This document shows positions 1 through 64,000 of a stretch of 64,000 nucleotides of DNA, piece by piece. The stretch is from the NCBI GenBank assembly GCA_903873485.1, contig CAIQOO010000101.1, forward strand, positions 19,492 to 83,491, read 5' to 3'. How positions within the stretch are numbered: position 1 is the first letter of the stretch; every line of letters starts with the position of its first letter. A program made the translations under genes and the position numbers. The notes under the pieces were generated by a model. That model was not told the DNA's origin. It did not search any database and was given only the letters and a program-made list of their open reading frames with translations. The stretch is from an uncultured beta proteobacterium (lineage in GTDB: Bacteria > Pseudomonadota > Gammaproteobacteria > Burkholderiales > Burkholderiaceae_C).

Positions 1-218
1 CGGTGGGGGTGGGCCAGCCAACCCTGCGACTCGATGGCCTGACGGTCGGCGGAACCGCCTAGCAGTCGCCGCTGGCTGCGTAAGCTGGCCGTGAAACGCC
101 TGTGCTACATTCCCAGCCGATGAATTCGGTCACTTTTTTCTTTGGCTACTTTTGGTTCTCAGGCGCCTGCGGCGGTAGAGAGTTTTGAACGTACCCAGAT
201 AAAACGTCCTGATTCCTC

Positions 219-249
219 AAAAACCGCCGGCATCCCCGGCGGTTTTTTT
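219..249 (+). terminator. Rho-independent terminator-like hairpin upstream of aroG
   Basis: aaaaaCCGCCGGcatccCCGGCGGttttttt: perfect GC stem followed by a T run. Confidence 0.7.
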
Positions 250-287
250 ATGTGTTTTTGATGCCCACCTGTTAAGGAAAAATTGCC

Positions 288-1430
288 ATGAATGCCAAAG
301 CTGTCGTAGTGACCGCCCATGAAGCCTGGACCAGCTCTTTGAATGCCAACGCCACCGACCGCACCGGCGAGACCGACAACGAACGTATCAAGGACATCAC
401 CGTGTTACCCCCACCCGAGCATTTGATCCGGTTTTTCCCGATTCATGGCACGCCGGTCGAAAAGATGATCAGCGCCACCCGGCGCAACATCCATGCCATC
501 ATGACGGCCAAGGATGACCGCCTGCTGGTGATCATCGGTCCCTGTTCGATTCATGACCCGGCAGCGGCCATGGACTACGCCCGCAGGCTCTTGGCCGAGC
601 GCGAAAAATATGCCGATTCGCTGGAGATCGTCATGCGCGTCTATTTTGAGAAACCGCGCACCACGGTGGGCTGGAAAGGGCTGATCAACGACCCCTACCT
701 CGACGAGAGTTTCCGCATTGACGAGGGCCTGCGCATGGCACGCCAGTTGCTGATCGAGATCAACCGGCTTGGCCTGCCCGCCGGCAGCGAGTTTCTGGAC
801 GTGATTTCGCCGCAATACCTGGGCGACCTGATTTCCTGGGGGGCAATTGGCGCACGCACCACCGAAAGCCAGGTGCACCGGGAACTGGCCTCAGGGCTGT
901 CGGCGCCGATTGGCTTCAAGAACGGCACCGACGGCAACATCAAAATTGCCACCGATGCAATCCAGGCAGCGGCTGGTGGCCACCACTTTTTGTCGGTGCA
1001 CAAAAATGGCCAAGTGGCGATTGTGCAGACCAAGGGCAACAAGGACTGCCACCTGATCTTGCGCGGCGGCAAAGTGCCCAACTATGACGCAGCCAGCGTT
1101 GCCGCCGCCTGTGCCGAGCTGGCCAAGTCGAAACTTCAGTCCACCCTGATGGTCGATTGCAGCCACGCCAACAGCAGCAAGCAGCATGAAAAGCAACTGG
1201 ATGTGGCGCGCAACATTGCGGCCCAAATATCCGGAGGCTCCAGACAGGTGTTTGGCGTGATGGTCGAAAGTCATTTGAATCCCGGCGCACAAAAGTTCAC
1301 GCCCGGCAAGGACAAGACCGACCGGCTGACCTATGGCCAAAGCATCACCGATGCCTGTCTGGGTTGGGAGCAGTCGCTGCAGGCACTGGAGGTGTTGTCG
1401 CAAGCGGTGCTGACGCGCCGGGCCGGATAA
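288..1430 (+). CDS. aroG: 3-deoxy-7-phosphoheptulonate synthase (class I DAHP synthase)
   Basis: IIGPCSIHDPAAAMDYARRL, MRVYFEKPRTTVGWKGLINDP, GARTTESQVHRELASGLSAPIGFKNGTDG motifs. Confidence 0.95.
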   Translation: MNAKAVVVTAHEAWTSSLNANATDRTGETDNERIKDITVLPPPEHLIRFFPIHGTPVEKMISATRRNIHAIMTAKDDRLLVIIGPCSIHDPAAAMDYARRLLAEREKYADSLEIVMRVYFEKPRTTVGWKGLINDPYLDESFRIDEGLRMARQLLIEINRLGLPAGSEFLDVISPQYLGDLISWGAIGARTTESQVHRELASGLSAPIGFKNGTDGNIKIATDAIQAAAGGHHFLSVHKNGQVAIVQTKGNKDCHLILRGGKVPNYDAASVAAACAELAKSKLQSTLMVDCSHANSSKQHEKQLDVARNIAAQISGGSRQVFGVMVESHLNPGAQKFTPGKDKTDRLTYGQSITDACLGWEQSLQALEVLSQAVLTRRAG

Positions 1431-1478
1431 AGTTGGAACTCGCCGCAGCGCATTCGGGGCATCCCGGAACTATCCAGA

Positions 1479-1553
1479 AATTTATAACAAATTGGCCTCT
1501 AACCCTTTCTGGTATTGCGCTAACAGCTATTTATTTTGTAGTAATTTTGAGTA
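1479..1553 (+). repeat. Copy A of short interspersed repeat (consensus approx. TGGCCTCCAGCCCTT...TGCGCTnACAGCTATnnATTT)
   Basis: attGGCCTCTAACCCTTtctggtatTGCGCTAACAGCTATTTATTTtgtag; same pattern as 3161-3221 and the fliK copies. Confidence 0.6.
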
Positions 1554-1562
1554 ATCAACCCG

Positions 1563-2138
1563 ATGTCTGACCCTGTCCTGAACGCCGCCACACCCAGCCA
1601 GAGCAAGCTGGAACTGCTGCGCCTGCATTTTCCGCAAGCTGTCGAGACTGATGCTGATGGCCGCATCCGCATCAACGCCGCTGCCCTGCAAATGGCAATT
1701 GACCCCGGCAACCTGGCGGGCATTCATGTGAAAGAAGACGGCTACGAGCTGCGCTGTGTCGGCAAGCGCGAGGCTTACCACAGCGCCTTTGTGCCAGTGC
1801 AAAAAATCTTGACCCCGCTGCCTGCCGAGAGCAAACACTGGGACAGCACCGGCAACCTGCTGCTGTCCGAAGGCCTGCCACTCACCACCGTGCTGCACCC
1901 CGTCAAAGACCAGCGCCTCTACCTTGCCGCCGACGTGCTGCTGATCGTGCAAGCCGTGCCGCTGGACGAACTGATCGACACCCTGCACACCCTGCACACC
2001 CTGCAAGCTGCTGGTACACCGGAGCTGCACCTCACCGTTTATGCACCGTGGATTGCCAACAACAACTTCATGCTCGGCATCAAAACCGTGGCCGAGTCGC
2101 TGGGCTATTCGCCTGACAAGCTGCGGCTGCGCGGCTAA
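1563..2138 (+). CDS. Truncated/chimeric protein; N-terminal ~100 aa resembles the N-terminal segment of type III restriction-modification Mod methyltransferases; catalytic motifs absent
   Basis: SKLELLRLHFPQAVETDADGRIRINAAALQMAIDP...GYELRCVGKREAYHSAFVPVQKILTPLPAESKHWDSTGNLL, then a different C-terminus; no DPPY motif. Confidence 0.5.
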   Translation: MSDPVLNAATPSQSKLELLRLHFPQAVETDADGRIRINAAALQMAIDPGNLAGIHVKEDGYELRCVGKREAYHSAFVPVQKILTPLPAESKHWDSTGNLLLSEGLPLTTVLHPVKDQRLYLAADVLLIVQAVPLDELIDTLHTLHTLQAAGTPELHLTVYAPWIANNNFMLGIKTVAESLGYSPDKLRLRG

Positions 2139-2166
2139 GGCACAACGACTTGAAAGGGACGAAACC

Positions 2167-3131
2167 ATGAACGCTGACCTGCTCAATCGGATTCGACTCG
2201 GCGAAGACTCTTACCTCGAACTCAAGCAACTGATCTGGCGTGGCGTGGGAAAAATCAACGAACCCCACCCCGACGCTATTGGCACCGTGTCGGTCACGCC
2301 CGGCGCACGATGAGCACCGACTATCTGGCGCGGCTTTTTCAGCAGCGCAGCCAGGCCCGACTGATCCGGTTTGAAGAGCAGCCGGTGACCCAGGCCCCTG
2401 ATTTCAAGAGCCTGCCATGGCGCATGCTCAAATCGTTCCTGCACGACGACCAGGGCGATGAAGCCACCCAGTTCAAACGCCTGCACTTGCTCACCGAGGT
2501 CGATGACCGACCGGTTTTGACGGTCGCCGGAGTGTTGCTCTGCACAGAAAACCCGTCCGAATGGATTCGTGGTGCCAGCATTTTGGCGGTGGCCTACCGT
2601 GGCCTGCGCAATGACCCGGCAGACCAGCTCGATGCCAAGGAATTCAATGGCCCGATCACCGACCAAATCTGGGATGCTTTTGGTTTTGTCATGCGCCACA
2701 TGCTGGTGCCTGCGACAAAAAACCTGGGGCGTATCGACTACCCGCAATACAGCCGCCGCGCCGTGTTTGAAGCCATCGTCAATGCTGTGGCGCACCGCGA
2801 TTATTCGATCCATGGCGCACGCATCCGCTTGTTCATGTTTGCCGACCGGCTGAAGCTGTGCGTGCCGGGGGCGCTGGCCAATTCGATGTCGATTGACACC
2901 ATGACCCAGATGTCGCTGCCACGCAATGACGTGCTGTGCAGCTTGCTGTCGCGCCTGCCGATGAAAGAATTCGACCTGGACCGCCAGTATGTGATGGACC
3001 GGCGCGGGGCCAGTGTTGAGGTCATTTTGAGCGAGAGCGAAAAACTCTCTGGCCGGGTGCCCGTCTATCGACTGATTGCCGACTTGGAGCTGCAACTGAC
3101 GATTTACGCCGCCCCTTCGCCCCACGACTGA
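2167..3131 (+). pseudogene. Disrupted AlbA_2/RecG-like ATP-binding protein (N-terminal fragment plus C-terminal part in another frame)
   Basis: MNADLLNRIRLGEDSYLELKQ (N-term of AlbA_2 family) ends by 2313; the C-terminal part ...SRRAVFEAIVNAVAHRDYSIHGARIRLFMFADRL... continues in frame of 2310-3131; the middle domain is missing. Confidence 0.55.
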
Positions 3132-3160
3132 TTCACCCCATGAAAGAATGTGCCAGTTTA

Positions 3161-3221
3161 CAAGCTTTTTTGGCCTCCAGCCCTTATGCCGCAAGCGCAA
3201 AAAGCTATTTATTTGATAGTG
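3161..3221 (+). repeat. Copy B of short interspersed repeat
   Basis: ttttTTGGCCTCCAGCCCTTAtgccgcAAGCGCaaaaAGCTATTTATTTgatag. Confidence 0.6.
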
Positions 3222-4605
3222 ACTCGAGCAGCTTGGCGTGGACTCCGCCAAAGCCGCCATTGCTCATGCAGACGATATGGTCACCGGCCTGGGCCACCAG
3301 GCAGACCTGCTTGACCAGCGTGTCGATGCTGTCAGCCACCCGCACCTTGCTGCCCATTGGGGCGAGTGCGTCGGCGGCATCCCAGCCCAGGCCAGCGCTG
3401 TGGCAAAAGGCCAGGTCGGCTGAGACCAGGCTCCAGGGCAGCAGCGCCTTCATGCTGCCGAGTTTCATGGTGTTGGAGCGCGGCTCGAACACCGCCAGAA
3501 TGCGCTCGCCGGGCTGCAGGGTGGCGCGCAGGCCGTCGAGCGTGGTGCGAATGGCCGTGGGGTGGTGGGCAAAGTCGTCATAGACCGTGATCTGGCCGGT
3601 GCCGGTAGTGATGCTGCCGCGCAGTTCCATGCGTCGCTTGACGTTCTCGAAACTGCCCAGCGCCTTTGCAGCCACAGCAGGCGATACGCCGACATGCTCG
3701 GCGGCGGCAATGGCTGCCAGCGCGTTGAGCTGGTTGTGCGTACCGGTCAAGGACCAGGTGACGTGGCCAGCCAGCCGGCCTTGTTGCAGCACATCAAAGT
3801 CATGGGCCGGGCCGGCGGCAGTGAAATCACTGACCGCCGCGCCAAAACTGCGCACCTCGCTCCAGCAGCCCAGATGCAGCACCCGCGCCAGGCTTTCTTC
3901 GAGTCCGTTGACCACGATCCGCCCGCTGCCATGGACGCCGCTGCCGGGAACCGTGCGCACCAGGTGGTGAAACTGGCGCTCGATGGCCGCCAGGTCGTCA
4001 AAAATGTCGGCATGGTCGAATTCGAGGTTGTTCAGCACGGCAGTGCGGGGCCGGTAATGGACAAACTTGCTGCGCTTGTCAAAAAATGCCGTGTCGTACT
4101 CGTCGGCCTCAATGACAAAGGTTTTTTGCGCGCCCAGCCGGGCCGACACGCCAAAGTTCAGCGGCACGCCGCCGACCAGAAAGCCGGGCTGCAACCCGGC
4201 GCATTCCAGAATCCAGCTTGTCATGGCGGTGGTGGTGGTTTTGCCATGGGTGCCGGCAATGGCGATCACATGGCGGCCCTGCAAAATGTGTTCAGACAGC
4301 CACTGCGGCCCGCTGGTGTAAGGCAGTCCGGCATCCAAAATGGCTTCCATCAGCGGGAATTTCGGACTGCCATCGGCCAACTGGGCGCGGCTAACCACGT
4401 TGCCAACGACAAACATGTCGGGCTGGAGTGCCCGTTGATCGGCAGCAAAACCTTCGATCAGGTCAATGCCCAGGGCGCGAAGCTGGTCGCTCATGGGCGG
4501 ATAGACGCCCGCGTCGCAGCCGGTGACCTGGTGACCGGCCTCGCGTGCCAACGCTGCCAGACCGCCCATAAAGGTGCCGCAAATGCCAAGAATGTGTAAG
4601 TGCAT
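3205..4605 (-). CDS. mpl: UDP-N-acetylmuramate:L-alanyl-gamma-D-glutamyl-meso-diaminopimelate ligase
   Basis: MHLHILGICGTFMGGLAALAREAGHQVTGCDAGVYPPMSDQL; IAGTHGKTTTTAMTSWILE; YDDFAHHPTAI. Confidence 0.93.
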   Translation of the reverse strand: MHLHILGICGTFMGGLAALAREAGHQVTGCDAGVYPPMSDQLRALGIDLIEGFAADQRALQPDMFVVGNVVSRAQLADGSPKFPLMEAILDAGLPYTSGPQWLSEHILQGRHVIAIAGTHGKTTTTAMTSWILECAGLQPGFLVGGVPLNFGVSARLGAQKTFVIEADEYDTAFFDKRSKFVHYRPRTAVLNNLEFDHADIFDDLAAIERQFHHLVRTVPGSGVHGSGRIVVNGLEESLARVLHLGCWSEVRSFGAAVSDFTAAGPAHDFDVLQQGRLAGHVTWSLTGTHNQLNALAAIAAAEHVGVSPAVAAKALGSFENVKRRMELRGSITTGTGQITVYDDFAHHPTAIRTTLDGLRATLQPGERILAVFEPRSNTMKLGSMKALLPWSLVSADLAFCHSAGLGWDAADALAPMGSKVRVADSIDTLVKQVCLVAQAGDHIVCMSNGGFGGVHAKLLESLSNK

Positions 4606-4694
4606 GGCTGGATTTTAGGGTGGCTGCCGATTTCCACTGGTGCATGCCCGCAAGTCAGACCAAGCCGGCAAAATGCGGGCAAAATCGCCAGATC

Positions 4695-5288
4695 ATGTTT
4701 GAGATCAAATCTGAAATTGCGGCGCTTGCAGCCCGCCTGGTGGTGCAAGAGGGGCTGGAGTACGGCCCGGCCAAGCGGCGTGCGGCCAGGGCGCTCGGCG
4801 CACATAACCGCAAGCCCTTGCCTGGCAATGACGAACTTGAGGACGCAGTGTGGGACTACATTGCGATTTTTTGTGCAGAATCCCAGCCGGTCGATCTGCT
4901 GGCACTGCGCCAGTTGGCGCTGGTCTGGATGGAGCGACTGGCTGTTTTTCGGCCCTATTTAAGTGGTGCCGTCTGGCATGGAACGGCTACCCGCCTGTCG
5001 GATATTTACCTGCAATTGTTTTGTGATGATTGCAAGTCTGCCGAACTGGCACTGATCGACAAGCGCGTCAACTACCTGGCGCGCAGTGTCACGGGGCTTC
5101 ATGGCGAGACCGTGGAAACCTTGAGCATTCATGCGTTTTGTCCGGATTTGCAAGAAGAAATTGGGGTGCATTTGATGATTTATGACCTTGACGATGTGCG
5201 TGGCGCGCTAAAGCCAGACTCGCGCGGTCGCCCGCCGCGCGGTGACGCCCAGGCCTTGCGCCGTTTGTTGGCGGCGGTGCTGTCTTGA
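4695..5288 (+). CDS. Conserved hypothetical protein
   Basis: ORF 4620-5288; likely start at ATG 4695 (MFEIKSEIAALAARLVVQEGLEYGPAKRRA). Confidence 0.6.
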   Translation: MFEIKSEIAALAARLVVQEGLEYGPAKRRAARALGAHNRKPLPGNDELEDAVWDYIAIFCAESQPVDLLALRQLALVWMERLAVFRPYLSGAVWHGTATRLSDIYLQLFCDDCKSAELALIDKRVNYLARSVTGLHGETVETLSIHAFCPDLQEEIGVHLMIYDLDDVRGALKPDSRGRPPRGDAQALRRLLAAVLS

Positions 5289-5836
5289 GTGCCCGGCAGG
5301 CGGGTAGGTCGCGCCGGGGCTGGCTGGCGCTAGCCGGCGGCGTTGCACTGGCAGCGGTAGGCGCGGGTCTGGCCTGGCGCAAATCAAGTCAACAATCAAG
5401 AGAACTTTCCGCAGTGGAAGCCGCACTGTGGCGGCAGACTTTTAGCCAAGTCGATGGACAGATTCTGAACATGGCCGGGTTCATGGGTCGCCCGCTGGTG
5501 CTGAACTTCTGGGCCACCTGGTGTCCGCCTTGTGTCGAAGAACTACCTTTGTTGAACGCTTTTTTTCTGAAGAACAGAGCCAAAGATTGGCAAGTTCTGG
5601 GTTTGGCGGTCGATCAGGCCATGCCGGTGAAGCGTTTTCTGGAGCGTTCGCCACTGTCTTTTCCGGTGGCTCTGGCTGGTTTTCCGGGGGTTGAATTGAG
5701 CCGGTCACTTGGCAATTTGACCGGGGCGCTGCCGTTCAGCGTGGTGCTTGGTGCCGGTGGCGCTGTGCAGCACCGTAAAATGGGCAAGGTCACCCCTGCC
5801 GATCTGGATGCCTGGATCGGTCTGCGGGGTTCATGA
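5285..5836 (+). CDS. TlpA-family thioredoxin-like protein (TTG start)
   Basis: LVLNFWATWCPPCVEELPLLNAF with CPPC motif; overlaps upstream stop codon. Confidence 0.85.
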   Translation: MSARQAGRSRRGWLALAGGVALAAVGAGLAWRKSSQQSRELSAVEAALWRQTFSQVDGQILNMAGFMGRPLVLNFWATWCPPCVEELPLLNAFFLKNRAKDWQVLGLAVDQAMPVKRFLERSPLSFPVALAGFPGVELSRSLGNLTGALPFSVVLGAGGAVQHRKMGKVTPADLDAWIGLRGS

Positions 5837-5958
5837 CGGCGTTTGTGTTGCGCCAAAAAAATACATTTCTGGCTTTTATTTTTCGCGTTTTCTATATCAC
5901 TTTACCAACACGCAAGCCCAAGCTGGCTTGACTTCCCCCTTTGTTCGCTGGAGACCAC

Positions 5959-6411
5959 ATGGACCTTAGAAAACTCAAAACCCTGATTGACCTGGTGTCA
6001 GAGTCGAATGTCTCGGAGCTTGAAATTACCGAAGCCGAGGGCAAGGTGCGCATTGTCAAGGGCAGTGGCATGATGGCTCCACAATATGTGCAGACCCATG
6101 TTCCTGTGCAGACCATGCCGGCAGCCATGGCACCGCTTGCCAGCGAGCTTGCGGCACCAGCCGTGGTGGCTGAAACCGGCCACATCACCAAGTCGCCCAT
6201 GGTGGGCACGTTTTACCGGTCAGCGTCCCCGGATGCCAAGGCTTTTGTGGAACTGGGTGATGCTGTCAAGGAGGGCGACACCATTTGCATCATTGAGGCG
6301 ATGAAAATCCTCAATGAGATTGAGGCTGACAAAACCGGCACCATCAAACGCATCCTGGCCGAAAACGGCCAGGCGGTGGAATACGGCCAGCCCCTGTTCA
6401 TCATTGAATGA
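5959..6411 (+). CDS. accB: Acetyl-CoA carboxylase biotin carboxyl carrier protein
   Basis: [19 protein letters not shown] biotinylation motif; followed by accC. Confidence 0.95.
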
Positions 6412-6426
6412 TGTCAGGCATTACCC

Positions 6427-7776
6427 ATGTTTAAAAAAATCCTGGTGGCCAACCGTGGCGAGATCGCCTTGCGGATTCAGCGGGCCTGCCGTGAACTCGG
6501 CATCAAGGCGGTGATGGTCTATTCAGAAGCTGATCGCGAGGCCAAGTACATCAAGCTGGCCGATGAGGCGGTTTGCATTGGCCCGGCGGCATCAAGCCTG
6601 AGCTATCTGAATATGCCCGCCATTATTTCGGCTGCTGAAGTCACCGATGCCGAGGCGATTCACCCAGGCTATGGTTTTTTGAGCGAAAACGCCGATTTTG
6701 CCGAGCGGGTGGAACGCAGTGGTTTTCAGTTTATTGGCCCGACACCTGAGTCGATACGCCTGATGGGTGACAAGGTGTCGGCCAAACAGGCGATGATCAA
6801 AGCCGGGGTGCCTTGTGTGCCAGGCTCTGAGGGTGAGTTGCCCGACGACCCGGTGCAGATCAAGCGCCTTGCCAAGAGCATTGGGTATCCGGTGATCATC
6901 AAGGCGACCGGCGGCGGCGGCGGGCGTGGCATGCGGGTGGTGCATACCGAGGCGGCGCTGATCAACGCCGTGACCATGACCAAGAATGAAGCCTCAATCG
7001 CCTTTGGCAACCCGGCGGTCTATCTGGAGAAGTTTCTGCAAAATCCGCGCCACATCGAAATCCAGATTCTGGCCGACAAGTACAAGAATGCCGTTTATTT
7101 GGGTGAGCGTGACTGCTCGATGCAGCGGCGGCACCAGAAAATCATTGAGGAAGCGCCAGCACCGGGCATTCTCCGCAAGATCATTGAACGGGTGGGTGAC
7201 CGTTGTGTTGCGGCCTGCAAAAAAATTGGTTACCGGGGTGCCGGCACCTTTGAGTTTTTGTTTGAAGACGGCGAGTTTTACTTTATCGAGATGAATACTC
7301 GGGTTCAGGTGGAGCATCCGGTCACTGAAATGACCACCGGCATTGACATTGTCAAAACCCAGATCATGGTGGCAGCCGGCGAGCGCTTGCCGTTCACCCA
7401 GCGGCAAATCCAGATTCGCGGCCATGCCATTGAATGCCGCCTGAATGCCGAAGATTCGTACAAATTCATCCCGTCAGCCGGGCGCATCACCATGTGGCAC
7501 CCGCCGGGCGGTCCCGGGGTGCGGGTGGACTCCCATGCCTATACCAATTATTATGTGCCGCCCAACTATGACTCGATGATTGGCAAGATCATTGTGCATG
7601 GAGATACCCGGGAGCAGGCGCTGGCGCGCATGCGCACGGCGCTTGGCGAGACGGTGGTGGAAGGCATCAATACCAATATTGCCTTGCATCGGGACCTGAT
7701 GATCGATGCCAAATTCATGTCCGGGGGCACCAACATTCATTACCTGGAAGGCTGGCTGGCCGACCGCGCCCGCTAA
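6427..7776 (+). CDS. accC: Acetyl-CoA carboxylase biotin carboxylase subunit
   Basis: [25 protein letters not shown]...; [24 protein letters not shown]. Confidence 0.97.
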
Positions 7777-7789
7777 AGCCGGTTTCACC

Positions 7790-8683
7790 ATGTTTGAACT
7801 GCGCCTGATGTGCCCGGAACACCGGGTTGAGCCGGTGAGCGATGCACTCGACGCGCTCGATGCCCTGAGTGTCAGTGTCGAGGATGCCGATGCGCAAACC
7901 GATGCCGAGCAAGCCTTGTTTGGCGAGCCGGGCATGCCGGCACCCAAAGAAGGCTGGCAGCGATCCAGGGTGCTGGCGTTGTTTGCCGGGCGTGAGGCGG
8001 CCCAAACCGCTCTGCAACTGTTGCAGTTGCAAGATTTTTTTGTCGGTTGCGAAGTTTTAGGCATCCATGATGTACCCGAGCAGGATTGGGTTCGGCTGAC
8101 GCAGTCGCAGTTTGCGCCAGTCGATATCACGCCAGATTTCTGGATTGTGCCGACCTGGCACGAACCACCCGGGCAAGCGCGGGTGGTGATTCGTCTTGAC
8201 CCCGGCCTCGCCTTTGGCACCGGTACTCACCCAACCACCCGCATGTGCCTGCGCTGGATCGCCCGGCAGGGCAGCCTGGCGGGCACTGGCATGGGGCGGG
8301 TGCTCGATTACGGTTGTGGTTCGGGTATTTTGGCGATTGCCGCGGCGAAATTTGGCGCGACAGTCGTTGAGGCGGTTGACATCGACGCGTCGGCCATCAC
8401 CTCGGCGGTGTTGAATGCCCAAGCCAATCAGGTGGTGCTGCAGGTCGGCTTGCCTGATGTTGCCAGCGGTGTTTACCAGGTGGTGCTGGCCAATATTCTG
8501 GCAAGTCCCCTGAAAGTGCTGGCACCGTTGCTTTGGTCCCATGTGGCACCTGATGGTTTCTTGGTGTTGGCAGGCATTTTGGAGCGTCAAGCGGACGAAC
8601 TCAAGACCGCTTATGCGCCGCACTGTCGCTTGAATGTGTCTGACAGTGAAGACGGATGGATCTTGATGACCGCCCAGCGCTGA
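7790..8683 (+). CDS. prmA: Ribosomal protein L11 methyltransferase
   Basis: MFELRLMCPEHRVEPVSDALDAL; DPGLAFGTGTHPTTRMCL; VLDYGCGSGILAIAAAKFGA; VLANILASPLKVLAP. Confidence 0.93.
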   Translation: MFELRLMCPEHRVEPVSDALDALDALSVSVEDADAQTDAEQALFGEPGMPAPKEGWQRSRVLALFAGREAAQTALQLLQLQDFFVGCEVLGIHDVPEQDWVRLTQSQFAPVDITPDFWIVPTWHEPPGQARVVIRLDPGLAFGTGTHPTTRMCLRWIARQGSLAGTGMGRVLDYGCGSGILAIAAAKFGATVVEAVDIDASAITSAVLNAQANQVVLQVGLPDVASGVYQVVLANILASPLKVLAPLLWSHVAPDGFLVLAGILERQADELKTAYAPHCRLNVSDSEDGWILMTAQR

Positions 8684-8720
8684 CGGTAATCACCTTGCCG
8701 GTCGCCAACACGCAAATCCC

Positions 8721-9770
8721 ATGAGCCTTTTGACACGCTGTCCGGCCTGCGAAACGCTGTACAAGCTGGTGCCGGATCAGTTGCGGATTTCGCAGGGCTG
8801 GGTCAAATGTGGTCAGTGTGGCGAAATATTTGATGCATCACGGCATCTGATCCAGATGGCCCTGGCATCCGAGATGGTGCCGCCTGAACCGGTGCCCGCC
8901 GAGACGATCCCAACCCACGATCCTGCGCCTGCCGCAGACAATTCCGCGACGCATCAGCCTGCCGAACCTGAAAACACGCTGCAAAGCAGGCTTGCAGTAA
9001 TGCCTGCAACAGAAACAGTCAAGGCAGAAGAGCCAGAACCAGCAGTCCAGGTCGCGACTGGCCTTGATCAGTTTCCGCTGCCACAGTCCAATCCCGACGA
9101 GTTGCCCATCTGTAGTGATGATGCTCCTGAAGCATCGGCCTTGATTGATCTGGCCGTCGAAAGCCGACCGCAGGAAGAGACGTCTGATCCGGTTGATTCA
9201 TCCATCGCTGCCCCCATCAGTCCTGACGGACTCGCGTCAAAGGACCAGACCGTGACTTTCCTGGGTGGAGCGGATGAGCCATCGGTGTGGCGTACCCGGG
9301 TTGGTCGGCTGGCTTTGTCGCTGGTGGCAGTTTTATTGCTTGCTGCCTTGTTGGCTCAATGGCTTTACTGGGATCGTGACCGCCTGGCAGCAGCAAATCC
9401 GCAATGGACGCCACTGTTGCAGCAGTTCTGCCAGCCCTTCAATTGCACGGTGCGTGCCTTGCAACGCATTGATGCGATTGCCATCGATGCTGCGGCCTTC
9501 AACAAATTGGGGCCAGACAACTACCGTTTGAGTTTTACCATCAAGAATCTGTCGGGTATGGTGCTCGCCATGCCAAGCGTGGAATTGACGCTGACCAATA
9601 CGCAAGATCAGGTCATTGTTCGGCGCGTGTTTTCGCGGCAAGATTTGTCCATCACTTCGGATGACTTGCCGACCGGGCTGGAAGTGCCAGTTGCAGTGAC
9701 AGTGCGTGTCAGCCCAGACGAGGCGATGCCACACATCGTGGGTTACCGATTGCTGGCTTTTTACCCTTGA
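8721..9770 (+). CDS. Zinc-ribbon / DUF3426 family membrane protein
   Basis: N-terminal MSLLTRCPACETLYKLVPDQLRISQGWVKCGQCGEIFDA (CxxC...CxxC), single TM, C-terminal DUF3426-like domain. Confidence 0.8.
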   Translation: MSLLTRCPACETLYKLVPDQLRISQGWVKCGQCGEIFDASRHLIQMALASEMVPPEPVPAETIPTHDPAPAADNSATHQPAEPENTLQSRLAVMPATETVKAEEPEPAVQVATGLDQFPLPQSNPDELPICSDDAPEASALIDLAVESRPQEETSDPVDSSIAAPISPDGLASKDQTVTFLGGADEPSVWRTRVGRLALSLVAVLLLAALLAQWLYWDRDRLAAANPQWTPLLQQFCQPFNCTVRALQRIDAIAIDAAAFNKLGPDNYRLSFTIKNLSGMVLAMPSVELTLTNTQDQVIVRRVFSRQDLSITSDDLPTGLEVPVAVTVRVSPDEAMPHIVGYRLLAFYP

Positions 9771-9771
9771 C

Positions 9772-9803
9772 AAAAAAAGCCCAGTGCACACGGCAGTGGG
9801 CTT
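9772..9803 (-). terminator. Rho-independent terminator for the histone-like gene
   Basis: On minus strand AAGCCCActgccgtgtgcacTGGGCTTttttt, ~25-55 bp after the 9828 stop. Confidence 0.65.
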
Positions 9804-9827
9804 GCCGGGAGGTTTGGTGCGCAAGGC

Positions 9828-10145
9828 TTAAGGTTTTGTGCCCGTAGGAAAAGGCCATGCTGTTCCAGGGCTGAGTCTGGTTTGCGCCGCAGGTGCCACC
9901 TTGTCGGCCACAGCCACAGTGGCCTTCTTTGCGACTGATTTTGTGGTGGTCGTTTTTTTTCCGGGTGCAGGCTTTTTTGCCACCGCAGGTGTGTCAGCAG
10001 CCGGTTGGGTTGCCGCCTTTTTGGCTGGTGCCGCCTTCTTCGGTGCTACGGCTTTTTCGACGGATGCGGCAGCTTTTTCGGGAGGTGCCGATTTCTTGGT
10101 TGCCGGGGTACTGGTTACGGGAGCCGTTTTTTTTTCAGTTGCCAT
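9828..10145 (-). CDS. Histone H1-like Ala/Lys/Pro-rich protein
   Basis: Low-complexity KKAAPAKKAATQPAADTPAVAKKPAPGKKTTTTKSVAKK. Confidence 0.6.
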   Translation of the reverse strand: MATEKKTAPVTSTPATKKSAPPEKAAASVEKAVAPKKAAPAKKAATQPAADTPAVAKKPAPGKKTTTTKSVAKKATVAVADKVAPAAQTRLSPGTAWPFPTGTKP

Positions 10146-10372
10146 TCAATTCTCCTTGATCAATTTCAAAAAGCACTTCACGCGAATGAAGGTGCATGAA
10201 GCGATTCATGGTGTTGGGTTTTTTGCTCCCAGCAGCATGAACTTGGGTGCACAAGCGGGTGCCTGCGCCATTTTCGGCTGACCGCTTGTGAAATTGCTTG
10301 TGTCATGGTTGCGTATTATCGCCACCCGAATGCGCCAGCGGCACTGGTGTTGTGTATCCACATCGCATCAGG

Positions 10373-10978
10373 TCAAGTTTGCCTCACGGGGAAATATCCA
10401 GGCTCAAGCCCCAGTTTGTTTTGCAGTCGCAGCCAGTCAAAACCAGGTCCCGGATCAAGTTTTCGACCTGGCGCGATATGTTCATGACCTGCGATATGCG
10501 TAATCGGAAAGCGTTGCATGATGGCCGTGCACAGGCTGGCAAGGCTGGTGTATTGGGCATCTTCAAACACATCGCCTTCGAGTCCTTCAAGTTCAATGCC
10601 AATGCTGTCGTCGTTGCAGTTGCTGCGCCCCCGGTAGCTCGATACACCGGCATGCCAGGCGCGGTCATCGCAACTGACAAACTGCCAAAGCTCGCCGCTG
10701 CGGCGAATGTAAAAATGCGACGAGACGGTGATGCCTTCAATGCGCTGAAAATAGGGATGTGCCCGCCAGTCAAGCAAGTTGACAAAGAGCTGCTGCACCT
10801 GCGGGCCACCATACTGACCTGGCGGCAGGCTGATCGAGTGCAGCACGATCAGGTCAATATCGGTTGACGCCGGACGCTTGCCAAAGTTGGGCGAACGCAG
10901 TTGATTGGCCAGCAGATACCAACCGTCGAGCCACAACCCTGCACCGGCCAAATGCTTAATCGGTGTCGTCGGATTCAT
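10373..10978 (-). CDS. ampD: 1,6-anhydro-N-acetylmuramyl-L-alanine amidase AmpD
   Basis: PASTDIDLIVLHSISLPPGQYGGPQVQQLF; SSHFYIRRSGELWQFVSCDDRAWHAGVSSYRGRSNCNDDSIGIELEG; ITHIAGHEHIAPGRKLDPGPGFDW. Confidence 0.93.
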   Translation of the reverse strand: MNPTTPIKHLAGAGLWLDGWYLLANQLRSPNFGKRPASTDIDLIVLHSISLPPGQYGGPQVQQLFVNLLDWRAHPYFQRIEGITVSSHFYIRRSGELWQFVSCDDRAWHAGVSSYRGRSNCNDDSIGIELEGLEGDVFEDAQYTSLASLCTAIMQRFPITHIAGHEHIAPGRKLDPGPGFDWLRLQNKLGLEPGYFPVRQT

Positions 10979-12428
10979 CGCCAGTTTCACCAGTCTGAGG
11001 TGATTCAATCTGCAAGCGTGTAATGCGGTAGCGCATTTGTCGCAAGCTCAAACCCAATTTTGCGGCGGCTGCGGTGCGGTTGAAACCGGTCTCCTTCAGC
11101 GTTTGCTGCAGAATCTCGCGCTCCAGTTTGTCAAGATGACTTTGCAGGTCGGCGGGAATTTCTATCGCAGGTACTTTGGGTTCAGTGGCGGCAGTGCCGG
11201 CCAGTTTGCTTGCTGCAACCGGCAGCAGTTGCAGCGTTGAATCAAGTTGCAGGTTTTGCCCATCTCCCAAGGCGACAGCCCGGTACAGCAGGTTTTCGAG
11301 TTCACGCACATTGCCAGGCATCGACAGGCGAGAGAGTTCTTCGAGAACGCCGGCGGGCAACACCGGTGTCGGGATGGCGGACTCCTCCGCGATGCGGGCC
11401 AGCAACACGGCGCACAGCTCGGGCAAATCTTCGGTACGTTCCCGCAACGGCGCGATCACCATGTCAATGACGTTGAGGCGATAAAACAGGTCTTGCCGGA
11501 AGTGCCCCTCCTGCACCTCCTGCGCCAGGTTTTTGTGGGTGGCGCTGACAATCCGCACATCGACCGGCTCTTCCTGGGTCGATCCGAGTGGTCGAATGCG
11601 CCGCTCCTGAATCGCCCGCAATAACTTCGATTGCATGGCCAGCGGCAAGTCACCGATTTCATCCAGAAACAGGGTGCCACCGCGGGCCGCCTGAAAAAAG
11701 CCTTCACGGTCCTGCTGGGCACCGGTATAGGCCCCTTTTTTCACCCCGAAAAATTCTGCTTCCAGCAGGTTTTCCGGGATCGCGCTGCAGTTCACGGCAA
11801 CCCATGGGCCTTTGACACGATGGCTATTGGCATGGATCGCATAGGCCACCAGTTCCTTGCCCGTGCCCGACTCGCCGGTCACCATCACCGGGGCCATGCT
11901 GGTAGCGACTTTGAGAATACGCTCCTTGACCTGGCTCATGCAAAGCGACTTGCCGACCAGTCTGCTTAAGGCTCTTTGCCCCAGGGCACCTGAAGCGGCC
12001 AGTGGCACCTCTTTGGCCTGGGCAACTGATTCGGCCCCGGCTGTGCCGGGGCCAATTCGCACGGCTGCCGCCACCACACTGCGAAACTGCTTTAGGTCAA
12101 CCGGTTTGGTCAGGTAGTCAAAAGCCCCGGCTTTCAGCGCTTCTACCGCATTCTGGGTTGAACCGTAAGCGGTGATGACAACGCATCGCTCTTCCCGATG
12201 TTTGGCCTTCAGGTCGGTGATGAGGGACATGCCCAAGCCATCGGGCAAGCGCATGTCGGTGATCATCACATCAAAATGATGTTCGGCCAACAGGGTTTGG
12301 GCTTGCAGCAAGTTCTCGGCAGTGTCGATTCGATAACCTTCACGCAGCAGCGTCAGCTCGTAGAGCGCGCGCAAATCCGGTTCATCATCAACCACCAGAA
12401 TGCGGGCAGGGCTGTTTGAGGTGTGCAT
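10956..12428 (-). CDS. pilR: Sigma-54-dependent response regulator, PilR/NtrC type
   Basis: ILVVDDEPDLRALYELTLLREGY; GESGTGKELVAYAIH; FFGVKKGAYTGA; Fis-type C-terminal HTH; adjacent sensor kinase. Confidence 0.8.
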   Translation of the reverse strand: MHTSNSPARILVVDDEPDLRALYELTLLREGYRIDTAENLLQAQTLLAEHHFDVMITDMRLPDGLGMSLITDLKAKHREERCVVITAYGSTQNAVEALKAGAFDYLTKPVDLKQFRSVVAAAVRIGPGTAGAESVAQAKEVPLAASGALGQRALSRLVGKSLCMSQVKERILKVATSMAPVMVTGESGTGKELVAYAIHANSHRVKGPWVAVNCSAIPENLLEAEFFGVKKGAYTGAQQDREGFFQAARGGTLFLDEIGDLPLAMQSKLLRAIQERRIRPLGSTQEEPVDVRIVSATHKNLAQEVQEGHFRQDLFYRLNVIDMVIAPLRERTEDLPELCAVLLARIAEESAIPTPVLPAGVLEELSRLSMPGNVRELENLLYRAVALGDGQNLQLDSTLQLLPVAASKLAGTAATEPKVPAIEIPADLQSHLDKLEREILQQTLKETGFNRTAAAAKLGLSLRQMRYRITRLQIESPQTGETGDESDDTD

Positions 12429-12432
12429 GGTG

Positions 12433-14115
12433 TCAGGCGGGCTCCTTGCCGGGCTGAATCGCAAATGGGACAGACTTGAAAACAACGCTGAACTCGTTGC
12501 CAAAACGGTTTTCCCCCTGCACCGACCGAGTGCGGCGGCCATAGCTGATGGTGGCTCCATTGCTGGCACAAAGTTCACGGCAAATATACAGTCCAAGGCC
12601 GCTGGATCGGCTCTCCGACGAAAAAAACGGTTCAAACAGGTGTTGTTCGACCGCAGGCTCCAGCGGCGCACCATCACTCCAGACAAACAGGCTGGCCTGG
12701 GATGGCGGTTTGGTCGCTGGTTCAATATTGGCGCTGATCTGCATGCAGCCGGCTTGGCCACTGGCGTAGCGCCGGGCATTGTCAAGCAGGTTGATCAAAA
12801 TGCGCCGCAGATGTTCAGGATCAAAAATGACCGTGGCAGTGCCCGGCGGCAAGTTCATCAGCAGTTCGGCGCTGACCTTGTTCTGAATGCTCCAGTCACG
12901 ACAGATTCGCCGAACCGTTGCGGTCAAATCCAGACTGGACTGCGCCTGCGTGTTGTCAAGTGTCGGTGCGTGGGTCAGATGCAGTACATCGCAGACAATT
13001 TTTTCAAGTCGAAGGGCGTTTTGTTGCACCATGGTGGCGAGCCGAAGCTGCACTGGATCAGTCAAGTCCTCGGCCAGCAGCGCGTTGGCCTGCATGATGG
13101 CTGCCAGCGGGTTGCGAATCTCGTGCGCTACAGCGGCAGACATTCGTCCCATGCCGGCCAGCTTCTCGGCGCGTATGCGTGCCTGAATCTCGCGCTGATC
13201 TTGCATGAAGACAACACACAACACCTGTGCGTCATGGTTCAGCGGGGCGGTGAGTTGCGTGCGGACCCAAAGGCTGCGCTGAACTGCTCCCGCATGCTCA
13301 ATGGCAATGTCTGATTGCTGTGCCAGTCGGCTGGAAAAACTGGCGGCCACCACATCGCGCAGCGCTTGCCAACCGGGGCGCGCATTCAAATTCAGTTCCA
13401 TCTCCGGAGCTTGTCTGAGCAGGCCCAGCACCTGCCGCGCAGCGGGGTTGGCTGAACGCAACTGACCGCGTTCATCGACTACCAGAATGGCATCGGTCAG
13501 GGACTTGATGACCAGTTCATTGACCTGACGCTGCACGGTCGCAGCCAGTTGACTGTGTTGCGCCCGCAATTCAACACTGGCCAAGCGCATGGCCAACTGG
13601 CTGGCGACGAATGAAATGGCGAAGCACGCAGCACCGGTCAGGGCTGCCTGTAAAAAATGGGTGCTCGCATCGCCCGGTGTCTGAAACGACAACCAGGCAG
13701 CATATGCAAACAACAAGAGGGTTACGCCAGCCGCTGCCCCAGTGGCCAGAAGCATTGAGCCAAGTATGCTGGCCATCAAGACCGGCAGGGCAAAAAGCGG
13801 CGTGTAATTGATGCCGCTGTTCTGAAAAATCTGCAACGCCGCAAACGTGACCACATCAACACCGACTGTTCGCATCCATTGGCCATCAAAGCGTTCATCG
13901 AGTTGCTGGGGTTGTGCAGTCAAACGCACGATCAGTGCCGCGATCAGATAGGCGACGCAGATCAGCAAGGGCGTACTGCGCTGGACTGATGAGAGCAGGA
14001 AAATACCCGATTGAAGCAAGACAAAAACGATGCCCAGAGTGACGCGTGCCGTCATGAAACCGAGCCACAAGCGCTCGAACTCATGTGGTGCGGTGTTTGG
14101 GGTCAAACCAGTCAT
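12433..14115 (-). CDS. pilS: PilS-like membrane sensor histidine kinase
   Basis: N-terminal TM segments, PAS, AVAHEIRNPLAAIMQANALL H-box, GLGLYICRELCASNGATISYG. Confidence 0.78.
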   Translation of the reverse strand: MTGLTPNTAPHEFERLWLGFMTARVTLGIVFVLLQSGIFLLSSVQRSTPLLICVAYLIAALIVRLTAQPQQLDERFDGQWMRTVGVDVVTFAALQIFQNSGINYTPLFALPVLMASILGSMLLATGAAAGVTLLLFAYAAWLSFQTPGDASTHFLQAALTGAACFAISFVASQLAMRLASVELRAQHSQLAATVQRQVNELVIKSLTDAILVVDERGQLRSANPAARQVLGLLRQAPEMELNLNARPGWQALRDVVAASFSSRLAQQSDIAIEHAGAVQRSLWVRTQLTAPLNHDAQVLCVVFMQDQREIQARIRAEKLAGMGRMSAAVAHEIRNPLAAIMQANALLAEDLTDPVQLRLATMVQQNALRLEKIVCDVLHLTHAPTLDNTQAQSSLDLTATVRRICRDWSIQNKVSAELLMNLPPGTATVIFDPEHLRRILINLLDNARRYASGQAGCMQISANIEPATKPPSQASLFVWSDGAPLEPAVEQHLFEPFFSSESRSSGLGLYICRELCASNGATISYGRRTRSVQGENRFGNEFSVVFKSVPFAIQPGKEPA

Positions 14116-14163
14116 CATTACTGCCGGGCTGTGCCAGAATGAATTTTCTGGCGCTTGACGCAT

Positions 14164-14388
14164 TCAAGATTCCGATTGTTGCAGATGATCCACACTGCAA
14201 TATGCCCCTTGTTTTCCGATCACGATCTCGTCGCCCGGAATATGCATGCCACAACGGCTGCAACTCACCATGTCAAGTGGCTTGCGGGGCTCGGGTTTTG
14301 CAGGTGGTGACTTGTCGGCGGCACCCTGGCGGCTGCGCCATAACCAAACGCCGGCAATCAGAACCAGCAACAGTAGCAATGGTCTCAT
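14164..14388 (-). CDS. PP0621-like small membrane/zinc-ribbon protein
   Basis: MRPLLLLLVLIAGVWLWRSRQ...VSCSRCGMHIPGDEIVIGKQGAYCSVDH. Confidence 0.65.
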   Translation of the reverse strand: MRPLLLLLVLIAGVWLWRSRQGAADKSPPAKPEPRKPLDMVSCSRCGMHIPGDEIVIGKQGAYCSVDHLQQSES

Positions 14389-15188
14389 AGGCTGCGCCCC
14401 AGAATGACTTCCAGCACAAAACGCGAGCCCACATAAGCCAGCAGCAGCAACCCGGAGCCGGCATACAAGACCCGGGTGGCGCGCCGCCCGCGCCAGCCAA
14501 ACCGGGCACGCCCGACCAACAAAACGGCAAACGTCAGCCAGGAGAGAACTGAAAACGATGTCTTGTGATCCCATTTGATCGCGTGGGTATTGCCGTACAA
14601 ATGCGTGCCAAAGAAAAAACCAGCCAGCAAGGTGGCGGACAACAACACAAACCCCACAGCCACAAAGCGAAAAGTCAAACGCTCCATGGTCAGCAAAGGC
14701 AAGCCGACATGACTGTCAGCGGCAACTCTGATGCGCGCCTCAGCCCGGTTCAGCAGCCAGGCATGAACCACCGCCACGGCAAACAAGCCATAAGATGCAA
14801 TGCCCAGCGCCCAGTGCAGTGGCAACCAGCCCGATGCTGCCGCGTTGAGGAGGCTACCCGGGAACAACAGTGCCAGCAGCACGGCAGCGCCACCCACTCC
14901 GGCCAGCAGCCAGTGTGTCTTGAGTTGCGGATACACATAGCTCTCAATGGCATACACCAGCCCAACCAGCCAGGCGGTGACGGACAGGGCCGGGGCAAAT
15001 CCAAACCGGGGCTGGCTGCCCCACAGTCCGATAAGCACCAGCATCCCGTGCAAAGACCAGGCCAGCCAGACAATGCTGCGGGCCAGTGTTTGGCTTGACC
15101 GCGCTGCGCTGGCGGCACAAGCGGCATAAGCCGCAGCAGTTCCCAGGGTGAGCGTCAGCATCAAAGGAGAGGCACTGGCTAAAATCAT
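14385..15188 (-). CDS. Cytochrome c assembly (CcsA/YpjD-like) membrane protein
   Basis: Multi-TM; HWALGIASYGLFAVAVVHAWLL and GTHLYGNTHAIKWDHKTSFSVLSWLTFAVLL. Confidence 0.8.
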   Translation of the reverse strand: MILASASPLMLTLTLGTAAAYAACAASAARSSQTLARSIVWLAWSLHGMLVLIGLWGSQPRFGFAPALSVTAWLVGLVYAIESYVYPQLKTHWLLAGVGGAAVLLALLFPGSLLNAAASGWLPLHWALGIASYGLFAVAVVHAWLLNRAEARIRVAADSHVGLPLLTMERLTFRFVAVGFVLLSATLLAGFFFGTHLYGNTHAIKWDHKTSFSVLSWLTFAVLLVGRARFGWRGRRATRVLYAGSGLLLLAYVGSRFVLEVILGRSL

Positions 15189-15267
15189 GCACACAGTTTA
15201 GCGTTTTGTACTTTGCCATTGTTTCGTGGCATCAACCCAGGCTCCGCTTGCCGGATCATTCTCTTAT

Positions 15268-16632
15268 ATGGCTTCCGTCCTTACCGACAAACTTACCCGC
15301 CTCGTTAAAGAAATTCGGGGCCAGGCCCGCATCACCGAAACCAATGTCGCTGACATGCTGCGCGAGGTGCGCATGGCGCTGCTTGAAGCCGACGTGGCAC
15401 TGCCGGTGGTGCGCGATTTTATTGCCCGGGTCAAGGAAAAGGCACTGGGGCAAGATGTCATGGGCTCGCTCAGCCCAGGACAGGCACTGGTCTCCATCGT
15501 CAGCAAGGAACTGGCTGCCACCATGGGGGAAGGTGTGGCCGACATCAATCTGGCGGCCCAGCCTCCGGCTGTCATCCTGATGGCGGGTTTGCAGGGTGCC
15601 GGCAAAACCACCACCACCGGCAAACTGGCCAAGCACCTGATCGAGAAACGCAACAAAAAGGTGCTGACGGTGTCAGGCGATGTCTATCGACCGGCCGCCA
15701 TCGAGCAGTTGAAAACCGTCACCGCGCAGGCCGGTGCCCAGTGGTTTGCCAGCACGCCGGATCAAAAACCAGTCGATATTGCGCTGGCCGCGCTGGACTA
15801 CGCCCGCAAACATTACTTTGATGTGTTGCTGGTCGATACGGCCGGTCGGCTGGCCATTGATGCCGCTCTGATGCAGGAGATTCGTGAATTACACGCGGCC
15901 ATTCATCCGGTGGAAACCCTGTTTGTGGTAGATGCGATGCAGGGCCAGGATGCCGTGAACACCGCCAGGGCGTTCACGGAGGCATTGCCCCTGACGGGCA
16001 TCATCTTGACCAAGCTTGACGGTGATTCGCGTGGTGGCGCTGCATTGTCGGTGCGTCAAGTGACCGGTGCCCCCATCAAATTTGCCGGTACCAGCGAAAA
16101 GCTCGATGGTCTGGAGGTGTTTGATGCCGAACGTCACGCCGGGCGAGTGCTCGGCATGGGTGACATTGTTGCGCTGGTCGAACAGGTGACCGCCGGGGTC
16201 GATATGGCAACGGCGCAAAAACTCGCCGCCAAATTCAAAAGCGGCGCCAGTTTTGATTTGAATGATTTTCTGGGCCAGATCCAGCAGATGAAGCAAATGG
16301 GCGGATTGAGCAGCCTGATGGACAAGTTACCCGCCGCCATGGCAGCTAAAGCGGGTCAGGTCGATATGGGACAGGTTGAAAAGGACATCAAGCGCAAGGA
16401 AGGCATCATCCACAGTATGACCCCGCAAGAGCGCAGCAAACCCGAGCTGATCAAGGCCACCCGCAAACGCCGCATTGCCACCGGCGCCGGCGTGCAAGTG
16501 CAGGAAGTCAACCGCATGCTCAAAGAATTCGAGCAAATGCAAGACATGATGAAAAAAATGAAAGACGGCGGCATGATGAAGATGATGAAACGCCTCGGCG
16601 GCATGAAAGGCATGCCGAAAATGCCTTTCTGA
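15268..16632 (+). CDS. ffh: Signal recognition particle protein Ffh
   Basis: AGLQGAGKTTTTGKLAKHL; DTAGRLAIDAALMQEI; TKLDGDSRGGAALS; Met-rich C-terminal M domain. Confidence 0.97.
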   Translation: MASVLTDKLTRLVKEIRGQARITETNVADMLREVRMALLEADVALPVVRDFIARVKEKALGQDVMGSLSPGQALVSIVSKELAATMGEGVADINLAAQPPAVILMAGLQGAGKTTTTGKLAKHLIEKRNKKVLTVSGDVYRPAAIEQLKTVTAQAGAQWFASTPDQKPVDIALAALDYARKHYFDVLLVDTAGRLAIDAALMQEIRELHAAIHPVETLFVVDAMQGQDAVNTARAFTEALPLTGIILTKLDGDSRGGAALSVRQVTGAPIKFAGTSEKLDGLEVFDAERHAGRVLGMGDIVALVEQVTAGVDMATAQKLAAKFKSGASFDLNDFLGQIQQMKQMGGLSSLMDKLPAAMAAKAGQVDMGQVEKDIKRKEGIIHSMTPQERSKPELIKATRKRRIATGAGVQVQEVNRMLKEFEQMQDMMKKMKDGGMMKMMKRLGGMKGMPKMPF

Positions 16633-16692
16633 GAAATGACAAGAACTTTCTCGTCAAACCCAAACAGCAAAATTCCTTCGCAACGAATGCGC

Positions 16693-17394
16693 TCAAAACA
16701 GATCGATCGAACCGCCTGAAGTCAATTGTGCCAAAGACAGCGCATTGCCTTTTCGCTCTTCAATAACCAGATTCTCCGGATGCGCATGGGCCAAGCGCTT
16801 GACAAGTGCCTTGCCGGAAGATGGAAAAAAACAGACTTTTCTCGGATGAATGTCAAGGACGTCCTGCGACACAACCGGGATTCGCTCGGTCAACAAATAA
16901 TCAAGGACAAATTTCGTATTTCTTTCGCCAACATTCATTGTGGTAAACCCGGCCATCACCTGAGCGCCACCAAAAACCTTGGCCTGCATCGATTCTCTGC
17001 GAGCACCCAGCTTCAACAACTGGTTTATCAAAAGTTCCATTGCATAGGATCCATAGCGACCACAGCCGTCCTGGCCGTCGCCTTCAGGCAACATGAAATG
17101 GTTCATGCCGCCAGCCCGTGCTCTGGAGTCCCAAATGCAAGCAGAGATGCATGAGCCCAGGACTGTCATGATCATCATGTCGTCCATCGAGACAAAATAC
17201 TCGCCTGGGAGCACTTTCACCGCATCGTACTGAAATTGGGAATCACGATAGAAAAAACATGCTTCACCCGGGCTGCGGGGCAAGGCTTTGACTCGATCAA
17301 ATCGTGAACCGCCAGCCATTTCTTGTTTCGCCAAAACCGGCTGATCAAACCGCCGCATTGAAGCTGCATGGTCACAGGATGAGGGTAAATTCAT
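16693..17394 (-). CDS. cheD: Chemoreceptor glutamine deamidase CheD
   Basis: TVLGSCISACIWDSRARAGGMNHFMLPEGDG; AKVFGGAQVM; ends GGSIDLF. Confidence 0.92.
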   Translation of the reverse strand: MNLPSSCDHAASMRRFDQPVLAKQEMAGGSRFDRVKALPRSPGEACFFYRDSQFQYDAVKVLPGEYFVSMDDMMIMTVLGSCISACIWDSRARAGGMNHFMLPEGDGQDGCGRYGSYAMELLINQLLKLGARRESMQAKVFGGAQVMAGFTTMNVGERNTKFVLDYLLTERIPVVSQDVLDIHPRKVCFFPSSGKALVKRLAHAHPENLVIEERKGNALSLAQLTSGGSIDLF

Positions 17395-17454
17395 GACCAA
17401 ACCACGAGCAGGGCAGCCCAGTAGCCCAAGCTCGACCCAAGGCAAAGGCAGGAC

Positions 17455-18318
17455 TTAACGTCGTTCATAAACCGTCTTGCCTTTCAAAATAAATAAATCG
17501 CATGAATCACTAAAATTTTCGGCATGCCCCACAAACAACAAACCTCCTGGGGTCATGACATGGTAAATTCGTTCAAGAACCTTCCGCTGAGTTTCTCGAT
17601 CAAAATAAATCATGACATTTCGACAAAAAACAATATCAAACGTATCCCTGAAAGGCCAATCACCACGAACCAGGTTAATCACCATGAATTCACACAAGGC
17701 TTTGAATTCAGGTTTGACTCTCGCCATTCCCCGATTATTCCCTTTGCCTCGCAGAAAAAAAATTCGCAACTGCTCGCCTGTCAAGTTTTGCAAATCATCA
17801 ACGCGATAGACTCCTCGCGATGCAGCATCCAGAACCTTCGAATCGATATCGCTTGATATTAATTTAAAACCAGAATGCGTTCCGAGCGCATCTACCGCCG
17901 TCATCAGAATCGAATAAGGCTCTTCTCCGGTAGATGCAGCGCTGCACCAGACACGGCATGGTTTGCTTTTTTGTCTGGAAATAAAATAATCATTCAATAT
18001 CTTGAAATGATGTTGTTCACGAAAAAAAGATGTAAGATTTGTCGTTAATGCATTAATAAACTCTTGCCATTCCGCTCCACCATCCAAATCAAGCCAGTTT
18101 AAATATTCTTTAAAACTTTTATACCCTGTTTCTCTCAAGCGCCGTGACAAACGGCTGTAAACCATGGCATGTTTGCCATCATTCAAACTTATCCCGGCAT
18201 GCTGGTAAATCAGTTTCTTAACCTTAAAAAAATCTTCATCTGTCCAGATAAACTCTCTTCCCTGCATATCCTTTAAACCAGAATCATTGCTTGACCGATC
18301 TGACAGAAAATTTGGCAT
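17455..18318 (-). CDS. cheR: Chemotaxis protein methyltransferase CheR
   Basis: VWCSAASTGEEPYSILMTA; FDIVFCRNVMIYFDRETQRKVLERI; LLFVGHAENF. Confidence 0.95.
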   Translation of the reverse strand: MPNFLSDRSSNDSGLKDMQGREFIWTDEDFFKVKKLIYQHAGISLNDGKHAMVYSRLSRRLRETGYKSFKEYLNWLDLDGGAEWQEFINALTTNLTSFFREQHHFKILNDYFISRQKSKPCRVWCSAASTGEEPYSILMTAVDALGTHSGFKLISSDIDSKVLDAASRGVYRVDDLQNLTGEQLRIFFLRGKGNNRGMARVKPEFKALCEFMVINLVRGDWPFRDTFDIVFCRNVMIYFDRETQRKVLERIYHVMTPGGLLFVGHAENFSDSCDLFILKGKTVYERR

Positions 18319-18338
18319 GAATCATCAAATCAGGACGT

Positions 18339-18818
18339 TTAGCAGGGTTCTGTAACCAACCCCATATCGGCACCCGACATCAGTTTTTCAATATCCAGCA
18401 GAATCAGCATCCGATCACCCAGCGATCCCAGGCCCAAAACAGAGTCGGCATCAATCACACTTTCAATATCAGGCGCAGCCCGCAAGTTCTCAGGTGCCAG
18501 GCCCATCACATCACTGACCGAATCAACCACAATACCAACGATGCGCTGCCGAAGATTAAGAATAATTACGACGGTAAATGAATCATAAAGCGCATTGGCA
18601 CAATTGAATTTCAAACGCATATCGACAATCGGTACAATTGTGCCACGCAAGTTAACCACACCCTTGATAAAAGAAGGTGCATTGGCAATACGTGTCGGAG
18701 GTTCATAGCCTCGAATTTCTTGCACTTTAAGAATATCAATGCCATACTCCTCCCGATCAAGTCGAAAGGTCAAATATTCGCGGGCCGCATTGCTTGACAG
18801 ATCGCTTATTTTTTCCAT
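18339..18818 (-). CDS. cheW: Chemotaxis coupling protein CheW
   Basis: EYLTFRLDREEYGIDILKVQEIRGYEPPTRIANAPSFIKGVVNLRGTIVPIVDMRLKF. Confidence 0.95.
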   Translation of the reverse strand: MEKISDLSSNAAREYLTFRLDREEYGIDILKVQEIRGYEPPTRIANAPSFIKGVVNLRGTIVPIVDMRLKFNCANALYDSFTVVIILNLRQRIVGIVVDSVSDVMGLAPENLRAAPDIESVIDADSVLGLGSLGDRMLILLDIEKLMSGADMGLVTEPC

Positions 18819-18856
18819 GATACTTACCTTTTCTTTATTCTGGGGTGTCAACCAAA

Positions 18857-21073
18857 TCAATGACGCGAACGGCGAACCAGAGCCCCAGTGTCCAGAATCA
18901 GCGCCACCTTGCCATCCCCCAGAATAGTGGCACCAGATACATTGGGAACTTTTCGGTAATTTGATTCAAGATTTTTGACAACCACCTGTTGCTGGCCCAA
19001 AAGTTCGTCCACCAACAATACTACCCGGCTACCTTCTGCCTCAATCACCACCATAATGTCGCTGGTTTTTTCGGCATCGTACCTTGGAACCTGAAAAACT
19101 TTTTCCAGTTCGATCACCGGCATATATTCATCGCGCACTTTCACCAATTGTGCACCCTGCCCGACAGTACTGACTGCGTCAGATTTCACCTGAAACGACT
19201 CGACTACAGACGACAACGGCAATATATATACTTCATTGCCAACACCGACCGACATTCCGTCCATGATCGCAAGTGTCAATGGCAGACGGACCGACACTTT
19301 CATGCCGTACCCCTCAGATGAATCAATCTCGACGGTACCATTCAAAGACGTTATGTTGCGCTTGACAACATCCATCCCAACCCCGCGTCCCGACACATCA
19401 GTCACAACCTCGGCGGTTGAAAAACCTGGCGCAAATATTAGTTGCCAAACCTCGGAATCCGTCATTTGATCAGACACATCAAGGCCACGCTCACGGGCTT
19501 TGGCCAATATTCTTTCTCGGGACATGCCTCGACCATCATCACGCACTTCGATCACGATTGAGCCACCCTGATGCGCTGCGGACAGCGTGATCGTTCCGGT
19601 TTCGGACTTTCCTGCCCGTACCCGGTCAGCGGGCATTTCAATCCCGTGATCGCAACTGTTACGCACCAAATGCGTCAAAGGATCGGTAATTTTCTCAACC
19701 AATCCTTTGTCTAGCTCGGTGGCCTCCCCTTGTGTCAAAAAATCCACCTTTTTACCGAGTTTCCCGGCAAGATCCCGCAACATTCTCGGAAATCGGCTGA
19801 ATACGATGGACATCGGTATCATGCGAATCGACATCACCGACTCTTGCAAATCTCTGGTATTCCTGTCCAAATCAGTCAAGCCGGTCAGCAACTGTTGATA
19901 TACCGCCGGATCAAGAGCACGGCTATTTTGAGCCAGCATGGCTTGCGTAATCACCAATTCCCCCACCAGATTGATCAATTGATCCACTTTGCTGATGGCA
20001 ACGCGTATCGTCGCCGCTTCAGGTTGGGAATTCGCCGCAGTTGCCGACTTTGTATTGTTTCTGGCAGATTTGACGACTGCATCGTCACCGATTGCAGCAG
20101 TTGATGGAAGAAGCGCCGCAGCATGCGCTTCTGGTGCGCCAGGTGCCCCATCAAAAAAGCCAAAACTGGCGGACGTTTGTTGTGCTGGCAGAGAAGTTTC
20201 TTTGTTGTTTTCGGCAGCATTCACTGCCGCCAGACTTTGATTTGCAGTGGACCTGCCACTGCTGGCCTCTGTCAATTTCGGCGTGCTTGAAAAGTCTTTG
20301 ATGACGACCTGCTCGCGTGCTACATGAAATGCAAACAAATCCAGCAAATCATCATTTGACGAAGTGGTTTCTACCTGAAAAACGCGCGACTTGGGGTCAG
20401 CGCTGGTCAGCGCCCGGATTACCCCCAAACCTGCAATATCCCGAAAAAGCTCCTCAATCGCATCCGCTTGCTCGGGATTGTCAAGGTTGCTGATAATCAC
20501 CTGAAGGTTGCGCTGATCGTTTGGAACGGCCTCTTGCCGACGAACTTCCGGCACAACGATTTGCTGAACTTCAACCGGCTTTGGCTGCTGCCTGGCTTCA
20601 ACCGGCTCTGCCTTCAAACGCGCGGGAGCCGCCGCCTGAGGGACCAAACCACCTGAAACCAGTGCCCTGATTCTCCTGACAAGCTCTCCTGTCGGAGTCG
20701 CAACGCCTTCATCGCCGGATTGATGCCGCGCCAGCAAACTGCGCGATGCATCGGCAGACTCCAGCAATACATCGACCATCGCGGAGGTTGGTTGCAGTTC
20801 ATGCCGACGCAGGCGATCCAGCAGCGACTCCATCTGGTGTGTCAACTCGGCCACGTCAGAGAAGCCGAATGTAGCGGCCCCACCTTTGACCGAATGTGCA
20901 CAACGGAAAACACCATTCAACTCCTCATCGTCTGCGGTTTCCAGATTCAAATTGAGCAGCATTTGCTCCATCAAATCAAGGTTTTCGCCTGCTTCCTCAA
21001 AAAAAATCTGATAAAACTGGCTCAGATCAAAGTCCGCGCCTGAACCGCCAGTTTCATGATGCACTTCAGCCAT
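18857..21073 (-). CDS. cheA: Chemotaxis sensor kinase CheA
   Basis: HPt domain FRCAHSVKGGAATFGF; PLTHLVRNSCDHGIEMPADRV; GRGVGMDVVKRNI; CheW-like C-terminus. Confidence 0.96.
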   Translation of the reverse strand: MAEVHHETGGSGADFDLSQFYQIFFEEAGENLDLMEQMLLNLNLETADDEELNGVFRCAHSVKGGAATFGFSDVAELTHQMESLLDRLRRHELQPTSAMVDVLLESADASRSLLARHQSGDEGVATPTGELVRRIRALVSGGLVPQAAAPARLKAEPVEARQQPKPVEVQQIVVPEVRRQEAVPNDQRNLQVIISNLDNPEQADAIEELFRDIAGLGVIRALTSADPKSRVFQVETTSSNDDLLDLFAFHVAREQVVIKDFSSTPKLTEASSGRSTANQSLAAVNAAENNKETSLPAQQTSASFGFFDGAPGAPEAHAAALLPSTAAIGDDAVVKSARNNTKSATAANSQPEAATIRVAISKVDQLINLVGELVITQAMLAQNSRALDPAVYQQLLTGLTDLDRNTRDLQESVMSIRMIPMSIVFSRFPRMLRDLAGKLGKKVDFLTQGEATELDKGLVEKITDPLTHLVRNSCDHGIEMPADRVRAGKSETGTITLSAAHQGGSIVIEVRDDGRGMSRERILAKARERGLDVSDQMTDSEVWQLIFAPGFSTAEVVTDVSGRGVGMDVVKRNITSLNGTVEIDSSEGYGMKVSVRLPLTLAIMDGMSVGVGNEVYILPLSSVVESFQVKSDAVSTVGQGAQLVKVRDEYMPVIELEKVFQVPRYDAEKTSDIMVVIEAEGSRVVLLVDELLGQQQVVVKNLESNYRKVPNVSGATILGDGKVALILDTGALVRRSRH

Positions 21074-21121
21074 GAAATTCTCCTGAATTGAATTCTTGTG
21101 GTTTTCGCAAAAAAACGCTCG

Positions 21122-21484
21122 TTACTTGATCACCTTTTTGATGACCTCCAGCAATCGCGCCGGGTCAAAGGGCTTTACCAGCCAGCCCGTCGCACCTGCA
21201 GCACGACCAGCCTGCTTCATCAGGTCACTCGACTCGGTTGTCAGCATCAAAATCGGTATCGTCTTGAACTCCGGACTTTCGCGCAATTTCCGGGTCAGAC
21301 CCAGTCCATCAAGTCGCGGCATATTTTGATCGGTCAAAACAAGATCAAAGCTTTGTTCCTGTGCCTTTTCAATCGCATCGATACCATCAATTGCTTCAAC
21401 CACCTGATAGCCTGCCCCCACCAGCGTAAATGACACCATCTTGCGCATGGATGGCGAATCATCGACAGTAAGAATGACAGGCAT
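21122..21484 (-). CDS. cheY: Chemotaxis response regulator CheY
   Basis: Single REC domain, MPVILTVDDSPSMRKMVSFTL; LVLTDQNMPRLDGLGL; GWLVKPFDPARLLEVI. Confidence 0.9.
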   Translation of the reverse strand: MPVILTVDDSPSMRKMVSFTLVGAGYQVVEAIDGIDAIEKAQEQSFDLVLTDQNMPRLDGLGLTRKLRESPEFKTIPILMLTTESSDLMKQAGRAAGATGWLVKPFDPARLLEVIKKVIK

Positions 21485-21521
21485 GAATAACTCCGACTAT
21501 TTCAACCAAAAACCATGACAA

Positions 21522-21968
21522 TTAAAAAAGCTCTATTGAACCGGCTTGCATTTCATCTTGGGTGACAGGATTTGGACGGTCCGGAACCTCTTCAACAAAT
21601 GGCACCGCCTCACCGTCCTCCGGCCCCATGGCATCTGCCGCCAGCCGATACGCGCACCCCTGCAGCACCCGGGATGTATGCACAATCAGTTGTGAAGCCA
21701 TGTCCTGGAATTGCAACTCGGTCACTGCAGAATGCAGCGCAACCCGCACCTGGCGCAATTCGTCCAGATCAGACAGCGCCGGTGAAGCCAGGTTTTCACT
21801 CGCCGCAGTGAATCGCTGCATTAAATTTTCCATGGTATGCGCCAGCAAACGATCCAATCGATTCAAATCATGCACAACCACCAGCAACGAGTCCTGCACT
21901 TCTGCAACCAACATGACCGGCAACTTGACGGTCGGCGTTGAAAATAGTGGCTCGATAGGCATGCGCAT
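21522..21968 (-). CDS. Small chemotaxis-associated protein, CheZ-like helical protein (tentative)
   Basis: First gene upstream of cheY; ALHSAVTELQFQDMASQLIVHTSRVLQ resembles the CheZ active-site helix; C-terminal GSIELF. Confidence 0.45.
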   Translation of the reverse strand: MRMPIEPLFSTPTVKLPVMLVAEVQDSLLVVVHDLNRLDRLLAHTMENLMQRFTAASENLASPALSDLDELRQVRVALHSAVTELQFQDMASQLIVHTSRVLQGCAYRLAADAMGPEDGEAVPFVEEVPDRPNPVTQDEMQAGSIELF

Positions 21969-22035
21969 CCAACTCTCTGCTAAGTACACCGCAAGGCAAA
22001 CCATTCCGGTTCGATGAACGATCATAGCGCCAATC

Positions 22036-23169
22036 ATGACAAACCAAGACCAAACACCCTCTCCTTTGTGCATTTTGCATCTGGAAGACTCCGAACAAGA
22101 CCATCTGCTCATCCAGCGCGAGTTGTCCAGATCGGGCGAGCCAGTGGAAGTCAAACGGGTTGAGACCCTGGACTGTTTTGCCAACGCACTGGCCCAGGCG
22201 CATTTCAACCTGGTTCTGGCAGATTACCGGCTGGCAGGCTTTACCGCGCTGGATGCCTGGCAACTGATGCAGGAAAGAAAAATCCAGCTCCCATTTATCC
22301 TGCTGTCTGGGGCGATTGGAGAAACTGCAGCGGTTCAAGCCATCAAGGCCGGAATCAGCGATTATTTGCCCAAATCCGACTTGGGCAAACTCCGGCACGT
22401 GATACAGCGTGCCATTGAAATACACAAAATCCTGCGTGCCAAGGAACGAGCCGATTTCGAGCTGGTTCAATCGGAAAAAAGACTGGCCAGTTTTGCGCAG
22501 CACCTGCAAGCCACCATTGAGCAAGAACGTGCCTCGATAGCCCGGGAGATTCATGATGATATTGGCGGCTCCCTGGCGGCCATCCGTTTTGACCTCTCCT
22601 GGATTGAACGTCATACCGCCGATCAGGCAACCCTGTCGCACATCGCGGCCGCCACTGAAATGCTTGCGCACGCGGTTGAAGCCAGCCAGCGCATCATGAT
22701 GAATTTGCGCCCTGCCATTCTGGACCAGGGGCTGGTCGCGGCAATTTACTGGCTGGCGGGCGACTTCATCAAACGAACCAGGATTGAAACCATCATCCGC
22801 GCTCCTGAGCAAATTGGAAACCTGCCAAAGCCGGTTCAATTGGTGGCGTACCGAACAGCACAGGAGGCATTGACCAACATCGCAAAACACGCCCAATGCA
22901 CATTGGTCAAGATTGATCTTTCCGGTGATGAAGATGTTCTGACCATGGAGATATCAGACAATGGCTTGGGAGCCAGCAATTTTGATTTATCCAAACCCCA
23001 GAGTTTTGGCATTCGTGGCTTGAAGGAGCGTGCCAAAACCGTCGGCGGCTGGATCGATGTCAGTTCCCGTACCGGTGCCGGCATGGCGATCACCCTGTCT
23101 GTTCCCTTGACAGACGCAGAAAAAATACAACAGGAGCAACAGCGACATGATCCGAGTAATTTTGTGTGA
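22036..23169 (+). CDS. REC domain-HisKA_3 (NarX/DegS-type) histidine kinase
   Basis: CILHLEDSEQDHLLIQRELSRSG...NLVLADYRL; ERASIAREIHDDIGGSLAAIRFDLSWIE; TAQEALTNIAKHA; FGIRGLKERAKTVGGWIDV. Confidence 0.85.
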   Translation: MTNQDQTPSPLCILHLEDSEQDHLLIQRELSRSGEPVEVKRVETLDCFANALAQAHFNLVLADYRLAGFTALDAWQLMQERKIQLPFILLSGAIGETAAVQAIKAGISDYLPKSDLGKLRHVIQRAIEIHKILRAKERADFELVQSEKRLASFAQHLQATIEQERASIAREIHDDIGGSLAAIRFDLSWIERHTADQATLSHIAAATEMLAHAVEASQRIMMNLRPAILDQGLVAAIYWLAGDFIKRTRIETIIRAPEQIGNLPKPVQLVAYRTAQEALTNIAKHAQCTLVKIDLSGDEDVLTMEISDNGLGASNFDLSKPQSFGIRGLKERAKTVGGWIDVSSRTGAGMAITLSVPLTDAEKIQQEQQRHDPSNFV

Positions 23170-23776
23170 TGACCATGCCATGATCAGACGTGGCATCCGG
23201 GACACCTTGGCAGAGGCGGTTGACATTCAGGTGACCGGCGAAGCAGGCAGCTACGCGGAGGTGCGCGAGGCCTTTCGGCTCCATCCCTGCGATGTGCTCC
23301 TGCTCGATATCAATCTTCCTGGACGTGGCGGGCTTGAGGTTTTGGCCAGTCTGCGCGAGGCCGACTCGCCGATTAAAGTCCTGATGGTGTCGATGTACCC
23401 CGAAGATCAATACGCCATACGCTGCCTGAAGGCCGGCGCGCAGGGCTACCTGAACAAAGCCGGTGACCCGGCAGATTTGATCACCGCTGTTCGCACCGTC
23501 GCCCAAGGCAAAAAATTCATCTCCCCGGCAGTGGCTCAAATGCTGGTCGAGAACCTCAACACGCCCGAGAACACCAGCTTGCACGCCAGCCTATCCGAGC
23601 GCGAACTGCAAACATTGCTGAAAATTGCCTCTGGCAAGCGGCTCTCGGACATCGCGCAGGAGTTGATGCTTAGCCCAAAAACGGTCAGCGTGTACCGCTC
23701 CCGCGTATTGGAAAAGCTCAAACTGGCCAACAACTCAGAGTTGACCGTCTATGCCATCCGCAACGGATTGGTCTGA
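23147..23776 (+). CDS. NarL/FixJ-family (LuxR HTH) response regulator
   Basis: MIRVILCDDHAMIRRGIRDTL; LSERELQTLLKIASGKRLSDIAQELMLSPKTVSVYRSRVLEKL. Confidence 0.9.
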   Translation: MIRVILCDDHAMIRRGIRDTLAEAVDIQVTGEAGSYAEVREAFRLHPCDVLLLDINLPGRGGLEVLASLREADSPIKVLMVSMYPEDQYAIRCLKAGAQGYLNKAGDPADLITAVRTVAQGKKFISPAVAQMLVENLNTPENTSLHASLSERELQTLLKIASGKRLSDIAQELMLSPKTVSVYRSRVLEKLKLANNSELTVYAIRNGLV

Positions 23777-23839
23777 GGCCAGACCCCAATCGGGCTGGCA
23801 TCCCTGGGCGAATCAGGAAGTCTCAAGGTATCGCCTGCT

Positions 23840-24607
23840 TCAGATGGCGGCAAAAATGTCAATTGCGCGCGTCATCAAAGCCAAAAAAGGCTGATCCAGC
23901 ATCGGCAGTGTGGTCGCCATGCCCACCAGGCCCACCGTCAGGGTGATCGGAAATCCGATGGCGTAAATGTTCATCTGGGGAGCCACGCGCGAAACAATGC
24001 CCAAGGCCAGATTGGCAAACATCAGCATGCCAACCATCGGCAGCGCCATCCAGAGTCCGCTGGCAAATAGATCTGCCCCCAGATTGAGGACTTTCATTTG
24101 TTTCACCGCCGTCAGGAAGTTCTGGTCAACCGGGAACGATTTGAAACTGTTGATGACGGTCATCAGCACCAGGAAATGGCCGTTCATGACGATGAACATG
24201 AAAATGGCCATTTGCCCAAAAAACCGCGCGACCGCACTGGACTGGGTATTAAAAGAAGGGTCGAAGAATGAGGCAAAACTCAAACCCATCTGAAACCCGA
24301 CCACTTCGCCGGCCAATTCCACCGCCGCAAAAACCAGCCGAATGGCAAAACCGATGGCCAGCCCAACACCCACTTGCTGCATCACCGCGCCGATGGCGCC
24401 CGGGCTGGTCATGCTGATGACCGGCTGCTGTCCCAAAGCCGGCTGCGCTGCCAGCGCGATGAAAAAGGCCAGCGCGATGCGCGCACGAACCGGAAAAGCC
24501 TTTGACGAAAAAACCGGTGCCGAGGTAAACACCGCAAGCGTTCGCAAAAATGGCCAGATCACCGGCGACAGCCAGGCCATCAAATCGACTTCAGACAGGG
24601 TGATCAC
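23840..24607 (-). CDS. fliR: Flagellar export protein FliR
   Basis: FliR-like multi-TM protein, SSAVARFFGQMAIFMFIVMNGHFLVL; operon position. Confidence 0.92.
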   Translation of the reverse strand: MITLSEVDLMAWLSPVIWPFLRTLAVFTSAPVFSSKAFPVRARIALAFFIALAAQPALGQQPVISMTSPGAIGAVMQQVGVGLAIGFAIRLVFAAVELAGEVVGFQMGLSFASFFDPSFNTQSSAVARFFGQMAIFMFIVMNGHFLVLMTVINSFKSFPVDQNFLTAVKQMKVLNLGADLFASGLWMALPMVGMLMFANLALGIVSRVAPQMNIYAIGFPITLTVGLVGMATTLPMLDQPFLALMTRAIDIFAAI

Positions 24608-24628
24608 AACATTGTCCGGCTTGCCGAT

Positions 24629-24898
24629 TTACATCACCGCTGCCGGTATCGCCTCGATGGTGCGCCGGATGTATTCCACCAGCATATTCAGCATCCACGG
24701 CCCAGCCAGCGCAAACACTGCCATGGCAGCGATGAGCTTGGGAACGAAAGCCAGCGTTGCCTCGTTGATTTGCGTCACCGCCTGAAACAGGCTGACGATC
24801 AGGCCGACCACCAGCACGATGCCCAGCACCGGTGCCGACACCATCAGCATCATCCACAGAGCCTCTTGCCCCATCGCCAAAACCAGTTGCGCATTCAT
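24629..24898 (-). CDS. fliQ: Flagellar export protein FliQ
   Basis: 89 aa, two TM; SLFQAVTQINEATLAFVPKL. Confidence 0.95.
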   Translation of the reverse strand: MNAQLVLAMGQEALWMMLMVSAPVLGIVLVVGLIVSLFQAVTQINEATLAFVPKLIAAMAVFALAGPWMLNMLVEYIRRTIEAIPAAVM

Positions 24899-24911
24899 GT
24901 TTGCAGCTTGA

Positions 24912-25685
24912 TCAAGTTACAAAGCTGGCAGCCAGCGAGCCGATCAACAGGTTCCAGCCATCGGCGAGTACAAAAATCATCAGCTTGAACGGCAACGCCA
25001 CCAGCACCGGCGACAGCATCATCATGCCCAGCGACATCAGTACGCTGGCGACCACAATGTCAATCACCAAAAATGGAATAAAGATCATGAAGCCGATTTG
25101 AAAAGCTGATTTCAGCTCACTGATCACAAAGGCTGGCACCAGCACGCGAATTGGCGCGGTGCCGGCATCGGTTGCCGGATCAAGTTTGGCCAGCTTGACA
25201 AACAAGGCCAGATCCGACTGGCGGGTCTGTTTGCTCATGAAGGCGCGCATTGGCGCTTCTGCCTTGACCAGCGCCTGCTCAAAAGGCAGGGCATTGGTGC
25301 TGTAGGGCAAATAAGCATCGCTATAAACCTTGTCCAGTGTTGGTCCCATCACAAACACTGTCAGAAACAGCGACAAGCCGACCACCACCTGGTTCGGCGG
25401 GGCCGATTGCGTGCCGATCGCCTGGCGCAGCAAGGACAGCACAATCACGATGCGGGTAAAGCCGGTCATCATCAGCAGCACTGCCGGCAAAAATGACAGT
25501 GCGGTAAAAAACAGCAGGGTCTGTATCGGCACCGAAAAACTCACACTTGAAGGCCCGCTACCCATTAACAGCGGCAGTTGTGCGCTGGTTTGCGCCATGG
25601 CCGCCCAAGACAGAGCCAGCAGCAGGCCAGCCAGTGCCAGCTTGGCGGTGAATGCTGCGATGCCTGTCGGCATGGCCCGTTTCAT
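24912..25685 (-). CDS. fliP: Flagellar export protein FliP
   Basis: MMTGFTRIVIVLSLLRQAIGTQSAPPNQVVVGLSLFLTVFVMGP. Confidence 0.96.
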   Translation of the reverse strand: MKRAMPTGIAAFTAKLALAGLLLALSWAAMAQTSAQLPLLMGSGPSSVSFSVPIQTLLFFTALSFLPAVLLMMTGFTRIVIVLSLLRQAIGTQSAPPNQVVVGLSLFLTVFVMGPTLDKVYSDAYLPYSTNALPFEQALVKAEAPMRAFMSKQTRQSDLALFVKLAKLDPATDAGTAPIRVLVPAFVISELKSAFQIGFMIFIPFLVIDIVVASVLMSLGMMMLSPVLVALPFKLMIFVLADGWNLLIGSLAASFVT

Positions 25686-26032
25686 GGCCGATAGCCTTGC
25701 GTCACAACAGCAGGCGATTGATTTTCGGCATGCACGGGTATCCTGAAGTCGTCAGCAGCGCCGGATACGTTTGGCGGCAGCGTCAGGCTGTGCAGGCAAT
25801 TGATGGTCTGTGCCGTGACGCCCAGCGTCAGCCAGACCCGCGCATTCTCTGGCCCGACTTCAACCGTCACCACCCGCTGATGCGGCCCAACAGCCACAGC
25901 AGAGACAATCCGCGTGGCAGCCGGAGTGCCGGCAAAACCCGTACCCATGCGGCGTTGCAGCCATTTCAGCCCCAGGGGAATCATGGCCAGCACCAGCACC
26001 ACCAAAAAAACCGGCACCCAGGCAGAAGACAT
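25682..26032 (-). CDS. fliO: Flagellar protein FliO
   Basis: Short single-TM protein between fliN and fliP; VAVGPHQRVVTVEVGPENARVWLTLGVT. Confidence 0.8.
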   Translation of the reverse strand: MSSAWVPVFLVVLVLAMIPLGLKWLQRRMGTGFAGTPAATRIVSAVAVGPHQRVVTVEVGPENARVWLTLGVTAQTINCLHSLTLPPNVSGAADDFRIPVHAENQSPAVVTQGYRP

Positions 26033-26039
26033 GGCGCAA

Positions 26040-26474
26040 TCACCCCTTGCTGACGCGGCGCAATCGCTCGGACGGGGTCACCACATCGGTCAAGCGGATG
26101 CCAAACTTATCATTGACCACCACCACCTCGCCTTGCGCGATCAGATAGCCGTTAACCAGCACATCCATCGGCTCGCCTGCCAGGGCATCGAGTTCAACCA
26201 CCGAACCCTGGCCAAGTTGCAAAATATGCTTGATGGGCACTTTGGTGCGCCCCAGCTCGACCGACAGCAACACCGGAATGTCCAGCACACGATTGATGTC
26301 ATTGATCTGCGCGTCATTGCCGCCCATGCCGGATGAGTATCCGCGCTGCGAATCGCCCGTCAAAACCCCGCCGGGTTCAGGGGCGCTGGGAGTTTCGGCA
26401 CTTTTTTGCTCCAGCAAGGCCTCAGCCCAGTCTGCCAGGCCATCGTCTTCCGGTGCTTGTTCATCAATTGCCAT
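26040..26474 (-). CDS. fliN: Flagellar motor switch protein FliN
   Basis: DINRVLDIPVLLSVELGRTKVPIKHILQLGQGSVVELDALAGEPMDVLVNGYLIAQGEVVVVNDKFGIRLTDVV. Confidence 0.96.
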   Translation of the reverse strand: MAIDEQAPEDDGLADWAEALLEQKSAETPSAPEPGGVLTGDSQRGYSSGMGGNDAQINDINRVLDIPVLLSVELGRTKVPIKHILQLGQGSVVELDALAGEPMDVLVNGYLIAQGEVVVVNDKFGIRLTDVVTPSERLRRVSKG

Positions 26475-27468
26475 GTCGTTCACCTTTCCAGTTGAGGTCA
26501 TTGTTCCTCAGGCAGCGCTCGATCTTGAGCGCATACTTGGCGTTGTGGGTGCCGTATTGGCACTCAAAAATAGGCACGCCATCGACCGTGGCCTGCACCC
26601 GGGGCTGACGATCCAGTTCGATGAAGTCGCCTGGTTTCATGGCCAGCAGTTGTTCTATGGTTGCATCGGCATGGGCCAGTTCGGCCACCAGCACCACCTG
26701 TGCTGCCTGAATTTCCTGTGTCAGCACATTCACCCAGCGCCGATCAACCTCGATCGAATCCCCCTGGGTGGAGGAATACAACACATCCCGAATCGGCTCC
26801 AGCGTGGCATAAGGAAAGCAAAAGTGAATCGCACCGGTGATCTCGCCGATTTCGAGCTGAAACGAAGTCGATACCACGATCTCGCTCGGCGTGGCGATAT
26901 TGGCAAACTGCGGCTGCATCTCGGAGCGCTGGTAATCGAGTTCCAGCGGATAAATACCAACCCAGGCTTTCTTGTACTCGTCGGTGATCACGTCAACCAG
27001 CCGGTTGATGACGCGCTGTTCGGTGGCTGAAAAATCCCGTCCCTCGATGCGGGTCTGGAATTTTCCGATGCCGCCATACAAAGATTCGATCACGCCAAAA
27101 ACCAGCGCCGGCTCACACACAATCATGCCACTGCCGCGCAGCGGCCGAATCGCCACGATATTGAAGTTGGTCGGCACCGCCAGTTCGCGCAAAAAAGCGC
27201 TGTAGCGCTGTACCGTGACCGGTCCGACCGAAATTTCCGGGCTTCTGCGGATGAAGTTGAACAGGCCGACCCGCAAATTGCGGGCAAAACGCTCGTTGAC
27301 GATTTCCATCGTGGGCATGCGCCCGCGAACAATCCGCTCCTGACTTGAAATGTTGTAGAGACGGACTTCACCACTCTCGACCACCTCTTCAGCGAGCTTC
27401 TGGCTTTCCCCTGTGACCCCTTCGAGCAGGGCATCGACCTCTTCTTGGGATAAAAACGATTCACTCAT
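26464..27468 (-). CDS. fliM: Flagellar motor switch protein FliM
   Basis: LSQEEVDALLEGV N-terminus; PTMEIVNERFARNLRVGLFNFIRRSPEI. Confidence 0.97.
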   Translation of the reverse strand: MSESFLSQEEVDALLEGVTGESQKLAEEVVESGEVRLYNISSQERIVRGRMPTMEIVNERFARNLRVGLFNFIRRSPEISVGPVTVQRYSAFLRELAVPTNFNIVAIRPLRGSGMIVCEPALVFGVIESLYGGIGKFQTRIEGRDFSATEQRVINRLVDVITDEYKKAWVGIYPLELDYQRSEMQPQFANIATPSEIVVSTSFQLEIGEITGAIHFCFPYATLEPIRDVLYSSTQGDSIEVDRRWVNVLTQEIQAAQVVLVAELAHADATIEQLLAMKPGDFIELDRQPRVQATVDGVPIFECQYGTHNAKYALKIERCLRNNDLNWKGERHGN

Positions 27469-27486
27469 GGCAGGCCCAGCGCCAAC

Positions 27487-28074
27487 TCATTGAACAATCA
27501 GGCTCGAAAACAAGACATCAACCACCGGGTATTGCACGGTGACTTTCTTTTTTGGCTTTTTCTTCGGCGCAGCGGTTTCGTCCTCCGGTGCCGGATCACC
27601 GCCAAACGGCACCGATGCCTCGCGCAAAATGTCTTCGATCAGCTTATGCTTGCCTTCAGGCGACAACAGGTTTTCGGAAGTGCGTTGCGACAGCAGCATC
27701 AGCACACCGCTTCTGATGGTCGGCATGAAAGCCTTGACAGAATCAGCCGCCTTGGCATCACGAACTTCCAGCGTGATGCCCACCTGCGCCACCCGTTCAC
27801 CACCCGGGTCGGCCAGATTGACCACCATGTTATCCATCGGCAAATAAACCGGGGGGGTCTTGGCTCCGCCATGATCAGGAGCCGCATGGGCAGCGGCAGC
27901 CGGCTCGCCGCCTTCTTCTTCGGCCGCAGCGGCTGCGGCACGCTGCTTGCTGATAAAGAGAAATGCCCCGCCGCCCAACACCAGCAGCAGCACGACAGCC
28001 ACGATGATGATCAGCATCTTTTTGCTCTTGGCAGGTGCCTGGGCTGTTTCGGCCGCTGCGGGTTTGGTAGCCAC
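27487..28074 (-). CDS. fliL: Flagellar basal body-associated protein FliL
   Basis: Single TM, YLPMDNMVVNLADPGGERVAQVGITLEVRD; VDVLFSSLIVQ C-terminus. Confidence 0.92.
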   Translation of the reverse strand: MATKPAAAETAQAPAKSKKMLIIIVAVVLLLVLGGGAFLFISKQRAAAAAAEEEGGEPAAAAHAAPDHGGAKTPPVYLPMDNMVVNLADPGGERVAQVGITLEVRDAKAADSVKAFMPTIRSGVLMLLSQRTSENLLSPEGKHKLIEDILREASVPFGGDPAPEDETAAPKKKPKKKVTVQYPVVDVLFSSLIVQ

Positions 28075-28184
28075 TGTTTGTCCTTTGGTATCTTGGTTAG
28101 CGTAGATTATTGAGCATGCCTGCAGGTCCGACGGGTCGATCTGCTGTCCAAAAGCATGGCAACTGCGCTGCTTGCGAGTCTAAA

Positions 28185-30005
28185 TCAGACAAACAGGTCC
28201 AGCGTGTGTCCAACTGAAGGATTCAGGCTGCGGCTTGCCAAAGGCGCCGCCGACTGGTCTGACGCCGTCATTGTCGGTTTTGCCGATTGTCGGGGCTGTT
28301 GGGCATCGGCGGCGGCATCCCTGCTGCCAGAAGCCCCAACCGAAACACCGCTGAGCTGCAAACCCTCGCCTGAAAGCAGGTCTCTGAGTTGCGCGGTGGC
28401 CGCCTCAAGCACCCATCGCACATCAGCCTGGTTGGTGCGGAAGTCAATTTGCGCCTGATCACCGGTGAGTGAAATGCTCACTTCAACCGGCTCGCTGCCA
28501 AAACCTTCGAGCGTGAGCTTAGCGCTCTGCACGCCGTGCGTCGCCCAGTAACTGACGGTTTCGGCTACTGCCGTATCGGGCACGGTGGCGGCTGCGGCCT
28601 CAATCTCATAAGGCGCGTCGGCGCGTGCGTTGACTGCGGAGGCCGACCCAAACCAGCCCTCGGCCCCCGCCGCGCCCGGCCGGGCCAATGGTTTCGCCCC
28701 AAAACGATTCTGGGTTGGCACTAGGGCATCTCCTGCTCCGCTGGCAAGCATGGCGTTGCCAAGGTCTGATGTTGCCGCCAAATCGAGCGTGGCCGAATGC
28801 GACTTGGCGTCCCGCAACTCAGACAACATGGTCGTCAAGGACGGCGACTGTTGCCAGCCCTTATGCACTGGTGGCCCATCGGGCAAGGTTTGCATAAGCT
28901 GCCCGGCAGCCGGTTGATCGCGGCTTGCAGGCTCGCTTCCCGCCACCTCAGACCGTGTTGCAACCTGCGCCAAGTCTGCGCCTGTCACACCCGCCAAACC
29001 TGCGGGTGCTGGCTTGTTGCCCTGAAAAGCGCCTTTTCCATCGAGCGTCAAGCCACTGACAGCCGGTGATGCAAGCGTTTTGCCGATATCTGGATTTGCA
29101 ACAAAATTAATAGCTGGAAGCGCTGATGCAGCAAGGGCTTGAGCCACTTTTTGATTCAAGACCGGAGCCGCACCCAATGGCGCTGACTTGAGGGTTTGTC
29201 CGTTCGGGCTGAGCTTGGCCTGTCCTGAGCTTGCCGCAGGATAGATGCCTTCATTGCCCTTCGACAAGCTCAGGGTGAACGGGAAATTTTGGAAGGTTTT
29301 TTCGCCCAGGTCAGTGCCATCGGGATCAGCACCCAAACTTGTCGGGATGACCTTGCCGCCTGGCGACGCAGACTGTTGGCCGGTCATCGCACTGCCGATA
29401 CTGATCGGCGTGGCGGTCATCGCGCTGCCGATACTGATCGGCGTGGCGGTCATCGCGCTGCCGATATCGACCAGTGCGGCGGTTTTGCCGAGGTTTGGAT
29501 TTGCCACCAAATTTATAGCTGGAAGCGCAGATGCAGCAAGGGTTGGAGCCATTTTTTGATGCAAAACCGGCTGACCGACCCAGGTCGGCACGCCGACGTT
29601 TGCCGATTGTGTTGCGCCGGTCAAACCGGTCATCAAGGCACGGGTGTCGGTCGGTGTGACAGTCTTGCCGGCATCTTGACTTGCAACCAAACTCATAGCT
29701 GTCAGCGCATACCCAGCAAGGGCTGGAGGCATATTTTGCTCTAAAACAGAAGCCGTCGCGGCAGCCCCGCCCGGCCCCGGCAGTACTGGCTGCCCTGGCT
29801 GCGCCAGCAGCGCGGCTTCACCCGCCACCGTCAGACTGTCTGCCTGGGCGACTGGTTCCGCCAGCAAATCCATCAGCATGGAAAACCCCGATGCCACACC
29901 ACCGCCAGCCGAATCGGCCTTGCCTGCCTTGTTGCCGCCTCGGTGATTGGCACCCGCCACCGACCGGTGGCTTTGCACTGCGCTGCTTGATTCGATGCTC
30001 ATCAA
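28185..30005 (-). CDS. fliK: Flagellar hook-length control protein FliK
   Basis: Low-complexity N-terminal region; C-terminal Flg_hook domain AKLTLEGFGSEPVEVSISLTGDQAQIDFRTNQADVRWVLEAATAQLRDLL; operon position. Confidence 0.9.
   Translation of the reverse strand: MMSIESSSAVQSHRSVAGANHRGGNKAGKADSAGGGVASGFSMLMDLLAEPVAQADSLTVAGEAALLAQPGQPVLPGPGGAAATASVLEQNMPPALAGYALTAMSLVASQDAGKTVTPTDTRALMTGLTGATQSANVGVPTWVGQPVLHQKMAPTLAASALPAINLVANPNLGKTAALVDIGSAMTATPISIGSAMTATPISIGSAMTGQQSASPGGKVIPTSLGADPDGTDLGEKTFQNFPFTLSLSKGNEGIYPAASSGQAKLSPNGQTLKSAPLGAAPVLNQKVAQALAASALPAINFVANPDIGKTLASPAVSGLTLDGKGAFQGNKPAPAGLAGVTGADLAQVATRSEVAGSEPASRDQPAAGQLMQTLPDGPPVHKGWQQSPSLTTMLSELRDAKSHSATLDLAATSDLGNAMLASGAGDALVPTQNRFGAKPLARPGAAGAEGWFGSASAVNARADAPYEIEAAAATVPDTAVAETVSYWATHGVQSAKLTLEGFGSEPVEVSISLTGDQAQIDFRTNQADVRWVLEAATAQLRDLLSGEGLQLSGVSVGASGSRDAAADAQQPRQSAKPTMTASDQSAAPLASRSLNPSVGHTLDLFV
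29102..29152 (-). repeat. Copy D of interspersed repeat, inside fliK (in frame)
   Basis: + strand aaattAATAGCTggaaGCGCtgatGCAGCAAGGGCTTGAGCCactttttg; peptide VAQALAASALPAINF. Confidence 0.6.
29382..29468 (-). repeat. 33-bp tandem repeat in fliK (about 2.6 copies), encodes 11-aa unit
   Basis: ggtcatcgc[a/g]ctgccgatactgatcggcgtggc at 29382, 29415 and partially 29448; IGSAMTATPIS repeated. Confidence 0.9.
29509..29560 (-). repeat. Copy E of interspersed repeat, inside fliK (in frame)
   Basis: + strand aaatttATAGCTggaaGCGCagatGCAGCAAGGGTTGGAGCCatttttt; peptide MAPTLAASALPAINL. Confidence 0.65.
29687..29740 (-). repeat. Copy F of interspersed repeat, inside fliK (in frame)
   Basis: + strand aaactcATAGCTGTcaGCGCataccCAGCAAGGGCTGGAGGCatatttt; peptide MPPALAGYALTAMSL. 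Confidence 0.65.
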
Positions 30006-30463
30006 TCATTCTCCACTTGTAACCGCAATTGACGTTGGGTCTGCTGGGAGGCAAACTCATCCATCTCCTTTTGATCCCGGCGCTGCAGCACTTTGGCCTG
30101 GGTCGCCTGGCGCTGGCTCAGCACCAGTTTCAGGCTGGCCAGGCGCAGATCGGCTTGCACCTGGTGCTGCCGGGCATCTTCCACCCGGCGGGCAGCACTG
30201 GCCAATGCCCCATCCTGCAAGGCAATCGCCTGGTTCAAGCGGCCCATAAACTGGTATTGGTGGTGCAACAACTCGGTGTTGGTGCTGCGCTGGGCAGCTT
30301 GCACCCAGCGCTGATCGGTTTCTTGCGCATATTGCTGCAGTTGCTTCATCTGATCCTGTGCAAACACCTGTGCCCGCAGCATCGCCTGCGATTGCGCCAC
30401 GGCCTGGTCACGCTTGACCGTGGCCAGTTCGATCGCCAGCATCAAAGTTCTGAAAGCGGCCAT
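30002..30463 (-). CDS. fliJ: Flagellar export protein FliJ
   Basis: 153-aa coiled coil between fliK and fliI. Confidence 0.85.
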   Translation of the reverse strand: MAAFRTLMLAIELATVKRDQAVAQSQAMLRAQVFAQDQMKQLQQYAQETDQRWVQAAQRSTNTELLHHQYQFMGRLNQAIALQDGALASAARRVEDARQHQVQADLRLASLKLVLSQRQATQAKVLQRRDQKEMDEFASQQTQRQLRLQVEND

Positions 30464-30482
30464 GGGTTTGCCTTGTCGTCAA

Positions 30483-31919
30483 TCAACGCCCGGATCTGGG
30501 CACCACCAGCGCGGCGCGCATGTCGCGCACGCTGGCTTCCATGCGGGCCGCTTCAAACATGTCTTGCTGCAAAAACTTCACCATTGGCTCGTGCAGGTTG
30601 ATGGCTTCGTCCAGATTCCGGTCAGAGCCGCCCACATAAGCGCCAATTTGAATCAGGTCATGGCCCTTTTCATAGCGCGAATAAACTGCCTTGAAGTTTC
30701 TGGCCAGCTCAAAATGCTCGCGCGAGACCACGCTGTGCATCACCCGCGAGGCCGACTGCTCGATGTCGATGGCCGGAAAGTGGCCGGCCTCGGCCAGTGT
30801 CCGCGACAGCACAAAGTGGCCATCGAGAATCGCCCGGGCCGCATCGGCGATCGGATCTTGCTGGTCATCGCCTTCGGACAGCACGGTGTAAAACGCCGTG
30901 ATCGACCCGACCCCGTTGAGGCCATTGCCGCTGCGCTCGACCAATTGCGGCAATTTGGCAAAACAGGACGGCGGGTAACCCTTGGTGGCCGGCGGCTCAC
31001 CAATCGCCAGCGCGATCTCGCGCTGCGCCATGGCGTAGCGGGTCAGCGAATCCATCAGCAGCAGCACATGTTTGCCCTTGTCCCGAAAGCTCTCGGCTAC
31101 CGCCGTGGCGTAAGCCGCCCCCTGCATGCGCAGCAGCGGCGGCGCATCGGCCGGGGCTGCCACCACCACCGAGCGGGCACGCCCGTCTTTGCCCAAAATA
31201 TCTTCGATAAATTCTTTCACCTCGCGGCCGCGTTCGCCAATCAGGCCCACCACAATCACATCGGCTACGGTGTAGCGGGCCATCATGCCGAGCAACACAC
31301 TTTTGCCCACGCCCGAACCGGCAAACAAGCCAATGCGCTGGCCGCGCCCGACCGTCAGCAGCGCATTGATGGCGCGAATGCCGGTATCGAGCGGCTCGCG
31401 CACCGGTGCCCGGTCCATCGCGTTGATTGGCTTGCGGTCCAGCGGCACCGACGACACATTCAAAATCGGCCCCTGGTAATCCATCGGTGCGCCATGCGCA
31501 TCGACCACCCGGCCCAGCAGACCATCGCCCAATGGCAAGCGCAGTGCGCCCTGCGCCATGCTGCGATCAGCCTGGCGGCGATCACCCAGCCGCGGCACCA
31601 CCACATAGGCCGGCGCCACTTCCACGCTGGCGCCACTGGAGAGTCCATGCACGTCGCCGGCCGGCATCAAAAAAGCCCGGTCATTGGAAAAACCCACCAC
31701 TTCAGCCAGCACCGGTGGCTGCGACTTCATCGTCACCAGGCATTGCGAGCCGACCGGCACGCGCAGGCCCACCGCCTCCAGCACCAGGCCGGTCAATCGG
31801 GTCAGGGTGCCACGCACTTCCAGCGTGCTGCAGTTTTGCACCCGGCGCTGCGCATCCGCCAAAAATGCCTGCCACTTGGGGGCCAGTTCAGCCGTGCTCA
31901 TCGGGCACCTCCCAGGCAC
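30483..31919 (-). CDS. fliI: Flagellum-specific ATP synthase FliI
   Basis: [55 protein letters not shown]. Confidence 0.97.
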
Positions 31920-32583
31920 TGTTCAGGCCCAGACTCGCCACCGCATGTTGCCAGCGCCGGGCGATGCCGGCATCCACCACCATGCCGGCCGATGCCACCA
32001 CACAGCCGCCCCGCTGCACAGCCGGGTCAGCGCGCAAGTTCAGGGCAATGTCGGCAAAGTCATGCTGAATCTGTTCTCCCAGAGCGGCCAGATCGGCCGG
32101 ATTGAGCTTGACTAGGGCGGTTTTGCAATCGGCACCGAGCAGGCCCAGCGCTTCATGCAAAACCGGCAACACGGCCTGCCGGTTGACCGACAGTTCCTGG
32201 CACAGCACCTGGCGCGCCAATTCACAGGCCAGCGCCAGCACATCCTGCGCCATGGCCTGCTCAGCCTGCTCAAGTTGTTGCTGCGCAGAGGCAAACAGCG
32301 CCGCCAGCCGGTCACCAGCTTCCTTGGCCTGCGTCTTCAAGAAATCCTGCATCTGGACATTGAGCGCCGCCTGCGCCTGCAGCCGCCCCTGTGCCAGACC
32401 TGCGGTAAAACCGGCCTGGTAGCTTTGCTGCAGCGCCGATTCGGTTTGCGCCGCATCGGCTTGGGCGGCACGTGCCTTGACTTGTGCTGCCAGCAATTGC
32501 GCGGCGGTGTCAATCGCGCCAAAACGCCATTGCTCGACCTCCTCGATCTCTTCACCCGGAATAAAGCGTGCGTAGTTACGCAT
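31888..32583 (-). CDS. fliH: Flagellar assembly protein FliH
   Basis: FliH-like [16 protein letters not shown] and C-terminal domain; operon position. Confidence 0.9.
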
Positions 32584-32585
32584 GG

Positions 32586-33587
32586 CTAGACCATCGCATC
32601 ATCAGCACCACCGCCACCAATCACGATGGTGCCCTCGTCGGCCAGCCGTCGCACCGTTTTGAGAATCTCTTTTTGCTGCGCCTCTACCTCCGACAGGCGC
32701 ATCGGCCCGCGCGACTCCAGGTCTTCGCGCAGCGACTCGGCAGCGCGGGTTGACATATTGGACAAAAATTTCTCCTTAAGTTCGGGCTGTGCGCCCTTCA
32801 ATGCCACGATCAGTACATCGGACGACACTTCCTTGAGCACCGACTGGATTGACTTGTCGTCGAGCTTGATCACATCGTCAAAGACAAACATCTTGTCCAT
32901 GATTTTCTGCGCCAGATCGGGGTCGTGGTTGCGGATCGACTCGATCACCGTGCCCTCGATCGCGGTGCCCATCAGATTGATCATTTCAGCCGCCGTCTTG
33001 ATGCCGCCAAGCGACGACTTACGCATTTTGTCACCACCGGCGAGCACCTTGAACAATACCTCGTTGAGGTCTTTCAGGGCCGAGGGCTGAATACCTTCCA
33101 TGGTCGCTACCCGCAGCATCACCTCGTTGCGCTGGCGTTCATTGAAAAACTTCAGGATGTCGGCCGCCTGGTCAAAGTCCAGATGCACCAAAATGGCCGC
33201 CACAATTTGCGGATGCTCGTTGCGCAGCAATTCGGCCACCGAGGATGGCTCCATCCATTTCAGGCTCTCGATGCCCGACACGTCGCCACCCTGCAAAATC
33301 CGGTCAATCAGCAAAGCCGCCTTGTCGTCGCCGAGCGCCCGTTTCAGCACCGAGCGCACATAATCGCCTGAATTCGACACCAGCAAGCTTTGCGCTGCGG
33401 CAATGCCGGTGAACTTGTCCACCACTTCGTTGACCCGTTCGCGGGTAATGGTCTTGATTTTGGCAATCGCCTCGCCGAGCTTTTGCACCTCTTTGGGCGA
33501 CAGGTGCTTGAATACCTCGGAGGCCTCGGCCTCACCCAGAGACATCATCAAAATGGCAGCGTCTTCTAGTCCGTCAGCTTGCGGCAT
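32586..33587 (-). CDS. fliG: Flagellar motor switch protein FliG
   Basis: DAAILMMSLGEAEASEVFKHLSPKEVQKLG; NEHPQIVAAILVHLDFDQAADIL; MFVFDDVIKLDDKSIQSVLKEV. Confidence 0.97.
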   Translation of the reverse strand: MPQADGLEDAAILMMSLGEAEASEVFKHLSPKEVQKLGEAIAKIKTITRERVNEVVDKFTGIAAAQSLLVSNSGDYVRSVLKRALGDDKAALLIDRILQGGDVSGIESLKWMEPSSVAELLRNEHPQIVAAILVHLDFDQAADILKFFNERQRNEVMLRVATMEGIQPSALKDLNEVLFKVLAGGDKMRKSSLGGIKTAAEMINLMGTAIEGTVIESIRNHDPDLAQKIMDKMFVFDDVIKLDDKSIQSVLKEVSSDVLIVALKGAQPELKEKFLSNMSTRAAESLREDLESRGPMRLSEVEAQQKEILKTVRRLADEGTIVIGGGGADDAMV

Positions 33588-33634
33588 GATTGAATTTCCG
33601 GTTCACGGCCTGCTCAAACATCGGTGCCACCGCG

Positions 33635-35326
33635 TCATGCGGGGGCCTCACCGTTGATCCAGGTTTTGACGATGTTAGCAACTGCTGCCGGATTGTCACG
33701 GGTTAATTTGCGGGCTTCTTCCAGTGCCACATCGCCCGGGCTCATTTCTATCGACTGGTTTCCAGCCGAACCCGGCCCGGTCAACAGCGGCCGATCAGGT
33801 TCATCAGACTCCAGCGCATCAAGGGTGCCAGCGGGCGTTTCATCCGGCACCAGCACGGGCTGCGCCATGACTTTCAAGGCCGGGCGCACCGCTCCGAGCA
33901 GCACCAGTGCACCAAACAGCAAGGTACCCAGCGGCCAGGCAAAGCTGCGCGCCAGGTCCAGCACTTCGGGCTGCTGCCACAGCGGCACCGCCACGGTGGC
34001 CTGCTTGTCAACGGTAAAGGGTGCCGTGACCACATTCACCGAGTCCCCCCGGTCTTTGCTAAAGCCAATGGTTTCACGCACCAGCGCGGTCATCTTTTCC
34101 AACTGCGCATCACTCATCGCCGCAGTGGTGGTCTTGCCCTTGGCATCGGTGGTGGTTTGGTGGTTGAAGACCACCGCCGCGCTGATGCGTTTGATCATGC
34201 CGGTGCTCCCGCGCACCACCCGCACGGTTTTGTCCACCTCGTAATTGATGATCGATTCACGCCGCCCGTTGCCGACACTTGACGAGGCGGCGCCAGCGGC
34301 GGCCAAGGCCTGCGCGGTGCCATTGACCAGCGCTGCCGTCGGCCCGGGCGGCTGGTTGGTGGTAGCACCTGGAACACCGGTGGGCAGGTTGCTGGTCGGC
34401 GTGCCGCTTTCGAGCAACTGCTGGCTGCGAATCGCCGTGGCATCCGGCGCCTGATTGGGCTTGAACAGTTCGGAGGTGGACTCGGTTTGCGAAAAATCGA
34501 GTTCGGCCGTCACCTGGGCGCGCACATTTTGCCGCCCCACCACCGGCTCCAGAATGTCCAGAATGCGGTTGCTGTAGAGTTGCTCAATTTGCTGAACATG
34601 CTGGAGCTGCTGGGCATCGCCGCCCATGCCGTTGTCGCCTTCCGGCGGTGTGGACAGCAATTTGCCCGAGTCGTCGAGCACACTGACCGACTTGGAGTCC
34701 ATCTCTGGCACGCTGGCCGACACCAGGTGAATGATGCCGGCAAGCTGGCTGCGATCCAGCGAGCGCCCGGCGTTCAGGCTCAGCAGCACCGAGGCAGAGG
34801 GTTTTTGCTGATCCCGAAAAAAACCATTCTGATTGGGCAAAGCCAGGTGGACGCGGGCGCTTTTCACCGATGACAACGCCTGAATCGAGCGGATCAGTTC
34901 GCCTTCGAGGCCGCGCTGAAAGGTCAGGCGCTCCTGAAACTGCGTCATGCCAAAACGGTTGGCGGTGTCCATCAGTTCAAAACCGGTGACCGTGCCTTTG
35001 GGCAAGCCTTGCGAGGCGAGCTTGAGCCGGGTGTCATAAACCATGTTGGCCGGCACCAAAATTGCGCCACCGCCGGCGGCATGCTGGTAAGGCACATTCA
35101 TCTGCGTCAACTGCGCCACGATGGCGCCGCCATCCTTGTCAGCCAGGTTGGCATACAGCACGCGCCATTCGGCTTGGCGGCCCATCATCAGACCGATGAT
35201 GCCGATCGCCACAAACAGCACGATGCCAACACCCAGCCGGATGCGCTGTGCCCGGTCCAGATTGGCCAGGCGCTGGCCAATGGTCGGGTTAACGGGAATG
35301 GCGGTGATGGCAGTGGCGGCGGACAT
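33635..35326 (-). CDS. fliF: Flagellar MS-ring protein FliF
   Basis: RVLYANLADKDGGAIVAQLTQMNVPYQHAAGGGAILVPANMVYDTRLKLASQGLPKG. Confidence 0.97.
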   Translation of the reverse strand: MSAATAITAIPVNPTIGQRLANLDRAQRIRLGVGIVLFVAIGIIGLMMGRQAEWRVLYANLADKDGGAIVAQLTQMNVPYQHAAGGGAILVPANMVYDTRLKLASQGLPKGTVTGFELMDTANRFGMTQFQERLTFQRGLEGELIRSIQALSSVKSARVHLALPNQNGFFRDQQKPSASVLLSLNAGRSLDRSQLAGIIHLVSASVPEMDSKSVSVLDDSGKLLSTPPEGDNGMGGDAQQLQHVQQIEQLYSNRILDILEPVVGRQNVRAQVTAELDFSQTESTSELFKPNQAPDATAIRSQQLLESGTPTSNLPTGVPGATTNQPPGPTAALVNGTAQALAAAGAASSSVGNGRRESIINYEVDKTVRVVRGSTGMIKRISAAVVFNHQTTTDAKGKTTTAAMSDAQLEKMTALVRETIGFSKDRGDSVNVVTAPFTVDKQATVAVPLWQQPEVLDLARSFAWPLGTLLFGALVLLGAVRPALKVMAQPVLVPDETPAGTLDALESDEPDRPLLTGPGSAGNQSIEMSPGDVALEEARKLTRDNPAAVANIVKTWINGEAPA

Positions 35327-35499
35327 GAGAATTTTTAAGGGAAAAAGTGCACAAGACAGTGTGCATGCCGATGATTATTTGGCCCTGATCTGAAAACATT
35401 AGCTTGAAAAGAGCGGCTTTTACCGGCTACTTCAAATTTATGTTGGGGCCGTGGCGTTGCTAGCATCCTTTTATCCCGCAATTTTGGGTGACCCACACC

Positions 35500-35817
35500 A
35501 TGAACCTCAGACTTAATCCCACCACGATGCCGGTTGCGGTTCGGCCCAACCTGGGTGCCGCTGCGTCCAAGGCAGCGACCGGCGGCATTGAGTCGGGCGG
35601 ATTTTCGGGCGCCCTGAAAAGTGCCCTGTCTTCCGTCAGCGCAGCGCAAAACAATGCCGGCAAGCTGCAGCGCGAGGTGCAACTGGAAAACCCCAAAGTC
35701 AGCCTGGAAGAAACCATGGTGGCGATTCAAAAGGCACAAATCGGGTTTCAGGCGACATTGCATGTGCGAAACCGGATGGTTCAGGCTTACACTGACATCA
35801 TGAATATGCAGGTGTGA
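35500..35817 (+). CDS. fliE: Flagellar hook-basal body complex protein FliE
   Basis: ENPKVSLEETMVAIQKAQIGFQATLHVRNRMVQAYTDIMNMQV. Confidence 0.95.
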   Translation: MNLRLNPTTMPVAVRPNLGAAASKAATGGIESGGFSGALKSALSSVSAAQNNAGKLQREVQLENPKVSLEETMVAIQKAQIGFQATLHVRNRMVQAYTDIMNMQV

Positions 35818-35840
35818 AGGCTGTGGTTGCCGGAGTTCTC

Positions 35841-35905
35841 CAAATATTTAATCAAATCGGCTTTTAGCGCCCGTCCAGCTTGCCTAGTTTGCTATAAACT
35901 TAATA
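35841..35905 (+). repeat. Possible copy C (divergent subfamily) of interspersed repeat
   Basis: aaatatttaatcaaatCGGCTTTTAGCGCCCGTCCAGCttgcctagtttGCTATAAActtaata. Confidence 0.4.
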
Positions 35906-36057
35906 CTATTTAATCTACTGAATGAAGTTTTGTGATGCACGTTGTTATCCTTACCGGAGTTGCCACAGGCTCTTGGCAGCCACCTTTTTTCTGTCATCAT
36001 TACCAGCATGGCGGCTTTAACGCCATGCGATTCAACGCAAATTAGAGGCAAGCCAGA

Positions 36058-39000
36058 ATGGCGATCACAGACACTCTGATCCAGGCTATTGAATGGCAAA
36101 CCCAGGGCAATCTTGATGCTGCCGTAGCGGCCTTCAACGAAGTGCTGGCACTTGATCCGAATAGCCCTCACGCACTCTATTCACTGGGCTTGATCGCAAT
36201 GAACGCTGGCGAGTTGACCAACGCCTTGCAGTTGTGCGACCGTGGCATCAACGCTGCGCCAACATTTACCCAGCTTCATTACCTGCGTGCGGCCGTATTG
36301 CAGGCGATGGGGAACAAGGATGCCGCACTGGTCAGTTACGATGCCGCCTTGCAACTTGAGCCTGATCATGTCGAGGTGCTGCTTAACAGTGGTGCCATGC
36401 TGCGCACCATGTTCAGGCACAAGGAAGCCCTGGAGCGGTTCAACAAAATCCTCACCGCCAATCCCAACCACGAGGCCGCTTTGGCCAATTGCGGCATCAT
36501 GCTGACGGAGTTCAAGCAAAGTGAGCCAGCCATTGCCATGTTTGAGCGTCTGATCAAGATCAACCCGGATTTCGACTACGCCCAAGGCTTGCTGTTTTAT
36601 GAGCGCTTGCATATCTGCGACTGGACTGACTTTGAGAAACACAGAACCCAGATTGTGGATGACGTGCGTGCAGGCAAACGCGCCTGCAAGTCGCTGGCTT
36701 TTATGTCGGCATCCGACAATGCCAGTGACCACCTGATAGCGGCAAAGACATTTGCCAGCGCGTACTGCCCCAAAAAAGCACAGTCTTTTTGGCAAGGTGA
36801 ACGCTACCGTCATAAGAAAATTCGCCTGGCCTATGTCTCTCCCGATTTTCGTGAGCACCCGGTGGGCCACCTGATGGCAGGGGTTTTTGAACTGCACGAC
36901 AAAACCCGCTTTGAAACCATCGCCATTTCGATTGGCATAGATGATGGCAGTCGCCTGCGTGCCCGCATGCTCAAAGCGTTTGATAAATTCATTGATGCCC
37001 GCGAGATGACATCAGAGCAAATCGCACGGATGATGCGCGACATGGAAATTGACATTGCCGTGGACTTGGGTGGCTTTACCTCGGACACGCGCACCGACAT
37101 TTTTGCCTATCGTCCCGCCCCGGTGCAAGTTAATTACCTTGGCTACCCCGGCACGATGGGTACTGATTATTATGATTACATCTTGGCTGACCGGCATGTT
37201 ATTCCACCCGAGCATCAGCATTTTTATACTGAAAAAGTGGCTTACTTGCCTGATACCTATTTGCCCACCGACAACAGCGTCAATATTTCAGAGCGAACTC
37301 CAACACGCGCCGAATGTGGACTGCCTGAAACTGGGTTTGTATTTTGTTCATTTAGCCTGGATTACAAAATATCGCCGCCGGTGTTCGATGTCTGGATGCG
37401 GTTGTTAGTACAAGTGCCTGGCAGTGTATTGTGGCTCATGTCACGGGGCCAAACTCCCCAGAGAAACCTAAGAAGAGAAGCTGAAATAAGAGGGGTTGAT
37501 CCTCTTCGATTGGTGTTTGCAGGTCGTGTGCCGTTGGTTGAAGATCATCTGGCGAGATACCGGCAAGCAGATATCTTCTTGGATACCCATCCCTACAATG
37601 CACATTCTACCGCAAGCGACGCGTTGATGGCGGGATTACCCGTGCTAACCTATATGGGAAGTAGCTTTCCATCGCGCGTGGCCGGGAGTTTACTACACTC
37701 CATTGGAATCCCTGAGTTAATTACATACTCGTTGGCCGACTACGAGGCTTTTGCACTTAAATTGGCATTAGATAAAAATGTATTGAAATCAACAAAAGAA
37801 AGAATATTAATCAACAGTTCAGTCAACCAGCTATTCAACACAAGACTTCATTATCAGAACCTTGAAAAAGTATATTTATCATTCCATCAGGAAAAGTTGC
37901 AAGCTGAATCGATTTTTGGGGAATTTTCTCCCTTTAGGCAGACAAATGCGCCGGACATTCAAGAAGAAATTGCCGACTCAAGCGTCTGTGATCACTATAA
38001 GATAGTTATAGACTGTGTCTTCTTTCAGAATTACCAGACAGGAATTGCAAGAGTTTGGAGGTCGCTACTAAAAGAGTGGTCTGACAATGATTTTTCGAAA
38101 CATATAGTTATTCTTAGTCGCGAAAATACAGCTCCTATATTTAATGGGTTTCGGTATATCAATGTTCCGTTGCACAATTATGATGATATGGAGTCTGACC
38201 GCATAATTATCCAGCAGATATGCGATGCAGAACGTGCATCACTTTTCATCTCAACTTATTATTCTATGCCAGTTTCAACACCAAGTTTGATGATGGTACA
38301 TGACATGATTCCGGAGGTGCTAGGTTGGGACACGGCTAATACACCAATGTGGCATGAAAAGCATAGGGCTATTCTGAATGCGCATCGTTTCTTTGCAGTT
38401 TCCCAGAATTCTGCAAATGATTTGCGACGCTTTTTCCCATCTATTGCGGCCGACCGCATAACCGTTACGCATAATGGTGTCGATCTTCACCGGTCTGGAA
38501 AACAAATCGTCAACCGTTTTTTAAAGGATATCGGCATTGATCGCCCGTATTTCCTTTTGGTTGGTGGACGCAGCAGTTACAAAAATGCGACTCTTTTCTT
38601 TTCTGCATTTGAACAATTCGGTGAACGTCGCAAGGATTTTTCAATTCTATGTACGGGGCCGCAAGAAGAACTTGAGGCAGAGTTCCGCTCGCGCGTAGGC
38701 GATGCAAAAGTTTACTTACTTAACCTTTCTGAGGATGACCTCCAGTCTGCTTACAGTGGTGCGATTGCTCTCATTTACCCTTCTCTTTACGAAGGATTTG
38801 GCATGCCAGTTATTGAAGCTATGGCCTGCCACTGTCCGGTCATCGCTTGTCCGAACAGTTCCATTCCCGAGATTGCCGGCGACGCTGCGATATTTGTTGG
38901 CGGACAGGATGTGGCAGGGATGTTGGAGGCACTTCAACAGGTTCGGAAACCACAGGTTAGGAGGCATCTGACCAAGAAAGGTGCACTCCAAGCAAAGAGA

Positions 39001-39465
39001 TTTTCATGGAAGAAAATGGCAAAAGATATTAGCACTGAAATTGGATCTGTGGTGCTCGCTTTGGCTCATACGACACCAACAGAAACACCATTGGTCCGGA
39101 ATGCGCGAAATAAAGTGGACGTGCAGGATATCAACTTTGCAGTTGAATTGTTGCAGTCCGGTAAGAGCATCCTAGCCAACGACGCGGCAATTAAGATTTT
39201 GGAAACTGAGCCAGAGAATGCTGTCGCCCTCCACATGTTGGGCTTACTGGCCTATCAAAAGGGCGACTTCAGCGAGGCAATTCGATTAATTGGTACTAGC
39301 CTGATGTTCTCAGATAGTGTGCCAGAAGCGTACATTAATCTTGGCTGCGCATATGCCTCTGTCGGGAATCACGAAGCTGCAATTGACAGTTTTTCCAGCG
39401 CTCTACGTCTGAGTCCTGAGCTTGAAATCGCTCGCCGCAACTTGGAAATTCTTCGAAGCACTTAG
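36058..39465 (+). CDS. Multidomain glycosyltransferase: TPR + OGT/SPINDLY (GT41) + GT4 + C-terminal TPR
   Basis: TPR repeats; [28 protein letters not shown]...[85 protein letters not shown]; GT4 [38 protein letters not shown]. Confidence 0.88.
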   Translation: [1135 protein letters not shown]

Positions 39466-39497
39466 GAAACTTACAGCAGGTTTTTTTTTGGACCCCT

Positions 39498-40529
39498 ATG
39501 AAAGTCGGATTTTTCATCCCAAACATGATTCCTAGTCACAACGTGAGTTGTCTTATGCAAGGCTTTCATGCCTTGGGTTGGGATGTTTATACGAATGGCC
39601 ATATACATAATGGACTATATTCCAGGGGTATTTCTACGCCTTATGCCATTGCAAAATCAGGTTACTTGAATCTAGTGGGCAATAATGAACTATTGCATGA
39701 TATTCTCGTAGTGGATGTTTCACATGGATATGGCGATAATCTCCAAACACTATCCAAAATTGCAGAATCTAGACCAGTAGTCGTTGTGAATATGGAAGAT
39801 ACAACCAATTTTTGGGATGCACCTGAATGTTTCATTGCGTTTACGGCCCACTTCAATCGCCTTGCAACCCGAGAGGGACGAATATTTCCACTCGGTATTG
39901 GTCTTTCCGACGACATCATTGAGTTGGCAAATGCTCAGTATCTTGGTAATAAGCGTAATGTTATTGTCAGAAATTTTAATGCAACGTTTTCTCAGTCTGT
40001 CCGAAATGCACTTGATTTGGTGCTTGTGGAGGGGTTAGAGAAATATTTCGAGGTTGATCGGCGCAATAGTACCCCTGAACAATACCTTCAGCAACTCAGC
40101 TCAGTAAATGCGGTTTGTGCCTATGGCGGCGAGTTTATTCCAGATTATTGGGGGTTCGAGTATCTTAGAGCAGAGTGGGAAAAACAAGGTCAGTTTACAT
40201 ACAAGTTTAAGTACATGGGGGCAACTCCGGTTGTACTACGCTGGGATAGCTGGCGCTATTTTGAGAGTGCTGTTATGGCGTGCGCGCCAATTCAACTCGA
40301 TTTTGATAAGTATGGATTTGTCTTACCTGTTAATCCTGAACCCTGGGTGCACTACATTCCTGTTGATTTGAGTTATGCTAGTAACATTCCGCATGATCTT
40401 TCGGATAGGGTTAGCGATGATCCTGAATATCTTACAAAAATTGGCAGAAATGCAAGACAATGGGTACTAGAAAACTATTCTCCTTCCGCTCAAGCTAAAT
40501 ATGTACTATCAGTTATTGACTCATTATGA
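39498..40529 (+). CDS. Putative glycosyltransferase-like protein (uncharacterised)
   Basis: Intact 343-aa ORF; C-terminal IGRNARQWVLENYSPSAQAKYVL as in GT-B-type transferases. Confidence 0.45.
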   Translation: MKVGFFIPNMIPSHNVSCLMQGFHALGWDVYTNGHIHNGLYSRGISTPYAIAKSGYLNLVGNNELLHDILVVDVSHGYGDNLQTLSKIAESRPVVVVNMEDTTNFWDAPECFIAFTAHFNRLATREGRIFPLGIGLSDDIIELANAQYLGNKRNVIVRNFNATFSQSVRNALDLVLVEGLEKYFEVDRRNSTPEQYLQQLSSVNAVCAYGGEFIPDYWGFEYLRAEWEKQGQFTYKFKYMGATPVVLRWDSWRYFESAVMACAPIQLDFDKYGFVLPVNPEPWVHYIPVDLSYASNIPHDLSDRVSDDPEYLTKIGRNARQWVLENYSPSAQAKYVLSVIDSL

Positions 40530-40576
40530 TTGGAACTTTGATGCAAGCATGCGCTCGCTCACTTAAACTAATTTAG

Positions 40577-40694
40577 AACAAGAAGTTTAATATTTCATTA
40601 AGCCGGTGATAATAAGTTAGACACCTACTTCTGTTGCGTAGATGGCTGATTTGTAAGGAAACACAAACACCGGAAACGTATCTAACTTCTTGTT
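40577..40694. repeat. Inverted-repeat-bounded intergenic element (possible MITE/IS end remnant)
   Basis: AACAAGAAGTT 40577-40587 vs AACTTCTTGTT 40684-40694 (exact); AAGTTAGACAC 40614-40624 vs GTATCTAACTT 40678-40688 (10/11); related sequence at 63735-63763. Confidence 0.45.
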
Positions 40695-40727
40695 ACCCGC
40701 TTACCTCACACCTTTATGGAGAATTTC

Positions 40728-42311
40728 ATGAATAATTTGGTACATTTATCGAGGTTGCAAAATCTATCCGGAAAGAGAGTAACTTTGGTCATTCCTCCAT
40801 CGCCCTTCCTGTTGGACGAACGTGTTTTTGTCAGTCTAGGTGTACTACGGGTTGCAGCTTCCCTTGAAAGTTGCGGAGTACATGTAGGTGTGATCGATTT
40901 GTCTGGGGTAGGAAATTTTCTAGAAGTGCTACGGGCTCATCTCACCTCCAGTAACATTGAGTGGATTGGAATAACCTGTACAACGCCACAGCTTCCTTCA
41001 GCGGTAAAACTGGCAGCGCTGATTCGGGAAATTGCGCCAGAGTTACGCGTAGTTTTAGGAGGGCCTCACGTGACACTCACCTATTCTGCACTAAAAGTTG
41101 AGAACAAACTTGGCATTTCCGACGGACGTGGTGCGATAGCAGCAAGGGTTCTTGAATCCTACTTTGATGTCCTGGTATCGGGAGATGGCGAATTCGCGGT
41201 GTTCGAGTTGTTCAAGAAGACTTGTCCAAAAGTTGTGGATGGCGACGACAACAGGGGGCCGCTGTTCATGTCCAATGCTGAGTATGAAGCTTCACCAATG
41301 CCCGCGCGCCATTTGATTGATCTGAGCAGCTACCATTACGCAATAGAAGGTTTTCCAGCGACCAGTTTGATTGCGCAGTTGGGGTGTCCATTCCACTGTG
41401 GATTTTGCGGAGGGCGAAACTCCAAGAGTCTTCGTTTAATTCGGAATAGAAGCACAGTATCCATTGTTGATGAAGTTAGGCTATTGCATCTAACGTATGG
41501 TTACACTGGCTTTATGTTCTACGACGACGAACTTAACGTGAGCAAGTCCTTCGTGCAACTTCTCAATTCCCTAAGTGCCTTGCAGCACGAATTAGGCGTA
41601 GAGTTTCAGCTCCGAGGTTTCGTGAAGGCAGAGTTGTTTACTGACGAGCAAGCAGAGGCAATGGCCCGAGCAGGATTCCGATGGATATTATGTGGATTTG
41701 AGGGTGCCAATCCACGAATTCTTGAGAATATCGATAAATTGGCCACTGTGGAGGATAACTCACGTGTCGTCGAACTTTCACATAAACATGGTCTGAAGGT
41801 AAAGGCACTGATGTCCGTTGGACATCCTGGCGAAAGCGAAAGGTCAATACTCGATATCAGAGATTGGTTAATAACCATGAAAGTTGAAGATTTTGACTGC
41901 ACAGTCATCACTACTTATCCAGGCACACCATATTACGACTTGGCGGTAAGAAATCCTGCTCAACCGGGTGTCTGGACCTATACACACAAGAGGACCGGTG
42001 ACCGATTGCACGCATACGAACTTGATTATACGGTTACTCCAGACTACTATAAAGGAGACCCCAACGGGGGTTATAAATCATATGTTTTTACTGATCATCT
42101 ATCTGCAGGCAATATAGTTTCTTTGCGGGATGACGTTGAGCAGCAAGTCAGGAAGGCATTAAACATTCCTTTCAATCCTGGAAAAGCTGCGATTCGTTAT
42201 GAACATTCGATGGGGCAGGGGTTACCTGAGCATATCTATCGCGAAACTTCACTATTGCGGCATAGTGCCGGTGTTGCAGCTTCAAACGCTGCTCCTACAA
42301 AAGATGTGTGA
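40728..42311 (+). CDS. B12-binding-domain-type radical SAM protein
   Basis: VTLVIPPSPFLLDERVFVSLGVLRVAASLESCGVHVGVIDLSG; LRVVLGGPHVTLT; CPFHCGFC cluster motif. Confidence 0.85.
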   Translation: MNNLVHLSRLQNLSGKRVTLVIPPSPFLLDERVFVSLGVLRVAASLESCGVHVGVIDLSGVGNFLEVLRAHLTSSNIEWIGITCTTPQLPSAVKLAALIREIAPELRVVLGGPHVTLTYSALKVENKLGISDGRGAIAARVLESYFDVLVSGDGEFAVFELFKKTCPKVVDGDDNRGPLFMSNAEYEASPMPARHLIDLSSYHYAIEGFPATSLIAQLGCPFHCGFCGGRNSKSLRLIRNRSTVSIVDEVRLLHLTYGYTGFMFYDDELNVSKSFVQLLNSLSALQHELGVEFQLRGFVKAELFTDEQAEAMARAGFRWILCGFEGANPRILENIDKLATVEDNSRVVELSHKHGLKVKALMSVGHPGESERSILDIRDWLITMKVEDFDCTVITTYPGTPYYDLAVRNPAQPGVWTYTHKRTGDRLHAYELDYTVTPDYYKGDPNGGYKSYVFTDHLSAGNIVSLRDDVEQQVRKALNIPFNPGKAAIRYEHSMGQGLPEHIYRETSLLRHSAGVAASNAAPTKDV

Positions 42312-42313
42312 CT

Positions 42314-43423
42314 ATGATTGACTTGAATAGCCAGAGCATTACCGCTCTTTTTAATCACATGTTCAATGAGGGTTTCGTAAACCGACTGGCTCACGATACG
42401 ATTAGTTTTTTTCAAGACCCTGCTTTCTTCAGTCTTGCATTGGCAAAGCAGCGACGACTTAGAAAGTTGGCGTTGACTTTTTCTCGTCCGGGCAAGAGAT
42501 GCGTTTTTGTTAGTCATACGCTTCGTAACTTAACGTTAGATACTGATTTGTATGATGTATGTTATTTACCAAAGGGTTATTTTAGCGATCTTACTGATCT
42601 GGATGTTATGAAGCGCGCTGCATACATCGAGTGTGGCATCGTCATCATCAACAATAATGATTCTCATGAAAAAGGCAATGCCAATGGTTACGTTCAGGTT
42701 TTCAACCAGTCTCCCAATACACTGTTTGTAGTCTGGGACTTCGACAATCACCATTGGCTATCGTTGAGTCCAGCACTCGCTGCACATAGCGATGTTTATG
42801 TACCAGCTCACATGGACAATCACTACCTGCTCTCCAAGTACAACAGTGCTGTCACCGATCCGGTAGCCGCCGGAGTCATTCAATGGACAAGTAGTTTTCT
42901 GGCCACCAACGTGGGAGAGATACTTCACAGTACCAGGGTTTCGACATCATTGGGGATGCATATTCCTTATTCCGCATTTTCTTACCGAAGTCAGGTTATC
43001 GTTACATTAAGTCAAAAAATTCCGTCCATAGGATTTAGCTCACATGATTTCCACGAGCGAAGCGATCGCGATCGATTTCAGGAATGGCACGGATTTAAGT
43101 CCCATTGGATTGTTCCAGTGTTAAATGATATACCAATTCGTATTTTTGATGCTCTCGTTACGGGTGGCATCCCAATCGTCCCCGAATCACTGCGTTTTAT
43201 ACATCCTATCAGTGCGATACCGCGAGAACATATTATATTTTATGATGCCGATGATATTATGGATCCTGAACGTCTTATAATAATTGCAAATAAAATGTTT
43301 GACGTTGGTGGCCCAGGTAACATCGTTCAACGGCATCGGTTCGCACTGGATCACCATCACGGCGATCAAAGCTTTCGTAAAATAATGTCGTATGTTAACG
43401 AGAAAATAGAAAATATATGTTAA
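42314..43423 (+). CDS. Uncharacterised protein, C-terminus reminiscent of GT1/CgeB-type transferases
   Basis: IRIFDALVTGGIPIVPESLRFIHPISAIPREHIIFYDADDI. Confidence 0.4.
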   Translation: MIDLNSQSITALFNHMFNEGFVNRLAHDTISFFQDPAFFSLALAKQRRLRKLALTFSRPGKRCVFVSHTLRNLTLDTDLYDVCYLPKGYFSDLTDLDVMKRAAYIECGIVIINNNDSHEKGNANGYVQVFNQSPNTLFVVWDFDNHHWLSLSPALAAHSDVYVPAHMDNHYLLSKYNSAVTDPVAAGVIQWTSSFLATNVGEILHSTRVSTSLGMHIPYSAFSYRSQVIVTLSQKIPSIGFSSHDFHERSDRDRFQEWHGFKSHWIVPVLNDIPIRIFDALVTGGIPIVPESLRFIHPISAIPREHIIFYDADDIMDPERLIIIANKMFDVGGPGNIVQRHRFALDHHHGDQSFRKIMSYVNEKIENIC

Positions 43424-44088
43424 ATCAAATCATTCCCCCAGAAATAAAAAACGACATGTTTTACTCAGCCTTGAAGATGATGGCCAGCAATCCTCATGTC
43501 AAGACAATCTTGGAAATCGGTTCTTCCAGTGGCCAAGGTAGCACTGAAGCGTTTGTCGAAGCAATTCGCGTGCGTCAAGACAAGCAGAGTGTTCGTCTAT
43601 TTTGCATGGAAGTCAGCAAGGAGAGATTTGCAAATCTTGCCAAAGCATACGCCAACGATACTTTCGTCAAATGCTACAATATGTCTTCAGTGGCGTTGAA
43701 CGAGTTTCCTCGGAGGGAAGAGGTGGTCAATTTCTATAACACCACACATACTATTTTAAATGCCTACCAACTCGATCAAATCCTCGGATGGTTGCAGGCG
43801 GATATTAACTATGTCGTATCTTCTGGTCTACACTTTAATGGCATTCATCGAATAAAGCAAGAAAATCAAATCGACATATTCGATTTAGTGCTGATTGATG
43901 GCTCAGAATTTACTGGAGAGCGTGAATACTACGCGGTAGCTGGCTCTCGCATAATCGCTTTGGATGACATCAATGCGCACAAGTGCTTTAATGTCTATCA
44001 TATGTTAAAAAATCATGCTTCCTATCGGTTGGTAATTGAAAACTTTGAACTGCGACACGGCTTCGCAGTGTTCGAAAGACGGTTTTGA
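43417..44088 (+). CDS. Class I SAM-dependent methyltransferase-like protein
   Basis: VKTILEIGSSSGQGSTEAFVEAIRV; FDLVLIDGSEFTGEREYYAVAGSRIIALDDINAHKCFNVYHML. Confidence 0.6.
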   Translation: MLNQIIPPEIKNDMFYSALKMMASNPHVKTILEIGSSSGQGSTEAFVEAIRVRQDKQSVRLFCMEVSKERFANLAKAYANDTFVKCYNMSSVALNEFPRREEVVNFYNTTHTILNAYQLDQILGWLQADINYVVSSGLHFNGIHRIKQENQIDIFDLVLIDGSEFTGEREYYAVAGSRIIALDDINAHKCFNVYHMLKNHASYRLVIENFELRHGFAVFERRF

Positions 44089-44144
44089 GTTTGAGCAAAA
44101 GAATGCACCAATGCAATGCAAGTCTATTCTAAAACGGAAGCAAC

Positions 44145-45083
44145 ATGAATCAGGTATTGGTAACAGGTGGAGCCGGATTTTTGGGTAGTCATCTCTGTGA
44201 TAGACTGGTTAAAGCTGGTACCGATGTTATATGTTTAGATAATTTTTTTACTGGCTCCAAGTCAAACATTAGGCATTTGCTTTCAAATAACAACTTTGAA
44301 TTAATTCGTCATGATGTGACAGTACCGATATATCTGGAAGTTGATAGGATATTTAATCTGGCATGCCCCGCTAGCCCTGTGCACTATCAGCACGACCCTG
44401 TTCAGACTACCAAAACTAGTGTTCACGGTGCTATTAATATGTTGGGTTTGGCGAAACGTTTGAAGGCAAGAATACTACAAGCATCGACAAGCGAAGTGTA
44501 CGGCGATCCAGTGGTGCATCCCCAAGTTGAATCATACTGGGGTGCTGTAAATCCCATTGGCATTCGCTCCTGCTATGACGAAGGTAAAAGATGTGCAGAA
44601 ACACTTTTTTTTGATTATAGGCGGCAATATGGGTTGGAAATAAAAGTAATTAGGATATTCAACACTTATGGACCAAGAATGCATCCTAAGGATGGTCGGG
44701 TTGTCAGTAACTTTATTGTGCAGGCACTAAAAGGTGAATCAATAACACTCTATGGCATGGGCTCTCAGACCCGTAGCTTCTGCTATGTTGACGACCTGAT
44801 TGATGGCATGCTCATGATGATGGATTCGCAAGCTGATTTCACAGGTCCTGTGAATCTTGGAAATCCCAGCGAGTTTAGCATGCTGGAACTTGCAGAAAAG
44901 GTCTTGTCGATCACTGGATCAAATTCGAAACTGATCTTTCTTCCACTGCCTGAAGACGACCCAAAACAGCGCCAACCAGATATCCAACTTGCTAAGAAAA
45001 AGCTTGATTGGGAACCTTCAATATGTCTTGATGATGGTTTGAGGGAGACGGTCTTGTATTTTCAAAAGATTCTTGCCCTTTAA
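44145..45083 (+). CDS. UDP-glucuronate decarboxylase-like NAD-dependent epimerase/dehydratase
   Basis: [72 protein letters not shown]. Confidence 0.85.
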
Positions 45084-45161
45084 AATATAACAGCGTTGTT
45101 CTAAGTAACACCTTGTTTAAAAACAATGGGTTACGGTCGGCATATTTGGTGAACTCAGTCA

Positions 45162-45236
45162 AAATCATCTAAATCATCTAAATCATCTAAATCATCTAAA
45201 TCATCTAAATCATCTAAATCATCTAAATCATCTAAA
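45162..45236. repeat. 9-bp tandem repeat (aaatcatct), 8 full units
   Basis: Direct count: units begin at 45162, 45171, 45180, 45189, 45198, 45207, 45216, 45225. Confidence 0.97.
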
Positions 45237-45300
45237 AGGCGGAGTTATAAAGTTGCGATCCCTGTGACTTCAAAGAGAACTACAGCGGGAACTCCTGCTT

Positions 45301-46875
45301 TCAGAGCAACTTGCCAGAAGGGCCATTCTTCAATAGAAAAATGTACGGAACATCAGAAGACTGTAAAAAGTGGTGTCGTCCGTGACAGGACATAATATGA
45401 TCTAGCACACTATTGAATCTGTCTAGTGATGTTGATGAAATCAGTATTGCACCACCTTCCATCGTGGCATGCAAAATACTGTCGATATTTTCAGCACAAA
45501 TATCTGGTGTCGAAAAAGCGTCGCATCTTATTATGCTAATATCTGGTTTAAATTCGCCGACAAATCCGGCCCTCAGCCTTTGAAGCGAGGTATTCATGTC
45601 GCCGGTAATGATGGATGCCTGTCCCATGAATCCAAGATTTAACAATTTTGAATGTGGTAGGTTGTCCACATAATGTTGAAAATCCGGTGTCTTGTCTGAT
45701 TCATTGTAATCATCCATGACGTGTATTTCTCCAAAGGGACACAACGCAGCATAGGCCAAGGTTGCGAGCCCACTCTGACAGTTAAACTCAAGGTAACACG
45801 TCGGTTTAAATTTTGTGCAGTACCAAGCAAGACTCGCAATCAGCAGGTATTCCGTACTTCCAGGAGGTATGCTGTTGAACCCTGGCAGCCCCGGACAAAC
45901 CGTAGCCAGTAGTTGATTGATTTCTATCAATGCGTTACCCTGGTCGGGTCTTGAAAAATGGAGGTTGCTATGCACCGTTTCCCGGATGATGCAACCGCTC
46001 GTCTCTGCAAGGGACTCATCAGGAATACCCCAATCTGGATTATTTCTTCCGACCTGGTTGCTGAATATAATGGATTTGGCTGGTTTTCGGGTTGCAGTCA
46101 CGTCAGGATTTTGGCTCATATCGTAAGCCATAATCCCAAATGGCTCAAGGGAAATGCCGGGATATTTCTGATTGACTCTCAAACCCCACTCGGTGTCTGA
46201 ACCTCCCCATCCCGAGCTGTCCTCTATGAAGCCCTGGCACTCTGCCCATATGTCCCGATGCAGCATCAGGCCACCGTAGCCTCCATTCAAACCAATGTAG
46301 TAGCGATCATGAAAGAGATTTCTGCTGCAAAGTTGAATATATCTATCCCACTCTAGTATATCAGGTTGTTTCTCAACAATTTGCCATGGAATGTGCTTTC
46401 GATCCAGGTACAGTGCTGACCTCTTGGTGTCAAAACAGGTTAGGGTTTGGCCCGATAACACTTGAATAATATTGCGCAGCGCCGTCTCAGTCAAAAGAAT
46501 ATCTGCTGGCATGACCATTGCGTAGGTTCCGCAGCAACGCCGCAGCCCTACATTCACGGCTACTTCTGTGTTAAATAGCCCACCGCCATAATGGTATTTG
46601 TCGGCGATAGCAGCAGGAACTTCTATGAATTTGCAAATATCGTTGGCGTCAGAAGACAATTCCAAGTCGTTTCGAAGTGGAGTCTTACTATTCCAGTCAA
46701 TCACCACAATTTCTGTGATCTCTTTGATGTCGGCCCTTAAACAATTAAGGCTTGCATAATTGATGGAGGTGCGGATTCTGTATTTGAAGTCCCCAAGATA
46801 ATTATCATTTCTTCCACATAGTATGATGGAAAGAAGCTTGCTATGTGTCTTAATATTGGTCATGGTCTGGTTCAT
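45301..46875 (-). CDS. GT2-like glycosyltransferase fused to a C-terminal methyltransferase-like domain
   Basis: LLSIILCGRNDNYLGDFKYRIRTSINYA...SSGWGGSDTEWGLRV; C-term PTCYLEFNCQSGLATLAYAALCPFGEIHVMDDY... Confidence 0.6.
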   Translation of the reverse strand: MNQTMTNIKTHSKLLSIILCGRNDNYLGDFKYRIRTSINYASLNCLRADIKEITEIVVIDWNSKTPLRNDLELSSDANDICKFIEVPAAIADKYHYGGGLFNTEVAVNVGLRRCCGTYAMVMPADILLTETALRNIIQVLSGQTLTCFDTKRSALYLDRKHIPWQIVEKQPDILEWDRYIQLCSRNLFHDRYYIGLNGGYGGLMLHRDIWAECQGFIEDSSGWGGSDTEWGLRVNQKYPGISLEPFGIMAYDMSQNPDVTATRKPAKSIIFSNQVGRNNPDWGIPDESLAETSGCIIRETVHSNLHFSRPDQGNALIEINQLLATVCPGLPGFNSIPPGSTEYLLIASLAWYCTKFKPTCYLEFNCQSGLATLAYAALCPFGEIHVMDDYNESDKTPDFQHYVDNLPHSKLLNLGFMGQASIITGDMNTSLQRLRAGFVGEFKPDISIIRCDAFSTPDICAENIDSILHATMEGGAILISSTSLDRFNSVLDHIMSCHGRHHFLQSSDVPYIFLLKNGPSGKLL

Positions 46876-46935
46876 ATTGGAATTGTGCGACAATAACGAC
46901 GCTATAGACCGCAGCTCCAATGCATTTCTGGTGAA

Positions 46936-47499
46936 TTATTTGCTGGATGTGTCTGCCAGAATGGTGAGCGCAAGCAGTGCAATATCTGGCAAAAGGCATA
47001 TATTTTCATTCATAATATGTTGCCGAACCTGCATGGAATCAAGAAAAACCAGCTCGCATGATTCCATTTCGTCATCGAGTGGGTCGTTCGTCTTGATTAT
47101 GGATCGGGCATGAAAGAAATGTGCGCGACAAATCCCACGTGTTCCGTCCACGACAAACGAACCAAGTCCCTGCCAATAGCTAGAACAGTAGCCTGTTTCC
47201 TCTAGCAACTCGCGTTGTGCTGCTTGGTCAGGGATTTCGTTCGGCTGGATTCCGCCTGCGGGAGATGTGAGAACAAAACGGCCCACAGACGGCTTGAATT
47301 GCCTTTCCAGTAATACCCTTCCGTCATTATCTTGGGCACATACTATTGCGTAATCCTGGGATTCGATTCTGTAGTAGTCATCTATAATTCTCCCGGAGGG
47401 CAGCTTAATGCAGTCACGAAGCACAGAAAACCAAGGTGGTAAATTCAGTACATGATGTGTTGACAAGATATTCCAGGGTCTCATTGGGTTGAAATTCAT
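46936..47499 (-). CDS. NUDIX hydrolase (nucleotide-sugar pyrophosphatase-like)
   Basis: Nudix box GGIQPNEIPDQAAQRELLEETGY. Confidence 0.85.
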   Translation of the reverse strand: MNFNPMRPWNILSTHHVLNLPPWFSVLRDCIKLPSGRIIDDYYRIESQDYAIVCAQDNDGRVLLERQFKPSVGRFVLTSPAGGIQPNEIPDQAAQRELLEETGYCSSYWQGLGSFVVDGTRGICRAHFFHARSIIKTNDPLDDEMESCELVFLDSMQVRQHIMNENICLLPDIALLALTILADTSSK

Positions 47500-47854
47500 C
47501 GGCGATCTTTGGAATGGTATTGAATTAAAATAATATCAAGAATTTAGATACATTTGAAATATCGTATTTTTGTAAATGCAGGAATGGTAAATCACATACG
47601 CTAGTTTTGTGCATTGTATCGATGCAGAGGCGTAATTGAGGAGTGTGTTGGTAGTTGCATGAAACTTTGGGGTGAAAAGTGCTTCTGGTCCGCAACAGGC
47701 TGGGACAATATGCTATGAACTTTGGTGCAATCTACCTGCCTGAGGTGGCGGCCGACTCGTGATCATATTTCCATTGGGAAGCGCTCCGCACTGAAGTTAC
47801 AAAGTCAGGCTTTTCAATCAGGGCAGTCCCCGTGACTTCCGATATAGTAAGGCC

Positions 47855-48871
47855 ATGAAACAGAAAAAAGCGCTTATCACCGGAGTTACCGGGATGGTGG
47901 GGTCTCATCTTGCAGACTTCCTGCTGGCAGAAACCGACTGGGACATCTTTGGCATGTGCCGGTGGCGCAGTCCGCTGGACAATGTCTCTCATTTGTTGGA
48001 CAGAGCCAATCGGGGTGATCGGCTCATTTTTGTTGCGGGCGACTTGCGTGACTACATCTCCCTGATGAATGCGGTGGAGGAGGTTCGTCCTGACTATGTA
48101 TTCCATCTGGCGGCCCAGAGTTATCCCAAGACCAGTTTTACGTCGCCACTGGATACGCTCGACACCAACATTCTGGGGACGGAGCGCTTGCTGGAGGCGT
48201 TAAGGCGCGTTCAAGGAATAGACCCCGTCATTCATGTGTGCGCTTCATCGGAAGTCTATGGACGGGTTCCCCGAGAAAAATTGCCGATCAATGAAGACTG
48301 CAGCTTTCATCCGGCTTCCCCCTATGCGATATCCAAGGTTGGGACGGATTTGGTGGGGCGGTACCATGCCGAGGCGTATGGTCAGCGGGTGGTGACAACG
48401 CGTATGTTTACGCATACCGGGCCACGGCGCGGGGATGTGTTTGCGGAGTCGACCTTTGCCAAACAGATCGCACTGATTGAAGCAGGGCGCATTCTGCCTA
48501 TCATCAAGGTGGGCAACCTGGATTCTTTGCGTACCTGGGCGGATGTGCGTGACGCGGTGCGCGCTTACTACCTGTTGGTGACGACAAATCCCATACCCGG
48601 CGAGTCGTACAACATCGGTGGGGACTATTCCTGCACGGTGCGTGAAATGCTGGATTTTTTGTTGTCCATCTCAACGCATCCAGGCATTAGGATAGAGGTT
48701 GATCCGGAGCGCCTGCGTCCCATTGACGCCGACCTCCAGGTGCCTGACACGGCGAAGTTTACGCAGCATACAGGCTGGAAACCAGTGATTGGATTTGAGC
48801 AAACCATGCGCGATCTCCTGAATTATTGGCGTGAAAGAATTGCTGCAGGCACCATGGTTTTGACGCGCTAG
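47855..48871 (+). CDS. GDP-mannose/GDP-heptose 4,6-dehydratase-like SDR
   Basis: KKALITGVTGMVGSHLADFLL; FHLAAQSYPKTSFTSPLDTLDTNILGTERLLEALR; SPYAISKVGTDLVGRYHAEAYG; TRMFTHTGPRRGDVF. Confidence 0.82.
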   Translation: MKQKKALITGVTGMVGSHLADFLLAETDWDIFGMCRWRSPLDNVSHLLDRANRGDRLIFVAGDLRDYISLMNAVEEVRPDYVFHLAAQSYPKTSFTSPLDTLDTNILGTERLLEALRRVQGIDPVIHVCASSEVYGRVPREKLPINEDCSFHPASPYAISKVGTDLVGRYHAEAYGQRVVTTRMFTHTGPRRGDVFAESTFAKQIALIEAGRILPIIKVGNLDSLRTWADVRDAVRAYYLLVTTNPIPGESYNIGGDYSCTVREMLDFLLSISTHPGIRIEVDPERLRPIDADLQVPDTAKFTQHTGWKPVIGFEQTMRDLLNYWRERIAAGTMVLTR

Positions 48872-48910
48872 GCGTTCGGTTTTATTTCATGGGTTGTATT
48901 GGAGTGTGCA

Positions 48911-49426
48911 ATGAAAGTCGAAAAAACAAAACTTGATGGCGTATTGCTGGTCAAACTGGAGGTATTTGAGGATTTTCGCGGTCAGTATGTGGAAACCTAC
49001 AATGAAGCCATTTACCGGGAGCATGGCGTGGATATGCACCTGGTTCAGGATGATATTTCTGTATCTTCGCGCAATGTGTTGCGCGGCATTCATGGGGATG
49101 CAGAAACATGGAAACTGATTACTTGTCTGTATGGAAGCTTTTACCTTATGGTTGTGAATAACGATGCTGACTCACCGCAGTATCGCCAGTGGCAGGGTTT
49201 TACGTTGTCAGACACCAACAGACATCAGGTGCTTGTACCTCCAAAATTTGGCAATGGTCACCTAGTGTTGAGTGAAAAGGCCATATTCCACTACAAGCAA
49301 AATACCTACTATAACCCGGCAGGCCAGTTCACTATAGTGTGGAATGACCCCGCCGTTGGTGCCTGGTGGCCTGTGGATAATCCGATACTTTCGCGTCGCG
49401 ATCAGGCTGGACATTTTGTAAATTGA
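48911..49426 (+). CDS. dTDP-4-dehydrorhamnose 3,5-epimerase (RmlC)-like cupin epimerase
   Basis: FEDFRGQYVETYNEAIYREHGVDMHLVQDDISVSSRNVLRGIHGD; HLVLSEKAIFHYKQNTYYNP. Confidence 0.8.
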   Translation: MKVEKTKLDGVLLVKLEVFEDFRGQYVETYNEAIYREHGVDMHLVQDDISVSSRNVLRGIHGDAETWKLITCLYGSFYLMVVNNDADSPQYRQWQGFTLSDTNRHQVLVPPKFGNGHLVLSEKAIFHYKQNTYYNPAGQFTIVWNDPAVGAWWPVDNPILSRRDQAGHFVN

Positions 49427-49474
49427 ACGTCTTGTACGCCAACATCCAAATAATATTTCATACCGGACTTCACG

Positions 49475-50425
49475 ATGTTCCATAATTCCAATGTCTTGGT
49501 GACTGGCGGTACAGGGTTTGTGGGTGTTAACTTGATCCGGCGGCTGCTTGGCATGGGTGCCAATGTGACAGCAACTCTCCATCGCAGGGATGCAGTGATT
49601 CATGGTGACCGTATCCATTACATTCGCGCAGATTTACGCCAACAGGAAAACTGTCAGGCAGCGGTGCGTGGTGCAGATTATGTATTCATGTGTGCAGCAC
49701 ATACCTCGGGTGCTGCAGTCATAGAAAATACACCACTGGTGCATCTGACACCCAACATATTGATGAACATCAGCATGCTCGATGCTGCGTACCAGGCGGG
49801 CGTCAAGAAATTCCTGTTTATCAGCAGTAATGTGGTGTACCCATTGACAGATTTCCCGGTTGCCGAGGACGATGTAACCAATCTATTTTTCGAGAAGTAC
49901 CATATATCAGCCTGGATGAAACGCTTTACCGAGATTGTGTGCGAGATGTACGCCACCCGGATCAAAAATCCCATGAAGGTATGTGTGGTGCGCCCTGCCA
50001 ATATGTATGGTGAATTTGACGATTTTGAATGGGAAACATCGCATGTAATTCCTGCGCTGGTGCGCAAGGTGGTGGAACGGCACGATCCGATTGAAGTATG
50101 GGGCGATGGCAACGATCTCAAAGAGTTTATTTATATCCAGGACTTTGTGGATGGAATGCTGCTGGCAATGGAAAAACTGGATGGATTTGTTCCCATCAAT
50201 ATCGCTGCCGGACAACCAGTCACTGTCAAAGAGGTGTTGCAGTGGTTGCTCAAAATAGATGGCTATGCAGATGCAAAAATCAGCTTCAATACTGCAAAGC
50301 CTTCCATGATTCCAAAACGGCTGATTGACATTTCAAAGGCACAAAAGATGCTGGGGTTTCGTGCATCAACCTCTCTGGATGAGGGTTTGCGCAGAACTGT
50401 ACGTTGGTATAGGGAATATTTTTAG
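49475..50425 (+). CDS. NAD-dependent epimerase/reductase (GDP-fucose-synthase-like SDR)
   Basis: SNVLVTGGTGFVGVNLIRRLLGMG; VRPANMYGEFDDFEWETSHVIPALVRKV. Confidence 0.75.
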   Translation: MFHNSNVLVTGGTGFVGVNLIRRLLGMGANVTATLHRRDAVIHGDRIHYIRADLRQQENCQAAVRGADYVFMCAAHTSGAAVIENTPLVHLTPNILMNISMLDAAYQAGVKKFLFISSNVVYPLTDFPVAEDDVTNLFFEKYHISAWMKRFTEIVCEMYATRIKNPMKVCVVRPANMYGEFDDFEWETSHVIPALVRKVVERHDPIEVWGDGNDLKEFIYIQDFVDGMLLAMEKLDGFVPINIAAGQPVTVKEVLQWLLKIDGYADAKISFNTAKPSMIPKRLIDISKAQKMLGFRASTSLDEGLRRTVRWYREYF

Positions 50426-50531
50426 TGCAGGCGGCATCCATTGAATGATGTGTGTGGATTCCGGGATACCAGTAATGCAGGGCAATGGTGCCGTTGCGTG
50501 CAAATTCTAATTTATGAAGGCGGAGCAAGGT

Positions 50532-51494
50532 ATGTCAAAAATAAGTGTACGGCCCCAGGATATCATTTTGTTTCATGTGGGGGGATCCATGGGGAATTAT
50601 GGCCCCATTGATTCGATCATTCACAAGTTTCCACGGAACTGTGTCGTGGTGGGTTTTGAGGCAAGACAGGATGAGAGTGACAAGGAAGTTGATACGTCGC
50701 TGACACCGCTGGGTGTTCGTTTGCACTTGGTCAATGCGTTTATCGGAGAAAAGGATGGTCATGTGCAGGATTTTTATATTAACAAACATCCGGAAAACAG
50801 TTCTGGTTTACCGCCCAATCCGCAGGTTCTGGAAGAAATATGCCCGGTTCCCTATGCAGACGACAAACCGACATGGGGTGTGAATACCGCCCTGGACCGC
50901 AAGGAGACGGTAACAACCAAGAGTTTGAAAACTGTTATCAAAGAACTCGGGGTGACTCCGGACGTATTGAGTATTGATGCCCAAGGGCTGGAAGTTGCAA
51001 TTCTGAAAGGAACAGGAAATTATCTCAAGGATGCGGTTGCGCTGGTGACCGAGGTGGAGTTTTTTGAAATTTATGCCGGGCAGGGTCTGTTTGCAGATCA
51101 GGCAATCCTGCTGAAAAAACGCGATTTCCGACTTGCTGAATTATTGAATTCCCAAAACTGGTATCCCGGTGTCAGTTGTGGAAAAGGATATCTAACAGTG
51201 TCGGAAGCCTTATGGTTCAAACAACTGGATGCTTTTTTTACCGAATCAAAAAATGATCAGGATTCGATGTTGAGAGGGATCAAATTTGCGGCAGTTGCGT
51301 TTTGTTTTGAATATTATTCAACCGCCTATTTGATAATTGAACGACTGATGGCCAACAATTCTGCGAGTGCGGTGGAAAAATGCTGTATCGACCATGACTA
51401 TGGAATTTTGTTGAGCGTCCACTCGCAGGTAAATAAATTACAGGAAGACGAACACGAACGCTGGCGTCTCGCGTCCAAGACACAAGTTTCCTGA
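50532..51494 (+). CDS. FkbM-family methyltransferase
   Basis: GNYGPIDSIIHKFPRNCVVVGFEAR; LKTVIKELGVTPDVLSIDAQGLEVAILKGTGNYL. Confidence 0.75.
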   Translation: MSKISVRPQDIILFHVGGSMGNYGPIDSIIHKFPRNCVVVGFEARQDESDKEVDTSLTPLGVRLHLVNAFIGEKDGHVQDFYINKHPENSSGLPPNPQVLEEICPVPYADDKPTWGVNTALDRKETVTTKSLKTVIKELGVTPDVLSIDAQGLEVAILKGTGNYLKDAVALVTEVEFFEIYAGQGLFADQAILLKKRDFRLAELLNSQNWYPGVSCGKGYLTVSEALWFKQLDAFFTESKNDQDSMLRGIKFAAVAFCFEYYSTAYLIIERLMANNSASAVEKCCIDHDYGILLSVHSQVNKLQEDEHERWRLASKTQVS

Positions 51495-51506
51495 TAACTA
51501 AATCCC

Positions 51507-52499
51507 ATGATGATGCAATCTTTCGTGAGGCAGCCTCTTGAGGTTTCGCTGTCACTGTACCGAACGCTGTTTCTCGCCCGGCGTTGCGAGGAATATATTG
51601 TCAAAATCTATCCGGATGACAATATGAAAACCCCGATGCATATGTCCATGGGGCAGGAGGCCGTGTCCGTGGGCGTATGCAAGGCACTTCATGGCAGAAG
51701 CGACGTGATGGCCAGTTACCGCAGTCATGCGGCCTATTTGGCACAGACCGAAGACTGTGTTTCATTTTTTGGCGAATTACATGGAAGGGTCAATGGAACC
51801 GCCAACGGCAAAAGTGGCTCCATGCACCTGGCGGATATTCCCAGGGGAATGTTGGGCTCTACCGGCATCGTAGCTGCGGGGATTCCTGTGGCGATGGGGG
51901 CGGCCTATGCCAACAAGCAAAGGGAACCGGGACGTGTTGCCGTGGCATTTTTTGGCGATGGTGCCACCGATGAAGCTGCATTTTGGGAGTCACTCAACGC
52001 ATCCTGTTCCATGGGACTTCCGATGCTGTTTGTTTGCGAGGACAACGACCTTGCAGTCCATACGAGAAAGGCGCAACGCCAAGGGTTTAAGTCCTTGTCT
52101 GCCGTGGTTCGCCAGTACAACTGCCTGGTTTTTGAAGACGGTACGAACGATGTTGAAAGCATTTATGCCATGGCAACCGAGGCCGCAGCTCGGGTGTTTT
52201 CTGAGGGGAAACCTGCATTTTTGAGTGTGCGTACGTACCGTTATCTTGAACCCTGCGGCACCAGCATGGACAGCACAGCGCCCTACCGCAAGCCAGAGGA
52301 AGATGCTTTTTGGAAAAACCGGGACTGCGTGTTGCTGCAACGCAATCGTTTGCTGGGTCTGGGAGTTTTAGAAACTAATCTATTGGCGATGGAAAATGAA
52401 ATCAACCAAGTCATTGAAGCCAGCATAGATGCGGCCAAGGCTGCTGCGCATCCCAGTGCAGAACTGCTGCACCATGGAGTGTTTTATGAGACAAATTAG
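51507..52499 (+). CDS. Pyruvate/acetoin dehydrogenase E1 alpha-like TPP enzyme (copy 1)
   Basis: MHMSMGQEAVSVGVCKAL; GRVNGTANGKSGSMHLAD; VAFFGDGATDEAAFWESLNASCSMGLPMLFVCEDND. Confidence 0.88.
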   Translation: MMMQSFVRQPLEVSLSLYRTLFLARRCEEYIVKIYPDDNMKTPMHMSMGQEAVSVGVCKALHGRSDVMASYRSHAAYLAQTEDCVSFFGELHGRVNGTANGKSGSMHLADIPRGMLGSTGIVAAGIPVAMGAAYANKQREPGRVAVAFFGDGATDEAAFWESLNASCSMGLPMLFVCEDNDLAVHTRKAQRQGFKSLSAVVRQYNCLVFEDGTNDVESIYAMATEAAARVFSEGKPAFLSVRTYRYLEPCGTSMDSTAPYRKPEEDAFWKNRDCVLLQRNRLLGLGVLETNLLAMENEINQVIEASIDAAKAAAHPSAELLHHGVFYETN

Positions 52500-53526
52500 T
52501 TTTGCATCGGCTATTCAGGAGGCATTGTCCCAGGAAATGGCCATTGACCCGTCCGTATTTGTGTATGGCATTGGGGTTCCGGATTTCAAGGGAATATTTG
52601 GAACCACGCTGGGTCTTGCGGAAAAATATGGTTCGGATCGGTGCTTTGATACTCCGCTGAGTGAAGATAGTATGGCCGGATTCGCCCTAGGTGCGGCTTT
52701 GAAGGGGATGCGACCCGTACATAACCATATCCGGGTTGATTTTCTTCTTTTGGCGATGAATCAAATCGTTAATATGATATCCTGCCATAACTATATGACG
52801 GGTGGACACGCGCCTGTGCCCATCGTAATGCGTGCAATTATTGGGCGCGGCTGGGGGCAGGGTGCGCAGCATAGCAAGAGTTTATTTTCCTATTTCACCC
52901 ATATTCCCGGATTAAAGGTCGTCGCACCGACCACTCCCAAAGATGCCAAAGGGCTTTTGATTGCGGCAATCCGCGACAATAATCCGGTTATCTTTCTGGA
53001 ACATCGCTGGTTGCACTGGATAGAGGGTGATGTCCCCGAAGAATCTTATGAGATACCCTTGGGTGTTGCCAATGTTTTGCGGGAGGGAATTCATCTGACA
53101 GTGGTTGCGACTTCGTGGATGAATGTGGAGGCAGTTCAGGCCGCAACCCTGCTCGCTGCACAGGGTATCCATATTGAAGTGATTGACCCGCGCACCTTGG
53201 CACCTTTGGATATTCAGCCGATCGTTGCATCGGTGCAAAAAACAGGCCATTGTCTGGTGGCAGATTATGACTGGGTGCATTCCGGGTTTAGTGCGGAGGT
53301 GGCAGCCCAAGTGAGTGAGCTGTGTTTTGGTGTACTGCGGCAACCTGTGCGCCGCATTGGTTTTGCGCATACGCCCTGTCCTACCGTGCGCACATTAGAA
53401 AATCATTTTTACCCGAATGCGGAAACGATTGTGCGAGCGGTGGAAGACATGCTTGGGCGTCCTCGGATGGATTTGAGTACCGTTGACTTTTTAAGCCACG
53501 AGCGGCGGTTTCGAGGGCCATTTTGA
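52486..53526 (+). CDS. Pyruvate/acetoin dehydrogenase E1 beta-like TPP enzyme (copy 1)
   Basis: ISFASAIQEALSQEMAIDPSVFVYGIGVPDFKGIFGTTLGL; DTPLSEDSMAGFALGAAL; GWGQGAQHSKSLFSYFTHIPGLKVVAP. Confidence 0.88.
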   Translation: MRQISFASAIQEALSQEMAIDPSVFVYGIGVPDFKGIFGTTLGLAEKYGSDRCFDTPLSEDSMAGFALGAALKGMRPVHNHIRVDFLLLAMNQIVNMISCHNYMTGGHAPVPIVMRAIIGRGWGQGAQHSKSLFSYFTHIPGLKVVAPTTPKDAKGLLIAAIRDNNPVIFLEHRWLHWIEGDVPEESYEIPLGVANVLREGIHLTVVATSWMNVEAVQAATLLAAQGIHIEVIDPRTLAPLDIQPIVASVQKTGHCLVADYDWVHSGFSAEVAAQVSELCFGVLRQPVRRIGFAHTPCPTVRTLENHFYPNAETIVRAVEDMLGRPRMDLSTVDFLSHERRFRGPF

Positions 53527-53586
53527 GCAGTTTGAGCCATTTTGATTTACACGCTGATTTTTACCCATTCTGGAATTAAACCTGCC

Positions 53587-54516
53587 ATGTCCTCCACCCT
53601 GACTGTCGCCGATTTTGCCGATTTGTTTGGTATTGATGCCAATACGATGCCTGCGGTTTGTATTGAAATGATCCAGTCACGCAATTGGGCCTATTCGCCC
53701 TATTCGCAGACTGAGCGCGACAAATTGATACTTGACTTCCTGGGGCGTATTCGCAACCGCCAGTTTTCGGTGGTGGCCGAGGGCGATAAAACCCGCTGGC
53801 TGGAAGGTTGGGGTGAAAACCTGAAGGAATTTCAACTGTCGAGCGGAAATCTGAATGCATTGTTGCCGCGCTATATTCGTCCCCATATGCCGGTGCGGTT
53901 GTATGGTAATTTTGTCAAAACCGAGGATCCATTTTTCGAAAAACAATGGTACGAGGTTTTTCGGGAGTGGCTGTTTCTGACATTTTTCCGGAGGTTTGAC
54001 CACATATTTGAATTCGGTTGTGGTTCCGGATTTAATGTGGCGCGGCTGGCGGAGTTATATCCTGCGGCGACGATTCATGGTCTGGACTGGGCGCAGCCAT
54101 CGGTCGAAATTGTTGAAAACCTGCGATCCTTGAAAGGTTTGAATACGCACGGGCATCTTTTTGATTTTTTTGAACCCGATTACAGTCTGGATATTCCTCC
54201 CAATTCGGCAGTGGTGACGATTGGTGCACTGGAACAGACCGGGGAAAATAATGTTAAGTTTTTGCAGTTTCTCATGGATAAACGGCCTGCGTTAGTTGTG
54301 CATGTGGAGCCTACTTACGACTGGTATGACCCGCACTCGCTGGTCGACCATTTGGCCATCACCGCACATGAACTCCGCAATTTTTGGCGTGGCTACCACA
54401 AGCAGTTACTAAATCTCAAGGAGCAGGGGCTGGTGGAAATTCTCAAGACCAAGCGTGCCCATTTTGGCAGTCTGGTGCTGGAGGGGTATTCGCAGACGAT
54501 CTGGCGGCCTGTGTAA
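53587..54516 (+). CDS. Class I SAM-dependent methyltransferase
   Basis: FDHIFEFGCGSGFNVARLAELYPAATIHGLDWAQPSVEIVENL. Confidence 0.75.
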   Translation: MSSTLTVADFADLFGIDANTMPAVCIEMIQSRNWAYSPYSQTERDKLILDFLGRIRNRQFSVVAEGDKTRWLEGWGENLKEFQLSSGNLNALLPRYIRPHMPVRLYGNFVKTEDPFFEKQWYEVFREWLFLTFFRRFDHIFEFGCGSGFNVARLAELYPAATIHGLDWAQPSVEIVENLRSLKGLNTHGHLFDFFEPDYSLDIPPNSAVVTIGALEQTGENNVKFLQFLMDKRPALVVHVEPTYDWYDPHSLVDHLAITAHELRNFWRGYHKQLLNLKEQGLVEILKTKRAHFGSLVLEGYSQTIWRPV

Positions 54517-54525
54517 GGTGGTGCC

Positions 54526-55308
54526 ATGGATTTTGGATTGATCGGAAAGCGTGCCTTGGTGACGGGCGGTAGCCACGGTATCGGGTTGGCTACTGCGATT
54601 GCGCTGGCGCGAGAGGGGTGCGATGTGGCGATTTGCTCCAGAAGCGATGATCGGCTGGCGTATGCTAGGGAGGTGTTGCAGCCATTCCAACGCGAGGTGA
54701 TTGCACGGCCTTGTGATGTCCATTCGGGCGAGTCGATCCAGGCGTTTTGCACTGAGGTGATCGGGACATGGGGCGGGGTCGATATTCTCGTCAACAACGT
54801 TGGTGGCGGTGGTCGGTGGGGGCTTGCCAGTGTGGAAGATACCGATGAGAAAGTCTGGATGGATGTGTACGAAAAAAATGCGCTCGCCACCATCCGTTTT
54901 ACGACCCGGATGCTTCCCTTTATGCGTGCAAAAAAATGGGGGCGAGTCGTGACGATTACCTCCCGTTTGGGGCGCGAGGGTGGCGGGCGTCCATGGTTCA
55001 ATATGGCCAAGGCGGCACAAACCAGCATGATGAAATGCCTGGGGATGAACCATGATTTGGCCGGGGATGGCATTACTTTCAATAGCATCGCGCCGGGCAA
55101 CATCATGATTCCGGGTACGGGGTGGGAAGATGAAATGAAGCGTGATCCGCACGGGTTCCAGAGCTATGTGGCGCAGGAATGTCCATTGGGGCGCCTGGGA
55201 ACCCCCGAAGAAGTCGCGGCGGTAGTTGCGTTTATTTGTTCAGAACAGGCAGGGCTTGTGAATGGCGCTGCCATTGCTGTGGATGGCGGTGAAAGTCGGG
55301 CGTTTTAA
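54526..55308 (+). CDS. Short-chain dehydrogenase/reductase with Phe at the YxxxK tyrosine position
   Basis: GKRALVTGGSHGIGLATAIALAREG; VDILVNNVGGGG; RPWFNMAKAAQTSMMKCLG; C-term GLVNGAAIAVDGGESRAF. Confidence 0.85.
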   Translation: MDFGLIGKRALVTGGSHGIGLATAIALAREGCDVAICSRSDDRLAYAREVLQPFQREVIARPCDVHSGESIQAFCTEVIGTWGGVDILVNNVGGGGRWGLASVEDTDEKVWMDVYEKNALATIRFTTRMLPFMRAKKWGRVVTITSRLGREGGGRPWFNMAKAAQTSMMKCLGMNHDLAGDGITFNSIAPGNIMIPGTGWEDEMKRDPHGFQSYVAQECPLGRLGTPEEVAAVVAFICSEQAGLVNGAAIAVDGGESRAF

Positions 55309-55416
55309 CGGCTGCGATACACCTGAATTGATAGCGGTTTGAACTACGTTTGATTGATGCGGCAATGGGTGCGGGGAGGTATGCTGCTAATCCCTCGCCA
55401 TCTCTCAGGAGCCGTT

Positions 55417-55665
55417 ATGAAAATTGTTGTTGATGTACCAAACCACTATTTGGATGCCATGCACCGCGCACCGCAAGATTTTGCCAATGAGGCCAAATTG
55501 GCGATGGCGGCCAAGCTGTTTGAAATGGGGCGCTTGTCTTCCGGCATGGCCGCCAGCTTGATCGGGCTCGACCGCGTCACCTTCTTGGCGCAGTTGCAGC
55601 GCTTTGGCGTGCCCATGATGGACTTGGATGCTGAAGAACTCGCTATGGATGTGCGCAATGCCTGA
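55417..55665 (+). CDS. UPF0175-family small protein (putative antitoxin)
   Basis: ANEAKLAMAAKLFEMGRLSSGMAASLIGLDRVTFLAQLQRFGVPMMDLDAEELAMD. Confidence 0.8.
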   Translation: MKIVVDVPNHYLDAMHRAPQDFANEAKLAMAAKLFEMGRLSSGMAASLIGLDRVTFLAQLQRFGVPMMDLDAEELAMDVRNA

Positions 55666-56149
55666 GCGCAACCCAGTGCTGGTGACCAATACCACGCCGC
55701 TGATCGCCTTGGTCGCGGCTACGGGGAGTTTGGATATTTTGCAATTTTTATACCGTCGGGTCGTTGTGCCGCTGGAAGTTGCGCAAGAAGTGCGAGTTGG
55801 TGGGCAGCAGTCTTTTGGCGTGGATGTGTTTAACCGTGCCGACTGGCTGGATATCCAAAGCACACCAGTCCCACTGCAGCCATTTTTGAAGAATTCTTTG
55901 GATGTTGGCGAAGCCAGCGTGATCCAAACTGCTATGAATTTGGAGTTGCCTCTGGTGTGTATTGATGAAACGGCTGGCCGACGCGTTGCGCGACTGTGTG
56001 GCTTGACCTTGACGGGCTCAATTGGCGTTTTGCTCAAGGCGCAGCGTTTGGGCTACAGCATTGCGATTCCCCATGCTCTACAGCGCATGCGTGAACATGG
56101 CATTTGGCTCAGTGACAAAGCGGTGCAGTTCGCCTTGACGCAAGCTTGA
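55658..56149 (+). CDS. DUF3368/PIN-like protein (putative toxin)
   Basis: VLVTNTTPLIALVAATGSLDILQFLYRRVVVPLEVAQEV; LDVGEASVIQTAMNLELPLVCIDETAGRRVARLCGLTLTGSIGVLLKAQRLG; overlaps the antitoxin by 8 nt. Confidence 0.8.
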   Translation: MPERNPVLVTNTTPLIALVAATGSLDILQFLYRRVVVPLEVAQEVRVGGQQSFGVDVFNRADWLDIQSTPVPLQPFLKNSLDVGEASVIQTAMNLELPLVCIDETAGRRVARLCGLTLTGSIGVLLKAQRLGYSIAIPHALQRMREHGIWLSDKAVQFALTQA

Positions 56150-56169
56150 ACTACACACGCACCACGTGG

Positions 56170-56335
56170 ATGGCGGTGGTCGGTGGGGGCTTGCCAGTGT
56201 GGAAGATACCGATGAAAAAGTCTGGATGGAGGTGTACGAAAAAAATGCACTCGCTGCCATTGCGGTGGATGGCGGGGAAAGTCGGGCGTTTTGAATGGCC
56301 GAGATGAACCTGAATTGATAGCAGTTTGAACTACG
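56170..56335 (+). pseudogene. Degenerate, internally deleted partial copy of the SDR gene 54526-55308 and its 3' flank
   Basis: 56170-56260 matches 54803-54893 and 56256-56335 matches 55267-55346 with a few mismatches. Confidence 0.85.
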
Positions 56336-56412
56336 TCAATTTGCCACTAGCCTACATTAAACAAGCGCATCATGCTATTGTTTTGCGTGTATATTTCTAA
56401 AGTCTTGGCGCA

Positions 56413-57420
56413 TCACATCTTGGCAAGGTCCAGTCCTTGGGGTGGTGTTGGCGACGCAGGGTGTACGAAAAAGCGGGTTATTCCATGCTCTTCCAAGATG
56501 GCATCCATCAATCGGGTTGGCAGCGTTCCCTTCTCCACGGCCTGTACATTGCGTGAAACCTCGTCCTCTGTCAGCATTCCGGCGAGTACGGTGGCGACCC
56601 CTTGAAATGAAAAACAGAACCTGAGTGCGGCTTCGTACAGTGGGCCGGCACCGTGCTGCTGAACCAGCCGCGCGAACAGTGCACTGCCTTCGATCCAGCA
56701 TTCCCGTTGCGCCACGGGCCAGCCAAGCCGGTGATCTCCGTCCGGAAAAACCGTAGTACGGTCAATGTGTCCGCTGAGGAAGCCAAAACACAGCGGTGTG
56801 CGGGCGATCAGGCATTGTTGATGTTCTTGCAGTCGTGTCAGCAGTTGGCACTCCTGTGCACGGATGTCCATCATGTTGAAATTGGACTGAATGGTCGCTA
56901 TCTCGGGATGATCCTGAAGTGCCAATGCATCTTCCGGTGAGCGCACTGATACCCCCAGTGCACGTACCTTGCCTTCCGACACGAAAGTATTCAGGGTGTT
57001 CAGAATATCCGGTTGCGTTTGCAGCCAACCCGTTGGAGGATTATGAAGTTGCAATATATCCACATATTCGGTCTGAAGTCTGCGCAGGCTATTTTCCAGA
57101 GAAGCACGCATCCCTTTGGCCGAAAAATCGGACGGGCCGTCATAGGAATTCCAGCCGACTTTGGTGGCTATAATTACGGAATTACGCACAGATTTGAAGG
57201 CCCGCCCCAGCAGGGTTTCACTGTGACCAGCTCCGTAGACATTGGACGTATCAAACAGCGTTATTCCAGATGCCGCAGCGTGGTGCAAGGCACGCAACGA
57301 TACTTTGTCATCGGTTTCCCCATAAGACGTGGCACCGGGAGTCCGCCCGCCAACTCCCCATGCGCCAAATCCAAGCACTGAAACTTCAATAGGGGTTTTG
57401 CCGAGTCGCTGGTATTGCAT
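56413..57420 (-). CDS. Aldo/keto reductase family protein
   Basis: MQYQRLGKTPIEVSVLGFGAWGVGG; LFDTSNVYGAGHSETLLGRAFK; VDILQLHNPP. Confidence 0.87.
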   Translation of the reverse strand: MQYQRLGKTPIEVSVLGFGAWGVGGRTPGATSYGETDDKVSLRALHHAAASGITLFDTSNVYGAGHSETLLGRAFKSVRNSVIIATKVGWNSYDGPSDFSAKGMRASLENSLRRLQTEYVDILQLHNPPTGWLQTQPDILNTLNTFVSEGKVRALGVSVRSPEDALALQDHPEIATIQSNFNMMDIRAQECQLLTRLQEHQQCLIARTPLCFGFLSGHIDRTTVFPDGDHRLGWPVAQRECWIEGSALFARLVQQHGAGPLYEAALRFCFSFQGVATVLAGMLTEDEVSRNVQAVEKGTLPTRLMDAILEEHGITRFFVHPASPTPPQGLDLAKM

Positions 57421-57427
57421 GGGGTTC

Positions 57428-59401
57428 TCAATAATGGCCCGCCAACTGGCGTTCCGAGGTTTTGTTGGAATACAGATAGGCACCCTTCTTGTTACCCCAC
57501 CAGACCACCTCGCGGCACCAGCGCTGCAAATCATCATAGTATGCTGCGGATCTTTCCACGTGCACTGTGGTTGGTTTTTTCTGTATTTCTGCCATTTTTC
57601 CGGAACGTATGTTCTGGTAAAAACTGATCAAATCAAAATCCAGGTCAACATGAATGTCGGAGGTTACACCGGGTTGTTTGATGAGTGCAATATTCAATTT
57701 CAGGGCATCCGCAAGCACATGTTGCGCCATTGACTCTGGATTCTCGACCAGTTGGCTGCGCAGCAGGCGATCGGCTTCTTCGTACAAAGCGGCCAGACGT
57801 CCTTCCACGGATAATCGGATAAACTGGAATTCATCTGCCGGCCAATAGATACCAAGGTATTCTTTGGAATAGACATATTCCGAACCGCCCTGCTGGATGG
57901 AGCTGGCTTCCTGCAAAAAGAAATCCCTTATCTGCGCAATCAGCGGATAGTCGTCCGCGCTGACGTTCATGAAGGATTCAATCAATTCACCATAATGCAT
58001 TCCGGTACTTTGGTGCTGCACCATCAAGGGTATCTGCATGATTTTGTCAAAGTACAAAAACGCGGTCATCCAACTGAAGGCACGTGTACGCCGCCACTCT
58101 GCCGGTGGGGTGGCGTGTGTGCTGATAACAAGTTCCTGGTATTCGGCAACATCATCTTCGGACACCAGCTTTTCACCGTGAATATTGATGATCTCGGAAC
58201 GAACCACCTGGATGCCATATTGTTTCTGGTAGGCCGGATTACCCATCTCGGCATTGGGCAGGATGGACAGGTTATTGAACTGAATTCGGTTGTGCTGTCC
58301 ATCCTGTATCAGGCGACTGACCCCGGCTACAAAGGTCTGGTAGGTCTCTCCGGGCAGACCCAAAATCAGATCACTATAGGTTTCCACTCCGTCCAGCGTA
58401 AAACGCCGCTGCAGTTCGGAATAGGTCGCCGTGGAGATATTGTCGCGTTTGATCGCAACCAGTGTCGGCATGTCAACGCTTTGCATGGATAATGCAACGC
58501 CCTTGTTCAGTCCGGCATCGGAAAGTATTTTTTGGGCCAGATAGGCGCGTTCCGTGGCATTTTTGGTATTTTGAACCGACAGTGCCACGGGATATCCGGT
58601 TTTGGCTTTGACCTTTGCTACATATTCTGCAATTTCAAGATCGCGCTTTTGAATCCCAAAATTGGCATCGCAGCAGAAGATATATTGAATTTTTTTGTCG
58701 GCAAACCAGTCGGCTTCGGCCATCAGGCGATCCATGCCAAACTTCGTCACTTTGGCCGCTGTAGCTGATCCCCAATCACAAAAGGTGCAACGAAACGGAC
58801 AACCACGGTTGGTTTCCCACAGTCCAATCCAGGCTTCGTGGGGATTGGCTGCCATCAGGGTATCGAACGTGCCTTCCAGGAAGGGCGAAGGAACTTCATC
58901 CAGCTCCCTGAACCGCTCACGTGCCGGGGTGCGTATATAGTTTGAAGCGGCATCTACGAAGCTGATGCCCGCAATGGTAGCCCAGTCCCGGCAGGGGAAC
59001 TGGTCCAAAATCTCCACAAAGGTTTTTTCGCCCTCATTGTGTACCGCAAGGTCAATAAAGGGGTTTTGACGCAACCAAGGCTCAGGTAAATCCGGCACAT
59101 GCGGCCCGCCCAACACGATCAGTATGTCCGGTTTGGCGGCTTTCAATCTGCGCGCAATTTCCAGAGAAATTTCATGGTTCCAGACATACACACTCAAGCC
59201 CACAATGTCTGCGATTTTCAGTCGCTCCACGATGGTGGTGATGGATTCCCGTTTGTATATTCCCGGCAGAAAATGCAGCCGGCCCGGATTGCGGGCATTC
59301 TTTTCTGCATACACCTGCAGCAGACCCGTCGAATAGGGGAGGTAATTCTGGCCTGAAAAACTGTTGTTGATTTGAACCAGACCGACGCAAATATGTTCCA
59401 T
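57428..59401 (-). CDS. B12-binding-domain-type radical SAM protein (second)
   Basis: PDILIVLGGPHVPDLPEPWLRQNPFIDLAVHNEGEKTFVEIL; NRGCPFRCTFCDWGSATAAKV. Confidence 0.87.
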   Translation of the reverse strand: MEHICVGLVQINNSFSGQNYLPYSTGLLQVYAEKNARNPGRLHFLPGIYKRESITTIVERLKIADIVGLSVYVWNHEISLEIARRLKAAKPDILIVLGGPHVPDLPEPWLRQNPFIDLAVHNEGEKTFVEILDQFPCRDWATIAGISFVDAASNYIRTPARERFRELDEVPSPFLEGTFDTLMAANPHEAWIGLWETNRGCPFRCTFCDWGSATAAKVTKFGMDRLMAEADWFADKKIQYIFCCDANFGIQKRDLEIAEYVAKVKAKTGYPVALSVQNTKNATERAYLAQKILSDAGLNKGVALSMQSVDMPTLVAIKRDNISTATYSELQRRFTLDGVETYSDLILGLPGETYQTFVAGVSRLIQDGQHNRIQFNNLSILPNAEMGNPAYQKQYGIQVVRSEIINIHGEKLVSEDDVAEYQELVISTHATPPAEWRRTRAFSWMTAFLYFDKIMQIPLMVQHQSTGMHYGELIESFMNVSADDYPLIAQIRDFFLQEASSIQQGGSEYVYSKEYLGIYWPADEFQFIRLSVEGRLAALYEEADRLLRSQLVENPESMAQHVLADALKLNIALIKQPGVTSDIHVDLDFDLISFYQNIRSGKMAEIQKKPTTVHVERSAAYYDDLQRWCREVVWWGNKKGAYLYSNKTSERQLAGHY

Positions 59402-59424
59402 GGCATGCTCCGAATATATTCAGC

Positions 59425-60498
59425 TCAGAACGGCCCTTTGAAGCTTTTGTAAAAATCAGTCATGGCCTTGTGCTGTGGAATGATTACACCATGCTCTATT
59501 TTCCCCCGTACCAGTCGGGCCACGGCATCAATGGTTCGGTGCAGATCAGGGTAGTAAATATCTTCCAGCGCCTTGGCGGTGGGACAGGGTGCCGCAGCCA
59601 TTCCCAGATTGACGACCGGGGCTTTGAGCACGGACGGATCGGTCTCCGCGACGATACGGCATACCTCCGCCGCTACGCCATAGGCCAGCCACGAGGTGTC
59701 GGCAACCAGCAATCGACCTGTTTTTGCAACGCTGGACATGATGAGGGCACGGTCCGGGTTGGAGATGTTGTGCAGGTCAATGACTTCGCATTCGATCCCA
59801 AAATCGGCCAGATAGGATGCAGCGCGAAGCGCTTCCAGCACCATGATGGAGGTGGCCACAATGGTTACATCACTGCCTTCGCGTGCCAGTCTGGATGCCA
59901 GAGGGTTTTCTACCGGGGGCCGGTTGCTGGTATCAAAGGCCAGGTCGTACATCAACCGGTGTTCAAACACGATGACAGGCCCCTTGTGGTGCGCCACCGC
60001 ATGTGCGTAACTTTGCACTATCGCATCCGGGGTGGAGGGCATCAACACCAGCAGTCCCGGAATATGGGCAAACAGCGATTGCAACGACTGTGAGTGCTGC
60101 GCGCCTTGCCCCCAAGACCTGCCAATGACCATGCGCACCAACATCGGAACACGAAACAGCCCGCCAAACATGTACCGGTATTTGGCCGCCATGTTGATGA
60201 GTTGGTTCATTGCCAACAAGCCAAAATCAGCGCGGATATGGGTATTGATCGGGTACAGACCGGTCAAGGCTGCGCCCACGCAGATGCCGGTGACTGCGTC
60301 CTCAGACAGGGGTGTTTCAATGACGCGTCCGGGAAATTCGGTACGCAAATTGGTGGTGGTGCCAAAGATGCCTTTGAAGTCGCAAACGCCTTGGCCAATA
60401 AGGATGGTGTTCGGATGGTCGGTCAATGCGCTGCGCATGGCAACGGCCAAGCCGTCGCGGTAGGTGGCGATTGCTGGAAGTCTGTGAGGTGTGTTCAT
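59425..60498 (-). CDS. Pyruvate/acetoin dehydrogenase E1 beta-like TPP enzyme (copy 2)
   Basis: TILIGQGVCDFKGIFGTTTNL; ETPLSEDAVTGICVGAALTGLYPINTHIRADFGLLAMNQLINMAAKYRYMFGG; SWGQGAQHSQSLQSLFAHIPGLLVLMP. Confidence 0.88.
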   Translation of the reverse strand: MNTPHRLPAIATYRDGLAVAMRSALTDHPNTILIGQGVCDFKGIFGTTTNLRTEFPGRVIETPLSEDAVTGICVGAALTGLYPINTHIRADFGLLAMNQLINMAAKYRYMFGGLFRVPMLVRMVIGRSWGQGAQHSQSLQSLFAHIPGLLVLMPSTPDAIVQSYAHAVAHHKGPVIVFEHRLMYDLAFDTSNRPPVENPLASRLAREGSDVTIVATSIMVLEALRAASYLADFGIECEVIDLHNISNPDRALIMSSVAKTGRLLVADTSWLAYGVAAEVCRIVAETDPSVLKAPVVNLGMAAAPCPTAKALEDIYYPDLHRTIDAVARLVRGKIEHGVIIPQHKAMTDFYKSFKGPF

Positions 60499-60516
60499 GG
60501 CAAGTGGGCAACAGGT

Positions 60517-61506
60517 TCAGATGACATCGGTCAGCAGTTCGGAGATGTCGGGCACAGGGCTGGCCTCGGCAAAGGCGACGGCGGCTGCAATTTCTGTATC
60601 CAGTTCCGGGCGCAGTGCATGGATCAGGGCCGCGTCCTGGCACAGGGCATCCTCGGCTTTCCATGCATCCATGTCCGCTTGTGAGCGGTACCCGGCAGCA
60701 AAGTCTTCGCCTGGCCCCACATGCTCCTTGTAACGGCAGGTGATGACCTCCAGCAACCGGGGTTTTCCATCCTGGCGAATGGCTGTGGCGATGCTGGCGG
60801 CGGCATCTCCCACTTTGAGAAAATCCCAGCCTTCTTCCAGCCGCATAGACTCTATTCCATAGGCTCGGGCGTGTTGGTGTATCTGATAAGACTGGCGTTC
60901 AGCCAAATTGGCGTGTACTGCCAGACCGTTGTTTTCGCAGAGAAAAAATACGGGCAGGCTGTACAAGGCGGCAAAGTTCAAGGACTCGTGGTAGGTTCCC
61001 TGCTCGGTGGCACCATCGCCGAAGCACACCACGCTCAATCCATCCTTTTTTTGTATCCGGTGGGCCAAGGCGGCACCCACGGCCAGCGACAGGGTGGACG
61101 CAACCACCGCCGAAGCGCCCATCACGCCCACACTAGGGGCCGCCAAGTGCATGGAGCCCGCCTTGCCTTTGGAAACGCCGGTAGCCCGACCATACAACTC
61201 GGCCATCATCAGGCGCAAATCGCCACCTTTAGCGAGGTAGAACGCGTGGCCGCGGTAGGTGATGAACAGAAGGTCTTCCTTGCGCAAGGCTTCGCAGACA
61301 CCTACTGCAACCGCCTCCTGGCCGATGGACAGATGCATCGGGCTCTGAATTTTGTCGAAAGGGTACAACTCGATGAGTTTTTCTTCCACAAGTCTGATTC
61401 TGAGGGCTTCCCGAAACAGTTTTCGGTAGCGTTGGATATCCGATGGCGGCGTGTGCATGTCGTGGGATGGCGATTGCGGGAAGATCATTTGCTGATAAGA
61501 CCTCAT
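60517..61506 (-). CDS. Pyruvate/acetoin dehydrogenase E1 alpha-like TPP enzyme (copy 2)
   Basis: SPMHLSIGQEAVAVGVCEALRKEDLLFITYRGHAFYLAKGG; VVCFGDGATEQGTYHESLNFAALYSLPVFFLCENNGLAVH. Confidence 0.88.
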   Translation of the reverse strand: MRSYQQMIFPQSPSHDMHTPPSDIQRYRKLFREALRIRLVEEKLIELYPFDKIQSPMHLSIGQEAVAVGVCEALRKEDLLFITYRGHAFYLAKGGDLRLMMAELYGRATGVSKGKAGSMHLAAPSVGVMGASAVVASTLSLAVGAALAHRIQKKDGLSVVCFGDGATEQGTYHESLNFAALYSLPVFFLCENNGLAVHANLAERQSYQIHQHARAYGIESMRLEEGWDFLKVGDAAASIATAIRQDGKPRLLEVITCRYKEHVGPGEDFAAGYRSQADMDAWKAEDALCQDAALIHALRPELDTEIAAAVAFAEASPVPDISELLTDVI

Positions 61507-61750
61507 GGTTGATATGACGCTCGCCCGCATGGCTTTGCAAGACGGCCCGGCAGAGGTAAACGTCGCCGCAGCACTTTGGAACAAGTTCGAATGGAAGCCG
61601 AGTTTAATCGATGGAGTCTGCGCAAAAAAATAACGGGGATTTCCACACCATTTGGCATACAATCGACGCACGCCATTCGCCGATGATATGCGCGTGCCAG
61701 GATCGTTTCCGGACGGTCATTTTTTTCACAATTCCCTTGAGATTTAGACA

Positions 61751-62749
61751 ATGATCGTCAGCAGGACACCGTTTCGCGTCTCATTTTTTGGCGGCGGTAC
61801 CGATTATCCGGCCTGGTATAAGGAAAATGGTGGGGCGGTACTGAGTGCATCCATCAACAAGTACTGCTACATCACCTGCCGCCATCTGCCCCCCTTTTTT
61901 GACTACAGATACCGGATACGGTATTTCAAGCGGGAGGAGGTGAATACCATTGATGAAATCGAACATCCGACGGTGCGCGAGAGCCTGCGCCTCATGCAAT
62001 TGGACAAGGGACTGGATATTGTTCACCACGCCGATTTGCCAGCGCGCACCGGAATGGGGTCGAGTTCGACCTTCACCGTTTGTCTGCTGCATGCACTGTA
62101 CGCGCTCAAGCATGAGATGCCGACCAAGCGGGAACTGGCCTTAATGGCCATTCATATTGAGCAGAATTTGCTGAAGGAAAATGTGGGCTCGCAGGATCAG
62201 ACTATTGCGGCTTTTGGCGGATTTAACCGGATTGATTTTGGTGGGCCGCAGGAGTTTGCGGTAACGACCCTAATAGTGGATCCAGCTAAACTTGCATCGT
62301 TGCAGGCGCATTTGATGCTGTTTTTCACGGGATTTCAACGAACAGCTTCTGAAATTGCGAGGAAACAGATTGAATGTATTCCGGCGAGTACGTCCAATCT
62401 AAGGCAAATGATGGAAATCGTGGAAGATGCGCAAAGAATACTGACCAGCCAAAACCGCAGCATTGCCGAATTCGGGCTGCTATTGGGTGAGCAATGGCGG
62501 ATCAAGCGAAGCCTGACCGCCCAGATTTCCAATCCTGAAATTGATGCCATTTACGACAACGGCATGAAGGCCGGTGCCATTGGTGGAAAACTGTTGGGTG
62601 CCGGAGGCGGCGGGTTTGTGCTGTTTCTGGTGGAGCCCGATCATCAGGAATCTGTGCGCCGTGCCCTCAGCAATCTGTTGTATGTGCCCTGCCGGTTTGA
62701 CCATCTGGGAAGCCAGATTATTTACCATGTCAAAGATGATGATTACTGA
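61751..62749 (+). CDS. hddA: GHMP kinase, D-glycero-D-manno-heptose 7-phosphate kinase-like
   Basis: MIVSRTPFRVSFFGGGTDYPAWYKENGGAVLSASINKYCYI; LPARTGMGSSSTFTVCLLHAL; GAIGGKLLGAGGGGFVLFLVEPDH. Confidence 0.8.
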   Translation: MIVSRTPFRVSFFGGGTDYPAWYKENGGAVLSASINKYCYITCRHLPPFFDYRYRIRYFKREEVNTIDEIEHPTVRESLRLMQLDKGLDIVHHADLPARTGMGSSSTFTVCLLHALYALKHEMPTKRELALMAIHIEQNLLKENVGSQDQTIAAFGGFNRIDFGGPQEFAVTTLIVDPAKLASLQAHLMLFFTGFQRTASEIARKQIECIPASTSNLRQMMEIVEDAQRILTSQNRSIAEFGLLLGEQWRIKRSLTAQISNPEIDAIYDNGMKAGAIGGKLLGAGGGGFVLFLVEPDHQESVRRALSNLLYVPCRFDHLGSQIIYHVKDDDY

Positions 62750-63527
62750 ATCCGTGCAGGCTGTGGACGCACTTATTTTATGCGGAGGCCTAGGGAGCCG
62801 ACTGAAAAGTATGTTTCCGGATCGGCCCAAAGGTCTCGCCTCAGTGGCCGGAAGACCGGTGCTGGACATTCTGGTGGATGACCTATTGCAGCAGGGATTT
62901 CGAAGAATCATTCTCTGCGTTGGACATATGAAGGAGCAAATTATTGGATATTATGAACATCGTAAAGATGCACAATATATATTCTCATGTGAAAATGAGC
63001 CTCTGGGAACCGGGGGGGCGGTTGCACAGGCACTTCCCCTAGTGAGCGGGGAGTCCATGCTGATCATGAATGGGGACTCTTTTTGTCGGGTGGACTATTC
63101 TGGGCTCGTTCAGTTTCACCAGGCAAGAAAAGCACTAGCATCGATTGTGCTAGTGACTGCGGATGAGCGCAGGGATTGCGGCGTGATTGTAATGGGCGAG
63201 GAGGATCGTATTCTTTCCTTTAGCGAAAAACCGTCCGTACAGGAACCGGAAGGCGAGTTTATCAATGCTGGAGTGTATTTGTTGCAGAAAAAGGCTTTTG
63301 ACAAAGTTCCCTGGAAAGTGCCATTTTCACTTGAGCAGCAACTGTTTCCTTCGCTGGTGGATAGTCGGCAGTGCTATGGCATTTTCGTGGCCGGCACTGT
63401 GACGGATATTGGAACGCCAGAAAGGTATCTTAGCGCCAATGCCGCAGTAGTGCAGTCGCATTGTGCGATGAATATAGATGCTGGTGCTGACAAAGCAACA
63501 CGTTTCCTCAGATATTGTTTTGACTGA
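62727..63527 (+). CDS. hddC: Sugar-1-phosphate nucleotidyltransferase (HddC-like)
   Basis: VDALILCGGLGSRLKSMFPDRPKGLASVAGRPVLDILVDDLLQQGFRRIILCVGHMKEQI; MIMNGDSF; overlaps hddA-like kinase. Confidence 0.7.
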   Translation: MSKMMITESVQAVDALILCGGLGSRLKSMFPDRPKGLASVAGRPVLDILVDDLLQQGFRRIILCVGHMKEQIIGYYEHRKDAQYIFSCENEPLGTGGAVAQALPLVSGESMLIMNGDSFCRVDYSGLVQFHQARKALASIVLVTADERRDCGVIVMGEEDRILSFSEKPSVQEPEGEFINAGVYLLQKKAFDKVPWKVPFSLEQQLFPSLVDSRQCYGIFVAGTVTDIGTPERYLSANAAVVQSHCAMNIDAGADKATRFLRYCFD

Positions 63528-63610
63528 CTGAAATCGATGTCGCTTTGTCAGTGTGGGTATATATATGTCTTGAGCGCGGTAAAAATTGAAACTTTCCGGT
63601 ATCAAGGACT

Positions 63611-63630
63611 AATATTAAAGTATTAATATT
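63611..63630. repeat. AT-rich 20-bp inverted repeat
   Basis: AATATTAA-agta-TTAATATT, perfect 8-bp arms. Confidence 0.8.
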
Positions 63631-64000
63631 TCTGAAACTGGATTAATTTTCGAGTACTTCTGGAAAATATTTCTAATATAATAGTTAAGTTAATTAAATA
63701 TTTTCTTTTTCTCCGTAAGCTTTTGACTTATAACGAAACATAAAATCAGGATACGTATCTAACAACATGTTTTCTCCGCAAACCAGAGTGATAATTGAAC
63801 TGATAAATAATATCTGCCACACCAACGCAACAGGCATTTACGAGTGTTATAAACGCATGATATAGATGACTTATCATGACATAGATACATATAGATTCTT
63901 TAACTAACTAGTTTATACTTCATAAATATTTAGTGCTTCGGCGCTGTGTGGGTATACAAAACTAATAATTAATTTATAAATTAACGATGTTGACTTCTCG

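Follow-up and report, generated by a model that had tools for sequence, protein, structure and literature searches.

Four adjacent minus-strand genes of an uncultured beta proteobacterium probably (about 0.7, as judged from sequence) encode the enzymes that branch the carbon skeleton and process the branch in a nucleotide-sugar pathway whose product would be destined for a surface glycan. Together with their neighbors in the window, which is the whole 64,000-nucleotide stretch analysed, they form a conserved set of about a dozen genes, the very likely product of which is an unusual sugar based on seven carbons, branched and methylated. On the best reading, this is a 6-deoxyheptose with a C2 branch and C-methylation that would go to surface glycans, a chemistry that we infer. 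Flagellin is a plausible destination, because flagellar genes adjoin the set in the window and in four related loci.

Gene content of the window

The four genes are ordered E1α, E1β, B12-binding/radical SAM protein and aldo/keto reductase (AKR), with intergenic gaps of 18, 23 and 7 nt (Table 1). Their Pfam domains all exceed gathering cut-offs. The first-pass annotation described a tightly packed minus-strand group between plus-strand blocks, and this is borne out, with coding genes at 54526-56149 and 61751-63527 on either side. The overlap that it placed between the AKR start and the radical SAM stop is an error, as the ATG at 57420 lies 7 nt downstream of the stop at 57428. Its boundaries, 56413-61506, are correct for the four genes but too narrow for the conserved set, which also includes a second E1α/E1β pair (51507-53526), an SDR, GDP-sugar enzymes and an HddA-like kinase. 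Since the second pair and the SDR (51507-55308) occur in the window and likewise in Reyranella, the unit is a pathway of about 12 genes. A promoter and terminator scan gave signals no more frequent than in shuffles.

Table 1. Genes of the proposed sugar pathway and associated genes in the window
Feature	Coordinates	Strand	Supporting detail
TPR + GT41 (OGT-type) + GT4 glycosyltransferase	36058..39465	+	adjoins fliF-fliR operon
NUDIX hydrolase	46936..47499	-	30% identity (weak) to one beside Azospirillum radical SAM
GDP-heptose-type 4,6-dehydratase	47855..48871	+	68-77% identity to counterparts in other clusters
RmlC-like 3(,5)-epimerase	48899..49426	+	dTDP_sugar_isom 5.6e-48
Nucleotide-sugar epimerase/4-reductase (EPI)	49475..50425	+	Epimerase family
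E1α-like subunit, pair 1	51507..52499	+	E1_dh 2.2e-46; separate orphan subclade
E1β-like subunit, pair 1	52486..53526	+	C-terminus RFRGPF; start is ATG at 52486
SAM-dependent methyltransferase-like protein	53587..54516	+	weak Methyltransf_25/12 matches below cut-off
SDR (FabG-like)	54526..55308	+	60-65% identity to SDR between both Reyranella E1 pairs
AKR (YdjG/IolS/GSP69-like), putative branch ketoreductase	56413..57420	-	PF00248 1e-48
Cobalamin-dependent radical SAM methylase, TokK/CysS-like	57428..59401	-	B12-binding + Radical_SAM
E1β-like subunit, pair 2	59425..60498	-	Transket_pyr + Transketolase_C; C-terminal SFKGPF tail
E1α-like subunit, pair 2, orphan two-subunit ThDP enzyme	60517..61506	-	E1_dh 9.2e-52
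HddA-like GHMP sugar kinase	61751..62749	+	best NCBIfam model HddA, 144.8 bits, below cut-off 600
HddC-like sugar-1-phosphate nucleotidyltransferase	62679..63527	+	best NCBIfam model HddC, 127 bits, below cut-off 300

The 4,6-dehydratase matches the GDP-heptose enzyme best (380 bits; next best overall 192), versus at most 147 bits for GDP-mannose 4,6-dehydratases. PDB scores do not separate substrate types for EPI, a relative of which adjoins the radical SAM gene in most related loci, and those of the RmlC-like protein are similar for dTDP-rhamnose and GDP-heptose epimerases. The HddA-like kinase adjoins the 4,6-dehydratase in Reyranella, and HddC-like relatives in three loci (L003, L065, L093) are fusions with a HAD phosphatase; that both assignments fall below curated cut-offs is a counterpoint to the best reading. 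The methyltransferase-like protein has relatives in L045, L093 and L094 at 37–42% identity. The TPR + GT41 + GT4 glycosyltransferase is a possible user of the sugar, and GT41 proteins lie near the radical SAM gene in L045, L068, L095, L097 and L098.

Orphan E1 enzymes and a cobalamin radical methylase

Both E1 pairs fall in a clade of "orphan" E1s, which have no E2 or E3 genes next to them, that splits from complex-linked (E2-linked) E1s at 100/100 and 100/99, with supports for pair 2 of 100/99 (E1α) and 100/100 (E1β); the tree was built without AviB, Pau11/12 and KbDH and speaks to the separation from complex-linked E1s alone. A C-terminal F[KR]GPF tail is present in 25/26 orphan E1βs and 0/14 complex-linked E1βs. 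Elsewhere in this clade, orphan pairs are encoded within nucleotide-sugar clusters that also contain DegT aminotransferases. The two pairs of the window are not a recent tandem duplication, because they occupy different subclades and each has a separate orthologue in Reyranella.

The pair 2 E1α carries the GDG...ENN ThDP motif. It could still be argued that pair 2 supplies the E1 component of a standard 2-oxoacid or acetoin dehydrogenase complex whose E2 and E3 are encoded elsewhere, with the radical SAM protein and AKR as unrelated neighbors: among curated models, those for pyruvate dehydrogenase E1 subunits score highest, albeit under their cut-offs, and the catalytic residues are retained. 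However, no E2 or E3 genes were found beside the E1 pairs in the window, the one other E1 pair found in the genome, on contig C66, is encoded with an E2 of its own, and the gene neighborhood is conserved. Coupled with the separate clade and the tail, gene context and tree led us to reject this candidate, which is very improbable. What is seen instead is the pattern of the αKADH2 class, namely E1α and E1β genes with ThDP and catalytic residues, no E2/E3 and a (deoxy)sugar cluster as the setting. A YerE-like enzyme was likewise rejected, as the E1_dh and Transket_pyr/Transketolase_C domains lie on two genes and are not of the single-chain decarboxylase type.

The radical SAM protein is well supported, from sequence, as a member of the cobalamin C-methylase class, with TokK and CysS as relatives. 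It scores 316 bits against TokK (7kdx; profile 356 bits), and both motifs noted at first pass, GGPHV and CPFRCTFC (CX3CX2C), were found. It has both domains, and its W74 and W210 align with W76 and W215 of TokK (PMC9692996), which are the axial Trp and the Trp after the cluster loop (PMC9692996, PMC12846815). Domain order, the CX3CX2C loop, the axial Trp and a Trp two residues past the last Cys are shared with TokK, CysS and KedN5; these differ in acting, as far as is known, on carbapenam and aryl-ether thioesters. Membership in the KedN5 subfamily (NF033712) is not indicated, at 279 bits versus a curated cut-off of 700. The folds of this protein and of the E1 subunits are represented among solved relatives (TokK and PDH E1). 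A Sinorhizobium medicae plasmid homologue (32%) was set aside, as its NRPS-type cluster is an unrelated context.

The closest PDB relatives of the AKR are 3n2t, GSP69 and IolS. Its scores (YdjG 105, GSP69 104 and IolS 100 versus DkgB 31 bits, the Pau7 sequence being outside the comparison) do not place it in the AKR5 group to which Pau7 (AKR5I) belongs, a second counterpoint to the best reading.

Recurrence in other proteobacteria

The set recurs in Reyranella (5–6 genomes), two more alphaproteobacterial genomes and one more distant proteobacterial genome. Its usual companions are a GDP-heptose-type 4,6-dehydratase, a sugar epimerase/reductase, an RmlC-like epimerase and an HddA-like kinase. 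Reyranella loci L003–L007 read RmlC-GHMP-4,6-dehydratase, then E1a1-E1b1-SDR-E1a2-E1b2-EPI-RS-AKR (RS being the radical SAM gene; L002 is a truncated locus). In L094, E1a2-E1b2-RS-AKR are contiguous and accompanied by the 4,6-dehydratase, GHMP and RmlC genes, and the set also co-occurs in L093, L065 and L101. An AKR gene lies within 4 kb of the radical SAM gene in 10/15 loci or lineages, not all of them independent, with radical SAM identity of at least 45% and in 0/16 below 36%. Co-occurrence across several proteobacterial lineages shows the four genes to be a module. The alternative, that metabolic genes were juxtaposed by chance in a variable island, could draw on the GC of the island (0.41–0.53 versus 0.57 for the preceding flagellar region) and on the lack of a full-length orthologue among 398 further genomes from the order. 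It is refuted by the neighborhood search, the very test that the first-pass annotation had proposed for its module, and by the gene order kept in L094, and retains next to no probability.

A closer contender is that the radical SAM protein and AKR are a unit of their own, which methylates and reduces a sugar or O-methyl group, and that the E1 pairs produce another of the sugars in one glycan. Clustering would then reflect the shared glycan and not one pathway. Radical SAM homologues at 45–60% identity in L095–L100 have no E1 pair or transketolase within ~10 kb, and therefore the enzyme can act without C2 branching nearby; in L095–L098 and L068 it is found with EPI and/or AKR but no such carboligase within that distance. 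CysS targets O-methyl groups, and the window shares with L045, L093 and L094 a methyltransferase-like gene alongside the set. Against this, no other gene separates pair 2 from the radical SAM and AKR genes in the window and in L094. The radical SAM and AKR genes occur together with a C2 carboligase, either an E1 pair or a split transketolase, in 7/10 AKR-bearing lineages versus 2/21 others, these lineages being partly dependent on one another. Two separate units are thus rather unlikely, and one pathway is preferred. A split transketolase is the other type of C2 carboligase, and in Azospirillum TSA2s it takes the place of the E1 pair beside the dehydratase-EPI-RS-AKR set.

Proposed pathway and known relatives

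In the single pathway that we favor, the E1α/E1β heterodimer, acting without E2 or E3, would decarboxylate pyruvate on ThDP and transfer the acetyl unit to a sugar ketone, yielding a tertiary alcohol with an acetyl branch; both steps have class precedent in antibiotics. The AKR would then reduce the branch ketone to hydroxyethyl, or reduce another carbonyl, as Pau7 of a different AKR group does for its branch. The radical SAM enzyme may C-methylate, one or more times, an unactivated carbon in the sugar, the branch or an O-methyl group, these being candidate targets. More speculatively, the second, distinct E1 pair and the SDR could add and process another C2 unit or serve another sugar. The product would enter a surface glycan, plausibly on flagellin via GT41/TPR transferases. 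A bolder version is tentative: orphan E1s would act twice on GDP-6-deoxyheptose, the radical SAM enzyme would extend it and AKR and SDR would reduce the branches, giving an undescribed sugar of at least 10 carbons, linked to flagellin by OGT-like transferases, with E1 pairs and split transketolases interchangeable. Bradyrhizose came into consideration because a hexose bearing two C2 units amounts to C10. It is a weak candidate, as the dehydratase of the window points to a C7 heptose; as of 2016, no bradyrhizose genes were known beyond an eleven-gene cluster with dTDP-glucose 4,6-dehydratase (PMC4743980).

The first-pass annotation recognised no standard pathway here; two precedents give the combination a known logic. 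E1α/E1β plus AKR is the logic of paulomycose (Pau11/Pau12 and Pau7, Streptomyces paulus), in which complex-free E1 genes, an AKR, a nucleotide-sugar 4,6-dehydratase and a 3,5-epimerase are clustered and the AKR reduces the branch after C2 addition (PMC4425429, PMC4753412). That product is an antibiotic, the substrate a TDP-hexose and the reductase AKR5I, and no B12 radical SAM protein was found reported. In addition, orphan E1 pairs are a recognised sugar-branching class, αKADH2 (aldgamycin, kosinostatin, kibdelomycin KbDH, avilamycin AviB1/B2), two-subunit E1-type ThDP enzymes of deoxysugar pathways that attach C2 branches, derived from pyruvate, to the keto-sugars of antibiotics, the branch subsequently being reduced, methylated or transaminated (PMC12247030). 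Known examples are reported for such specialised metabolites, a third counterpoint, whereas the loci here are Gram-negative surface-glycan/flagellar ones, probably with GDP-heptose.

Branching of LPS sugars is credited to YerE-like enzymes (PMC12247030). YerE and ErwE (yersiniose, erwiniose) also C-branch 4-keto-deoxysugars for Gram-negative surface glycans, but are single-chain ThDP enzymes of the decarboxylase superfamily, unlike the two-chain E1 (E1_dh + Transket domains). The GDP-6-deoxyheptose pathways of Campylobacter share HddA/HddC-like genes, GDP-heptose 4,6-dehydratase, RmlC-like epimerase and 4-reductase, yet neither a ThDP carboligase nor a B12 radical SAM enzyme is described in them (PMC10680097).

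The C-terminal F[KR]GPF tail and absence of E2/E3 provide a sequence marker by which carboligase E1s could be picked out from the large number of E1s that carry a pyruvate dehydrogenase annotation. We found no literature description of an E1 pair, a TokK-like methylase and a GDP-heptose 4,6-dehydratase together in Gram-negative surface-glycan/flagellar loci, nor of C2 branching supplemented by a TokK-like radical methylase. The cultured Reyranella soli and Azospirillum sp. TSA2s are places to look for the sugar. Collectively, the results suggest that antibiotic-type C2 branching, by E1 pairs or split transketolases, may also serve the surface and flagellar glycans of Gram-negative bacteria.

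Gene content of the module

Four closely packed genes encode an E1alpha/E1beta pair, a B12-binding radical SAM protein (RS) and an aldo/keto reductase (AKR), a set that the first-pass annotation had recognized. The spacing is operon-like at 18, 23 and 7 nt, so that the overlap claimed between the AKR start and the radical SAM stop is in fact the 7-nt gap. The module extends beyond these four genes. Upstream on the plus strand are a second E1 pair, a methyltransferase-like gene and an SDR, preceded farther upstream by a 4,6-dehydratase, an RmlC-like epimerase and an epimerase/reductase. The opposite flank carries an HddA-like kinase and an HddC-like nucleotidyltransferase.

Features of the module and neighboring genes in the window
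Feature	Positions	Strand	Remarks
TPR/glycosyltransferase fusion	36058-39465	+	TPR repeats, GT41 (OGT-type), GT4-type glycosyltransferase, further TPRs; large, directly past flagellar genes
Second radical SAM, B12-binding	40716-42311	+	In the glycan cluster; distant kin of the 59401-57428 protein
Protein without Pfam match	45301-46920	-	~27% identity over 147 aa to a Reyranella-cluster protein (L003 14126-15259), likewise unassigned
E1alpha/E1beta pair 1	51507-53526	+	Upstream of four-gene block
SDR	54526-55308
UPF0175 antitoxin-like/DUF3368 (PIN-like) pair	55354-56149	+	Between SDR and SDR remnant; likely a toxin-antitoxin module
SDR remnant	56161-56336	+	Second-copy remnant; matches parts of the SDR in two pieces (92% and 89% identity) fused via internal deletion; between PIN-like gene and AKR; border of inverted segment
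AKR	57420-56413	-	Pfam family match
Radical SAM	59401-57428	-	Pfam family match
E1beta (pair 2)	60498-59425	-	Pfam family match
E1alpha (pair 2)	61506-60517	-	Pfam family match

Recurrence in other genomes

Scanning 84,980 species genomes returned six close radical SAM relatives, all from Reyranella or Alphaproteobacteria/Rhodospirillales. In five of the six, the only ones with sufficient flanking DNA for gene order to be read, RmlC-GHMP-dehydratase is followed by E1a1-E1b1-SDR-E1a2-E1b2-EPI-RS-AKR, where EPI is a nucleotide-sugar epimerase/4-reductase. The window has the same gene content with E1a2-E1b2-RS-AKR inverted. Whole-genome searches added four loci: L093 and L094, each with a single E1 pair orthologous to pair 2 (E1a2-E1b2-RS-AKR being contiguous in L094); L065, with the order dehydratase-RS-AKR-EPI-E1a-E1b; and L101, with RS-AKR-EPI and a pair-1-type E1 within the same 20 kb. 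The proposed neighborhood check therefore finds the set in other taxa, in these four loci and in Reyranella. As a search of 398 further genomes from the window's order gave no full-length orthologue, and the island has a lower GC content (0.41-0.53) than the flagellar region (0.57), the island was likely acquired horizontally.

For co-occurrence counts, loci were picked by radical SAM similarity alone and near-identical Reyranella loci were merged into one. Where radical SAM identity is at least 45%, 10 of 15 loci/lineages have an AKR no more than 4 kb away, versus 0/16 below 36% (p ~7e-5, to be read as indicative because independence among the lineages is incomplete). Of the 10 RS+AKR lineages, 7 also carry an E1 pair or split transketolase, versus 2/21 others (p ~0.001).

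Orphan E1 pairs and a proposed C2 branch

Neither E1 pair in the window has an E2 or E3 gene nearby, and the one further E1 pair found in the genome (contig C66) has an E2. Maximum-likelihood trees separate these orphan E1s from complex-linked E1s with support of 100/100 (beta) and 100/99 (alpha), and place pairs 1 and 2 in separate subclades, where each has a Reyranella orthologue of its own. Of 26 orphan E1betas, 25 have an extended C terminus that ends in F[KRTA]GP[FYL] and may hinder E2 docking, versus 0/14 complex-linked ones. One orphan pair of the clade is on a Streptomyces plasmid, and others (L108, L109, L110 and L113; Azospirillum and Solidesulfovibrio plasmids) lie in nucleotide-sugar clusters beside DegT aminotransferases. 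These aminotransferases are expected if an acetyl branch is transaminated there, and the four clusters probably make acetyl-branched, aminated sugars.

E1 pairs of this kind (alphaKADH2) are described as pyruvate-dependent ketone-branching enzymes specialized for C2 branches, with known examples in antibiotics (PMC12247030); for paulomycin, Pau11/Pau12 are followed by the AKR Pau7 (PMC4753412, PMC4425429). Azospirillum sp. TSA2s plasmid p2 encodes the dehydratase (77%), EPI, methyltransferase-like protein, NUDIX, radical SAM (57%) and AKR (45%), but the place of the two-subunit ThDP enzyme is taken by a split transketolase. The plasmid's radical SAM and that of L065, a locus with an E1 pair, are sisters (100/100). 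For Streptomyces, hydroxyacetyl branching has been proposed as the role of split transketolases (PMC12247030), and a review notes branching examples only from that genus. That two C2 carboligase classes share one context is the strongest comparative argument for the E1 pair giving a C2 unit to the sugar. The branch would be reduced, and any role of the second E1 pair is likewise putative. Split transketolase-like pairs occur at L045 13459-15100 and L071 10917-12733, both of them proteobacterial sugar clusters that carry a TokK-like radical SAM.

The radical SAM, the probable sugar and its possible destination

By sequence, only two solved relatives were found for the window radical SAM: TokK, at 316 bits, and CysS, at 210 bits, both iterative C-methylases. 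Two key tryptophans are kept, the axial one (W74) and the one that follows the cluster loop (W210) (PMC9692996, PMC12846815). The protein scores under the cut-off of the KedN5 model and is therefore named TokK/CysS-like. Its methylation target may be a sugar carbon, for which GenK offers a precedent (PMC4039129). Another TokK-like radical SAM (L046, Sinorhizobium medicae plasmid, 32% identity) belongs to an NRPS-type cluster on conjugative plasmids.

The 4,6-dehydratase is heptose-type. The top-scoring models for the kinase and nucleotidyltransferase are HddA and HddC, respectively, both under cut-off. The nucleotidyltransferases of L003 (Reyranella), L065 and L093 are fusions with a HAD phosphatase, which fits the steps carried out by HddC and GmhB in the Campylobacter pathway (PMC10680097). 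GDP-heptose would be the substrate.

The Reyranella clusters have no flagellar genes within the 20 kb read. The window cluster comes after fliF-fliR and begins with a GT41/TPR glycosyltransferase gene. At four further loci (L095-L098) the radical SAM adjoins fliK and flgD, with flgE/fliF too in three, and GT41/TPR genes are present in 3/4. Because flagellar and GT41/TPR genes lie near both the window cluster and these loci, it is plausible that the sugar is used for flagellin glycosylation, with flagellin as the presumptive acceptor.
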